Assembly: GCA_001972305.1 (NCBI GenBank)
Contig: BDDD01001782.1
Span: 141,163-205,162 of the forward strand
Origin: Cephalotus follicularis
Taxonomy: Eukaryota; Streptophyta; Magnoliopsida; Oxalidales; Cephalotaceae
DNA length: 64,000 nucleotides
Direction: 5' to 3'
Notes under the pieces: generated by a model
What the model was told of the DNA's origin: nothing
The model's database searches: none
What the model saw: only the letters and a program-made list of their open reading frames with translations
Made by a program: the position numbers and the translations under genes
Shown: positions 1-64,000 of the stretch, piece by piece
Layout: every line of letters starts with the position of its first letter
Numbering within the stretch: the stretch's first letter is position 1

Positions 1-3000
1 ATGTGATAATTGTTGAATGACAGGACAGGCAAAAATTTCAACTTAGCGAGTATTTTTATTCTATTTAATGGATTGATTGAGAATACAATAATTAACTGAA
101 TTTGACAAGAGAATCTCACGGCAATACGTGGGCTCATGTTGCCACTTGGCAGAACATGTTTGCTAAAGTTTTGCCTCTGGGACCTCACTTTACTGCGATA
201 ACAGGTTGCCACCTGTATATACGCCACTTCAAACTTTAATTTTTCTTTTCTTTTCTTTATAATAATTAAGAACCACATCTCATGTAAGCATGTTGTTACA
301 AAATAAATGGTGAAGACTATTAACATTATCATGAAGTACTCTTATGTAAGATCTCCGTATGTTTTCAGAGGAAATTGAATGTCAGGTACGAATCCATGAA
401 AAATCCTGCAAGGTTAAATTGTAATTTTTTTTTTTGTTGGAAGGGTTAAAACTAAAAAGAAAAGTGTAAAATTTATGGTAAAAATAAAAGCAAATTTTTT
501 TTTCCTGAGTGAAGGAGGGGCTGACACCCCCAAGCCTCTAGATTGGTTACTAGGACCTAATGCTTGATGTCGAATATGACTCATATTTTAAAATGAGTAT
601 TGAAATAATTTACTTGGCCAATTTATATATATCAAGTTCAAAAAGTTATTGAGTATATACAATCAATAATAAGAATTTATGTAAGTATTTTAGAATAATT
701 TATCATATTTTTATTTGATATATTTTTATAATTAATTATATATAAATAGATTTTTTTTTAAAAAAAATGAAAAGAAAGATACATTGGCATCACTCCATCT
801 CTCATATTTGATTTAAAAAAGAAAACATGTCATTGTCAATCAATTACGAGAGATAAGATATTAAACTGAAAAATTTTACAATTGAATATATTTTCTACTC
901 ATCCAAAAAAATATATCTCCATACGGTTTCACTAAAGAAGGAGAAATTGGGAAATGAAAGTGAAAGAAGACACGTGAGCACGGAAAACAAGACACGAGGG
1001 CGAGACGGTGACATGTTTTTTGCTACTTTTGTCCGACAGTAGGCGTTACTTTCAGTTCGTGTTTAGCCTTTTTAACCTTATTTGGTTTTAAAACATGCTA
1101 TGCTACTCTAGTTTTTAACCATCGGATGTAACCCATGTACCAATCCTTGGAGTTTGTTTTACAGTTACCAATGGATATCACACTGAATTACCACTCTTTT
1201 CCTTTTGTGTTGAGGATTTATTACTTTATTCTTATTTACTTTTCTAATGTGAACTTAATTTTAAAGATGTTTGATCTTTCATACTTAATCATCAAAAACT
1301 ATTGGAACCCCGCCTTCTTAACATTTACTAGTAAATATTGACATGGTTTGCCACGCCAATCTCCATTGCCTTAATTAAAAATTGTTCCTTCAAACAAAGT
1401 TATGATATTAGATAGTTGAGTTAACCAGGTTTACAATGGTTTAGGGACTGAAATTATTAGGCTATAATAAATAGTTAAAAAGATTCAATTCGTTTAAAAA
1501 TGACATATCATTCATATTTATAGATTATAAAATATAAGTCATAATCACATCGTTTTTTAATCGATCCTCTTATTTATATATATATATATAAAACAAAATT
1601 ACAACCCCTTTTTTTTTGGCTTCTTGATGGACAGATATGTTACCAACTTGCATAAGGGCGTTTTCGAGAAAAGGGTATGCAAATCTCTTTCATAAACTTA
1701 TTGCTTTTAATCCTGACAGAATCCCAAGTGTTTTGACCCCAAAAAAAAAAAAAAATACAACCAACTATAGATAAGGCAAGTAGCACAAGGGTTGAGCTAC
1801 CAGAGAACAATTGTTGCTTCAAGTTCAACTCCAAATACCAATTCCCTTTGCAATAAGAAACAAACATTTGAGGTTCAAACAAGCTGTTGACACTTCTATG
1901 CTTCCACCCATGTGACCACTCTTTCAGATGTGGTTTGAAATAAAAAGAATAAAAAGAGAGCAAATTGTTCTTTGGTTGTTAATGCTTAAAGTAGGCCTTG
2001 GACATATACGAGTATTTGTAGATGCAGTTATTTCAAAATGAATATTGAAAAGAGTACATTGCATATAATGACTTACCCAACTGCCTGACATAAATCCAAG
2101 ACAGTGCAAGCATCTGTCTGCTTTATTTTTCACACTTTTGCTTTAACTCTTAGCTTATATAGATATGCGAATAAATGAAAATGGCAGTGTAATCAACCAT
2201 ATTGCTTTTTTTTTTCCCAGTAAAATGATTAGCAGCAACTGAGAAAAAAGCTTCATAAACAATCAGAGTAACTACATCACATCTCTTTTTTTTATTTCCT
2301 TTCTTTTCCCCCTTTGTAATGAGTAACTACATCACATCTTTAATTCCTTTATCTTCCAAGAGTCGTACAAAACCGAAAAGAGAAAAACAGTACTCAAAAC
2401 TACCATACTGATACCCTTTTCTCTTTTGGTCGAGAAAATATTCCCCGCTTGCTTTTTTTTTCAATTTACAACAATTGTATGCAAAGTTAGACCACCAAAA
2501 GGCTCACCACTTCTGGAAAGGGAAAATCCATCCTGGAAAAATCACATCTATTATGCAAATTGATATTAATATGAGCATGCAACTTGTACAACAGAAAATA
2601 TCTTTGCTTTACCTTATTAGATCATATATACTTGTCAGGAGGATGAAGAGGAAAACTTGTAAGCGGCGAACTTGTTAATTAGTGGTTTACGATATCTGTA
2701 CTGATTGGATGAAGACAATGTATGGATAGAATTAGACAAATGGACCTAGTAAGAAAACTTATAGACAAGAGAAGGAAGGAAAGTGAAGGGCCAACCTTCT
2801 TTTGAATAGTAGGCAACTTAGTGTCTCTATCACCATCTAGGCAGAGTTTGTTTCCAGCAGTGACCACCTGTAAAATGGGGACCAAAGTAACATCTAAGAA
2901 TAAGAGCAATCGAAAGAATTTCTCAACTAAAAGACTTTAACAGGAAAGAAGACAGAATTTACAACAATACTTTCGAAAATATGACCAGTACATATTCTAT

Positions 3001-3492
3001 TTTCTACAAGGGAGTTAGATTCAACAATTAATTCACGGTGAAAAAGTCAAAATTCTATTTGGCCCATGAGATGCCAATACATGGTCTACAGGATTCATAC
3101 CTATATAGCTTGAAAGCAACATTAGTCAAATTGCATAAGTATCTGCCAATAAAGTCTACATTCTAAGACCTGATAAAAGGCACTTATTTTTTTTTGCTCT
3201 TTTATGCAAGTTAAGGTCAATGGAAAGAATAAAAATTACTCAACTCATTGAGATCACAAAGGAAGATTGAATTTTTAGTGTCAGTTGCATTTTTCTAGGA
3301 ATATTATTACATGCACTATATCCTGTCGAGCCAATGTAAACATGCTTCAATTGTAAAGCAAAGTCAATATGTAAGCAATAGAGAACTTCAAATCATGTAA
3401 GTCTGTTGTTATACTAAATCACCTTATGTAGTTATGCCTTTTCGAGCTTCAGTTGCCTTGAGTGAGCACTTTGAAACCAAAAAAACCGTGAC
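1..3492. other. AT-rich intergenic left flank
   Basis: I see no convincing gene here; the open frames are short, AT-biased and on arbitrary strands. A short (TA)n run lies near 1575-1591, and a ~20-bp direct repeat (gagtaactacatcacatct) occurs near 2267 and again near 2321. The right part, roughly 3000-3492, is probably 3' untranslated or downstream sequence of the phosphatase gene that ends at 3493. An exon-like stretch on the minus strand near 2800-2880, flanked by AG and GT, matches nothing I know and was not called. Confidence 0.6.
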
Positions 3493-6400
3493 TCAATAAA
3501 AATCAAGTTCATTATATCCATGTGAGTATGGCAACAGCTCTTCGACTTCAATCCTCGAGCTGGAACAACTCATGCTTTTCTTTATTCGGCCACGGTTTAT
3601 AGATTCAACCTCGGCTACAAAAACGCTATAAACTGGTCTGTGATCTGAGAACCTTGACTCTCCACGAACATAAGATAACTGATTGAGGCCTCTACCATAC
3701 CATAAGATTCGATCACACCTTCACATAAATAGAAAACCCACTAGTTTGATCAGAAAATTAAATTAGCAACCTGAGAAAAGTTTCTCATAATTTTTTACTA
3801 GAATAAATCATTTTCCCTGGTTGTTCCCTATATAAATAGTTTGAAAGAAAGAGTACCAGGCAGGAGTTCTTCGCTTCCCCTTTGGGAGCCTATCATCACC
3901 AGCATATCTATCTGAATTATTCGAATACTTGTATGTGGGAGGGAAATATATCTTCCCCTCATTCCATCCCTCAAACACATGCCCCCGTCTCTGTTCTATC
4001 CGAAGCTGGACATACAATCAAATTGTCAGAATGGGCAGTTCTACAAATAAGTTGAAAGGGGCTCTCAGCTCATATTTGGAAAAAACATCAGCAACTGATA
4101 AACGACAGAATCACTTCTAAAGGATAGGCAACATGCCTGGTCATTCTCTAGCAATGCTTTCCAATTGCGCATCTCAACAAGAGCCTTTGCACAACGGTAG
4201 GACAGTGCTATTCTATAATTCAAATCCCCAAGCCAAATAATCTGGCTGCACCAAGACATTCACAACTTGATATTTTGAGCAAAATAAGCTAAGATGAAGA
4301 TTTTCTTAAATATTTCCATTAAAAAAGGTAGAGAAAGGTAAAGAGCAGGGGGTAGAGTAATTTGGATTATAGTTTTGTGACCCAAGCCTAACAATAAGAG
4401 TTAAAAGAAAGTAAGAGAACCAACACAATTAAACAATAAGAGTCTTACTCATGATCTACAATCGTTTGAGGGGACTTCTCATCTTCCATGCCATGAACCC
4501 TTGGAAACCTTGTCTTCCTAAGAATCTCCATTACATCAGAGTTCCTTCGCAGCTCGTCACCCTCCTTCTGGCCTGATGTCAAATGACTACAGACGAAGCA
4601 AAAGCTTGTTTGGTGTAAAGACATGCTAATCGAAATTGAACCCTGGAAAACGAGATAATGAGAATGCCACCTTTCTTAGTTCATCAGAATTTTCTTGAGA
4701 AATATGCAAGAATGTACCTTGTTTCCAAGATAACCCATCAATCCTCTGCCAACACAAGACACTTTCATGTTGCGGACATCATCTCTGAGATCACTCTTCA
4801 CCCATACCGTGAGAAAAATCCCAACCATTTGCTTACTAGCGACCAAACAATACCTTGAGTGGCCTGTGTGTCTTTCCCTATACTCCATTGAAAGGGATCC
4901 ACTATATGTTAGTGGAGAATATTGCGAATATTGTGTGGTACCTGGTGAATCCCCTGCTCCATTCTCATCATCAGAGGAACCCCATCTGATATTGGGATCA
5001 TAATCACTAGGCCTATGTCCAAAGATAACCCGATCACAGACACTGAAGCGTCTATCAAGCCTTGGTTGTGGCATTGACATTTCGTTATCCATTCTCATGC
5101 TGCGGCTCAAGGACTGGAAGGACCGGCGATGGAAAAAAGATGAGGCCTTTTGCCTTGTTGATCCCTCAAAGTCTGCATCTAATTCTACAATGGGGTCAGG
5201 GATTGGTGATGGTGTATGGCAACTGCCACTGGTGCCGGGAAGGCTGTTAAGTGTCTTCCTTATAAGAGCTAGCCATTTTCTGGCTGGAGCATTGTCTTCT
5301 GTGCCCAAAACATTGCCAGCATTTAAAGGAACAATTTCTTGGAATCTGACATCCAATTAGACAAAAGAAGCTTTTGTTAATATCACGAGGGAAAATTTAA
5401 ATGAACAAGATTTGAGGAAAAATAAATTTTTATTAACTGGACATACCCAAGAACATATATATCAGCAGGAGGAGAGGTGTGAAGCCAGTCTTCAAGGGTC
5501 ATATAACTTGGAGGGGGTTTACCACCCACATTCCATGTAGCTACAAAAATTCTGTGTTCAAATTCAAGGACAGAGATTTACAATCGAATCTTATCAAGCA
5601 ACAAATGCCTACAAAATGAGGAGTAAGAACTTAACTTGCCTATAATTATGTACATCGGTCAGTTGTGCTGAGTCAATGTCAATCTTACTTCGCCGGAATC
5701 GATCAGAGTTTCTCTTGTTAAATCTTTCTGCGGAATCAATTTGAGAACCATAGAGATCTTTTAAAATCAGAGATTTGTGCAACAAAATGAATTTTAATTT
5801 CCTTTTTCTAAAAAATTATAAAATTCAATAAAGATAAAGATTGGTGTGGTCCATAGCAACACTGGGAGGTGGTGTCTGATACTGAACCTGTTTTACTTTT
5901 CTTGATAGTGCATGCTTCCCTCTCTGAGAAGTTCCTCCAATCTTCATCACCACCTGAAAAAGAAAAACCATAAAGTTATTAAAGCTGTGCTCTTTGCATC
6001 GATAATGTGTCACAAAATCAAACAGATAAAAAAACAAAAATGAAAGGAAACAAATTGAATATCAAGGATAGGAAGACAAAAAACAAAGGATCTTGAACAA
6101 TAAATGTAACTAGGGACCTTCATCAAATCAATTTTTCGAGGGGTACAAAACAAAAGAGTGATGCAGAGAAGATAGAATATTGTAAGTGTTTCAGAGTCAG
6201 GAAGAATCCCATAACAGTGAGGGAAACATGTTACATTTTTTAATATGATATAAAAACCAAAAAAAAAATTAATTAATTAATTAAAGAACCCAAAATCGCA
6301 TCTTAATTTAGCAGAAGAAGATTGGCCATTCACCTCCATAATCGATATCATCTGCTTGAAAGTCCTCGGCTTTGCTCTTGATATTAAGCCACTTCTTGAC

Positions 6401-6546
6401 CAATGTTTTGGGCCATGAAAGCTGGACCAAGAACAAACAAAGCGTCAACAATCAAATATTAGCAGATAAGCATACATAAAAATGCAATGAACTTTTGGCA
6501 TTTCTAAGACTCAAACCTTGCTTCTCTTGCAGTTCTCATCTCTCAT
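3493..6546 (-). CDS. Type I inositol-polyphosphate 5-phosphatase
   Basis: This enzyme removes the 5-phosphate from soluble inositol phosphates such as Ins(1,4,5)P3 and so dampens phosphoinositide/Ca2+ signalling. I join ten exons: 6546-6517, 6421-6334, 5953-5888, 5727-5640, 5551-5447, 5345-4718, 4642-4449, 4245-4137, 4005-3857 and 3718-3493. All phases agree and give 560 aa, within the usual plant range of about 550-650. The N-terminus [10 protein letters not shown] followed by [16 protein letters not shown] is typical of the plant IP5P1/IP5P2/CVP2 group. Catalytic motifs visible in order are [57 protein letters not shown] and SRFSDHRPV. The long sixth exon holds the variable Ser-rich insert. 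Two donors are GC (5639-5638 and 4136-4135) with otherwise strong consensus. The exact paralogue cannot be named. A 36-bp GA repeat lies ~490 bp upstream. Confidence 0.93.
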
Positions 6547-7033
6547 TGTTTCACAACTTCACATAGTTTATCCAGATTTACAAAAATTAAGGATATTTCG
6601 GTTCTGGTTTCTTCAATTAACACTTGAGGCGAAAGTGATACAAAATAAGCTAAAAGATGAAGCTAAATCAAATTTTTGGAGACTAAAATGAGCCCTGAAA
6701 AAGGTTTTGGGGAACAAGCCAAGAATCAAGAGAAGGACAAGTAAGTATAATTAGCAAGAGAGAAGAAGACAACAAATGGGTAAACTCTTCTTCAGTCAAG
6801 CAATGAAGAGGAAGCAATTAAGGGACCAAAACAGTTGCCAGTTTCCACAGCATTTTATTTACCCATTATGACATTTGTTTATAATTTCTCTTTCACTCTC
6901 TCGATTATATGTGCTTGAAAAACTGACAGCTAGAAAAAAATAGAACAGAGAGGGACAAACACCCCCCAACTGATGTGTTTATGAGTTTATGAAAAGACAA
7001 TGTAACTCAAATTCTAAAACTCAAAAAGGAAGG

Positions 7034-7035
<2 letters not shown>
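6547..7035 (-). promoter_or_regulatory. 5' leader/promoter of the 5-phosphatase gene
   Basis: This is the sequence immediately upstream of the phosphatase start codon. It is AT-rich and, with the CT-rich tract (minus strand) that follows at 7036-7071, resembles a plant 5' UTR/core promoter. I see no unambiguous TATA box with fixed spacing, so the transcription start is not placed. Confidence 0.4.

Positions 7036-7071
<36 letters not shown>
7036..7071. repeat. (GA)18 microsatellite upstream of the 5-phosphatase gene
   Basis: This is an uninterrupted GA run on the plus strand, which reads as a CT run on the gene strand. It lies ~490 bp before the ATG, a usual place for CT tracts in plant leaders and promoters. 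It is likely to be length-polymorphic. Confidence 0.95.
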
Positions 7072-7073
<2 letters not shown>

Positions 7074-8874
7074 TCTTCTTTCTATATGCATGTCCAAGTA
7101 ACAAATAAGAAAACCTCAATGAAGGTACAAGAGTAAAGAACAAAAATTTAAAGAGGAATAAAGTGGAAGAGGAGAGAGAGCAGCTTGGCTTAGTCTCTCT
7201 CTCACTCACTGGAGGTTGTTTTTAAGTCCAACACAGAAACAAAACCCAAAAAGCAAAGCTTAGGGAATTGAAATTAGAAATTTGTTGACACAGTTGTCAA
7301 ATGGGTCTCCCTATTTCTATGGTTATATCGCTCACCCACCATCTCCCACATCCCAACTCACACTGCCCCCCCGCTGCCCGGATCCTCATGTGTTTCTTTC
7401 TCTCTTTATGTCAGTGAAAGTGTGTCTCTGCCCGGGTCAGCCAAGTTAGGTTTGATCTGGTGTGGTGTCCCCAAGCACAAGCCCATGTTTACATTTGGTC
7501 TCTCTATTAGCCTAAAGAGGCGGTTAAAGAAGCAACAAAATTATTAGATAAAAATAAAAGGGGTACTTGTGTACTTTGTTTGGTTCATTTCTTTACTATC
7601 TACCACCATACTATCAGTTAAATTTTGAATGTGAAGAAGAAAAGCTTTGATTTTGATGTTAGTAGTTAAGGTCAAGCAACTTATATGTTATCTGCTTTAC
7701 AAGTACAGGGGCTTGGATGCAACATATTTTTGGAAGTATGTTATCGTGTATAATATTCTGGTTTAATGATTTTGACACAGTATCAGATTTTCGTCTGGTC
7801 CAATATACCAAATACTTAGAAATTTAATTTCCCTTATTAGCTTAAACTTATGAATTTGTAGAACTCTGACAAAAATTCTCATACTTCACATTACACATTA
7901 CATGAGGTTATTTTAGTTTCGAAGTTAATTCCCTCTAATTATGTCACATTTCAAGAATAATTTTCAGACAAAAAAAATATGTTTATGAAAATTCAAAATT
8001 CTCTTAATTCTAGGTAGAATAATATTGTCAGACATATTTTTTAAATCCATAAACTACGTCTTCATAATCAAATACGATTCTCAATAAGATTTAAGGATAA
8101 CCCAAATAAAATGCTCCCGTGATGTTATTTATTAACACAAACGAATTTTCAAATATCAAATCATTTGGTAACGCATAGATTCTCATTTATATAGGTGGAT
8201 CTTGATGATAAACATTTTCCAAAACCACAAATGGTGGTTCAGGTGCTAAAATTTGGGATCTAATTATGAGGTCCTAAATTCGAATTTTCTCATGTCCCTC
8301 TTGGTCACCGTAAAATTAAAGGTATGTTTCTTCGAAGTGTGGAGTGTGAGAAGTTATACATCACGAGATTTAAAGATCACCCACAAGAGATAGAGGTCTG
8401 AATGGTTTCTCAGTTAAAATATATACAAAAATTAAATTTATTACTAGGTTGTTGAGTAATAATTTATTTTAATAAGGTTTGTCTTCGTATTTGCTTGGCA
8501 TGGGTGTTTAATATTGCTATTAAAACTTGTGTTTTGGGGAGTATTTGCACTTTTGGGTTTGGGAGATGAGCATAAAATATTTTGGTGGTCTAACGTTGGA
8601 AGCAATGCATCTTTTTCTCCTCAAAACCTTCAATTTTGGTGCTTTTTAGTAGTTAAGTGTGTTACCATATGGGGGCTCTTTTGACTCAATCTAGACTTGT
8701 GTCTAGAAGAACAAAGGCAATCATGCCCATTTTATTATACAGATATTCCATGCGCTCTAAAATACCAACCCTTTTGTGCCCATGAATGGATCAATGTGAA
8801 ATTTTGTGCTTGGGGAGTTCCAACTCGTGTGAAACAAACACTTGTTTGTAGGATCTTGTTAGGCCCCTCACGTT

Positions 8875-8898
8875 CCCTAGCCCTAGCCCTAGCCCTAG
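8875..8898. repeat. (CCCTAG)4 telomere-like microsatellite
   Basis: Four perfect CCCTAG units lie in tandem. The plant telomere unit is CCCTAAA, so this is only telomere-like and is best treated as a hexanucleotide microsatellite. Confidence 0.9.
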
Positions 8899-9730
8899 CT
8901 GAGCTCGAGTCACCCAACGCCCATGAAATCTCCTTGGGTTTCGAGTTATAATTTATGTGTATTAAGCTAGATTAATTATTCACCTATCTATATAGAACAA
9001 AGTAATTTCTTGGTTTAATTAAGCTTTCTCAAGGTTCAATGTATAACCTACTAACCTACTAATCTTAATACACATGCTACATGTGGGAGACTGCGTCTGC
9101 TTCTTTTTATAAGCTTATTCTTAAGTTTTTGTATTAATTTTTAGGCTATCCTATTTGTTTAGACGTTTAAGGACTAAACTAAAAATTTGACGGCGAAACA
9201 CTCCAAAAGAAACCTATTCTTCATCACTTAAATGGGGAATCCTCTGACAAACACCATATATCACACGTTAATTCATTGAAGTTTCCTTTACAATATATAC
9301 CCATTTGATACTTATAATAATGTCATGTGTAGGCAAATTAAAGTCCCCCTTATAATATACAAGGAGACAGAAAGATTCTAGTGAGCTTCTATTTTTATTT
9401 TCTTCTCATTTTTTTTATGAGAGCCATCTAACTAGTCAAGCATTAGATTTTGATTTTTAATGATCTTAATTGCTTAGATGGTTGGTGACTATACAACGTC
9501 ATAATGTGACTCCTATAAGAAATGTCTTCTAATCTAGATATCGAAAAGCAAACATACCATTAATAGGTACATCCCCACAAATAATTTAACTTTTTTTTGA
9601 ATCTAAAATAAAAGGAAATCATATCATTTGGAAATAATTTTGTAACTTGAAGCACTTCTTCGTGACTGCAGGACCATATATTTGACGTGTCCCCATGGCA
9701 CATCCCCACAAATAGTACAATTGATGTTAT

Positions 9731-9750
9731 AGAAGAAGAAGAAGAAGAAG
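9731..9750. repeat. (AGA)n trinucleotide microsatellite
   Basis: An AGA/GAA run is followed directly by three TAG units. It is in intergenic DNA with no coding context. Confidence 0.9.
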
Positions 9751-10997
9751 TAGTAGTATACATCAAAGATTCAAAAATATTTAAAGAAAGATGGGGACCT
9801 GTTACTGTTAGCGAATGCTTATCTTAAAGGGCAAGAGATATATATCTCCTACAACAAGCACATAAATCTTTCATATTTCTATGTTTGAGGCTGTTTTGTA
9901 CACCATTTTCGTGAGATGGGTATATGTATATATATAGACTTGGATTCAATAAATATATCATGAGTTATATGATTTCCCAATCTTTCCTACGAGACTAATT
10001 GTACCTTATACTCTAGCAAGATAGCATGTACGAAATCGAACAACAGCCGTCAGTTTATTTTAGAAAATGGAATTAGATTGTTTTAACCAATTATTGTTGC
10101 AACGTGTAAAGCACCTCCCTCTCTAGTCTCTAACTTTCCCTTCACGTGTCAGAAATTTAGAATGTGATTGACTCATTGGTTTTATCTTCCTCAATAATGG
10201 GATTCATGGTCCACCAGGCACTATTTCTTGAGGTACTGTTTCATCTGCAAGACACAAATCTTAGAAGTTGATACATGATTAATGACAAAATACTGATTTT
10301 GTAGCTCACAGGACATGATGTTCTTTTTATCAAATAAGATAAACAACTTACTGTTGATAAATGATCATAGTTTCAACTTTTTTTTTACTCGGTACAAAAC
10401 AGAAAATTATATCCTTACGAAAATAACATCGACAAAATCTCCAAAGAAAAACTCAGACAAATTCATAAGTGAGCTATCAAAATAATCAAATTATTCACAT
10501 TTGTATGATTAGGATTAGTCATAAAGTTCGCACACTAATTCTCCTGTCTAAGAATAAGAATTAGATAACAAATCTAATGACGACTAATATATAAGAACGC
10601 CAGTCTTTTAATAAGATACCTAATGAATGAAGCGACCATCAAGCCTGGTTGATTATTTGAATGGCCAACAGAAAATCCGTTACAGCAATCGCACTAGGAC
10701 ACTTGTAATGTCAGGGAAGCTGTAGCCCTTTGCAAATGTACCAAATCACAGCTTGAATACTCCTACATATCCCAATACTGCTAAGTAAAACCCACTACCC
10801 AATCCCATTACTGTTAACATTATGAATCTCGCATTAGAAAGGCATTCAAAGGGATCCTCTATATGTTTATTTCGGTAATTAATCATTGGAAATAATGGAT
10901 ATTTATTACAACTTCAATGAGTGTTTTTGTTTTATTTAAATACGACAGTTATGACGAAATAACTCGCGTCATATTAAGTTCACTTTTGAAACGAACA

Positions 10998-11089
10998 AAA
11001 ATAAATCATTTACGTCTGACTTAACAAATTCACGAAAAAATGAGTAAAAGTAAATCATTTATGTCTGATTTAACGAATTAGTGAAAAAC
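10998..11089. repeat. Diverged ~49-bp tandem duplication
   Basis: Two copies of a block with the core AAATCATTTAYGTCTGAYTT start their shared core at 11003 and 11052. They differ by several substitutions, so the duplication is old. Confidence 0.7.
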
Positions 11090-13702
11090 TTTCACATAAC
11101 TTAGGTGCTAATGACATCGTTTTATATCACAAAACTACCCATTTTCAAATTAAACGAAGAATTGTGAGATAGACTAACGAGGCAGTCAAAGGATGATCTT
11201 TAATTTGTACTTTAGGCAAAGTATCTTCTCTTGGAGGGAATTTGATTCTTTTATTGTTTGTTTTTTTTTTAAGCCTTTGCAGCTTTGAAACAAACCTCTC
11301 TTAAATCCTCTTTTTATCCTAGTTTTCATGTTAAAACATTTAATGGTTAATAGTGACAAATTGGGCCTTTTCTTCCTTGCCATGGCATGGGCTTTCTTCT
11401 CATTTTCTTTGCCACATGGCTAAAGAAGGAAGGAGGCATTTCCAAAGCAGCACTGTTTCTTGTGTACTTGATGATGTAGCTCTGTGAATCTGTGATGTAG
11501 ACTTCTTCGTCTCATAATTCTTTGACACGTTTGCGCATATGTATGAGTTATGCATGGTTACTTCTGGTGGAGTATTAAAAAGACCAAGTGTATAGAGGTC
11601 CTCAAAATAACTGGAGGCTAAACTCCACCCTACCGTTAGAAATTGGTTGCTTCCTTTGGTTTTTTTTCCCCTCATGTTCCCAAGACAAGCGTTATGAATC
11701 AAATAAGTATGTTTTACTTTTAAAAATGTAAAAGTGCCATTATTATGGTAATGCATGTAGAAGTGGAGCCCAACCAACAAGATGGCGCTGGTTATGGTAA
11801 ATGGGCCTTTGGTGAACAGACAAAGTGTTAACATAACTCATAGCGGGTTTTATTATTAATTTAGCTAGTAAATTAATCTTATGTATTCGTTTGTTACGCT
11901 GTAATATTAAGGAGAGTATGTGAAATATCAAGATATGTATAAATATAAATTTATTTAGTGTATTATTTCATAAAATTATTCGACTATCAAAATTTTTACT
12001 ATAGTATTATATCATACAAATCATTTATACAAAAAAAAAAAATTTAAATTCAATTTAGAGGGTATCTCAGATACCCCTAAGTTAGGGGCAAGCTATTCTA
12101 CGGGGTCGTTTGGTAAAGGGTTATCTTAACAAGGTAATCTTAAATAGATAGTGATGTGTAAATATACCTATGCTTGGTTTGTTGTTAAGTAACATAATCT
12201 CTAGAATGTAAAATTACCGATAATGTCTAATATTACCTAAAATGAGGATAATGTGATACCCCCGATGAGGAGAGTATAGATGACCTAAAAATAAAAGGTT
12301 TGATAAATTTTTCAAGATAACAAAAATACCATACACTTACACAACATCCTTCATTAATTTTCTTGGAATGAAGCTAATTTTGTCATTTTATAAACAATAC
12401 AATATTTTGGTTGTCTAACATTATAGCATACCAATCACATGTATGTTACATTACCGCTTAAATGCCTTGTTCACATTATCACATAACAAACAAGTATATA
12501 TAATATTACCAATTATAGATACCAAGAAATGTGATATAGAGAGATGTGAAAAAATGAGAGTATATTGCAAAACTATCTACCAAGTGACTCTTAAATATTT
12601 CTTTCTTATAGGACACTTGTTCTTCTTTAATTCTCTCATGACTTGCATCATCTTCAAAAATGAACCCTCTACTTATCATATACCCATAGATAAGGGAAAT
12701 TCAAGCATAATTAATGATAATTATTTGGTGAAACAAAGATAAAAATTATTAATTATGTTTTTATGTTTTTATGATATTAACTTAGTATATCACATAGACT
12801 ATGCACTAAATACACATAAAAATTTCTTCATAGATAGAGATTTTATGTAATTGAATAACAACGAGGCAATTGATCAAAAAGAAAATGACAATGGGGCAAT
12901 ATGGGCGTTCTTTCCAAATAAGGTTAAAAGACTAATAATAGAATGGTTCAAGTACGTGAAAACCCATGAGAGAAAAAGAAGGAAATCGACTTGTCCATAT
13001 TGATGTGAAGGTTTTCACTTGGAGGTAGAAAATTCACCCCATTAATTTTGCTTTCTTTGTTGACCTCGGAGTAGATTTTGTCACTGTCTTGCTTTCTCGT
13101 ATATCACCTCTCATAACTCATTTTGTTTTGCCCATCAGATCATAAGGTATAATGTTACATGTTTCATCGTATTGCTTCCTTCAAACAATAAAAACCGATA
13201 TCTTTCCAAATTTACGTGGATTTCCTATCCAGTAACAAAATCTGGCATCCTTATCAAATTTGTGTGTTTGTGTCTGTGTGTGGGCGTGACACGGAGATAT
13301 GGTTCATGACTTCATGTGCATGAACTCAAGGCAATGTCCAGTTTTTCACTTGGCAAAAAAACATGATGTGGCCATACGGCTTTTGTTGATAAGCTCAATC
13401 AACTGGCTAAGGGAGGGCCTTCAAGTCGCATAATTTTCAATAGGTCGCTATCCTCTTGTATGGGTTTCACCTACCAAAAGCATATTGATTGCATATGATA
13501 TTTTAATTTACATGTGCCTCTCCCCCTCTAATTTATATAAAGACATTGCACTTCACGTGACTAAATAGCCCGTGGAAATACATAAAGATCTATCCCTGTC
13601 ACCTTGAAATCAAGTTGTGATTACATCAGAATCTCAAGGATCCAAATTTTTCTTGGGTAGTTACAGAAATTTTATCATGTCAATTATGAAAGAGAGATTA
13701 AT

Positions 13703-13852
13703 TATTCCTGACAGGGTTTTATAACGATTTATTAGTATTCACATACCAATTGATTTTTGTTGGCAATGATCAAGCACTATTCCTGAAAGGCTTTTATAAC
13801 GATTTATAAGTATTCACATAACAATTGTTATTCGTTGACAGTGATCAAGCAA
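13703..13852. repeat. 75-bp tandem duplication
   Basis: Copies at 13703-13777 and 13778-13852 both begin TATTCCTGA, contain TTTTATAACGATTTAT and end in GATCAAGCA. A handful of substitutions separate them. Nothing nearby suggests a function. Confidence 0.8.
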
Positions 13853-15857
13853 CCTCTAGTTCATCACATGTACTTGATAAAAAGTGGGTTCCACTTATTA
13901 TTTGAGTGTAATTGGCTAGGATAATCAATCACTCAGCTCCCACACTAACATAGCACCAACTTATTACCACACAGCATTAATTATGATAGGGCTACCAATG
14001 GGTTGCTCACAATGTTTACAAGAAGAAGAAAAAAAAGACTGAAATTCAATCAAACAAGTGGATGCTATTACAAATGTATAGGTATGGCAATAAAGTAATG
14101 TTAAATGCACATCATCTGCAAATGCATTAATTGAAAAATTGGCAATAAAGAGGAGGATTCGCTTCTTCTTTTGTAGCTTCCCCACCAAAGTGAACTCTAT
14201 TTTTGCAGTCAATATCCTGTACTTGTTTGTGATAACTTTTTCATGTTGTTTGTGTACTCAACTGGAAGATAACCTAAAGCTTTGTTTGGACGGAGAGAAT
14301 AAAGAAGAAAAGAAATCGATGATAACTCTTAATTCTTGTTTGGATATTTTTTTTAAGAGAGAAACAAAGATTAAAAGTTTTTCAAGTGTGGTTATCCCTC
14401 TGAAATTTGGCAGAAGCAGGTAGAAAATAAAACTTTTTACTGAAAAGTTTTATATTTCCTATTTTACCAAAACTAAATTTGATATTTTCTATTTTGGCGA
14501 TAAACTTTGTTTATAGAAATATGTTTTATATAAATAAGGTTATAAGAATAAAATGGTATAATAAGTTTTCTTTTTTTTTTTCTCTTAAATAAATAAATAT
14601 AAATTAATCTTTTTTTTCTTTTCTATAAAAAATCATCCAAAGAAAAGGGAAAAATAATCCACATTTTTTTTTCCTTTCTTTTCCTTAAATATTATTTTTG
14701 TATTTTCTTTTCATTTTCTCTCTATACCTCTCAAACAGGGGCGGAACCAACACCTTAACCCAAGGGGTATATAGAACAATGTACAAGAAAAGCATATTAT
14801 TTTTTAAGTAAACATTATACATAAAATTTCATCGCAGAGAATAAATTCTATGAGTTATTCTCTAATTTTTATAAATTCACATCATATTTGTATCGAAACG
14901 TATATTGATGCAAAATAAACTTACTTTTTATGCTTTTAAACCGATACACTAATAATTAATTTTAACTACATCTAAAGAGTAAAACAAATGAAGAATCCCA
15001 TTATGTTGAACATTTTACAGGTTCATGTCATGGGGTTTATTTAATTGTTTAGTTTTTTCAAAGATTTATAGATACAAAGAAATTCTCTCATTATATAAGA
15101 GTTAAATCCAGAGAGAAACAAGTAATAAGCAACAAGAAGCATGACACACCACTATAGTCCCTAACAAAACTACTCAAAACCTTTGTTTCTAAACTCCCAA
15201 GGAAACAAACACCGATTTCAACTTCAGTATCTATCTCTTTCTCTCTGACAATCATGCCATTGGTGAACTCAGATCACATGATCATCATCAACAACCGAGT
15301 TGCTCAGCGAAAGGAAGGTGAAAAAGAAATTTAGAGGAAAAAAAAGAATTTTTAAAAAGGGAAAGTAAAAAAGTAGAGAAATAGGGGCAGTGTCATCGAC
15401 GACACGTGGACAGGAGACGACGGAGTATCTAGTAGAGACATTTATTGGGAAAAAATCGTTCCCTCTAACCTCCGATTTCTAGCAGAAGCTTGTTGTGTAA
15501 CACTCCGAATTTTTATAAATATTAAGAAATGGAAATTGGGCCGAAATGTGATAAATGGGTAAATGAAGCCTTGGGCCGAATCTGGTTCACGGGAGTGAAA
15601 AGGAGAATTGAGCTTGAAATATTTATTATTGTTATTGGGCTTAAAATGTATTGGGCTGGAATTAGATTAATGAAGAAATGACATTGGGCCCTATGGCTTT
15701 GGGCCAAATTATGATAAAATAGAGAAGGAATGACTTGGGCTAAATGGAACTAATAGAAAAAAAAGAGTGTTGGGCCTCCCCCAAGTGCTCAGCCCACATT
15801 TTGTGTGTATGCCGGCTGAGACTTGTCTAAGGAATTTTAGAGAATTCCACTGGTGGC

Positions 15858-15865
15858 TATAAAAA
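15858..15865 (+). promoter_or_regulatory. TATA box of the solo LTR
   Basis: TATAAAAA precedes a purine-rich stretch that could be the start of the R region. It would be the retrotransposon promoter; now it could only drive outward transcription into flanking DNA. Confidence 0.55.
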
Positions 15866-16179
15866 GAGAAGTGTAAATGTGGGGGAGGGCTGCTGCTGGC
15901 TGGAGAGAAAGAGACAAGGGAAGACTGCCAGAGGAATAAGGGAGAATAAGTAAGAGTGGAGCAGAGCAAATGAAGGCATAATCATTCCTCGACGCATTCC
16001 AGGTAGGATCTACTTCCTACTCAGTGCTTTCATTGTTAATGTGTATTGTTAAGAATGCTCTGATATTGTGTTTGCTTAGACTAATGTTAGACAATGTTTG
16101 AAGGGTAGAATGATAGGATTGTGCACTGGAGTTTAATACATACATATATATTGTGACATGACGACAGTAAGTGGCCAGG

Positions 16180-16690
16180 CCAATCAAGTATTGAAGCGCG
16201 TCACTATACGCCCGAGCATGAGAACTTGCATTCGGGTATGCCACGCTATGCGCTGAGCATACCATGCGTGGCCGAGCTCCATTGCGCACGTCCACTACAT
16301 GTGTGCGAGGTGCCCGACTTCTCCTTCGCATACGTCCCAAGTATGCAATGGCGCCGAGCTCTCCACTGGGAGCGTCCTGGGCATGAAATATGAAATGCCC
16401 GAGCTCTCCATCATGCATGCATGCGTCCTCAAGCATGTAGGGCCATGCATCCGAGCATGGAATGGAAAGTGTCGAGCTCTCCAAGAAGGCATTCCAAGCA
16501 TGCAATTGTTATATGCCTGAGCTCGCTACAGTGTGTATCCCTAGTATGCTACATAATGCGCCAAGCCGCTGCTGCATGCGTCCCTTTCATGCGTTTCTAG
16601 CATGCCACACGTTGTACCCAAGCGCTATTGCAGGCGTCCCAAGTATGTTACACGTAGCGCTGAGCACGCAATACCATGAAGTGCGCCCCT
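16180..16690. repeat. Degenerate ~45-bp repeats inside the solo LTR
   Basis: Irregular units recur, each with CCGAGCTCTCCA-like sequence followed by GCATGCGTCC or CCAAGCATGC. About ten degenerate copies give local high GC content and many GCATGC and GAGCTC palindromes, in contrast to the AT-rich surroundings. Unit length varies, so the period is approximate. Confidence 0.6.
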
Positions 16691-16799
16691 ACACAGCATG
16701 TGTGGCGCACATGCAACGCTTGGACCAATTACACCAAGCCCAAGTCCTGCCCGACCTGGGATGGCCCAAGGAGGACTAGTATGGCAGAGATTGTATAAC

Positions 16800-17160
16800 T
16801 TTAGAATGGTAAATGAATGTAGTGTAATGAATGTACTGTAAAGGCAAGTGTACTAGTGTTAGACCTTTTGTGTGTAATGTAATGTAGTGTACTGTATTGT
16901 AGTGTAGTGTAAAATAATGTAGTGTAATGTAATATAGTGTAGTGTAATGTAATGTAATGTACTGGGTCATCGACTGAGCTGATCCAGAATTGGGTCACCG
17001 ACCAAGCTGATCGAGGAATGTAATGTAATGCACTGGATCACTGACTGAGCTGATTCAGGAATGTAATGTAATGTACTGAATGAATGTTAATAAATGTTAC
17101 TGTATAGTGTAATGTTAAGTGTAAATGCTAAGGTCTGACCAAGGGCAATGTAATGTAATT
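16800..17160. repeat. TGTAA-rich low-complexity tract with ~60-bp subrepeats
   Basis: The tract is built from AATGTAATGTAGTGT-like pentamer variants. Within it a longer unit containing GACTGAGCTGAT and AATGTAATGTAATG recurs about three times (near 16960, 17000 and 17040). Confidence 0.75.
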
Positions 17161-17928
17161 GTTCCTCTCCTATGCCTTTAACGCCTAGAGCGCGTATATG
17201 ATCTTTCTCAAGCCGAGGAGTCCGAGAAACCAAGTCTGCCTAAGGAATGTATTATTGCCCACCTCGGCTTGCTAGCCTGTAACGTCTGAAGCGCGTTCTC
17301 TGCTCCTCCCTAAGCGAGGCAAGCCGAGGAGTGATACTGGTGACTGTAATGAATGGATGGAATGTGGTTTTAGAATGTATGAATGCATGTGTTGTACTGT
17401 TAACTGTTATTGCATCTCTTATTTGCATTGCATATGCTTGCTACATCTGCATTTCTTAAATGCTTGGTGGTAGTTCCTATACAACCAGCGGTCGCTAACC
17501 CATTGCATTGTAATGTAATGGGTCAGGTACAGGTGGAGCTTCACAGCAAGCTGAGGATTTAAGCCCCGGGTGAGTCTCCTCCCTTCTATTGCAGTTCGAC
17601 GACCCAAGAGTATAAAGATAAAATTGTATATTATTTTATGACATGCCGGTATGTGGCAGAGCTTGATTATGAACAGTGTTGTATATTGAGGGTTTTATCC
17701 ACACAAGTGATATTTTTATCGGACTTTCCTCATGCATTATTATATTGTTGTTAAATGTTTTTAATTATTCCGCTAAACTGTAAAATGAATGATTGTTAAG
17801 GTTAGTAGCGTGCCAGGCCTTGGGGGTTCACCCCTGGGGTTTAAGGCGTTACATGTTGTCCTTCCCCTCTCGGATCTTGGAGGTAAGAGATTTGGTCTTG
17901 GTCCGTACGATAAAGAGAGAATCGAGAA

Positions 17929-19142
17929 TAGGGATGGCAATTATATTCGTAAAAACGGGTATTCGACCCTACCCGCCCAGTACGAAGAAGGAATTACCCG
18001 TAAAAAACGGGGACGGGGAATTTTCGGGTACCCGACAACGAGGACGAGGAGGGTACGAATATAACTCGTCACTCTACCATACACTCCCCGTATCCGTTAT
18101 TAAGTTTCCAAAATATCCTCAAATTTTATTTTTATTATATATATATATATATATCGGTATATTACTAATACTGCTACGCAGTGCAGCCATGAGTCACCCT
18201 CTTTAAATCTCTATTTCTTTTCATTACGATTGCTGAATCAATGAATACCATTACCACTCTCCAAGTAATATATTTAATCTCATCTCTCTCATGATAAGAA
18301 GTGATATAATAAATTATCAAAATTAGTTTCAAACTTACGATGTCCTCTTGTTAGGTACCCACAATTTGTTTATAATAAAAAATCGTATCTCTTTTATCAC
18401 AAAAATTGTTACTAAACTAACATAACAAACAAAAGATCAACATATCAGTAATAATCTCTTTAAATTGTTCTCTCTATCTCTCTTTTGGGTTTAGATTAGA
18501 AGCTTTTATATTCGTAATGTTTAGTATTTTGTTTATTTCATGTTTCGTGTGTTCAAAACAAAAATATTTCTATTGTAGAGGCCATGTAAGAATTAATAAT
18601 ATTTATGCTTGAATATACATCTTTAGATGCCAAGTAAGAATGAATAATATTTATGCTTGAATATACATCTTTTCAATTAATCGTTGAGAATGTGAAGATG
18701 CTAAATTGGGCATCTAGTGTGACATCCTCTGCATACAATTTTTTTTTGTTTAATTCCCAATAATGGATACTTTGTAATAATGTAATATATGTTTATTAAC
18801 AAGTAATAATTTAATAATGTAATATATGTGGACTGTTTTTTACTGCTTATGGTAATTACAACACCATAGTTTGACTAAATTGTATAACAGAAAAAGTAAT
18901 CATATTTAGCTTTGTTTAAAACATTATGTTTGTTTTATATTATTAAGTATTGTATTATGATAATAGGAAATTTTCTCTATATACGGAGAGGGTACGGGTA
19001 TTAATAAGTATTCGCGGGGACGGGGACGGGGATCTTTAACAATACCCGTACGGGTATGGAGAGGGTATGGGAAAAATAAAAAAAACGGGGACAGAGACGG
19101 GGATTATGGTATCGTACCCGACCCTCCCCATTACCATCCCTA
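17929..19142. mobile_element. Non-autonomous hAT-family element (1214 bp)
   Basis: The terminal inverted repeats are TAGGGATGGCAAT on the left and, on the opposite strand, TAGGGATGGTAAT on the right. The flanking 8-bp target duplication is ATCGAGAA (17921-17928) versus ATCCAGAA (19143-19150), one mismatch, as expected for hAT transposition. Both subterminal regions are full of CGGGTA, ACCCG and CGGGGACGGGG motifs, the usual transposase-binding style of these elements. There is no transposase frame, so mobility would depend on an autonomous partner. It contains an internal ~47-bp tandem duplication near 18580-18672. Confidence 0.88.
18580..18672. repeat. ~47-bp tandem duplication inside the hAT element
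   Basis: Two near-identical copies carry the core ATAATATTTATGCTTGAATA followed by TACATCTTT, and they lie back to back. Confidence 0.8.
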
Positions 19143-19150
19143 ATCCAGAA

Positions 19151-19802
19151 GGAAGCTTTTTTTTTGTTTTTAATTTTGATACCCTGTATTATGTTATGAT
19201 TATATAATATTGGGTTAATACTTGGGCTTTAATCATTTAAAAAAATTAACAATTTTAACCTACATTGGGCAGGCCTTTCAAAGATTTGGACTTAATTTAG
19301 TATATATAAGTGTTGGATTAGACTATAATCATTTAAACATAAGTGATTTTTTTTCAAGAGCCCAGTGGGCCCCTGCTCCCAAACACACCCTAAATGACAT
19401 GCTGAATTTCAGCTTCAAATTGCCTCTTGTGACAATGAGAGACCAATACTTGTTCGGTGGGAATTATTCAAGGAAGAGAGAACAACAACAACACTAACAA
19501 CTTAACCACTAACAGAAATTTACGCCATTATAGCAGACCTAAAACTAAACAAACTTTTAGTATGAACTATCACCTCTTAAATGTAAAGCTTTTTCATCAA
19601 TGAATATTGTCTTTCCTGCTTGTCGGTCATCAGCACAGCATTGTGTTACATCTCATGAATTAAAGAAGCCAACAAAACCCAATACGCTCCCTAATTTTCG
19701 AGAAACTATGAGCTAACTAATCACCAAACGCCAATTAAATCGACCAAAAACTTATTACCAATCAAACATGTAACTTATAATAAAGGACAAGCAATCTTAA
19801 AA
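19151..19802. other. Intergenic region 3' of STN1
   Basis: AT-rich DNA between the hAT element and the STN1 stop codon. It presumably contains the STN1 3' UTR and polyadenylation region on the minus strand. I see no gene. Confidence 0.5.
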
Positions 19803-20306
19803 TCATCCACACGTACCTTTCCCTATGACATCATAACGTTTACGCGCCAACCTTATGCAATCCAACCAATGCAAGATCTCCACATTGGGGTCCCTCTCTA
19901 TCAAGACATCAGATACCGTAATCTGCAAGGCACCTCTATAGCTCGTAATCCTGCCGCGAACTCTAGCCGCAGCCCCAATCACGATCTCAGATGCGAAATG
20001 GGTTGCCATTGAGGCAATTAGTCGAACAGTTTCAGGGTTGCGGCGAGAGAAGTAGGGGGAGTTGAGTTGGTTGAGCCAGAGCAAGCAGACGATGCATCCG
20101 GTACCGTCGTCGAGCGTGAATTTGAGGAATTTGCTGGGTTTGAGCTCGCGGAAGGTGACAAGGCCGAGAATCTCGGCGCGGGAAACGGGTACCCCTTTGC
20201 GGGAGAAAGTGGTTGGGTCTGAAGAGGATGGAGATGGATCCTGTGACAGCCTGAGGAAATCGAATGCCATCAGTTTTACGTGTGTGTTGTGCAGTGATTG
20301 ATCCAT
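19803..20306 (-). CDS. STN1: CST complex subunit STN1 (OB-fold telomere protein)
   Basis: STN1 pairs with CTC1 and TEN1 to protect telomere ends and to help fill in the C-strand. The single-exon frame gives 167 aa, close to the ~160 aa of plant STN1. I chose the ATG at 20304-20306 because MDQSLHNTHVKLMAFDFLRL is the conserved plant N-terminus; an in-frame ATG further upstream (20412-20414) would add 36 low-complexity basic residues with no family match. The OB-fold is seen in VSRAEILGLVTFRELKPSKF and LKFTLDDGTGCIVCLLWL, then the later strand VRGRITSYRGALQITVSDVL. Plant STN1 consists of the OB domain alone, so the short length is expected. The end (GKG followed by a GT) could alternatively be a splice donor, but nothing supports a further exon. 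Confidence 0.9.
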   Translation of the reverse strand: MDQSLHNTHVKLMAFDFLRLSQDPSPSSSDPTTFSRKGVPVSRAEILGLVTFRELKPSKFLKFTLDDGTGCIVCLLWLNQLNSPYFSRRNPETVRLIASMATHFASEIVIGAAARVRGRITSYRGALQITVSDVLIERDPNVEILHWLDCIRLARKRYDVIGKGTCG

Positions 20307-20562
20307 GCGATTTCTTTTTCTTGTTCTTCTTTTGAGATTTGATACATGAAAAGAGGGGTGTTTTTGAGAAAGATGGATGGTTTTCGGCGGGAACTGTGCG
20401 TACTGTGGTCTCAATTCAAAGGAAGCCCATAGTCTTGTGTTGGCCCATAATAGCTTTGCTTAATTTTGGGCTCCTTATTGAATCTGAATTTTTACATTGA
20501 GATAATTGAAGTTTTATGAGTTTTTTTTTTCTTTTTCTTTTAAGAGGTTTGTTAAATGAAAC

Positions 20563-20734
20563 ATGATATATTATCACATAATGATAAATTTTTTAATTTG
20601 TTACTTTATTTTATACCATTTAATGAAATGTATTAATTTTAAGGCTTAACTTAATGTACTCCATTAAATAGTATTTAGTGGTATAAGATAGGGTGACAAA
20701 CTAAAAAGTTTATCATAAGATAATAATATATCAT
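20563..20734. mobile_element. Foldback MITE-like element
   Basis: The left arm starting ATGATATATTATCACATAAT and the right arm (read on the minus strand) starting ATGATATATTATTATCTTAT are inverted copies over roughly 70 bp with scattered mismatches. The sequence would fold into a long hairpin. It is AT-rich and non-coding and lies ~260 bp upstream of the STN1 ATG. The target duplication and superfamily could not be fixed. Confidence 0.6.
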
Positions 20735-23036
20735 TAATAAATTCATTACGAGTAGAGTGAATATGGAATCACCTTACATAAAAGATCAAAGTTAGTGGAA
20801 AGAAGGTGGGTTTTATTTAATCACTAACCTTGTTCTATAGTAACATATATTAAGTCTTCCTAGATGAAGCGAAAATGCACTGTGTTGGGCTTAAGTCTCA
20901 CATAGATATGCAAATTAGTTATTTCATTTTGGAGACTCTTTTTTTCTTGCAATAACATTTAATCTAATATTCCTAGTCATAAATAATCTTAGGCCTTATG
21001 AATCTTGTGATCACACTAGCCACTTTGTCTCCTTGTATTCGTCATATTTGTCCCATCCAAAGGTAACAAAGAGATTTAAGAGGGTAAGGATATAGAGTAT
21101 TAACTTGAGTGGTAAAGACTTTGGTTATCTTGATTTCGATTCTCAATGAAAACATTTACTTACACCTGATATTATAGGAATTAAGGAACGAAGGGTTACC
21201 CTTAGTATATATGTAACTTTCCAAATTTTTAACACTTTAGCAAGGTAAGTTTGTACTGTTTTGTATTGTTTTGCAACATGATATTGCTCAACACTGAATA
21301 TTTCATTTATCATATAATCCCAGATACCCCACTTAATTACATACCAAATGACCCCTTATTTTGCACCCTAACATTTACTTTTCAACTTTTGGTCTTCTAT
21401 AATCTTACATACCCTATAATGGTGCCAAAAGACCACGATCATTATCAATAGATAATTTTGAACGTCCCTTCTGTTGGTAAGTTTGAAAAACAAATTGTCC
21501 CCACATTGGTTGGAGCATAACCTTTTGTACTTTGTAAGCTTGTTAAAATGTGTCAAATACCCTACAATACCTGCAAGTGCTGATATAAATTTTGATCCCA
21601 TTATTTGAGACACCTAGCAATATTTTTTTTTTCTAACAATTTCACATGCCATCACGTGGTACTTAAGACAAACGAGAAGATTTTGCAAGGAGCGCAGGAA
21701 AATCAAGGATCATGGGCTCATTGGATTTTGGCCTCCGACAGTGGAACCAAATCGAAATCAGGCACATGCACAGCAGCTTACTCACAAAAGAAGTGGAACC
21801 TAGTTAAACAGGTCACAAATCAGTAACTAATTGACACCATAATGAAAGGTAAATTATTTTGAGGGTCATCGCCATGGGAGTATGAATGTGGGGGCATTGA
21901 GACTGGAAGAGAAAACGATAAAGAAAAGGAAAACTTGTTATGGAAACTGGAGTCTTATATTATACTGTTGCTGCTGCAAATTCTACATGTGGGCAGCAGC
22001 AAGATATCAGCACCAGTCTCATTAATCCATTAAGTAACGACAATATGGAGAGAAATTAAATACAAAGGCAAAGAAAAGAAAAAAACTATTTCATGGCCTC
22101 TATCCACAGAAAATAAAACAGAAGTTGAGAAAATGTAAACCGACTAGACCTATGTTTACACTATGGGCAATGGGTAGTCATCACCATGGACAGGTGCGGG
22201 GAGCTGGGAGGAGTATTCAAGAATTTAGAAGAATTGGCTTCATGGGATCACTCAAACAAAACCAGTTTCCACCCTCAGAGCTCACTCAGGTTACGAAAAT
22301 TTTGAAACAATTGGGAAAGATCTTTGTGGAACTCTACTTTTTGTCAATACAGTGAGTTCTTCCCAAAAAAACAAGCTCATGTGCTTTCTAAAGACATAAA
22401 TGAAAATGAAATGGTGCTTGACATAGAGGATCATTTCTACATGTAAAGATACTGAAATAGATGTTGCTGCGGCATATTTCACAATGGGTACAAAAGGGGC
22501 TATCTAGTGTCCTCTATCAAATCAACCTGATGCATTTTTTGGCTCAGACAATTTAAAAAACAATAGTAGTACAATATAAATGCATTGAGTTTCAACCCCC
22601 CATGTATGCACATGGCATTCTGGTTGGGAATTCAATAAAATGATAGCCATGGGATTCCATAGTGCATTTAGTAAAAGCATTAGGCTATTTTTTAAGCCCA
22701 GCTCCACCGATTCAACCAGAGGCATCACATAGTCCAAAAACCGAAAAATATATAATTTTGGTATGCTCAATCAAATAGCTAATTCTAGTACACACACAAA
22801 TATTAGAACGGGAAGAAATACATAAAGCTAGTTCATTTCTAATTGCTGTTTGGATATCATGTATGAAAGTAAGGGCCAAACCATTTGATCCCAGGCAGAA
22901 CAAAGAACTTTTATCAGTACAGCACAGCTTGCAGGTCAGAGGTTCAGACTATGTTCATAACAATAGAGCCACGCAAAGAGAAACCATGAAGAGTATAATT
23001 TAACACAACAGATTCCTCCTCTTACTAATTTGATGT
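20735..23036. other. Intergenic region between STN1 and BUD32
   Basis: AT-rich DNA with no supported gene. Near 21108-21230 a block containing GAGTGGTAAAGACTTTGG and TTTCGATTCTC resembles the A/B-box head of a plant tRNA-derived SINE. The last few hundred bases are probably BUD32 3' UTR on the minus strand. Confidence 0.5.
21108..21230 (+). mobile_element. Possible tRNA-derived SINE fragment
   Basis: GAGTGGTAAAGAC (A-box-like) is followed ~30 nt later by TTTCGATTCTC (B-box-like, close to GGTTCGANYC), the arrangement of plant SINE heads. No target duplication or poly-A tail was identified, so this is tentative. Confidence 0.3.
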
Positions 23037-24416
<1,380 letters not shown>

Positions 24417-24574
24417 ATGAGGACTTTGGTCTATAAAAAATTAAATAAATAACAACATATAGGGTATCTAACAAATCACCATACTAGTTTCAGTGATGCA
24501 GTATTTCAGATTAATAAACATAATACTTATGAGAAATGATAATATAATTGACATAACTACTAGCATAGGAATTT

Positions 24575-24830
24575 GTCACGCCAATTCGTTGAACTTATAA
24601 TTTATATTTTATAAGTCGAACAGTTGATTTTGATATTTTATATATGTACATCATTCACAATAAATTTCAAATTCATTGAATATCTCCAATTACGCCTAAT
24701 AATTTCAACCATTATATAATTTTATCATATATATTCATAGTCGATTGGATCAAAAATTGACATGAATGATCCATATGGATACAACATCAAATTAAACGGT
24801 TGAATTTAAAATATGAAAAACATAAACAAT
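24575..24830. mobile_element. Diverged MITE in the presumed BUD32 5' UTR intron
   Basis: AT-rich sequence with imperfect long inverted repeats. Its right arm, read on the minus strand, contains AATTTGATGTTGTATCC then GGATCATTCATGTCAATTT, which resembles an arm of the better-preserved Mutator-like MITE at 44715-45050. Ends and target duplication are not resolved. Confidence 0.4.
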
Positions 24831-24995
24831 AAGATAGGATGAGAAGCCCTAAATTAGGACCCTAGGCACATACAATCATTTTGTCAAGTATTTATTTTTC
24901 AAAAAAGTGTTATATTAATAAGATCCTGAGCAGAGAATTTAGGTTAATTTGACAAAAAAAAAAAGGAAAATGTGAAAGAGAAAAGGGTTTTGCAC

Positions 24996-25360
24996 CTTTG
25001 TTTGTTTGGTCCACTTTAACTCAGCTGCCACAGCTAAACTCTGACTGCAGAGTTCCTTGAAACTGCAAATTGCATAGTCTTTTGTATTATTTTTTTTTGA
25101 CCGAGGATGCCCCCAAAACATTTTGAGTGAGGATGACTTATTAAGGGTAAACCCGTCATTTTTATTAATGAGGATTGATTTCTTTTTTTCTCATCATCTA
25201 GCCCTAGAGGACTAAACCTAAACCTTAATTCTTCCTTTTCTCCCTCAATCCAACCAAGATCTGAGCTTATTAGTGGTTACTACTCTCCCTCTGTGTGTGT
25301 GTGTGTGTTGTTGAATTTGAATTTGATTGTAGAATTTTGTTTTGTTAGGTTTGTAGAGTA
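24996..25360. promoter_or_regulatory. Divergent promoter between BUD32 and the gene at 25361
   Basis: The inferred first (untranslated) BUD32 exon ends at a GT donor at 24995 on the minus strand, and the next gene's ATG is at 25361 on the plus strand, so both promoters share a few hundred bases. Seen here are AAACCTAAACC (near 25214), a telo-box-like motif common in promoters of translation-related genes, and a short (GT)n tract near 25290-25308 in the plus-strand leader. Transcription starts are inferred. Confidence 0.45.
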
Positions 25361-26608
25361 ATGAAGAGGGCGATGCCATGGAGTGATGAGGACGATGATT
25401 CAACCTCATCATCGTCACAATCAGACGTTGAAGCTGATAAGGAGAAGCCTACCAAAACCAAATGTATGTCAATCTATCTTCTCTTTCTCTGTTTTTAATG
25501 GCATGAATCAGTCCCTGCTTCTACATAGAATCGAGGGTCCTTTGTAGCGAAGAGTCTCTTTTTGTGTTTCTTCTAAATGCTCTTTACCAATATATTAGCT
25601 TGTTCCTCAAGGTCCTTTTCATGTGATATTTTAATGATGTTAGCCGAAACACTTAAGATAAGTTATGCTTAAAAAAAAATGATCCCAAAGAGAAAATTAG
25701 AGGGTTGTTGAAAGGTGACTATCTTAGAGTATTGATTTTCCATTTGCATCATTGTTATGCACAGGGCATCTCTGGTCAATAGGTGCGTGGTGGTGATTTG
25801 TTGTGCTTTCCTAAAAGGGGGATTATCTAGTTGTTTTTATCAGAAAATATTGGCGAAAGCTTATACTGTCATGGACTTGGAATAACCAAGCAGATGGATC
25901 AACAGAAGAATGTAGAGTGAAAAGAGGCGAGAGAATGATGTTTAGCTACTTAAGTCTAGTTTTTTTTTCTTTTCTTCTCATATTCATATAAACATGGGTG
26001 GACTTTCACTCTTGCTATAACCTTTGTCTTTTCTAATTCTCTTTTAATAAATATGTTGTAGCTGCAGTGGCATATCTCTATTATTTATCTCAAGATGTCA
26101 ACATATGCGTGTCTGCATGTGTTTCACCCATTTTATCGATTCATGCTGATGTTGGGCCAAGATGTTTAGCAAGAAGGTCCCAACATTATCTGTGCCTAAT
26201 TTTTGCTGCGTTTTTACAGTGAAGTCTGGAAAGCAAAATAGCGGTGTCACAAGTTTTGAGGCATTAAGGCAACATGGCTATAAAGGCGGATTATCAGTTC
26301 TCAGTGTGCCTCCACCAAAAGAGGATGTGAAGCAAGATTGGTCTTGGTCCAATGGCAAAGAAAATCGTGAAGCTACGGAGGTTGAAGAATCATACGAAGA
26401 ACGACAGAAGACGAGAGCCGCGGTAGTGGACGGACAGCAGCTAGCAAATGTGCATACTCGGAAAGACAAAAAGAATCTGAATCTCTCTTTCTCCCAAAAG
26501 GAGAAGAGGAAAAGAGAACTTGGCCAGTCTAGTAGAGCGAAGAATTATGTTGAAGAAGAGAAGAGGATGTTAAGGGAAAGCGGTATATACTCTGGGTTCG
26601 ATACATGA
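25361..26608 (+). CDS. Small acidic/charged protein of unknown function (two exons)
   Basis: Exon 1 (25361-25463) and exon 2 (26220-26608) join through a GT-AG intron of 756 bp with matching phase to give 163 aa. The N-terminus MKRAMPWSDEDDDS is followed by a Ser/Asp/Glu run. A central block TSFEALRQHGYKGGLSVLSV and a charged C-terminus ending KNYVEEEKRMLRESGIYSGF look like conserved family blocks, but I do not recognise the family and assign no function. No signal peptide or membrane segment is visible; the Lys/Arg-rich patch KKNLNLSFSQKEKRKRELG would suit a nuclear or nucleolar protein. It is divergent to BUD32. A 23-bp direct repeat spans its stop codon. Confidence 0.8.
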
Positions 26609-27990
26609 TTGGTAATGCTTAAAACCATGCCCCCTTATGTAAAATATGTGGTAGCCTTACACACAGCCTTTTTTGCACTAAAATGATTGGATTTTATCCA
26701 ATAATTGACAGTATCATATATAGTTTTATTGGCTGAAAACTTTTTAATTAAAAAAATACGTTAATTCACGTATTTTTTGAATTCGATTCATGATTGGTAA
26801 TGCTCTTTCATATATTTATTTTTTGGTACTAAATTTTTTTTTCTTTTTGTGTGTATTTTGTTATATGGCTCAAATCTCCAACTACAAAAAAAACTACCCA
26901 AAAACCATGTTATAAAGCATGTTAAATGTTTGATTTTAGAATCCTTGTAATGCAAGAAAAATGTGAAGTGAAAATGTAAGAAGTCAATTTTTAGATTCTA
27001 TGTATCTAAATATAAATAAAATCATCTTTATCCTTCATTTGGCTTAGGTTGTACTTTTTTTCCCCTGCCTTTGAGGATAAACTAACTTGGAATTCGCAAA
27101 TTACTTTGATTCAATTATTTTCTATCTATTTTCTAATCCTACGTTATTGTATTTGATTACACTTAGTAATACTAGTTATTTGTCCTATGATTAGCAATTT
27201 TTATAATTTAAACAGCTCAACCTACTTTCTTACGATAATTCCTATCTCTTCTTGCGGTTCAAGATTGCCATTTGCCATATTACTCCATGAGGCCTTTAGA
27301 TATTTAAATATATAGAGTTAATTATATTTTAGTCTTTTATGTTTGATCTTAAATACGATTCAGTTCACTAGTTTATAATAATATAAAATAGTGCTCACTA
27401 AATTTTATTGTAGTCAATCAGTTCGATTTTATATACAGATCAGCCTGTAAATCATTTCATGTCTTGATAAAACACCATAAAAAAAATAATTGAAACATCA
27501 AAATATCAATAATCAATGTTTCAAATTAACTTTTATTATCAATTTTAGATTTAATTAAATTCCATCAAAATTTGAGAGAAAGAAGATATGTATTGATTTA
27601 TAATTTATTTCAAACTTTTGGACTAGATCATATTTAAAGCAGAAACTAATAGATTAAAATAAAATTATTTAAGATTATTTTGTATTATCACAGATTAGTT
27701 GACTGAGTTGTATTTAGCTAAACGGGAAATACTAACTCAAATATATATTTTTTTCTATTTCCATTTATTTTATATAAACTTTTCTATAAGCATCAATATT
27801 CTCTAATTATCATATCCTCCATATGATGGCTAATATAGCAAACTAAATGAGTTTGAGGGTTAACATAATTATTGTTTGTAGTTGTTTTTCTCTAATATTT
27901 TACCATCACTTTCAACCTCTTCAATTTATGTCCATCATTCTCTTCGTTTAATACTACATTGAATTCTTCTTATATTATTGTAATCATAGT
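26609..27990. other. Intergenic region up to retrotransposon A
   Basis: AT-rich and non-coding. It starts with the 3' UTR of the upstream gene. The block TTCGATNCATGATTGGTAAT around the stop codon (26597-26619) is repeated at 26782-26804, and just before the second copy AAAAAATACGT and ACGTATTTTTT form a perfect short palindrome. The stretch 27300-27750 has MITE-like AT-rich composition without definable ends. Confidence 0.5.
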
Positions 27991-28995
27991 TGTTGATACA
28001 GAAATCCTTCCCTCAACAGTATCCTACGTGGAGGACTTTTATTTGTTAAGAGAAACGCTAGCCAAAGGATGCCTGGAGGAAGAATGTGATCTCGGACACC
28101 TGCACAAGGTAACAGCAATGATGGAAGTCCAGGAGGTTGTTCTCCCGGGGACACTCCGACGCTCAAGTTAGTCAAGTGCAGATGAAATAAAGCTCTCTTG
28201 AATGTAAAAAATGGCTGATCCTTGTTCAGTATGTTGAACTTGTATTTATAGTGGTGTTAGGTAACTGATAGAGCATGAAATTCGGAGTTGATGGCTGTCC
28301 CCTAAGGAAATTCCGAGGATCTCGGGATTTCCCTTATCTCCACCTGATTTTTCTCTTCTTTCCTTTATCTCCTCCTTAATTGTCTCGTTTCCTTTGTTGT
28401 AGTTGATCAGGATTCTATCTTCTTGTTTAGATAAGTACAAATCCCAACTAATCTGCTGAAGCTGATCCCCTTATCCCGTAGATAAGGTTGAGGTCCTCTG
28501 CTTGTAAGGCTGTTGAAGGTACTGATTGTAACACTGCAGCTGAGGTCATGGTCTTCATTAGTCCGAGGACGAAGGTTGTTTGGATTCGTCCGAGGAGGAG
28601 CTTGAAAGTTTCTGTGTAGTGAATGCCTCCTGTTCCATGTCTGGTAGGTCCTCTAGGCCGAGGTAGTCCTCGGCCCTTACACCTTGGATGTAGTCTTCTT
28701 CTTCCACGGATATGCTCTTGGAATGGATGACCTGTTGTGTGGCCGAGGGTGTCCTCGGCTGGGTTGCTTCAAATGGTGTCCTCGGACCTGGATCCGAGAA
28801 GAATAATGTTTGTACTGGCATCGCTGGGTGTGTCCTCGGCACTTATGCCGAGGAAAAGTCCTCCTTATGTCACTGTTTTGTTGGTGAACAGGCTTCCTCT
28901 GCCTTTAATTTATCAATCCTTGTCACTTGAACATCTGGCAGCTCTCGGATGAGGACACGTGTTGCTTTTGATTTAACATAATTTTTCCCACATCA
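27991..28995 (-). repeat. 3' LTR of element A (1005 bp)
   Basis: On the element strand the LTR starts TGATGTGGG and ends ATCAACA. A TATA box (TATAAATA on the minus strand) is at 28250-28243. The upstream (U3) part, 28560-28860, is dense in CCGAGGA/TCCTCGG motifs. It matches the other LTR except for 11 transitions. Confidence 0.95.
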
Positions 28996-29011
28996 TATGC
29001 CCCCCTGGTCC
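28996..29011 (-). other. Polypurine tract of element A
   Basis: On the element strand the sequence just before the 3' LTR is GGACCAGGGGGGCATA, the plus-strand priming site. The core ACCAGGGGGGCATA is shared with element B at 57630-57643. Confidence 0.85.
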
Positions 29012-29399
29012 TTGTTCTCTGACCTTGGTCAGAGGAGAAGGAGCAGAGTTGAGAGCCGTGGCCCAAGCAATACACCTTTGCAAAGCTTGCTATTAATCCT
29101 CTTCTTATGTACCAGCCGAGAACAAAGACTTGTATTATTTTTTGAAGAATGTAGGAATGTTGAACGTGTCTTGGTAGAGGATCAAAACTGCCCCCTTGTC
29201 TTCTCACGTCCCATCCGTTGGTCCTCGTGCTATGAACCCACATCATTGCACTTAAATAACGTATTAAGCACACTTAACACATGGCATGAGCAGAGCGTTT
29301 CCCGCCTCTGCCGCTTCGTTTCCCGCGCTTGGAATGTCGGTTGGGTTCTCAGCCATTGGATCTCTTGCTAAGTGGAGGGCCAGGATCAGATCCAGGGTC

Positions 29400-29416
29400 T
29401 ATAAAAGAAACCCTAA
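29400..29416 (+). promoter_or_regulatory. TATA box and telo-box of the antisense gene in element A
   Basis: TATAAAAG begins at 29400 and AAACCCTAA follows at 29408-29416. The TATA box is exactly 235 nt before the antisense ATG at 29635. Element B has TATAA at the same 235-nt distance from its own antisense ATG and also has AAACCCTA downstream of it, so this looks like a conserved promoter independent of the LTRs. Confidence 0.65.
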
Positions 29417-29634
29417 ATCACTAAGTCACTCTTTTACACTTTCTTGCTTTCTTGCAAATACCTGTGAGTTTGAGATTTACAAATTCTCTCGTGCCTTCAA
29501 CCTCAAATCTTCGTCTTCAATCCAACTTCACCCCAAGTTTCTGAGTAAGTTTGCAGTCCTTTCACTGTTCTTGAACTGATTCTCGCCTTTCCTTTTCGCT
29601 TTCTTCTTCGTCTCTCTTGTTCATTTTGACCTAG

Positions 29635-32006
29635 ATGGCTAGAACAAAACGTACCGCTAGGGTTTCTCCTCCCTTGGAGGTTGTACCCTTGGCTATGGTA
29701 ATCCCCCCTACTGAGAGTCCTTCTGCTGAGAGTCCCCTTCCATCTGAGGGTAGCTTGGGGGCTGCTGTGGGCGAACCTGTTGTACCCGATACTGAGGCTG
29801 ACTCCTCTGCCCCTGATGGCTTTGGTGTCAGCGCTCTCTCTCAGCAGGACGTGGTTGAACTAACCACCAAGTTCAATTTCCCCTCTGGGTTGAGATTCTA
29901 CCTCCCCAAGGATCCTCGGACTGTCACTAAGAGTAAAAAGGGCCTTTTCGTTGTCTTCGAGGGGGCTCTTACTCATGGTCTGAGGATCCCTGCTCCTAAC
30001 TTTGCCTTGTCGATTTTGGAGACATTCAAAGTCCACCCTTCTCTTCTACAACCCCAGTCATGGAGTTTCATAATAGGATTACTAGTTAGATGACTTGAGT
30101 CCGAGGTGACTGCCACAGTGGGATTGTTCCAACAATTTCACGTCATCTCGTCCTCGCCAGGGAAGCGTGGCTACTTCTTTAAGTCACGTCCTGGCATTGC
30201 CAAAATCCTCACCAAACCAACCCAATCCATTAAGCACTGGAGGACGAAATATTTCCTCATCAAAAACTTCGAGGGGTTCATCTCCCCCGTGTGGTGTAAT
30301 TCCTTGGACACCACACGTCTTAATAAGAGGCCCAATTTGACCGCGACCGAGGACCTGGACCTCCATAAACTCATCCACCTGGAGCCCGAGGAGGTGAACT
30401 CCGTGATAGCCGAGGAGCGTCTGGTCCGGGCTGGACTAAGTGTGGCTCCGAGACAAGGGTCACACTCGGCCGTGGTCGAGGAAGCCTCAGGGGACGAAGG
30501 GTCCCCTGCCCAATCCATGCCCCAAGAGATGGGGGAAAACTGTATAAAGCTTTCGTCTCCTCCGTCCTTTTCTGTCTTCATATTTCTTCTAACTTGTTTG
30601 ATTTTAAGTTACTGACATTATTGATCTCTGCTTGCACAGCCATGTCTTCTCGGCGCGGGTTCAATACTTTGTTCTCTGCATGCAAGGGCTCTAAGTCCTC
30701 CTCTGACGGTGCAGCAGAAAAACAAAAGGCTGCCGAGGCAGATGCCAGACTGAAGGCTGCCGTGGAGGCAGCTAAGAAAAAGGCTGCAGAGGGGGCCAAG
30801 CAAAGGGCCAAGGATGCCTTGGTTGGGGCCAAGCAGCTGAAGAAGGCAGGAGTTACTGCCAAGGGTAAAGGGGCCAAACGCCCCGCCAGTGATCAATCCT
30901 CTGACAAACTTCCAAATAAAAGGGGGAGACTCATCACTGGGTCCGAGATGGACTCCATCCTTGGACGAACTGAAGACGTCCCCATCATCCTGCCCCCCTC
31001 TCGGGACGTGGAGAGGATGATCAAGGAGCTAGAGGGAGTTGGGATGGGCTCCTCTAGCCTAAATACTCAAGGGTTGCCTTTTGCCCTTAGCTCGCTCTGT
31101 ATCTTCCCTGACGAGCTGAAGCAAAAGGAGGAGTGGTCCAGCAAGGACCTTGTCCACAACTGCCTTCGAAGCCAATTTGAGGTAAACGAACATCCTCTAA
31201 CCATGTGTTTCATACTTGCACTTTTTCTCTTCTAACTTTCTTTTTCTCTGCAGGCTTTGAATAACAACCACCTCTTGGTTGAGAATTACTCAATCATTTT
31301 GGAGAGGAACGACAAGCTGAGGTTGGAGGTGATGGAGGAGAAGGAGACTTCTCGGATTGCCAAGTCTCAGTTGGAGGAGGTCCTCAAGGCTCAAGAGGCT
31401 ACTGTTGAGGAGAGGAACAGGGCCGTTCTGGAGAAGGACCAAGCCCAAAAAGAGCTTGCTAAAGCTCAATATCTGTTCAAGTCCCTGCAGAAGCAAAATG
31501 AGGAGACCTTGAGGAAGTACGAGGAGGCCATGAAGAGGCGTGAGGAGGAAAAGGCTAAGGCTGTGAAGGATGCCCTTGATGAGTTTAGGTCCTCGGATGA
31601 ATTCCTTAGCTTGATGGAAGCCTCTGTAGAGGACTTCAAGGCTTCTGATGCCTTCGGCGAGGAGATCGTCAAGGAATCTGCTGAGAACTATCGCCGAGGG
31701 TTCTACACTTGCAAGAATTGGGTCCAGGCTTTGCACCCAGAGGTTCCTCTGGACGAGGTCGCCTTTTGCTCGACTGCCCAGGCCTTCGATTTTTATCCAG
31801 ACAGATACGAGGCTGAGGAAGAGAGAGCCGAGGAGGCCTTGGCAAGGAACACTGGGCAAGAAGTTGGTGAAGTGGATCCAGAGGCTGAGCTTGGGCCCAA
31901 GGATCCTGCCTCAGAGACTACTACTCCTCTTCCTCCTCAAACTGGGCCTTTTGTGCCTCCTCCTCCTGAGGATGACAGCTCCGCCGATCCTCCTGCCCTA
32001 GTTTAG
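29635..32006 (+). pseudogene. Antisense gene of element A: gypsy-type transposon domain plus coiled coil, one nonsense mutation
   Basis: This gene runs opposite to gag-pol between pol and the 3' LTR. Exon 1 starts at 29635 (MARTKRTARVSPPLE) and holds a ~200-residue domain including LFVVFEGALTHGLRIPAP and LLQPQSWSFIIGLLV, which resembles the 'putative gypsy-type transposon' domain of plant repeats. A TGA at 30091-30093 interrupts it where element B has a Cys codon. Exon 2 starts near 30640 (MSSRRGFNTLFSACKG), is Lys/Ala-rich with nuclear-localisation-like basic patches and ends at 31181. A clear GT-AG intron (31182-31253) joins QFE to ALNNNHLLVENY. Exon 3 (31254-32006) is a long coiled coil, then FRSSDEFLSLMEASVEDFKA and a Pro-rich tail. 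The donor of intron 1 is not resolved. The function is unknown. Confidence 0.75.
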
Positions 32007-33423
32007 CTTTATCTTTTCTTTCTTGTAATGATCTTTTTTTTCTTTTCTGTACTTGTAATCTTTGATACATGAATGGAAAGAAGTTTTTGTATCCTATGCT
32101 GTCTTTACTTTTTTGCACTGTGGACTTGTGGTATTTGCACTTAGCATGTATGTTTATAATCCCCTTAGGGATTTTGCCACTTGGGGCCTCTGACTTCTCG
32201 TAGAAGCAGACACTCCTCCAAAATAACTTAAAAACCACTTGAGAAATATTAACAGCGAACCCCTTGTAATCTCTTCCAAGCATTAATAAAAGAACTTCCT
32301 TTCTATGGTCTTGACTTAAACTTTTCTTGCTGTGATTAACCTCTGCATACTTGCTTTAATAATAATTCCCTTAGGAATTGTCTTCAAAATGACTTCGGTC
32401 TTCTCGAGCAAATGGGCATTTGACTCCCAAAAAACTTAAGTGACTTAGCAAAATATAAATGAAAGAGGCTTCGCCTTCTCGGATTTTGTCTTTCTTTTGA
32501 TTGCTGGTATACTAGAACTTTGAGAATACATATACGCTGATAATTCCCTTAGGAATTTTTAACTTAGCTCAAATCACTAACCTTTCGTGGGCGAGGTCAC
32601 TCAAGCTTGATGGTCCTCGTAGGACCTTTCTCTTTTGAGAATGCTTCAGTTCGATAGTAACCGAGTCTTCAAAATCTTGATACTCATAGTTTGAGTTCTT
32701 GGTCTGCTCGGACAAGTTCTCACGGGTTTGCCGAGGAGAATATCGTCTGACCTAAGTTTTTAGGACAGGTCGGCTGAGCTTTCAGTCCACTTGGAGACAC
32801 TTGTATTAAAGTGCTCAGTCCGACGAACTTGATCGTTGCGAGTTCCCATGGATTCGCCTTTCAAGTCACGATTTTAAGTCTGGTTGGACAAGTTCCCATG
32901 GTGTTGTCAACCAGTTCTTGCTCCCTTGGGAGTCTTTAGGCATGCTCCTCAGAAGGAGGTTTTTGTGTGCTCCTCGGAAGGAGGCTTTTGCGTGCTCCTC
33001 GGAATGAGGCTTTTGCGGGCTCCTCGGAAGGAGGCTTTTGCGGGCTCCTCGGAAGGAGGCTTTTGCGGGCTCCTCGGAAGGAGGCTTTTGTGGGCTCCTC
33101 GGAAGGAGGCTTTTGTATGTGCATTCTTGGATGCTCTTGAACGCCTGTTTGGCTGGTCTGCGTGAGACCTCGGCATGTGTTAGTTTCCTTTTTTGAGAAT
33201 TAGCCTCCGTAAGGCTTAGGAAACCTCGGATCTTGGTGCCCCCTTGAGGACATGGTCCGAGATGATCTATGTAGAACTGAGGGGACTGATCGGTGGCTGT
33301 TCAAAGGTTTGAGGACTTGAACATTGGACCTTCGGTCCCTTGCAAACTTGGAACTATAATGTGGAACACAGATCTTGGACAAATCTTGAAAAAAATTCAA
33401 ACTTTATTGAAAATATCTTACAT
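32007..33423. other. Spacer between antisense gene and pol in element A
   Basis: Non-coding spacer between two convergent genes; both 3' ends lie here. It contains repeated short motifs such as TCCCTTAGGAATT (near 32368 and 32545) and the 25-bp tandem array at 32944-33119. Sequence near 33290-33370 is shared with the post-pol regions of elements B and C. Confidence 0.75.
32944..33119. repeat. 25-bp tandem array downstream of pol in element A
   Basis: The unit is GAAGGAGGCTTTTGCGGGCT plus CCTCG. Six full units begin at 32952, 32977, 33002, 33027, 33052 and 33077, with partial units at both ends. Because 25 is not a multiple of 3, the array cycles through all frames and is not coding. Related units occur in elements B and C at the same relative place. 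Confidence 0.95.
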
Positions 33424-36400
33424 TCATTGATAGTACTTCCTCAGATGCTCGGCATTCCAAGCTCTGGCAATCTCCCTACCCCCCAAAGTTTCAAGTTTGA
33501 ATGTTCCTAGGCGGAGGACCCTTTTGATCTTGTATGGGCCTTCCCAGGCAGGGGCTAACTTTCCTCTGGTACCAGTAGGATCTGCAACTGCTGAGTTACG
33601 TAGGACTAGATCTCCTTGCCTTAGTGGTCTTGGGCTTACTCTCTTGTTGTAGTAACGACTTACCCTCTCTTGGTAGGCTACAACTCTAATCACGGCTTTA
33701 TCTCTGAGCTCTTCCACTAGGTCGAGGATGCTTCTCAGCCCTTCTTCATTGTTGTCTTCAGTGAAGTGCACAACTCTTGGTGATTGTACTCCAACCTCCA
33801 CTGGTATCACGGCCTCTGTCCCAAAACATAGACTGTATGGGGATTCTCCTGTTGTGGTCCGAGGAGTGGTTCTGTATGCCCATAATACGCTTGGTAACTC
33901 CTCGGTCCACCTTCCTTTGCTGTCTTCTAGCCGCTTTTTCAAGCCCGAGATGATCTCTCTGTTGATCACCTCGGCTTGACCATTACTTTGGGGATAGGCT
34001 ACTGAGGCTAGCCTATGTTCTATCCTCCATTCTCTGCAAAAGTCCCTGAAAGCTTGGCAATCGAATTGTTTACCATTATCCGTGATGATGGTCCTCGGAA
34101 CTCCAAATCTGCAAATTATTGACTTCCACACGAAGCTCTCTGTGTTCTTCTCTGTAATGGTGGCCAAAGGTTCTGCTTCCACCCACTTGGTGAAGTAATC
34201 AACTGCTACAATGAGAAACTTTCTCTGACCTGTTGCCATTGGTAATGGTCCGACGAAGTCCATTCCCCACTGTGCGAAGGGCCACGAGGCCGTAATTGAT
34301 GTCAGAGGTTGAGAAGGCCTTCTACTAATGTTGGCGTTCCTCTGACACTTGTCACACTTCCTCACCAAGTTTATTGCATCTTGATGCATAGTCGGCCTAG
34401 CTCTGTAAACAAGCTTCCTCGCCTCCACAGGGTCCTCGGGCAAGATCCCGTCCCTTAGCCAAATAACAAAGGGAGTCATCCAATTTGGCTCCTGTGGTTC
34501 ATCTATGTCCATTACCTCTGCTTGAGAGATTGTTGGTCGCTCCAAGTAGTCGACTAGCACTGTTTGATTTTTCTCCAACTCCTCTGCCGTTGCTAGCTTC
34601 GAGAGTTGGTCTGCTCTGACATTCTCTGCTCTGGGCACCTTCACAATTCTTAATACTTCAAAGGCTGACTTCATGCCCTGAAAATGGGTTAAGTACTTCA
34701 TCATAAGGTCTTCTCTGGCCTCATACTCCCCATTTGCCAAGCCAACCACCAGCTGAGAATCACTTGAGGCTTCTATCCTCTGCACCTCTAGATGCTTTGC
34801 AATTGTTAGTCCCGCTATCAAAGCTTCCCACTCAGCTTCATTATTTGTGGTTTTGAATTTGAATCTCAAAGCATACTCCAATGTCCACCCATCTGGACTT
34901 GTTAATACTAATCCTGCTCCACTGCCAGTAAGGCATGAGGATCCATCCACTGATAACTTCCATATTCCCTTCTCGCTCTCTGAAGGGTTCTCCTCCATAC
35001 ACACCGTAGGTGTATTATCTCCAACAAAGTCGGCCAGTACCTGAGATTTGATTGCTGGTCTGGCTTCGAACTTCACATCATACTCGCCTAGTTCGACTGA
35101 CCACTTAATGAGCCTACCTGAGGTGTCAGGTTTGGCAAGAACTTGTTTGAGTGGTTTGTCAGTCAGAACCTTGATTGTATGGGCTTGAAAATATGGCCTC
35201 AATTTTCTGGCCGAGATGATCAAAGCATAGGCGAATTTCTCCACCTCTGGGTACCTCCCTTCAGCATCGTTCAAGGCCTTGCTTACATAGTACACAGGCC
35301 TTTGAACTTTATCCTCTTCTCGGACTAGCACTGCACTCACTGCGTCCGAGGTGGCCGCAAGGTACAAATACAAGTCTTCTCCATCCTTAGGCTTTGAGAT
35401 CAAGGGAGGAGAAGCCAAATACTCCTTCAACTTGTCGAAGGCTGCTTGACATTCGTCAGACCACGAGAATCCCTTGGGATCTCGAAGTATCTTGAAGAAA
35501 GGAAGGCACTTCTCTGCCGACTTGGACACAAACCTACTCAAGGCTGCAATCTTCCCATTCAATCTCTGCACATCCCTGATGGTTTGCGGTGGCCTCATGC
35601 CTTGAATTGCCGAGATCTTCTCTGGGTTGGCCTCTATTCCTCTGCTAGAGACCATGAATCCGAGGAACTTGCCTGAGGTGACCCCAAATGTACACTTGGA
35701 CGGATTGAGCTTCATATTGTACTTCCTCAACACTTCAAATGTCTCCTCCAAGTCTTTCACATGAGGGCTCTTGGCTGGAGTCTTGACGAGCATGTCGTCT
35801 ATGTACACTTCCATGTTCTTCCCAATCTGAGGTTCAAAGATCTTGTTGACTAGACGCTGATAGGTGGCCCCTGCATTCTTCAAGCCGAAGGGCATAACTT
35901 TGTAACAGTACATTCCTCGGTCAGTTATAAAAGCTGTCTTATCCTCGTCTGGCTTGTACATTAGGATTTGATTATACCCCGAATAAGCATCCAAGAAGCT
36001 TAGTAGTCTATAGCCCGAGGTTGCATCCACCAGCTGATCTATCTTCGGGAGAGGGAAGTTGTCTTTTGGGCACGCCTTGTTGAGGTCTGTGAAGTCTATG
36101 CACATCCTCCACTTGCCATTAGCTTTTTTGACTAACACAGGATTTGCTAGCCAGTCCGAGTAATGCACTTCTCGGATAAAACCTGCCTGTAACAACTTGC
36201 TCACCTCCTCAGCTATTGCTTGTTGCCTCTCAGGGGCGAAGTTCCTCTTCTTCTGCCTGATCGGTGGTCTGGCTGGATCCACACTTAGCTTGTGAACCAT
36301 CACATCTGGACTGATGCCAGGGACCTCCTCTGCCGACCATGCAAACACATCCTTATTATCACGGAGGAATGTTATTAACTCCTCCTTCTCCGCCTCTCCA

Positions 36401-38904
36401 AGTTGTGAGCCAACTTGAAGCACTTTCTCATCATTTCCCTCTTCTATGGGCACTTGGAGAACATCTTCTACCGGCTGTGGACGCTCAGGTTCCATGTCTC
36501 CTCTGAGCTCCACGTTTGCTATGGAAAGGACCTTACCCTTCCCCTTGTCCGAGATGACAGTTTTATAACATCTCCTCGCCACCTTTTGATCTCCTCTGAC
36601 TTCCCCTACGCCAAACCTTGTGGGGAACTTCACTAGTAAGTGTCTCGTAGACACTATGGCCTCCAACAAATTCAATCCTGGTCGCCCCATTATAGCGTTG
36701 TAAGGGCTTGGGGTGTCCACCACAAGGAACGTCATCTCCACCTGAGTCTGACGTGGGGCCGTGCCTGCAACCACTGACAGGTTGATAGATCCCAGAGGGT
36801 GGATCGTCTCACCTGCAAATCCAACCAGTGGGGTTTTAACTGGCTTCAGCTGGTCGGCCGGGATCCTTAACTGATCAAATGCATGCTTATACAGGAAGTC
36901 GGCCGAGCTGCCATTATCAATGAGAATCCTCTTCATGGTAAAGAGCTCTACCAGAAGGGTAACCACCACTGGATCATCGTGAGGAAGACGTACTCCCTCA
37001 TAGTCCGCCTCCGAGAAGGATATTACCTCCTCATCTCCTCCAATTCTGAGCCTTTTGCTGTGAGGAACTTGTTGCACAGCAAGGGACTGTCTCCCATAGG
37101 CCTTTCTTGCATTCGAGTCGTCGCCCCCAGACGCGACCCCCCCAGAGATAGTGTGGATAACACCTCTGGGTTGTTGCTGTTGCTGTTGCTCCTCCTGCTG
37201 CTGAGGAGCCTCTTCTCTTCTCTGCTCTCTCCTTCCCTGTGGAGCATCTCTGTCAACATACTTGCGCAAGTGTCCCTTCCTAATCAGATCCTCAATCTGA
37301 TTTTTTAACTGCCTGCACTCCTCAGTATCGTGGCCATGGTCACGATGATATCGGCAGTACTTCTCCACACTTCTGTTCTCTGCCGGAGCCCTCATCTTCT
37401 CGGGCCATTGAAAAGGGACCTTATCTTGCTCCACAGCAAGTATCTTAGTACGTGTGTCCAGGAGAGGGGCAAAAGTATTATAAGATGGTATTGGCGCTCC
37501 CCCCCTAGATGTACCCTCTCGCCTTGACAGCTTATGTCTGAGGTCTCCCTTGGACAGGTCTGACCTCTCCTTCCTCTTCTCTCTTCTCTCGGGAGCATTT
37601 CGTGAAGGCTCCCTTCTCTCCTCCTGTTGGCCAGTCCAAGGTGCTTTTTGCTTCCTGGCCAACATCTCTTCCTCTGCGTTCACATATCTTTCTGCCCTTT
37701 TCAGCAAGTCTGCCATTTCCTTGGCTGGTTTCTTCAGTAGAGAGAAGGTAAACCTTGAGTTGCTCCTCAACCCATTGTTCAAAGATGCCAGAGCAAAGGA
37801 CGGCTCCAGGTCCTTCACTGTAAGAGATTCTTTGTTGAACCTAGTGATGTAATCTCTTAACGTCTCATCTTTGCCTTGCACCACATTGATGAGGTGTGTG
37901 GAGTTTCTCCTCTGCGTGGTGCGATTGAGGAACTTCGTCACAAACAGCTCCGTAAACTGATCGAAGCTCTTCACTGAATTCTTGGCCAAGGTGAAATACC
38001 ATGATTGGGCAGCTCCAGTTAAAGTCACGGGGAATCCTCGGCAAAGCATTGCGTCCGAGGCCTGATGCATCCACATTGCCTGGATATAAGTACGCACGTG
38101 CTGGATGGGGTCCGTAGACCCATCGTACTTGTCAAGACTTGGGTTTCGAAACCCACTGGGGACCGACTCTGCTACAATCTCGGCCGTGAAGGGGTGTGCA
38201 TTGATATTTTGCACCTCGGATAGGTGCCCCCTTGGATGTTCCACTCCTCGGAACCTCCTTTCCAAGTCTGCAAGCCTCCTGTTCACTGCTTGCTCTACCT
38301 CTTCAATGTTCCTTACTCTGCTGGAGACATGTGACCCTCCAGCTAATGAGGCTGGGGGATTGACCCTGCTTCCTCGGGCAGTGCCAGCTCTGCGTGGAGC
38401 ATTAGAACGTACTTGTGCCTCCTCTGCTCCCCTGTCCTGCTGCCGAGGATCCACATCCATGGGCTGGTGCTGAGGGTGTCCTCTCCTGGGATCGTTGGGG
38501 TGATCCCTTGCAGTCGAGGACTCATCTCTCTGAGATGCATTGATCTCAGGCCTCCTTCCCAGGGGATTGTTGTCCCCTGACCGCCTATGGAGAGGTTCGT
38601 TTCTCCCTGACGGGTTTCGCCTGGCACCTCGTGGGTGCCTTGTCTCCACCTCTGGCCTATGGGGGCCAGAAACTCCTCGGGCCACTTGCTGAGCGGGCCC
38701 TGCCTGCTGTTGTTGGTTGGCTAGAGTTGTGACCAACCGATCAGTAACACGCTCCAATCCCTGGAGGAATTGGTTGAGTTGCTCCCCTGTGACGGGAGCT
38801 GGTTCTTGTGCCACCACTTGGGCGACTTCTTCTGGAGGAGCTATGATCTCCTGGCGTTGTTGGCTGCCAGTGGCTCCAACTAGGGTATTCTTCCTGGGAG
38901 GCAT
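33424..38904 (-). CDS. Gag-Pol polyprotein of Ty3/Tat element A
   Basis: A single open frame of 1826 aa starts 45 nt after the 5' LTR. Rough residue positions: capsid ~270-430 (GAAQSWYFTL, TLRDYITRFN); His/Cys knuckle ~516 (CRYHRDHGHDTEEC); protease ~662 (ILIDNGSSADFLY); reverse transcriptase ~930-1110 (VYIDDMLVKT near 1034); a first RNase H ~1183-1310 in which the usual catalytic Asp context is replaced (YLAATSDAVSAVL), so it is probably a non-catalytic tether; a second, archaeal-type RNase H from ~1320 (SVDGSS, NNEAEWEALIAG, SSDSQLV); and integrase from ~1520 (KCDKCQRN, MDFVGPLP, ITDNGKQF, GQAEVINREI). The Tat lineage is recognised by the two RNase H domains. The N-terminal His pair of the integrase zinc finger is missing: VYRARPTMHQD joins sequence that in element B is separated by the HEEVCGNH block. 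Confidence 0.93.
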   Translation of the reverse strand: MPPRKNTLVGATGSQQRQEIIAPPEEVAQVVAQEPAPVTGEQLNQFLQGLERVTDRLVTTLANQQQQAGPAQQVARGVSGPHRPEVETRHPRGARRNPSGRNEPLHRRSGDNNPLGRRPEINASQRDESSTARDHPNDPRRGHPQHQPMDVDPRQQDRGAEEAQVRSNAPRRAGTARGSRVNPPASLAGGSHVSSRVRNIEEVEQAVNRRLADLERRFRGVEHPRGHLSEVQNINAHPFTAEIVAESVPSGFRNPSLDKYDGSTDPIQHVRTYIQAMWMHQASDAMLCRGFPVTLTGAAQSWYFTLAKNSVKSFDQFTELFVTKFLNRTTQRRNSTHLINVVQGKDETLRDYITRFNKESLTVKDLEPSFALASLNNGLRSNSRFTFSLLKKPAKEMADLLKRAERYVNAEEEMLARKQKAPWTGQQEERREPSRNAPERREKRKERSDLSKGDLRHKLSRREGTSRGGAPIPSYNTFAPLLDTRTKILAVEQDKVPFQWPEKMRAPAENRSVEKYCRYHRDHGHDTEECRQLKNQIEDLIRKGHLRKYVDRDAPQGRREQRREEAPQQQEEQQQQQQPRGVIHTISGGVASGGDDSNARKAYGRQSLAVQQVPHSKRLRIGGDEEVISFSEADYEGVRLPHDDPVVVTLLVELFTMKRILIDNGSSADFLYKHAFDQLRIPADQLKPVKTPLVGFAGETIHPLGSINLSVVAGTAPRQTQVEMTFLVVDTPSPYNAIMGRPGLNLLEAIVSTRHLLVKFPTRFGVGEVRGDQKVARRCYKTVISDKGKGKVLSIANVELRGDMEPERPQPVEDVLQVPIEEGNDEKVLQVGSQLGEAEKEELITFLRDNKDVFAWSAEEVPGISPDVMVHKLSVDPARPPIRQKKRNFAPERQQAIAEEVSKLLQAGFIREVHYSDWLANPVLVKKANGKWRMCIDFTDLNKACPKDNFPLPKIDQLVDATSGYRLLSFLDAYSGYNQILMYKPDEDKTAFITDRGMYCYKVMPFGLKNAGATYQRLVNKIFEPQIGKNMEVYIDDMLVKTPAKSPHVKDLEETFEVLRKYNMKLNPSKCTFGVTSGKFLGFMVSSRGIEANPEKISAIQGMRPPQTIRDVQRLNGKIAALSRFVSKSAEKCLPFFKILRDPKGFSWSDECQAAFDKLKEYLASPPLISKPKDGEDLYLYLAATSDAVSAVLVREEDKVQRPVYYVSKALNDAEGRYPEVEKFAYALIISARKLRPYFQAHTIKVLTDKPLKQVLAKPDTSGRLIKWSVELGEYDVKFEARPAIKSQVLADFVGDNTPTVCMEENPSESEKGIWKLSVDGSSCLTGSGAGLVLTSPDGWTLEYALRFKFKTTNNEAEWEALIAGLTIAKHLEVQRIEASSDSQLVVGLANGEYEAREDLMMKYLTHFQGMKSAFEVLRIVKVPRAENVRADQLSKLATAEELEKNQTVLVDYLERPTISQAEVMDIDEPQEPNWMTPFVIWLRDGILPEDPVEARKLVYRARPTMHQDAINLVRKCDKCQRNANISRRPSQPLTSITASWPFAQWGMDFVGPLPMATGQRKFLIVAVDYFTKWVEAEPLATITEKNTESFVWKSIICRFGVPRTIITDNGKQFDCQAFRDFCREWRIEHRLASVAYPQSNGQAEVINREIISGLKKRLEDSKGRWTEELPSVLWAYRTTPRTTTGESPYSLCFGTEAVIPVEVGVQSPRVVHFTEDNNEEGLRSILDLVEELRDKAVIRVVAYQERVSRYYNKRVSPRPLRQGDLVLRNSAVADPTGTRGKLAPAWEGPYKIKRVLRLGTFKLETLGGREIARAWNAEHLRKYYQ

Positions 38905-38930
38905 GGTTGTTAATGGCTTCCTGTTGCGTA

Positions 38931-38947
38931 TCCCACAGACGGCGCCA
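38931..38947 (-). other. Primer-binding site of element A
   Basis: On the element strand TGGCGCCGTCTGTGGGA follows the 5' LTR after a 2-nt GT spacer. The first nine bases (TGGCGCCGT) fit the 3' end of plant tRNA-Asp as I recall it; the following bases fit poorly. Element C has the same site. Confidence 0.75.
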
Positions 38948-38949
38948 AC

Positions 38950-39954
38950 TGTTGATACAGAAATCCTTCCCTCAACAGTATCCTACGTGAAGGACTTTTA
39001 TTTGTTAAGAGAAACGCTAGCCAAAGGATGTCTGGAGGAAGAATGTGATCTCGGACACCTGCACAAGGTAACAGCAATGATGGAAGTCCAGGAGGTTGTT
39101 CTCTCGGGGACACTCCGACGCTCAAGTTAGTCAAGTGCAGATGAAATAAAGCTCTCTTGAATGTAAAAAATGGCTGACCCTTGTTCAGTATGTTGAACTT
39201 GTATTTATAGTGGTGTTAGGTAACTGATAGAGCATGAAATCCGGAGTTGATGGCTGTCCCCTAAGGAAATTCCGAGGATCTCGGGATTTCCCTTATCTCC
39301 ACCTGATTTTTCTCTTCTTTCCTTTATCTCCTCCTTAATTGTCTCGTTTCCTTTGTTGTAGTTGATCAGGATTCTATCTTCTTGTTTAGATAAGTACAAA
39401 TCCCAACTAATCTGCTGAAGCTGATCCCCTTATCCCGTAGATAAGGTTGAGGTCCTCTGCTTGTAAGGCTGTTGAAGGTACTGATTGTAACACTGCAGCT
39501 GAGGTCATGGTCTTCATTAGTCCGAGGACGAAGGTTGTTTGGATTCGTCCGAGGAGGAGCTTGAAAGTTTCTGTGTAGTGAATGCCTCCTGTTCTATGTC
39601 TGGTAGGTCCTCTAGGCCGAGGTAGTCCTCGGCCCTTACACCTTGGATGTAGTCTTCTTCTTCCACGGATATGCTCTTGGAATGGATGACCTGTTGTGTG
39701 GCCGAGGGTGTCCTCGGCTGGGTTGCTTCAAATGGTGTCCTCGGACCTGGATCCGAGGAGAATAATGTTTGTACTGGCATCGCTGGGTATGTCCTCGGCA
39801 CTTATGCCGAGGAAAAGTCCTCCTTATGTCACTGTTTTGTTGGTGAACAGGCTTCCTCTGCCTTTAATTTATCAATCCTTGTCACTTGGACATCTGGCAG
39901 CTCTCGGACGAAGACACGTGTTGCTTTTGATTTAACATAATTTTTCCCACATCA
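38950..39954 (-). repeat. 5' LTR of element A (1005 bp)
   Basis: On the element strand it starts TGATGTGGG and ends ATCAACA. The TATA box (TATAAATA) is at 39209-39202 on the minus strand. It would drive the gag-pol transcript leftward. Confidence 0.95.
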
Positions 39955-40682
39955 ATAACCAATAAGTCAAACACTTTTAAAATGTTGTTATCCTTTTTAA
40001 CAAATGAATATTCTTCGGATCAAAGTTTGATAAATAAATAAGAGGAAACAACTTATCTACTTTCTCCTTCTTTAATAAAAAATCACCTCTTTAATCATCT
40101 ATCTTATTCGAAACTATAATAAATTAATAACGCATGGCAGGTAGTACATGACTTCTGCCCACATGTGGTGAAGTTCTTTCGATTGCACAGATATTTATGC
40201 AATGGTGAGCGGTGTTGTATCATCAATTTACTTGTACCCATTACGATACTTGTAGTTGTACCCTTACGGTACGTTTTGTTCAAAGAATTCAACAATTTGC
40301 GGCGATGCAAGATTCTAAGTCCATAGTGATTAATGATCGATACAAGTTTAACTGCAATTTTATGAGCACAAATATGTCAGCTCTGTAATTATTTATACTC
40401 TAATTTGTGAATTGTGATTGTGCATAAAGGTTCGAGGACCCATTGCAAAGGATCAGTATGCAGTCTGCACTCAACAACTATGAGCATGATGACTGACGCC
40501 CATCAGTACCTTTTGGAGCCACTGTAAATAAATGGAAGAGCCTTGGTTAGCCAGGCGGCTTAATTAACAGTATCATATCAAAAGCATTTGGTAGAGAACA
40601 TAATATGAACATGGATAAATATCCTTAAGGTCTAATACCTAAACAAAACAAGAAAACAAACCTCTATAAGGATACAGTGTAG
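39955..40682. other. Flank between element A and the methyltransferase gene
   Basis: About 730 bp of AT-rich DNA. It contains the 3' UTR and polyadenylation region of the methyltransferase gene (minus strand) and then the retrotransposon target flank. No gene is seen. Confidence 0.55.
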
Positions 40683-43600
40683 TTACAGCGGGGGAAGGGC
40701 AGCAGATCTATTGGAAAGGGTCCCGTGTATGGCTTTGATAGTATTTGGAGTTGTTCTGCAACAACCACCTACAAGGGAAGCACCAACCTCGCACCAATTT
40801 TTTACGTATGAGACGAAGTCTTCATCTGAAACCCCCGTCTTTTGCTGCAACAGGCACAAGGATGCATATATGAAGTTTGGCTTACTTATACCATTAATTG
40901 TATTTTGATAAAATCAATAGTTTTTAACTTTATCTTGGCAAGAATAAGGGAATGGAAAAGAAAATCATGGAAGTAGCTCCTAGATATTTTACAATCCCCC
41001 TTTCCTTCCCCTTGATGCAAACTGAACATGTATCTAGAGCAATACGTCTTGCACAGATTTGGAGAGGGAAACAAGACGAGACAGGATCTATTTCTATATC
41101 TGAAAATAGTACAATAAATAAGTCTTAGCTATAACTATAAGCATATGATAAAAAGGTGTTCATCTGAGCTATGTTTTCTCCTTCTCTTGATGACTCAAAA
41201 GTGCTTACTATTACTTGTTTGATTTGTGACTTAGATTTAGCAGCAATTGCTTTGTTTCCCTCATATCTGAAGATAAGTTTGTGCTTCAAATGTACATAGA
41301 AGATCAAATTGCATCCAATGCGGTGTTGTGTCGTTTTAAAAGAAAAAAAAATAGTGAACTTACCACCCACTCTTTTCTATCAGCATCATAGCTCTCGCCA
41401 CTGTTTGGATATATCAGTATTGGTTTGGTAGTCACCTGAAAATTTTATTTATAAACACAATCAAGTTTTCCACGTAATGGATGACCACACAGATAACTTC
41501 TAACTTGAATCCTAAAATCGATTTTATAAACAGGTTGCCTTGATAGTTTATAGACATATTCATAATGAATGATCATCATCAACTATGTCCTGCCCTCAAG
41601 TCATCGCAAATTCAGTTATAAACTAACAGAGTGCATATCACTCATAAACTACTTAATAACAGTAAGACACAGGAAATTTTAATTGTCTGTAGGATTGACG
41701 ACTATTAATTATTGCAACCAGTTTATATCATCAATTATTGATAACCAATATTTTAAGCAAGATTTTATATTGCTGGCATGTGATTTCCGCATTGCAATTA
41801 TAAGAGGATCCATAATTTTATCATGTTTATATTGCATGCATGCAACTGCCATATTGATGACCCCCGGTCTTCCCAATGATAATGCAATTGCAATTAGGGT
41901 ACAAGGATCAATATTTTTATAGACACCGCTTTTTAAACAAGGCGAAAGTGAGTAGAGTAGTTTTATGCTGAACGAAAAGCATTTAGAACATAATTTACAG
42001 GATAATACTCAAGACAAAAACAGATAGTTATACCTTCTTAATAGCTGAAACCAATCCATGAATGAATCTAGGAGGTGTGCAGTTTATTCCTACAGCAACA
42101 ACTTTCTTGCAAGACTCAGCAATTGAGGCACATTCAACCAAAGAATCACCACTAACCACATTGACACCATCCTTGGAGTTAAAAGAAATCCAAGCCGGAA
42201 TTTTTATCTCTTCTTCCTCCAAGAGTTCAGCATAAGCCTGCAACAACAAAGAACATAAGCAACAAGGTAGAATTACTAAATTGGAACCTAGAGAACCAGA
42301 ATCAGTCTAGTGGATTTTCTTAGTTAACAAAACAGTCATGACTGATAATCCAATCCTAGCAGTTTAAGCTTTGACTCAGAATCAGATATTTAAGTTTTTT
42401 ATCCAATCCCCATAACAAAGCACCTTATGAACACATCCAAGAAATCTGTGGGCCACACATGAATGAAGCTGTTTACTAACAATTATAGAGAGCTTATGTT
42501 ATATATCCTATATCTATTACTTATGATTTAAAAGAGGAAAAATAAAATGCAGACTAAACCTGAGCTTCTAGCTTATTTGGAACTGTTTCAAAAGCTATTA
42601 GGTCAGGTCCTGATTCAGCCAGAATTTGAACCCTTCTGCGATGAAAACTCTTCAAACTTCCCAGTGTAATGGTATCACCGTAGGTCCCACTGAAGATGGC
42701 ACAAAACCGCAAGAAGAAGGTATGTTACATGAACGGTAAAGTTTAAATGCATAGAGGGCAGGCAGTATAATAGACAATTTTCCTGATGTTATGCCAGTTA
42801 TACACATAGGAGATTTTGTTCATCCTAATACGCATTCTAATATTTTTGTTCAAAGTTAATTTTCATCATGTTTCCATGTATGTTTATTTACAACTCAAAT
42901 AACCATTTACTATTAATGGCAAGCTGCAATATACAAATGAAATCCAATCAACAAAACTGCAGCTCATGCAATGACTTCAAGAAGGAGGCTTGACTAACCT
43001 GTACTCAGATCCATCTGCCAAGTAAGCCCCATAGCTGCCCACGGATGCTGCAACTAAAATGGGACGCTGCTTGAGAATCCTACCATCCACATTGCTGCCA
43101 CAAGAACTTTCACAGCTTTTATAATATGCATCCCGTGCCTCACATGCGATTTCAACACTTCTTTTAAGCAAGGCTTCACTTTCTCCTCTTGAATAACCTT
43201 TTGCCTCAAACCCCTGAATGGTGGCCTGTGCACATTCAAGTAAACACAAGCATCAGTTTCAGAGAGAGAGAGAAAGAGAGAGAGAGATTATTTTTAATAC
43301 CTGATAAGATGCTGTAATAATTATATCTGCACCAGCTTCGAGGTAGTCAAGGTGTACCTGCTCCAGCAGGCAAGCAGCTCAGGAACAATGGAAATTACCA
43401 ACATTAAAATTCAAATTGGTTTAACCGTAAACGTGAAACTCTCAAAAGACATAGCGTAATAGTAAAATTCTAACAAGAAAACAATTCTAGGAAAGTTAGC
43501 TATATATACCACATTCATCTTTTAAAAGTAATAGAAACATAAGTGCTGCCTATATAAGTTTACATATATGTACCAATTTGTTAATTATTTCAATTCCTAT

Positions 43601-45477
43601 TTAAATTCAATTTCTCGTATTATTGTCTATAATATAACATATAATAGCATAGATATCATGCATCCACACGTATGCTGCAACAAGGGAAAAAAAATATAAC
43701 TGCATCAATAAAATGTCAAGATTGAATCCAAGGAATAAATTATGTAACAAGAACGCATACAACAGTCTTTTTTTTTTTTTTTTGTATTATTCTTTTTGTT
43801 ACATCCATACAGCTAGGGGGTTAAAATGTGTCTACCAATCAAACTAAAATTATGCAATTAAATTCATTTTTTGGATGTCTATATCAATTTCTTATTTATT
43901 TAGACAGTGGATTCCAAATTGTCTCAAAATTACTGTAACAACATTTCATTTCTTTTAGATATTTAAGCGAAGAACACATACTTTATTACCTTCTATAAAC
44001 ACTGACCGCTGTGTAGCATGAATTAAGAGAGACCTAAAACATATAAACTAAAACCAATTTTGCCGTCACGTTGATGCGCGATTTTAACACGTGTCTTAAG
44101 TGAAACAGTGTGTTTCGTACGAAGGGATTCACCACTTAATTTACCCCGACGATAAAGCCACACTGTTCAAAATGGCAAGTCTCAATATTAAGAAACTCAC
44201 CGTTTATTAACTAAAATGTCAAATGATGTTGAGATGGACCGAACAAGCGAACATTTGAGATCTTGAAGAAGGAAAGTGCGAATAACGGCTACCAGCAGTT
44301 ACCAAATTTGAAAGTTAGTGAACTGGAGCGCGGTTGCGATGGCAGTTTGTAGGTGGTTTAAGAGATTAAGAACAAATAAGAAGAAGAAAAGTAATTGTTT
44401 AGTTTTGATTTTGATTTTGAAAAAAATGATATATTTTTCACCTTGAAACCAGATATTATGACAGTTGGTGTTGATTAAATTCCTTTAACTTTTGTATTAT
44501 AACAGCTGATTATCTTTCAACTCTTACTATTTTCTAATACACACTATATTATTTGATTGTTATGAGTCTTTGTGAGAAAAAGCAAGCTAGAATTCACTTC
44601 TTTATTATTTTTTAGTTCGATGACTTGCATTCATTTGTATCAAACCCAATACATTAAGCCAAGTGGTATTAACTTAAATATATACATTTGACTTAAGAGT
44701 GTGAATCTCGAAAAGTTGGTGTTAGGATCACTCTCCAAGGTCACTCACCTTAATAATTTAATGTGTAAATTATATATTTTGTATTGAATCATTGAATTTG
44801 ATCTACCATCTTTGTGGATCATGTATGTCCATTTCCAAGTCAATCGGATATCTATTATATAATTTTTATATATACCGTTAAAAAGTTATTTATTCAGTAG
44901 CATACCTATAGATATCCGATTGACGTGAAAATTGTCATACATGATTTACAAATATTGTAGATCAAATTCAAAGATTAAATATAAAAAATAAAATTTGCAT
45001 ATTAAATTGTTAAACAGAGTGTCTACTGGAGAATGACCTTGGCACTCTACTCTCGAAAATATAAACAGGTCCATACTCGAATATCAGCAAACTATTTACA
45101 TCTAAGAAAACAACAAAAGCTCTGATCTGGAAGAAAGAAGTGAACCCAAAAAGTGTAGAGACAAAAACCAGGCCCGCACAGTTGTCGATTCATGCCAGTC
45201 AAGTAAGTAAGGTTAGATTCCAGTAGCAGTAGCATAACAGTCAGTAGAGTTAAAATTACCAAAATGTCCACTTGCATTAGCAGCAGATATTTCCATTTTA
45301 AAAAATTAATTACCTGGTTTAAGCGTTAAAAAACTTTGCACCTGCACTCATTTTGTACATAAATCATATCCTTATATCACATTAAAAGATTTTGTTAAAA
45401 CATAATTATCCAAATTTAACAAGTGTTGAGTAGCCAAAAAAAAATCGAAATCTCTCAAAAACAAGAGCATATTATGA

Positions 45478-45533
<56 letters not shown>

Positions 45534-45719
45534 CTGGCGGACGAGGTGAGGGGAAGTGAGTAGACATTTGGCGCTCCACAAGGGGTCATTGAGATCGGCT
45601 CCGTGACGTTCAAGCTCCGTCGCGAAGCCGCCGTCGATGATGGCTAAACCGCCGGCCTGCTGGAGGAATTCCGTCATCACCGACGACGACGACACCGTTT
45701 CGTTGCTGCTTTGTCCCAT
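40683..45719 (-). CDS. HMT: Homocysteine S-methyltransferase
   Basis: The enzyme transfers a methyl group from S-methylmethionine (or AdoMet) to homocysteine to make methionine, part of the plant S-methylmethionine cycle. Seven exons, 45719-45534, 43357-43301, 43225-42999, 42689-42560, 42237-42034, 41435-41364 and 40844-40683, join in phase to 345 aa, the normal plant length (about 325-350). Diagnostic blocks are [93 protein letters not shown], the zinc cysteine in [20 protein letters not shown] and the second zinc-site block [13 protein letters not shown]. Intron 1 is ~2.2 kb, starts GTA followed at once by a (CT)24 run, and contains a Mutator-like MITE. Only ~265 bp separate the ATG from retrotransposon B. 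Which HMT paralogue this is cannot be settled. Confidence 0.95.
43759..43782. repeat. Poly-T tract in HMT intron 1
   Basis: A homopolymer-rich run of about 20 T on the plus strand (A-rich on the gene strand) within the long first intron. It has no further recognisable element structure. Confidence 0.6.
44715..45050. mobile_element. Mutator-like MITE in HMT intron 1
   Basis: A 336-bp segment has long inverted repeats: the left arm includes AATTTGATCTACCATCTTTG and GTCAATCGGATATCTAT, and the right arm read in reverse includes AATTTGATCTACAATATTTG and GTCAATCGGATATCTATAG. It is flanked on both sides by the perfect 9-bp duplication TCTCGAAAA (44706-44714, 45051-45059), a length typical of Mutator-like transposition. 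It is non-coding and sits inside the first intron of HMT. Confidence 0.82.
45483..45530. repeat. (AG)24 microsatellite at the HMT intron 1 donor
   Basis: A perfect AG run on the plus strand reads on the gene strand as (CT)24 from the fourth base of intron 1, directly after GTA. Length changes could affect donor recognition. Confidence 0.95.
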
Positions 45720-45984
45720 TCCAGTTTTTGAGTTCTAATTATTTTTTTACATTTACGTTGCCATTTATAGAAACCGAACCATTTAAAATTTGACGCCTCA
45801 AGTTTTTACATATATGGCAATGCTATTAAGCATTTTTTTTTACACAGCATATAATATATTTTAAAATCACGATATTTTGAGCTGCTGTGTTGTCCAAAAG
45901 AAAAAAAACATTATTTACTTATAACACAAAACTTAAGTAAATAGATACCAACTCTGAGACGGGATACTCTACAAAATGTCATTT
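45720..45984 (-). promoter_or_regulatory. Short upstream region of HMT
   Basis: Only about 265 bp lie between the HMT ATG and the first recognisable retrotransposon B sequence. It is AT-rich. No certain TATA box was placed; the promoter must be within this interval or include retrotransposon DNA. Confidence 0.4.
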
Positions 45985-46005
45985 TCTTTTACTTGACTGA
46001 GGTGT

Positions 46006-46625
46006 ATGACTCCCCTAGAGGTCAATTATGCTCTAAGGGAAGTCCATGAAGAAGTCTGTGGTAATCACACTGGGAGCAGAACCTTGTCCAACAAATTATT
46101 GAGGCAGGGCTATTTCTGGCCGATTATGCACCAAGATGCCATAGACTTAGTGAGGAGGTGTGATAAGTGTCAAAGAAACGCTAACATTAGCAGAAGACCT
46201 TCACAACCTCTGATGTCTATCACGGCCTCTTGGCCCTTTGCACAGTGGGGGATGGATTTCGTTGGACCACTTCCAGTAGCAACGGGCAGAGGAAGTACTT
46301 GATTGTTGCAGTGGATTACTTCACCAAATGGGTAGAAGCCGAGCCCCTGGCTACAATCACGGAGAAGAACATGGATAGCTTCGTTTGGAAATCAATTATC
46401 TGTAGATTTGGAGTCCCGAGAGTGATAGTCTCAGATAATGGGAAGCAGCTTGATTGCCAAGCTTTCCGTGATTTTTGTAAAGAATAGAGAATAGAGCATA
46501 GGCTGGCCTCGGTAGCCTACCCTCAGAGTAATGGTCAAGCCGAGGTGATCAACAGAGAAATCATCTCGGGCATGAAGAAGCGCTTTGATGATAGCAATGG
46601 AAGATGGACAGAAGAGCTACCAAGT
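46006..46625 (+). pseudogene. Integrase fragment of element B, upstream of the nested insertion
   Basis: It reads MTPLEVNYALREVHEEVCGN, then the second half of the zinc finger RRCDKCQRNANISRRPSQPL, then GMDFVGPLP, a frameshift near 46285, VDYFTKWVEAEPLATITEKN and SDNGKQLDCQAF. A TAG at 46486-46488 replaces the conserved Trp of the REWRIEHR block. It keeps the His-His part of the zinc finger that element A has lost. It stops at RWTEELPS, where element D inserted. Confidence 0.88.
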
Positions 46626-47632
46626 TGTTAGCACCTTGAGCTTGTGCGAGACCCTGCTAACATGGGTTTGGTGTCCTGCACCTATGTTAGGCCGAAACGG
46701 CAGCGTGGGGAGTCAAGTTGCATGGAAGCAGAAACATTTGGGGCACTTCAGTACAGTTTGCTTAGGCATGGCGCGGCAGGCGCGCGCCATGTGCATCAGA
46801 CAGGGCATTGTGCGGGCATGGCGCACAGGCGCACATTGTGCGGGAGTAGGCGCACAACAGGTAGTACGGGCGAGCATGGCACAGATTGTGGCGCACAAAT
46901 AGGCATTTGGAAATGCGAAGCATGTGGGAGCAGTGCGCATCATGCAGGGAGCTAGCCGAGAGATGCGCGCACATCATTTGGGCGTGGTGCGCATCTGGTG
47001 GGAGCTTGGCGCGCAAGCAGCGCATCATGCAGACAAGACAGACGCATCATGGGCTCATCATGCAGGCGTGGGGCGCATTTGGAGGAGACTGGCGCGCAAG
47101 CAATGCGCATCGTGCGGCAGGTTGCGCACAAGGCTCGGACTGGCAGGCAGAACATGCGGCATGAAGGCAAAACGTGGGGGAGTGGCTCCTACAAACTCGG
47201 AAGTGCTTGCTGGCTGCTGGCAGTTGTGTTTTAGTGTGTTGTACGGCCTGAGAATGCCATCTGTACAGTAGAAATTGTAGGAGCAATTGTAAGGCACTTA
47301 GTGTGCCATGTGTCCTAGCAGTTAAGCGTTGTTAACTGCACATAGTGTAGGGGTGTGCACTATAAATAAACATTGGCAGCAGCTGTGCCAAGGCTATGTG
47401 AGAATTCTCAAAGCTAGAGAGTGAGCTTGTATACCCTTTGTACTTTCAGCAAAGTCAATAAAGGTTGGAAGTGCTTTTCCGTAAACTTGTGTGCAAGTGT
47501 TTCTAAGCTAAACAGTGAGTGTGTGCAATTAGCCTCCTTCCTACTTGGGGCGTTGCAAAGAGCGGTTGAGACTAAGTAGGAACTTAGTGCCATCACGGCG
47601 AAAAATTGGTGTCCAAAATTAGACCCGTGACA
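46626..47632 (+). repeat. 5' LTR of element D (1007 bp)
   Basis: It starts TGTTAGCACC and ends CCCGTGACA. The first half is unusually GC-rich, with recurring GCGCACAACAGG and GCGCATCATGCAGG motifs. A TATA-like CTATAAATAA lies near 47360. Confidence 0.95.
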
Positions 47633-47634
47633 AT

Positions 47635-47644
47635 TGGTATCAGA
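47635..47644 (+). other. Primer-binding site of element D
   Basis: TGGTATCAGA, two bases after the LTR, matches the complement of the 3' end of initiator tRNA-Met, the usual primer of plant chromoviruses. Confidence 0.85.
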
Positions 47645-47657
47645 CACAGGTTGGTGC

Positions 47658-48843
47658 ATGACCCGATCGGAGGAAATGGATGATATCCGAGAAAGACTAC
47701 GAAGATTGGAGCTGCTGGTGGGTGAACCACAAGTGGAGGACGCAGCAGACAATCTTACTACCCGTTTGGAAGACCTGGTTGTTGGCGTAACAGTCATCCA
47801 AAATTCACACAATGATTTATTGGGCAGGACGGAGGAAAGGTTCAAGCAGGTTGTGCTTGACATGATCTCATTTACGGATGAGTTGAGGAAGAGTGTGGAA
47901 CTAAACCAGGAGGACATTTCACTACTGAAAAAGGCCCTCCATGGCGGTCCTTCGAGAGCGGAGGGTGCTTCAAACTAGTTCAGGGTTCCTGAACCTAAAC
48001 AATTCAGCGGAAGGCGTGATGCCAAAGAGTTGGAGAACTTCTTGTGGGATATGGAGTCATATTTCCAGGCCATACGAGTACCCGAGGAGGAAAAGGTTTC
48101 CATAACCAGCATATATCTAGCTGGGGATGCGAAATTATGGTGGCGTACAATGGGTACAAGATGATGCTAGTTCCAGAAGACCAAGAATCGAGACTTGGCC
48201 AGTCTTCGTTAAAGAATTGAAGGATCAATTCCTTCCAAACAACACATCATGGTTGGCGCGGGAATCACTCAAAAAGCTCAAACAGACGGGTTCGGTTAGA
48301 GATTACGTAAAGGAGTTCAGTTCTCTATTGCTGGATATAAAAGATATGTCCGAAGCAGACAAGCTTTTCAATTTCCTGTCCGGTATGCAACCTTGGGCGC
48401 AAACGGAGTTGCGCAGGCAGAATGTTCAAGACCTACCCTTGGAAATGTCGGCAGCCGATGCCTTAGTCGATTTCAGGATGATGAAGTCAAGTGATGGGCC
48501 TTCTAGTAGTGGCAAGGCCAAACCAAAGGAGAAGGGCAAGCAAAATAAGGACAAAGGCGCTGGGAAGAAAAGCAATGATCCTTCAGGCAAGGGTAAGGCA
48601 AAAGCATCAGAGGATTGGAAAGAGAAGAAAGCTAATAGTGGATGCTTCATTTGCGAAGGTCCACATCGTGCCAGGGACTGCCCCAGGCGAGGAGCACTGA
48701 ATGCGATGATAGCTCAGGGTGAAAATGGAGGCAATGCATATTCGGAGGCCCCTACCAGAGTTGCCCCATTGCAGCTGATCAATGCACTTAGAGCAGTGCC
48801 ACCATCAGGTCTGCTTTATGTTAACACGAGTGTTCAAGGGTAG
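47658..48843 (+). pseudogene. gag remnant of element D
   Basis: It starts MTRSEEMDDIRERLRRLELL, has the capsid blocks FSGRRDAKELENFLWDME and ELKDQFLPNN and ends in a CCHC zinc knuckle (CFICEGPHRARDC). An in-frame TAG lies at 47978-47980, a frameshift follows near 48150, and another stop (48841-48843) separates it from protease. It encodes the structural protein of the particle, now broken. Confidence 0.85.
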
Positions 48844-48849
48844 CAAGTT

Positions 48850-50740
48850 TCAGCTATGGTGGACACTGGGGCTACCCATAGTTTCTTGGCGGAGAGAATG
48901 GTAAATCAGTTGGGCTTGAAGGTGGACAAACATGGCAGTAGAATCAAGGCAGTAAACTCCCAGGCCCAGGCAGTGGCTGGTATGGCACACGGGGTGCAGA
49001 TTGCTATGGGAGAGTGGGCTGGAAAAATCGATCTCATGGCGGTGCCACTGGACGATTTTGACTTGATCTTGGGAAATAACTTCATTATAACTGAGAAAGT
49101 ACATGCCTCATCTTTGTGGTATTTTTATTACTAATGAAAGAAGTCCTTGTTTTGTGCCGAGGTACAATATGGCTACGGTTAGGCCACAAGGAGAACAAAG
49201 CAAAGCGGAAACATTGTCCGCAATGCAATTGGCCCGCGGACTGAAAAAGGGTCGAATGACGTATCTTGCGTCATTAGTTAAAATAAAGTTTGAGGAGGAA
49301 GTGATGGCTCCCACCGAAGTTGTCAAGTTGCTAGAAGAGTTCAAAGACATCATGCATTTGGAACTACCGGATGGCCTACCCCCTAGGCGCGGGGTTGATC
49401 ATAAAATTGAACTAATTCCTGGCTCAAGAGCACCCGCAAAGGCACCTTATAGAATGTCTCCAAAAGAGCTTGAGGAGTTACGGAAGCAGTTGGGGGAGTT
49501 GGTTACGGCAGGCAAAATACAGCCTTCAAAAGCACCATATGGGGCGCCAGTTTTGTTTCAAGAGAAGCAAGATGGGACCATGCGGCTGTGTGTGGATTAC
49601 CGCGGACTAAACAAGGTAACTATTAAAAACAAATATCCAGTTCCCTTAATTTCGGATTTGTTTGATCGGCTGTCCAGGGCTATTTACTTCACCAAATTGG
49701 ACTTACGGTTGGGATATTGGCAAGTAAGAATAGCAGCGGGGGATGAACCAAAGACAACGATGGTCACTCGGTATCGGAGTTTTGAATTTCTGGTCATGCC
49801 ATTCGGCTTGACCAATGCACCAGCAACTTTTTGCAATTTAATGAACGATGTATTCCATGAGTTTTTAGATAAATTTGTAGTAGTTTATCTAGACGATATT
49901 GTAATTTTTAGTGAGACGTACGAATCTCACTTGGTGCACCTTAGACTAGTCCTCTCTCGGTTGAGAGAAAATTCTTTGTATGTAAAGAAAGAAAAGTGTG
50001 AATTCTGTAAAATGGAGATACGGTTTCTGGGCCACATCGTAGGCAGTGGTGAAGTGCGGATGGACCAGCGGAAAATTCAAGCCATTGCGGAGTGGCCCGT
50101 GCCAACCAAAGTCACAGAGTTGCGGAGCTTCCTTGGGTTGGCCAACTACTACAGAAAATTTATCGCAAGTTACTCAAAGAAGGTGGCATGCTTGACAGAT
50201 CTGCTCAAAAAGGACAAGCTCTGGCGATGGGATGAGACATGCCATGTTGCGTTTGCTAAAGTCAGAGACGACGTCATTTCGGAGCCTGTCCTAAAGCTAC
50301 CGAATTTTGACAAACCCTTCGAAGTTCACACGGATGCATCAGACAAAGCTGTTGGCAGAGTCCTGGTCCAGGAGGGACATCCTGTGGCATTTGAGAGTTG
50401 GAAACTGAAGGAGGCGGAACAGAAGTACTCAGCACATGAGAAGGAGATGCTGGTCATTGTTCACTGTTTGCGGGTTTGGAGAGTGTACCTTCTTGGTACC
50501 AGGTTTGTGGTCAAGACAGATAATGTTGCTAATACTTTCTTTAAGACGCAGAAAAAATTATCAGCAAGGCAGGCGCGGTGGTAAGAGTTTCTGGTTGAGT
50601 ACGATTTTGAATGGGAGCACAAGCCTGGGCGGCACAACCAGGTTGCGGATGCTCTTAGCCGAAAGGAAATTTCAGAGACTGTTACGGCAATTTCCCGCGT
50701 GGAGGCAGACTTTGTGGAGAGAGTTAAAACATTTCTAATT
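48850..50740 (+). pseudogene. Protease, reverse transcriptase and RNase H remnant of element D
   Basis: The protease block AMVDTGATHSFLAERM keeps the DTGA site. A frame change near 49120 precedes a long RT frame: [51 protein letters not shown] and [12 protein letters not shown] with the catalytic Asp pair intact. RNase H follows ([26 protein letters not shown]) until a TAA at 50582-50584, after which EYDFEWEHKPGRHNQVADAL continues in frame. Confidence 0.9.
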
Positions 50741-50772
50741 CCGATGCATACTGTGTTAAAATGGCATAGCAG

Positions 50773-52214
50773 GTGAAGGAGGGCCTGGTGCGACGTTATT
50801 GGGTGGAGTCAGGACTGTTATATGCAAAAGGAGGCAGATTGTTAGTGCCAAGCGGTGGGGAGTTGAGACAGCAACTATTGCGGGAGACACATTACTCCCA
50901 GTGGGCTGGGCACCCAGGGGTGCAACGCATGCAGGCATTGTTGGCCAGGAGTTTTATCTGGCCTAAAATGGAGGATGACGTGGAGGCATACGTAAAATCT
51001 TGCTTGGTGTGCCAGCAAGATAAAGTGGAGCGCCAAAAGGAGGCAGGCTTGGTTTAGCCTTACTTATTCCGGAGAAGCCATGGGCTTCGGTTTCGATGGA
51101 CTTTATTAGTGGGTTCCCAAAGGTACAAGATTTCTCTTCAGTTATGGTTGTGGTTGACCGTTTTTCCAAATATGCAGTGTTTGTGGTAGCACCAAAAGTT
51201 TGTACAGCCGAGGTAGCGGCTGACCTCTTTTACCGAAATGTGGTGAAACATTTTGGGGTGCCAACGGATATAATCAGCGATAGAGATGCTCGCTTCACAG
51301 GGCATTTTTGGATGTACTTATTCAATTTGATGGGATCCGAATTGAAATTTTCCACAGCAAACCATCCTCAAACGGATGGACAAACCAAGAGGATCAATGG
51401 CCTATTGGAGGACTACTTGCGACACTATGTCACAGCCAGCCAGAAAAATTGGCTAGACCTTCTGGACAGCGCCCAATTTTGCTATAATCTTTATAAATCT
51501 TCAGCGAGAGGATACAGCCCGTTTGAACTTGCAACGGGGCACCAACCACTTACTCCACAAGAAGTGGCCTTGCAAAAGATAGGTGGTCAATGCCCCGCGG
51601 CATACAGGTTTGCAAGGGATAGGCAGGAAAAACTTGAGGAAGCTAGAGATAGCCTGGCCAAGGCAGCCGGGAGAATGAAGAAATATGCGGACTGGGGCAG
51701 GAGGTTAGTGGAATTTAAAATCGGTGACAATGTGATGTTGAAGCTTACTCCACAAATGTGGAAGAAAATCAACAGCAAAAAGGTACACAGGGGGTTAATT
51801 CTGAAGTACGACGAGCCTTTCAAAGTCATGAAGAAGGTGGGAAACGTGGCTTATCTGTTGCACCTTCCGGAGCGGCTCAAGTTACATCCTACATTCCATG
51901 TGAGTTTCCTAAAACCCTTTAATGAAGACTTACTTAACATTGGGCGCAGACAGGCCCAACGAGCTCCACCAGTCATAAGACAACAGTACAACTGAGAGGT
52001 AGAACGAATTCTAGACCATTGGACATTGGGGCAAAGTAAGAGGAATCGGAGAGTTGAATACTTAATTCATTGGAGAGGTTCTCCGGAGACGGAAGCATCA
52101 TGGGAAAAGGAAGTTGATCTATGGCAGTTCGAAAAGCAAGTCAAGGAGTATTTGGTGACCCCATCGATGAGGACATCGAGCTCTTCGGGTGGGGGAGGTT
52201 TGTTAGCACCTTGA
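50773..52214 (+). pseudogene. Integrase and chromodomain remnant of element D
   Basis: The integrase zinc finger (HYSQWAGHPGVQRMQALLAR, CLVCQQDK) and catalytic core (MDFISGFPKV, IISDRDARFTG, HPQTDGQTKRINGLLEDYLR) are present but split by a TAG at 51055-51057 and a TGA after RAPPVIRQQYN (51993-51995). A C-terminal chromodomain follows, VEYLIHWRGSPETEASWE, which in chromoviruses directs integration toward marked chromatin. Confidence 0.9.
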
Positions 52215-53219
52215 GCTTGTGCGAGACCCGACTAACATGGGTTTGGTGTCCTACACCTATGTTAGGCCGAAACGGCAGCGTGGGGAGTCATGTTGCATGG
52301 AAGCGGGAACATTTGGGGCACTTCAGTACAGTTGGCTTAGGCATGGTGCGGCAGGCACGCGCCATGTGCATCAGGCAGGGCATTATGCGGGCATGGCGCA
52401 CAACAGGTGCACTTTGTGCGGGAGTAGGCGCACAACAGGCAGTACGGGCGAGCATGGCACAGATTGTGGCGCACAAATAGGCATTTGGGCACAAAATGTG
52501 CAGCATGCAGGAGCAGTGGGCATCATGCAGGGAGCTGGCCGAGAGATGCGCCCGCATCATGTGGGTGTGGCGCGCATCTGGTGGGAGCTTGGCGTGCAAG
52601 CAGCGCATCATGCAGACAAGACAGGCGTATCATGGGTGCATCATGCAGGCGTGGGGCGCATTTAGCGGAGGCTGGCACACAAGCAATGCGCATTGTGCGG
52701 CAGGTTGCGCACAAGGCTTGGACTGGCAGGCAGAACATGCTGCATGAAGGCAAAACGTGGGGGAGTGACTCCTACAAACTCGGAAGTGCTTGCTGGCTGC
52801 TGGCAGTTGTGTTTTAGTGTGTTGTAAGGCCTGAGAATGCCATCTGTACAGTAGAAATTGTAGGAGCAATTGTAAAGCACTTAGTGTGCCATGTGTCCTA
52901 GAAGTTAAAGATTGTTAACTGCACATAGTGTAGGGGTGTACACTATAAATAGACCTTGGCAGCAGCTGTGCCAAGGCTATGTGAGAATTCTCAAAGCTAG
53001 AGAGTGAGCTTGTATACCCTTTGTACTTTCGGCAAAGTCAATAAAGGTTGGAAGTGTTTTTCCGTAAACTTGTGTGCAAGTGTTTCTAAGCTAAACAGTG
53101 AGTGTGTGTGTGCAATTAGCCTCCTTCCTACTTGGGGCGTTACAAAGAGTGGCTAAGACTAAGTGGGAACTTAGTGCCATCACGGTGAAAAATTGGTGTC
53201 CAAAATTAGACCCGTGACA
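52201..53219 (+). repeat. 3' LTR of element D (1019 bp)
   Basis: It starts TGTTAGCACC directly after the G-rich polypurine tract GGGTGGGGGAGG and ends CCCGTGACA. It overlaps the last bases of the chromodomain frame. By eye it differs from the 5' LTR at about 14 positions plus a 3-bp indel in the first ~250 bp. Confidence 0.95.
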
Positions 53220-53681
53220 CAAGTGTACTATGGGCTTATAGAACCACTTCTCGGACCACAACTGGTGAGTCCCATACAACCTTTATTTTGGAGCTGAAGC
53301 TATGATACCGGTGGAGATTGGTGTACAGTCACCAAGAGTTGTGCATTTCAGTGAAGAAAATAATGAAGATGGGATGAGAAGCCTCCTCGACTTAGTGGAA
53401 GAGCTCAGAGATAAGGCCGCCATCAAAGTTGCAACTTACCAACACAGGGTGAGCCGTTACTACAATAAAAGGGTAAATCTCTGACCACTAAGGGAATGAG
53501 ACCTAGTCCCAACTCAGCTATTACGAATCCAACCGGTACCAGAGGAAAGTTAGCCCCTAATTGGGAAGGACCATACAAAGTGAAGAGAGTGCTCTGCCCA
53601 GGAACATTCAAACTCGAAACTCTGGGGGGCAGGGAGATTCCTAGGGCTTGGAATGCCGTGCACTTGAGGAAATACTACTAG
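53220..53681 (+). pseudogene. Integrase C-terminal fragment of element B, downstream of the nested insertion
   Basis: It continues the integrase of B after the CAAGT duplication: WAYRTT, then a frameshift near 53280, PVEIGVQSPRVVHFSEENNE, ELRDKAAIKVATYQHRVSRY, another disruption near 53480, and NWEGPYKVKRVLCPGTFKLE to the stop at 53679-53681. Alignment with element A is colinear. Confidence 0.88.
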
Positions 53682-54728
53682 TAATTTTTTGTAAGTTGTA
53701 CATTGAAAGATATCAATAAAATTCAATTTTTGATTAAAAAATGTGTACAAGATCATAGTTCCAAGTTTGCAAGGGACTGGAGGCCCAATGTTCATGTCCT
53801 TAAACCTCTAAACAGCCATCGATCAACTCCCTCAAATGAGAAGCTTTAATACAAGCACGTCCGACTATCAGAGCAGGCCTTGATATAGGACCTGAATTCT
53901 CTAAGTCTCAGGAAGACTCAAAACTCTTAAGGGAGTAAACAAATCAAGGCTGAAGTCTCGAACAAACCAAGGTCCCAAGCCAACCAAAGACTCCTTCCGA
54001 GGAGAACTAAAGACTCCTTCCGAGGAGCAACACATACAAAAGACTTCTTCCGAGGAGCGCTAAAAGACTCCCACCTGAGGAACACCTAAGAGTATATGAA
54101 CAAAAAGACTCCCAAGAGAGCAAGCACATGTCAGCAATTCTATAAGAATTTATCCGACCAAACCCACATTGTGTCTTGAAAGGCAAATCCATAAGAACTC
54201 GCAATGATCAAGTTTGTTGGACTGAGCACTTTGAAATAAGTGTCCCTACGTGGACTGCAAGCTCAGACGACCTAGTCTAGAATATAAAGGACTAGACGAG
54301 ATCCTGTTCGGCAAACCCATAAGAACTTGCCCGAGCAGACCTTAAACTTAGTCTGCGAACCCACAGGAACTCGCAAAGACTGAGTATGGTTGCTTAAACA
54401 CTTTTATACAAAGTGTCCTACGGGGACTAAGAAGTTTAGGTGACTTGGCCTGAAAATTGTGAGGCCATATTTTAGAGTCTATAAGTTAGACCAAGTCGAA
54501 ATTCCTAAAGGGAATTATAGTGCTCGGACGAACCTTTAGTTGGTTTCTAGTACTTAGAAATTTCCTAAGGGAAATAACAACGCTCGGAAATAACTCAAGC
54601 ATATAATGCAAAAAAGAGAGCATAAAGTAAAGGCAGAATCCAAGAGATCCCATTTCTCATTACTTAGAAGAAAATTACAATTGTTTCAAGCAAAAATAGA
54701 ATTACAAGAAAAAGGAAAAGCTACAAGT
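53682..54728. other. Post-pol spacer of element B
   Basis: Non-coding spacer colinear with that of element A. The block around 53755-53835 is shared with A and C. It contains the degenerate tandem repeat at 53984-54090 and short repeated motifs such as TTCCTAAAGGGAATTATAG (near 54505). Confidence 0.75.
53984..54090. repeat. Degenerate 23-30-bp tandem repeat downstream of pol in element B
   Basis: Four units share AAAGACTCCTTCCGAGGAG with variable linkers. The core corresponds to the reverse complement of the element A unit. The array starts ~300 nt after the pol stop, as in A. Confidence 0.8.
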
Positions 54729-57138
54729 CTAAAGCTCTGGAGGTGGAGCTTCTTGATCACCCTCGGGCAGGGGGGCACTGAAGGGCTCGGTGGAAGGAGG
54801 TTTAGGGGTTGCAAGCTCTGAAGGAGGAGCCTCAAGCTCTGAACCGACCAGGACAGGATCCGAGGGCAAAATAACAAAATCTGGTGACACGGACCCGGCA
54901 GCCTCATCTTCCTGAGCATAGGGAGTTTCCTTATCCAAAGCGAGCTTTGCCACCTTCTCCTCATCCACGACTCCATCAAAATAGAAGTCGAATGCACTAA
55001 CAGTTGGGCAACATACGATGCCAGTGAGAGGAACCTCTGGGTGCAGAGAAGAAACCCAGTTTCGACAAGCATAGAACCCCCGATGAAAGTACTTGGCCGA
55101 TTCCTCAAACACAGCACCACCAAAAGCTGGCGAGGCTTTGAAATCCTCCACGGAGGCTTCCATAAGTGTTTGGAACTCATCAGAGGACTTGAATGCTGTC
55201 AAGGCCTTGTCAACTTCCTTCTCTATCAGAGATTCATCTTTCCTCCGGTAGCTATCGAACCTTGCTTCCAGAGCGTGGTACCCCTCTTTCACGCTCGCGA
55301 GCTCCTGGTCCAGTGCCTTCATTTCAGCCCTCTTCTCCTCCAAGTCCTCAATGGCCTACCGCTTCTCCTCAACAAGTGACTCCTGAGTCCTCAAGACTTC
55401 ATCCAGCTGAGCTTTGGCCGAGCGAGCAGTCTCTTCAAGCTCCGAGTTCTCTGCCCTCAGTTGTTCGTTCCTCTCAAGGATGGCCGAGAAGTTCTCAACC
55501 AGTAGTTGAGTATTATTCAGGGCCTGTCAAAGAAAAATAGATGTCAGAAGAGAAAGCAAAAACTGGACTCAAAAAAAGGTAGATGCCATAAATTACTCAC
55601 CGATATGTTTCTCCGAAGGCTTTGATTTACCAACTCTTCGTTGGTCCAGTTCTTCCTCGCCTCCATCTCGGTGGGAAAGAAAACCAGCTGGCTAACTGCG
55701 TAAGGGATCCCTGGAGCGCTCAGGCTTAGCCTTGAACCGTCAAAGGCCTCCAACTCCTCGAGCAAGCTCTCAGTCTTTCGAAGGGTAGGTAGTTGAATAG
55801 GATCACAAGAACCCGTTCCGAGGGTAGTTAGATCCACGTCCCCTTTCCCCTTTTTGCTCTTCTTGCTCAGAGGGATAGGAAGAGCCCTATGGGGAGTGCT
55901 CGGCAGCAGGCCGTTTATTTTTGTGAGCCCTCGGCTTTGTGGTAGCAGCAGTGACAGGTCCCTCTTTGGACCCTGTAGCTTTTCCCTTCTCCTTTAGGCC
56001 CTTCTCGGACTCAGGAGCTTTCTCCTTTTGCTTCGATCCCTCGGGAGCAGCCAGCTGCTGTCTCCTCTTGGTAACCTTCAAGATGTCAGTCATATTGCGC
56101 CGAGAAGCCATGACTGCAAGAAGTCATAAAGATCAAAATCAAAAGCACGGCAAAGAACTGAAAAAGAACGAATGGAATATAAAAGTTTAAACTGGAGGAG
56201 ACGAAATCTTTAAACAGTTTTCTTCCTTGACTGGGCCGAGCCTCAGGGTCATTGCTGACAATTTCATCTTTCTCTTTCTTTACCCCAACTAGGATCTCTT
56301 CGTCCTCGTCCAGACATAACCGATGTCCCAAGGACATGCTTAGTCCAACCCGACAGAGGCGGTCATCCCAGATAGTGTCATTCACCCCCTCGGATTCCAA
56401 AGCGGAGAGCCTTGCCAGGTCAGCTTCGACCATTGACAGTACAGACCTCTTGTTGAGCTTTGGGACATCTAAGGAGTCCGGCCACCGGCAAGGGATGAAG
56501 TTAGGGAGGTTCTTGATAAGAAAGTACATTTCTCTCCGCCCCTTGACAGACTTGGTAGGGTCCACTAGAAGCTTCTTGGGTGCTCCAGGACGGGACTTGA
56601 AATAGTACCCGTGCTTGCTGGGAGAGGGTGCTAGAAGGTGGAACTCTTTAAAGAGTCCGACATTGGCATCTACCTCGAACTCCAAGCACTTTACCAAAAA
56701 CCAGATAATAAAGGCCCAGGACTGAGGCTGGAACAATGCTGGGTGGATCTTGAAATGCTCCAGGATCTCGAGAGCAAAAGGTGGAGGCAAAAACCTCAAG
56801 CCGTGCTCCAGGGCGTCAGAGAACACTAGAAAAAGTCCAGGTCTGCTCTCGGTTACTTCTTGGGGATAGTTCGCAAGATCGCATATCAGGGCTCTCGGGA
56901 GGACGAATTTGCGAGCCAATTCCTTCACCTTTTCTTCATCAAATTTGCTTTTTTCAAAATTGACCCTAAATACTTGGGTCCCCGCTCCGGTGGAGGAAAT
57001 CCCAGGAGCCCCCGCAGCACTAGCTTCCATTTCCACTTCAGCATTTAAAGGGCGCTCGGCTCTGGCCACGCCTCCAGCCAGGCGGTTCACCACGTCCGGT
57101 CTGATAACATGTTCAGAAGTTTGGTTGGTTCTTGCCAT
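54729..57138 (-). pseudogene. Antisense gene of element B: gypsy-type transposon domain plus coiled coil, broken
   Basis: It runs on the minus strand, opposite to B's integrase, and is colinear with the antisense gene of element A. Exon 1 (57138 to about 56190) begins MARTNQTSEHVIRPDVVNRL and carries the same domain (LFLVFSDALEHGLRFLPPPF, LFQPQSWAFIIWFLVKCLEF, GYYFKSRPGAPKKLL). Exon 2 begins MASRRNMTDILKVTKRRQQL (56111), is Lys-rich, has a frameshift near 55890 and continues DLTTLGTGSCDPIQL to RRNIS (about 55603). Exon 3 begins ALNNTQLLVENFSAILE (near 55525), forms the coiled coil, has a TAG at 55358-55356 and keeps the conserved block FKSSDEFQTLMEASVEDFKA. Clear protein-level similarity to A despite divergence suggests past selection on the protein. 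The function is unknown. Confidence 0.72.
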
Positions 57139-57321
57139 TTGGGATTTCTAGAGAGAGAGAGAGAGAAGATGAACAGACTGAGGGAAACCCTGAAGAAGAC
57201 AAAACGGCTTTTCGAAAACGAATAAAGCTAAAAAAGAACCTCACCAGAGATTGTCGAAGAGTACTGGGAGAGAAACTGATTGGGAGTTTGAAGATGTCAA
57301 GAATCGGAAAACCAGAAGTTC

Positions 57322-57373
57322 TAGGGTTTCAAGAAAGCGTAAAGAAACTTCTCAAGGAAGACAAAGCCTTATA
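57322..57373 (-). promoter_or_regulatory. TATA box and telo-box of the antisense gene in element B
   Basis: On the minus strand TATAA begins at 57373, exactly 235 nt before the antisense ATG (57138), and AAACCCTA is read from 57329 to 57322. This matches the arrangement in element A. Confidence 0.6.
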
Positions 57374-57627
57374 AAGACCCAGGGATCGCTCTCGGACAGT
57401 TGGATCGCGCGAAGGTGAGTGGATGAGATTGACCAGTCAAATCAAGAGTTGTAAGTGAACACGAGCATTACGGACGCTTGCTCTTCTCTTCTCAAGATAA
57501 TAACGAAATTGGGCTGAGCAACACAAGCCCAATTGTCAAATCAAGTTCAGCTTGTACATTAAAGCCCCACTCGGAATAGGGCCAGGTCATAAATGGTCTT
57601 CTCCCTCTGATAAGCCCAGAGAAAAGA

Positions 57628-57643
57628 AGACCAGGGGGGCATA
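57628..57643 (+). other. Polypurine tract of element B
   Basis: AGACCAGGGGGGCATA precedes the LTR start TGATATGG. Its core is the same as in element A. Confidence 0.85.
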
Positions 57644-58154
57644 TGATATGGAAAAAATATTCCTTAAATGGTATTTTCACGTGTCCTTGGGAGAACAAGC
57701 CAGGTGTTGTCCAGAGCTAAGGACACGTGGCCGATCGCTCTAAATTTGGAAGGATAATGTCAAACAACAGAACGATGCCAAATCAGGTGGAGAATTAGGG
57801 AAATGGCCCGAGATCCTCGGCATTTCCTTAGGGGAACACAAATCATTTCCGAGAATCATGCTAGGCAGTTACAATCGGTCTACTATAAATACCAGAATCA
57901 AAGATATATCTCAGGTCCGCCACTTTCACACTTGAAAGCACCCTGTGATTCTTTTCTCTGCGTTGTCTGACTTAAGTATCGGAGTGTCCCCAGAAGTAAA
58001 CTCTCCTGGACCTACGATCAGTTTGCTAATATGTGCAGGGAATACGGTCACACCACCACTCAAACTACCTTCTCGGAGCATTCACCGGGTTTCTTTCAAC
58101 AAATCAAACCCTTCCACATAAAGGACTGTTGAGGAAATGATTTTTGCATCAATA
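57644..58154 (+). repeat. 3' LTR of element B (511 bp)
   Basis: It starts TGATATGGA and ends GCATCAATA (a changed CAACA end). A TATA box TATAAATA is at 57884-57891. It resembles the LTR of element C more than the 1005-bp LTR of element A, and is about half of A's length. No 5' partner is present. Confidence 0.88.
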
Positions 58155-58711
58155 GACAATAACATAAGTTTGTGTTATATGTCAAGAATAGCCACTATCT
58201 CTTTATAAAACATAAAATATTAAGCTTGATATATATGGGATGATAAAGTGACCATCATATCTCTTACACGGGTTGAGATCCTCTCAGGCTCTAAATGTCA
58301 TGTTTTGATAAAGCACTTTTAAACTGAGTCACTCATAAAATCTAATAGTTTAGTAATAACACACATCGCTTATAACTAATAACGTAGTCAAATACTAATG
58401 GTCAAGTTTAAAAAATCATAATTAAATTTTGGAGATTGATAAAGAAAAAAAGTCATATATATAATTATTAAACTATTAGGTTTCAATAAATAACTCAGAT
58501 TAAAAATGTTTGATAAGAGTAGAGTATGACATTTATAACATGAGATGATGTTATTCCCTCCCACAGGTCATTATAATAGAATAACAATAAACATGTTTGA
58601 CTTGGATAACAAACAAATTCTCATTAGCTATCAAATCCTTATTATCCTATGCATTCAATCAAAAATTACTAAAAAAAAATTGTCTTTATCCATCACCAAG
58701 ATGTGTAACTT

Positions 58712-59003
58712 TGTTTGGTAATGATGTGTATTTCGTAAAAGTGTTTTCTAAAGTACTTTTAGTAAAAATGATGTTGTCAAAAGTACTTTTGCAGTGAATA
58801 TGTGTTTGGTAAATATACTTTTGAAACTGTTGTAGACATCATAAATTTGTTTTTGTCAAATATTAAAATTCATAAAAATTCTTAACAAGTTAAAACATGT
58901 GGTTGGCAAAAGCACTTTTCAAACTGACCTCACTATGCCAGTTTGAAAAGTGCTTTAATTCATTTTAAAAATAAAAGTACTTTTGCTAAAGTCTTACCAA
59001 ACA
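58712..59003. mobile_element. Foldback MITE-like element with perfect inner hairpin
   Basis: The left end TGTTTGGTAA (58712-58721) is mirrored by TTACCAAACA at the right end (58994-59003). The interior has repeated AAAGTACTTTT motifs and a perfect 18-bp inverted repeat, AAAGCACTTTTCAAACTG (58909-58926) against its complement at 58939-58956 with a 12-nt loop. Target duplication is not resolved. Confidence 0.6.
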
Positions 59004-59520
59004 CTAAATCGAGGCCGAAAAGTGGTTTTGGTAATGCAAAACAAAAACAGACTATATAACTGCTTATGAAATTTTAAAATAATATATATTATGAAAAACT
59101 AAGAAAGAAGAAAGACCATCTCTCTTAAAGGTCTTCGATTGAGGTTTGCTCGAATGTATCACGTTAATATTGAATGAACTCATGATCACCTTACCCCACA
59201 ATAGCATTAATTTTACCCATATAAAACACATAAGTATTCATTTTTAATTGTTTAAAACTTAAACTCGAGTTCAACCTTAAGTATTCAGGTTTGTCGTTCC
59301 AACAAAATACTTATGTTAAATTCTCGTCTTTAATTTCTTACAAATGCAAATATTAACGAATCCAAGAAGTTAAAACTCTCTTATTGAAGTTCTCAAGTAA
59401 CTCATCATATCTATAATACTTTCAATCCCCAAAAAGTCAACATACTTGATTTCTTATACAATACATTAAGTCACTCTATTAAAGCCTAATTTGTCCTCGT
59501 TGATTTTTTTTTCAACTTTC

Positions 59521-60131
59521 TCAACCAAAATATCCATTGAATTCTAATTCATGAGCTTCTTCAATATTGGGAATTACAGCTAATTCTTCCACTATGTTAT
59601 CTTCAGGTTGTAAATCCTTGTTATCAATATGCTCAATTATCTCTTGTTCAATATATTTATTTTGCACAATATCTTGAGAAATTTGTAACGACCTTAAATC
59701 ATCAACTTTGAAATAAGCACAAACTTTTGACAATTCATAATAACAAGGTTCAATAAGTTTTCAACCCAAGTATTCATCATTCATTCTAATCTAAACATGA
59801 TTTCCTTAAACTTGTGAGAAATACTCAAGTATCAACATCTTTCTCATTCTAGGCTAAGAACGAATTTGGTCCTTAACTTGTCTATATCTGCAATTATGAA
59901 TGATGTTCTACCAATCAACTATATCATCAAGTTTATATGATGCAATATTCACCCTTTAACTTTTTGAGATTTCCTTGTACTCAAAATAGACTTGAAGATC
60001 AAATATCCAATTAATGAATTATTTCTTGAAAAAATCACCACAAAAAAAAGTAATTTCTTTAAAATCAGGAATATGATTACCAATAGATTGACTACGAGCA
60101 ATATCTCGAGTACGATACCTATTGTATCCAC
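59521..60131 (-). pseudogene. Ancient Ty3-type gag relic
   Basis: Reading the minus strand from about 60131, one frame gives RYRTRDIARSQSIGNHIPDF, then FINWIFDLQVYFEYKEIS, RVNIASYKLDDIVDW and IIHNCRYRQVKDQIRS, PRMRKMLILEYF, then YELSKVCAYFKVDDLRS to a final frame ending at 59521. The order and spacing match plant Ty3 gag (EFLDWL..VE..F.Y, VKLVAYKL..GASAWW, RRRQGK..I.SW..MK). Eight or so in-frame stops fall mostly where Trp, Gln or Arg codons are expected. LTRs were not found. Confidence 0.6.
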
Positions 60132-60403
60132 GATCCCGTAGGATTTCTTTTGAAAAGAGATTTCTCTCCACGATCTGTGTCAATGAAGATGTTGCTTCGA
60201 CCTTTTATAATACAACATCAAGCTAGGAGAGACCTGACTCTAAAACCAACTAACGCGAGACAAAAGCATGAATCACTAGATATCGTTTTAGATATTTTGA
60301 AACATTATCAATGATGTTTGACTTTTAATATTAATCTACCAACGATATTTTTGACACTTCAACTACGATAACTTATGATATCATCTTAGTTGCTGTTAAC
60401 AAT

Positions 60404-60964
60404 TGATGTGGAGAGTTTTCTAATTAAAGCATAGTGCCACGTGCCCTCAGGAGAAGATGCCAGATGTCTTTTCCAGGCCTGAACACGTGGTCCGGCGTTA
60501 TAATTTGAATGGCATTAATGTGCCGTGATCCTCGGGCGCTGCCAGCCAACAACCAGAGATGTGCGCATGCACGACACCACGTCTTGCAAGGAAGGAGCAC
60601 CAAATCAGGCGGAGATCAGGGGAAATGCCCGGGCTCCTCGGGCATTTTCCTTAGGGGCAACCATCAACTCCTATTTCTACGCTCAACAGTTACATTGGAG
60701 GTTTATAAATACAAAATCAAATGACTTCAACCAGGTCAGCCACTTTAGCACTCAAAAGAACCTAGTATTCTCTGTGCAATTACTAACTTGAGCGTCGGAG
60801 TGTTCCCGGGAGAACAATCTCCTTGACCTTCAACCTTTGTGCTCTTATTGTGCAGGGATCGTCAACCACGAAACGACCTTTCTCGGACAGATTTCAGCGT
60901 TTCTCTAAACAAATCAAGCCCTTACACGTGGGGTACTGTTGAGGGAAGGATTTCTGCATCAACA
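60404..60964 (+). repeat. 5' LTR of element C (561 bp)
   Basis: It starts TGATGTGGAG and ends GCATCAACA. A TATA box TATAAATA is at 60704-60711. The partner LTR is outside the window. Confidence 0.88.
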
Positions 60965-60966
60965 GT

Positions 60967-60983
60967 TGGCGCCGTCTGTGGGA
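60967..60983 (+). other. Primer-binding site of element C
   Basis: TGGCGCCGTCTGTGGGA follows the LTR after a GT spacer, identical to element A. Confidence 0.8.
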
Positions 60984-61009
60984 AACGCAGCAAAAAGCCA
61001 TCAAGAATC

Positions 61010-63354
61010 ATGCCTCCGAGAAAGAATATCAACAACCATTCTGGAGCAACCAGGAGCCGACAACAGGAGGTCCCACCTCCTCATCCTGAAGCTGGACAAA
61101 TTGCGACTCCAGAAAGAGCTCCTGTCACTCGGGAGCAATTTAGTCAATTGATCCAAGGGGTGGAACGCCTTACTGACTTGTTGGTTACAAGCTTAGCCAA
61201 CCAAAACCAGGTCAGACCTGCTCAGCCAGTGGTCCGAGGACAGAGCGGTCTGAACAGGCCAGCTCCAGTGGCGAAGATAGGACACCCCAGAGGTGCCAGG
61301 AGAAATCCGTCGAGGGGAGAGAGACTCCCCCCGAGGCGGTCAGGGGACAATATTCCTCTGGGGATGAGACCTGAGATCAATGCATCTCAGTGGGCAGAGT
61401 CCTCGACTGCCCGGGATTTGCCCAACGATCCCAGAAGAGTGCGTCCTGAGCACCAGGCCACGGATGTGGATCCCCAAAGGGAAGCCAGGGATGCAGGGGA
61501 GGCACGAGCGCACTCCAACGCTTCACGCAGGGCTGGAACGGAGCGGGGGAGCAGGATTGACCGCCCGACCACATTGGCTGGGGAATCGCATGTTTCTAGT
61601 AGGGCTAGGAACATCGAGGATGTGGAGCAAGCAATGAACAGGAGGCTTGCCGAGGTGGAGAGAAGGCTCCAAGGAGCAGAGAAGCCAATGGGGTATCTGC
61701 CAGAGGTGCGCAACCTTAGCGCCCACCCTTTCGCATCCAAGATCATGACGGAGCGTCTCCCCAGCGGATTCTGGCTCCCCAGCCTGACAAATATGACGGG
61801 TCCACGGACCCCATCCAACATGTGCGCACCTACATTCAAACCATGTTGGTGCACGAGGCCTCAGACGCCACACTTTGCCAAGGGTTCCTGACAACATTGA
61901 CTGGAGCTGTCCAGTCGTGGTTCTCAACCCTGGTACAGAGGTCAGTGAAGGACTTTGAACAACTTACGGAGCTGTTCGTCACCAACTTCCTCAACAACAC
62001 CACACAGAGGGGGAACTCTACCCATCTGATCAACGTGGTACAGGGGAGAGATGAATCGCTGAGAGATTACCTCACTAGATTCAACCGAGAGTCTCTCACA
62101 GTGAGAGACCTGGAACCTTCGTTTGCCATGGGAGCATTGAACAGTGGACTAAGGAACAACTCGTCCTTCACCTTTTCTCTTCTGAAGAAACCTGCGGTGG
62201 ATATGGCAGACCTGCTGAGGAGAGCAGAAAAATATGTCAACGCCGAGGAGGAGATGGAGGCCAGGAAACAGAAAACACCCTGGTCGGGCCATCAGGAGGA
62301 GAGAGGGGAGCATTCACGAAATGCTCCCGGGAACAAGGAGAAGAGGAAGGAGAGGTCAGACCTGCCAAAGGACGACCTCAGACACAAGCTCTCCAGGAGG
62401 GATGATTCACCCAGGAGAGGGACGCCTGTCCTGACCGACAATAACTTTGCCCCCCTCCTGGATACACGCACCAGAATACTTGCTGTGGATCATGATAAAG
62501 TCCCCATCCAGTGGCCTGAAAAGATGAGGTCCCCAGCTGAGAAGAGGGACGTGGAAAAATACTGCAGGTATCATCGTGACCACGGACATGATACCGAGGA
62601 ATGCAGGCAGTTGAAGAATCTGATTGAAGACCTGATTCGAAAGGGGCACCTACGCAAGTATGTGGACAGAGATGTTTCCCAGAGAAGAAGGGAGCAAAGG
62701 AGAGAAGAGGCTCCTCGGCAACAAGAAGAGCAGCAGCAGCAATCCAGAGGTCATCCATACCATCTCACGTCTGGTGGCGACCACAATAATACTAGAAAAG
62801 CCTATGGGAGGCAGTCCCTCACTGTGCAACAGGTTCATCACAGCAAAAGGCTGAGGATTGGTGGAGATGAGGAGGTTATATCCTTCTCTGAGACGGACTT
62901 CGGGGGAGTACGTCTCCCTCATGATGATCTAGTAGTGGTAACTCTTCAAGTGGCATTTTTCACTATGAAGAGGGTTCTCATTGATAGCGGGAGCTCGACC
63001 GATATCATGTACAAACATGCATTTGATCAGCTGAGGATACCGACCGACCAGCTAAAACCCGTGAAGACCCCACTGGTTGGCTTTGCAGGGGAGATGGTCC
63101 ATCCTCTGGGATCCATCGACCTATCCGTGGTTGCAGGCACGGCCCCACGCTAGTCCCATGTGGAGATGACATTCCTAGTGGTAGATACACCCAGCCCGTA
63201 CAATGCCATAATTGGGCGAGGTCTGAACCTAATGGAGGCGATAGTGTCCACGAGACACTTATTAGTGAAGTTCCCTACGAGGTTTGGCGTGGGGGAAGCC
63301 AGAGGAGACCAACAGGCGGCAAGGCCGTGCTACAAAACTGTTATCATGGATAAA
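61010..63354 (+). pseudogene. gag-protease remnant of element C
   Basis: The ATG at 61010 lies 45 nt after the LTR, as in element A, and the start MPPRKNINNHSGATRSRQQ aligns with A's MPPRKNTLVGATGSQQRQ. One base is missing near 61785 (A reads SLDKYDGSTD there), shifting the frame. In the new frame come the capsid (AVQSWFSTL, SLRDYLTRFNRE), the knuckle CRYHRDHGHDTEEC and protease VLIDSGSSTDIMYKHAF. A TAG (63151-63153) replaces a Gln codon. The homology ends at CYKTVIMDKGK at the deletion junction. Confidence 0.9.
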
Positions 63355-63476
63355 GGGAAGGCCCATACAAGATCAAGAGAGTGATCCACCCAGGAACATT
63401 CAAACTTGAATCTCTGGGGGGAAGGGAGATTGTCAGAGCTTGGAATGCCGAGCATTTAAGAAAATGCTATCAGTGA
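63355..63476 (+). pseudogene. Integrase C-terminal tail fused to protease by deletion in element C
   Basis: GPYKIKRV-type sequence, then HPGTFKLESLGGREIVRAWN and AEHLRKCYQ to the TGA at 63474-63476, aligns with the last ~40 residues of the Gag-Pol of A. The junction is the 7-bp sequence GGGAAGG (63355-63361), present at both deletion ends in the intact relative. Confidence 0.9.
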
Positions 63477-64000
63477 TTTGGCGTAAGTTGTACAAATTCA
63501 AGATAGCAATAAAGTTGAATTTTTTCAAAATACTTGTTCAATGTCATAATTCCAAGTTTGCAAGGGACTGGAGGACCAATGTTCATGTCTTTAAACCTCT
63601 GAACAACCGCCGATCAACTCCCTCAAAGCACCAAAAAGCCTCCCCCAAGGGAGCAACAAAAAGCCTCCCTCAGGGGAGCACCAAAAAGACCCCCGGACGG
63701 GTGGTCCCGCTGCCCGGTCAGCGGGCCGGGGCTCGGGTGCAGCGCCCCCGGTAGGTAACCAAAAACATTAAATCTCAAAACAAGAAATGCACGTGCACAA
63801 AGAAACGACTACGTTTAACATAAGTTAAGCCTAGGATCAACATAAGGGCCCGGGGACAAACGCCAAGCAAGAGACAACCACCGAGGTCTCCCAAATGCTC
63901 AACTTACACTAAGGAGATGGAATCTCACCCCGGCCAGGTACCCAAGGGATCCACCAGGGCCCACCTGACAAAACATCTTCAGGGACCGAGCTGATCTGAG
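63477..64000. other. Post-pol spacer of element C to the window end
   Basis: Non-coding spacer colinear with A and B at first (63536-63620). It contains the 25-bp tandem repeat and then GC-rich sequence with no recognised feature. The window ends inside the element. Confidence 0.7.
63628..63702. repeat. 25-bp tandem repeat downstream of pol in element C
   Basis: Three units begin at 63628, 63653 and 63678, with the pattern GCAMCAAAAAGCCTCCC followed by a purine-rich end. The unit length and the AAAAGCCTCC core match element A. Confidence 0.85.

Follow-up and report, generated by a model that had tools for sequence, protein, structure and literature searches.

An intron-containing antisense gene with a histone H3-like N-terminus in a Retand-like retrotransposon of Cephalotus follicularis

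Retand retrotransposons have been known since Grande to carry antisense genes in their long 3' regions. The stretch of Cephalotus follicularis DNA analysed here (64,000 nucleotides, hereafter the window) contains an element, A, in which such a gene appears to be split into exons on the strand opposite to gag-pol. The question is whether this gene is real, whether its protein is maintained by selection and what that protein might do for the element.

Element A and the layout of its antisense gene

The features of element A are listed below in window coordinates; copy counts refer to the 35 family A copies described in the next section.

27991-28995, minus strand: 3' LTR, matching 38950-39954 at 98.9% over 1005 nt in a self-comparison of the window
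29400-29407, plus strand: antisense-gene TATA box, outside the LTR, reading TATAAAAG in 34/35 copies
29544-29550, plus strand: donor-like splice site in the leader (GT in 35/35 copies, GTAAG in 34/35; acceptor poorly conserved)
29635-30541, plus strand: coding exon 1, with the N-terminus and the Transposase_28 domain
29638-29661, plus strand: codons 2-9, ARTKRTAR, a 7/8 match to histone H3 residues 1-8
30542-30639, plus strand: intron 1, phase 1 (GT in 35/35 copies, AG in 33/35)
30542-30564, plus strand: first 23 nt of intron 1, the conserved donor-side stretch
30640-31181, plus strand: coding exon 2, encoding the basic linker; an ATG at 30642-30644 is kept in 35/35 copies
31182-31253, plus strand: intron 2, phase 0 (GT and AG both in 35/35 copies)
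31254-32006, plus strand: coding exon 3, coiled-coil-like, with a conserved C-terminal block and the stop
31617-31643, plus strand: EASVEDFKA block within exon 3
32944-33115, no strand assigned: 6.9 tandem copies of a 25-nt unit, lying between the antisense gene end and the pol end
33424-38982, minus strand: gag-pol as a single ORF (gag, RT, RNase H, second RVT_3 RNase H, integrase)
38950-39954, minus strand: 5' LTR, from the window self-comparison

The two LTRs differ at 11 of 1005 positions, and the flanks read ATAGT vs ATAAC, leaving a target site duplication unconfirmed. The domain order of the gag-pol ORF (RT_RNaseH 1203-1301, RVT_3 1352-1463, rve 1568-1663) places a second RNase H between RNase H and integrase, an arrangement given as the criterion for Ogre and Retand (PMC6317226). 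The dimensions calculated from the coordinates (LTR 1005 bp, internal region 9954 bp, POL-3'LTR region 4428 bp) lie within the Retand ranges of 315-1194 bp, 7.4-12.9 kb and 2.9-6.6 kb, respectively, and tandem repeats occur in the POL-3'LTR region of about half of Retand elements (PMC11963269). These sequence features mark element A as a Retand-like LTR retrotransposon of the Tat clade.

The antisense gene lies on the plus strand, with pol on one side and the 3' LTR on the other. Its model has three exons (2202 nt spliced) and introns in phases 1 and 0. The window's A copy is broken by an in-frame TGA at codon 153 (30091-30093). The gypsy-type transposon domain named in the first-pass annotation was recovered as PF04195 in all 10 exon-1 proteins scanned, nine of them picked because they are open; the profile scores B above its cut-off (27.7 bits) and the stop-truncated piece of A below it (23.9). 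The first 100 residues of exon 2 in A contain 25% K+R vs 9% D+E. Heptad periodicity in exon 3 was assessed by a weak test, in which 95 of 2000 shuffles reached the observed power, and profile searches against solved structures gave best E-values of 0.35 for exon 1 and 0.47 for exon 3.

A second, decayed copy is found in element B.

46120-46625, plus strand: element B integrase, portion to the left of a nested element
53222-53678, plus strand: element B integrase, portion to the right of that nested element
54729-55523, minus strand: family B homologue, exon 3 (decayed)
55601-56113, minus strand: family B homologue, exon 2 (decayed)
56216-57138, minus strand: family B homologue, exon 1 (decayed)
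57780-58152, plus strand: element B 3' LTR (in part), recognised from its similarity to the LTR of A

The B copy (57138-54729, minus strand) carries frameshifts and stops, and retains the exon order of A together with the TATA box, intron positions and phases, at an exon-1 protein identity of 47%. The integrase of element B is interrupted by a nested gypsy element (46625-53219), and only the integrase among six pieces of the A polyprotein matches there, so B is 5'-truncated as far as visible. The proposal that A and B, though diverged, share a multi-exon antisense gene in the same slot before the 3' LTR is upheld: the LTR similarity places the slot of B between pol and the 3' LTR, as in A, and both intron positions and phases recur in a third family (locus L054). 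The private promoter that had been proposed likewise has a counterpart in a promoter-like region with a TATA box, present in B as well as in A. In element C (gag from 60827), the antisense exons found no match in the 9.8-kb locus searched.

Purifying selection on the spliced frame

The family A sample comprises 35 copies from one genome, selected by similarity; in these copies, so chosen, the frame is recognisable in 35/35, and the absence from family members that the first-pass annotation had named as evidence against the gene was not seen. A dN/dS near 1 had also been named as such evidence; the value for the spliced frame is 0.19 (0.194), with dN below dS in 595/595 pairs, as against 1.2 and 1.8 when that strand is read in its two wrong frames. 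Parsimony-informative sites are enriched at the third codon position (145, 101 and 348 at positions 1, 2 and 3), and singletons are not (151, 135 and 166). All six exon indels common to at least two copies are multiples of three, compared with 4 of the 17 shared indels in the leader and introns. Internal stops in the spliced frame have a median of 0 per copy, whereas the medians for the other five frames range from 13 to 50. The whole spliced frame is open in 13/35 A copies, and the exons are frame-consistent in 25/35 A and 5/8 B copies. The introns and 3' flank vary freely among A copies. The spliced frame of family A is under purifying selection. Family B, which is older, shows only a weak codon-position bias in exon 1 and none in exon 2, in which the reference copy carries an indel.

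Constraint on a sense-strand gene was considered and rejected. One sense frame has a dN/dS of 0.264, which is read as a shadow of the antisense frame since the two share third positions and the sense frame contains 12-18 stops per copy. Judged from sequence, the intron-containing antisense gene is almost certainly real. The first-pass interpretation stands as to the conserved gene and its promoter-like region; the roles it suggested for the protein, in silencing control, particle assembly or trans-mobilisation, are hypothetical. It had missed that antisense TRP28 ORFs are characteristic of the Retand lineage (PMC11963269), the broken state of the window copies, the H3-like start and the conserved intron-1 donor stretch.

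The H3-like start and the donor sites

The predicted proteins begin with MARTKQT, MARTKRTAR or one-residue variants, and were compared with the histone H3 tail. In family A, Arg3 and Lys5 are present in 35/35 copies, Ala2 in 34/35 and Thr4 in 33/35, with Arg in place of H3 Gln5. In family B, 3/8 copies have exact MARTKQT and the other five match ARTKQT at 5/6 residues. Of four further loci, L052 has exact MARTKQT, L053 has MTRTKQT, L054 has MARTKR followed by a stop, and L059 is without the start. K9 is missing in the A and B starts and also in L053 and L063. The order A-R-T-K-[Q/R]-T repeats between families, and residues diverge from position 8 on. The resemblance to H3 spans 6-8 residues and was spotted post hoc in a single genome; a 20-residue N-terminal query gave no match among PDB sequences.

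A degenerate MARTK[Q/R/H]T pattern has 3,107 matches in the genome vs 2 for a reversed control. Histone genes cannot explain this number, since the whole genome yields only 30 histone-fold matches, and most start-pattern matches probably belong to the antisense gene. Among the first 44 matches listed in contig order, codon 6 encodes Gln in 40, Arg in 4 and His in 0, and all four Ala codons and all four Thr codons at codon 4 are used. The start pattern lies 887-918 nt upstream on the same strand of 12 of 27 intron-1-motif matches, and in no other relation within 3 kb of the 27; only 7 of the 12 linked pairs are spaced so that exon 1 would end in phase 1. Not all TRP28 loci carry the start: the exact pattern is upstream of only one of the eight PF04195 matches listed for contigs C1-C38 and was not seen in stretches near four high-scoring PF04195 loci.

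The donor side of intron 1 is also conserved. Positions 30539-30562 are the top-conserved 24 nt between A and B within 29235-32126 (0.93), the remainder of the intron being at 0.45, and within family A only 2/23 sites of the stretch are informative. Third-position identity between the families elsewhere is 0.40; a coding role for the stretch was rejected, there being too few changes for codons with free third positions. If intron 1 were retained, the first in-frame stop would fall at one of six distances, 51 nt in 20/35 copies.

The GT of the leader donor is kept in 8/8 B copies, as in all A copies, and a donor-like site is also present in L052, L053 and L054. An AG shortly before ATG1 occurs in 25/35 A copies, directly preceding the ATG, and in 4/8 B copies, and none was seen in L052-L054; on these counts, a leader intron ending immediately 5' of ATG1 finds no support as a general feature. 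The leader is without ATG in 34/35 A and 6/8 B copies. A second ATG, ATG2, lies two bases into exon 2 in 35/35 A and 6/8 B copies and in the equivalent place in L052 and L054. Exon 1 as a standalone protein was rejected, its own conserved stop being missing.

Possible functions and known systems

The reading to which we give roughly even chances, drawn from sequence features, is that this is an accessory gene of a Retand-type element encoding a nuclear protein that engages chromatin factors through a mimic of the H3 tail. The gene would be transcribed toward pol from a TATA-type promoter of its own, located between it and the 3' LTR, and splicing in vivo at the two conserved introns would give a protein of ~730-750 residues with, in order, an H3-tail-like N-terminus, TRP28, a basic linker that is NLS-like by eye, a coiled-coil-like region and a conserved C-terminal block. 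Being antisense to the genomic RNA, the introns would be unseen by its splicing and so carried through retrotransposition, a logic already put forward in the first-pass annotation. The protein would most likely be nuclear and dimeric or oligomeric. Loss of the initiator Met would leave ARTKQT or ARTKRTAR exposed, an end that could imitate the K4 region of unmodified H3 and engage or titrate the host's H3 readers, writers or erasers, such that the element stays transcribable. The H3-like start thus suggests that the element may act on host chromatin. A fuller version is tentative: the mimic would hijack or block H3K4 readers and modifiers as an anti-silencing device, and two products, one with and one without the mimic and TRP28, may arise by regulated splicing that involves the leader donor and the conserved donor stretch of intron 1.

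It is possible, though doubtful, that the gene is real and constrained but that the MARTK start is a plain basic N-terminus for nuclear import or nucleic acid binding. TRP28 would then bind DNA, or nucleic acid of the element itself, and act in transcription regulation or import of the pre-integration complex, roles that have been suggested for antisense TRP28-type ORFs (PMC11963269, PMC7264820). The predicted DNA binding of TRP28 and the nuclear location of Grande GENE23 (PMC11963269, PMC7264820) agree with this, as does the basic composition of exon 2, but plain basicity does not sit well with the recurrence of the A-R-T-K-[Q/R]-T order between families that diverge from position 8, or with the predominance of Gln at position 6 in the first listed matches. 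Two proteins from one unit are unlikely. An mRNA with an unspliced leader would be translated from ATG1, and joining of the leader donor to the intron-1 acceptor would skip exon 1 and open ATG2 for a separate basic/coiled-coil protein; the conservation of the leader donor and of ATG2, the largely ATG-free leader and the patchy AG near ATG1 all favour this arrangement. ATG2 may, however, be an ordinary Met codon, and the fused protein is the simpler product because exon 1 has no conserved stop and its frame continues in phase into exon 2.

More improbable is a main role for the antisense transcript rather than the protein, in which the transcript forms dsRNA with the genomic RNA and tunes silencing, as has been proposed for aORF-3R transcripts (PMC7264820). 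A role of the RNA only would not predict protein-level selection on the spliced frame, and the freely varying introns and 3' flank also speak against it. Accidental open frames within an abundant repeat are hardly credible: both window copies are indeed broken, but the dN/dS, codon-position bias, indel periodicity and stop counts in the 35 copies contradict chance.

In Retand elements, antisense TRP28 (PF04195) ORFs have been described as a hallmark (PMC11963269), and Grande GENE23 is a nuclear antisense product of the same lineage with its own promoter (PMC7264820). The Retand-lineage TRP28 ORFs (Grande gene23, RIRE2, Retand aORF-3R) share the slot and antisense orientation with element A; the TRP28 domain is shared with Retand, the own promoter with Grande, and tandem repeats beside pol are also shared. 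In the papers examined, the published systems are treated as ORFs, whereas the gene described here has two conserved introns, constraint on the spliced frame, an H3-like N-terminus and the intron-1 donor stretch. The word "intron" is absent from PMC11963269, and the introns in PMC6317226 are those of Ogre sense transcripts; Ogre is thus a Tat-clade element with an intron, like element A, but on the sense strand. In the literature examined on these elements, the conserved introns, the 23-nt stretch and the H3-like N-terminus are not described. With conserved introns, ORF-based surveys would catch only pieces of the gene, and spliced reads could identify antisense transcripts unambiguously.

HTLV-1 HBZ is a bZIP protein with a spliced form. 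Like the gene of element A, it is the antisense accessory gene of a retroelement and its product is nuclear (PMC11963269), a location only predicted here; host and protein family differ. VANC21 of VANDAL21 is an element-encoded anti-silencing protein (PMC8616336) and may be a functional analogue, in that an element-encoded protein would oppose silencing; VANDAL21 is a DNA transposon, unlike element A. Influenza A NS1 carries a C-terminal ARSK copy of the H3 ARTK tail, described as a viral histone mimic (PMC7600879). The candidate mimic here is N-terminal, longer (ARTKQT, ARTKRTAR) and encoded by a plant retrotransposon. If it is functional, a widespread lineage of flowering-plant retrotransposons encodes a histone mimic, a directly testable route for an element facing host silencing that would be comparable with NS1 in animals.

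Element A and its antisense gene

Judged by its retrotransposon content, the window is of plant origin; it belongs to contig 1782 of the genome. Element A is an LTR retrotransposon with gag-pol on the minus strand and an antisense gene on the plus strand:

27991-39954: element A, with LTRs of 1005 nt each that differ at 11 positions
33424-38982, minus strand: gag-pol ORF of element A, in the order gag, RT, RNase H, second RVT_3 RNase H, integrase
29635-30541, 30640-31181 and 31254-32006, plus strand: antisense gene exons, 2202 nt in total, with intron phases 1 and 0

Within Tat, Ogre and Retand have been described as marked out by a second RNase H located between the RH and INT domains (PMC6317226). 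Element A fits the Retand type because it has this domain order, LTR, internal and POL-3'LTR lengths that all fall within the Retand ranges given in PMC11963269, a 25-nt tandem repeat adjoining pol, and an antisense gene for a Transposase_28 (TRP28, PF04195) protein. Antisense TRP28 ORFs are reported in 97% of recent Retand clusters, with DNA binding predicted (PMC11963269); another survey gives TRP28 in 23% of Retand elements (PMC6317226). Grande GENE23 is reviewed as nuclear and with its own promoter in PMC7264820, which calls for examining antisense and spliced transcripts. The text examined of PMC11963269, PMC7264820 and PMC6317226 yielded no report of introns in Retand-type antisense genes, and priority on this point is not certain. 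The constrained and very probably spliced antisense TRP28 gene described here extends the known Retand ORFs, and its histone H3-like start is unusual and can be tested.

The TRP28 domain lies in exon 1 and was found in each of the 10 exon-1 proteins selected for the scan (nine stop-free family A exons from among 35 copies, and that of B, the diverged second family of the window). The window's B copy scored 27.7 bits against a cut-off of 26.2; the window copy of A has a single in-frame stop, at codon 153, and the piece upstream of it reached 23.9 bits, under the cut-off. Genome-wide, at least 150 PF04195 matches above the cut-off were found, from 9886 first-look candidates.

Constraint on the spliced frame

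From 4719 candidates, 40 were scored, and the window copy and 34 other full-length or near-full-length copies were kept, with five partial ones left out; because of this selection by match to A, the sample is biased to A-like copies. The first-pass annotation had set dN/dS of the antisense frame across copies as a check, and the value for the whole spliced frame, 0.194 (pairwise Nei-Gojobori, 35 copies), is not near 1. The exons gave 0.197, 0.192 and 0.185, and dN was below dS in 595/595 pairs, which are non-independent. When sites were counted instead of pairs, those common to at least two copies numbered 145/101/348 at codon positions 1/2/3 and singletons 151/135/166, a pattern that fits constraint during lineage activity and neutral decay once inserted. 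Wrong frames on the same strand gave 1.2 and 1.8, and the sense-strand frames across the gene 1.07, 1.81 and 0.264. The last of these was rejected as a coding frame, being a third-position shadow of the antisense frame with 12-18 stops per copy. The end of pol gave 0.053 (22 of the 35 copies, including that of the window, in which a stretch of 500 nt or more could be aligned), and pol is thus under stronger constraint than the antisense gene.

Indels point the same way. Counted per copy against A, multiples of three made up 65/77 in exons, 7/61 in introns and 18/99 in the leader; among distinct indels found in at least two copies, they were 6/6 in exons versus 4/17 in the leader and introns taken together (Fisher p 0.002). 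The signal is weaker among all distinct indels (13/25 versus 9/31) as a result of dilution by private, presumably post-insertion, indels. The exons are frame-consistent in 25/35 copies and open from start to stop in 13/35. The signals of the gene are nearly invariant, with the TATA signal TATAAAAG, the start ATG and the stop TAG each in 34/35 copies, a leader donor GT in 35/35 (GTAAG in 34/35), intron 1 donor GT in 35/35 and acceptor AG in 33/35, and both ends of intron 2 in 35/35. That the antisense gene and its protein-level constraint are real is very likely, close to certain, and splicing as modelled from these sequence signals is highly probable.

The leader donor was found in all families seen, an AG just upstream of the exon 1 start is not general, a Met codon lies two bases into exon 2 (35/35 A and 6/8 B copies), and the leader is free of ATG in 34/35 A and 6/8 B copies. 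For these reasons, a second product lacking exon 1 would be possible.

Related families and the intron 1 donor

Family B has at least 42 matches in the genome, and the window copy was aligned with seven further loci, two of which (L045 and L046) are near-duplicates. TTTATAA, the leader donor GGTGAG and the intron 1 GT are present in 8/8 copies and the intron 2 acceptor AG in 7/8, the intron 2 donor GT is gone in the near-duplicates, and A's phase pattern is found in 5/8. Exon 1 is 47% identical between A and B. With one near-duplicate left out (seven copies), the counts at codon positions 1/2/3 show a weak bias in exon 1 (10/15/21), a clear one in exon 3 (27/22/50) and none in exon 2 (18/10/12), the exon in which the reference copy carries an indel. 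Family B is more decayed than A.

A third family is represented by L054 and in part by L053, L059 and L063. L054 is 43% identical to A and 49% to B in exon 1, and 30% to A in exon 3. Since its exon order and intron phases (intron 1, phase 1, 84 nt; intron 2, phase 0, 88 nt) are as in A and B, both introns are placed by sequence at equivalent positions in three families. The earlier claim of an intron-containing antisense gene in two diverged elements thus holds for A and B, which agree in their introns, and extends to a third family. A long run of N lies inside the third-family gene of L053 (reverse strand, 1328-4187), and the 1285-residue open frame reported there is therefore an artefact.

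Two other elements lie nearby. Element C (60827-63627) has gag and protease, then jumps to the end of integrase, an internal deletion; its 9.8-kb locus contained no match to the antisense exons, and it is possibly a non-autonomous derivative. A separate gypsy element (46625-53219), whose two LTRs share 93% identity, lies inserted within the integrase of element B, and its flanks suggest a 5-bp TSD, CAAGT.

The best-conserved 24 nt between A and B within 29235-32126 lie across the intron 1 donor (30539-30562, 0.93). Conservation is 0.90 in the first 23 nt of intron 1, 0.45 in the remaining intron and 0.43-0.55 in exons, and within family A informative sites occupy 2/23 positions of this donor stretch versus 42/75 of the remaining intron (Fisher p 7e-5). 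On the gag-pol strand A's stretch (30542-30564; counterpart 56215-56193) is a purine-rich run, GGAGGAGACGAAAG, and includes a palindrome, AAAGCTTT, that the B copy of the window does not keep intact. A 25-nt donor-stretch pattern had 918 genomic matches and its control 0. L052, a diverged B relative, retains the stretch with three changes; the third family reads GTACTATG at this position, with no match at up to 8 mismatches. The donor itself, ACT/GTATAA, looks weak against the general plant consensus, and such a donor would suit regulated splicing. It is also conceivable that the stretch acts in the genomic RNA, for example in second-strand priming or dimerisation.

A histone H3-like N-terminus

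The N-terminus of histone H3 reads MARTKQTARKST. Family A starts with MARTKRTARVSPP, in which Arg3 and Lys5 are kept in 35/35 copies, Ala2 and Thr7 in 34/35 and Thr4 in 33/35, and codons 2, 4, 6 and 7 vary silently with their residues mostly kept. In family B, ARTKQT is exact in 3/8 copies and has one change in 5/8, and L052 starts with MARTKQTS. Third-family starts are MARTKQTRRP (L063), MTRTKQTKR (L053) and MARTKR followed by a stop (L054); the L059 stretch, which covers the start region, has no H3-like start.

The start pattern ATGGCNAGRACNAARCRNACN, in which codon 6 may stand for Gln, Arg or His and Arg3 is limited to AGR, gave 1577+1530 matches in the 1.58-Gb genome versus 0+2 for the reversed control, with about 1 expected by chance (composition estimate, assumed 36% GC); histone-fold genes gave 30 matches. 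The first 44 matches in contig order comprise 25 distinct 20-mers, with Gln at codon 6 in 40, Arg in 4 and His in 0, and with all four codons used for Ala and for Thr at codon 4. Three of the first 100 places are at known loci (an A start, a B start and a site that precedes a PF04195 domain by 309 nt). Among 27 intron-1-motif matches (C1-C37), 12 are preceded on their own strand by the start pattern, at a distance of 887-918 nt, and no other arrangement of the two was found within 3 kb. The distance is 887-888 nt in seven of these 12 pairs, versus 903 in A, which suggests a further family bearing both start and motif; a phase-1 exon 1 is given by 7/12 distances and not by the other five. Two results speak against a general presence of this start at TRP28 loci. 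Among the PF04195 matches listed on C1-C38, 1/8 has the exact start upstream. No MARTK start is visible in the stretches examined near four high-scoring PF04195 loci (C12, C2467, C3737 and C1792; L055-L058 and L060-L062), which look like different TRP28 families.

A literature search for MARTKQT with retrotransposon returned no TE protein, as far as titles and abstract openings tell. A chromatin function by H3-tail mimicry is a tentative reading, less likely than not. The Arg3 codon (29641-29643 and equivalents) is AGA or AGG in 35/35 A copies and never CGN, and its AG is possibly retained both for the protein and for splicing (ATGGCNAG/AAC).
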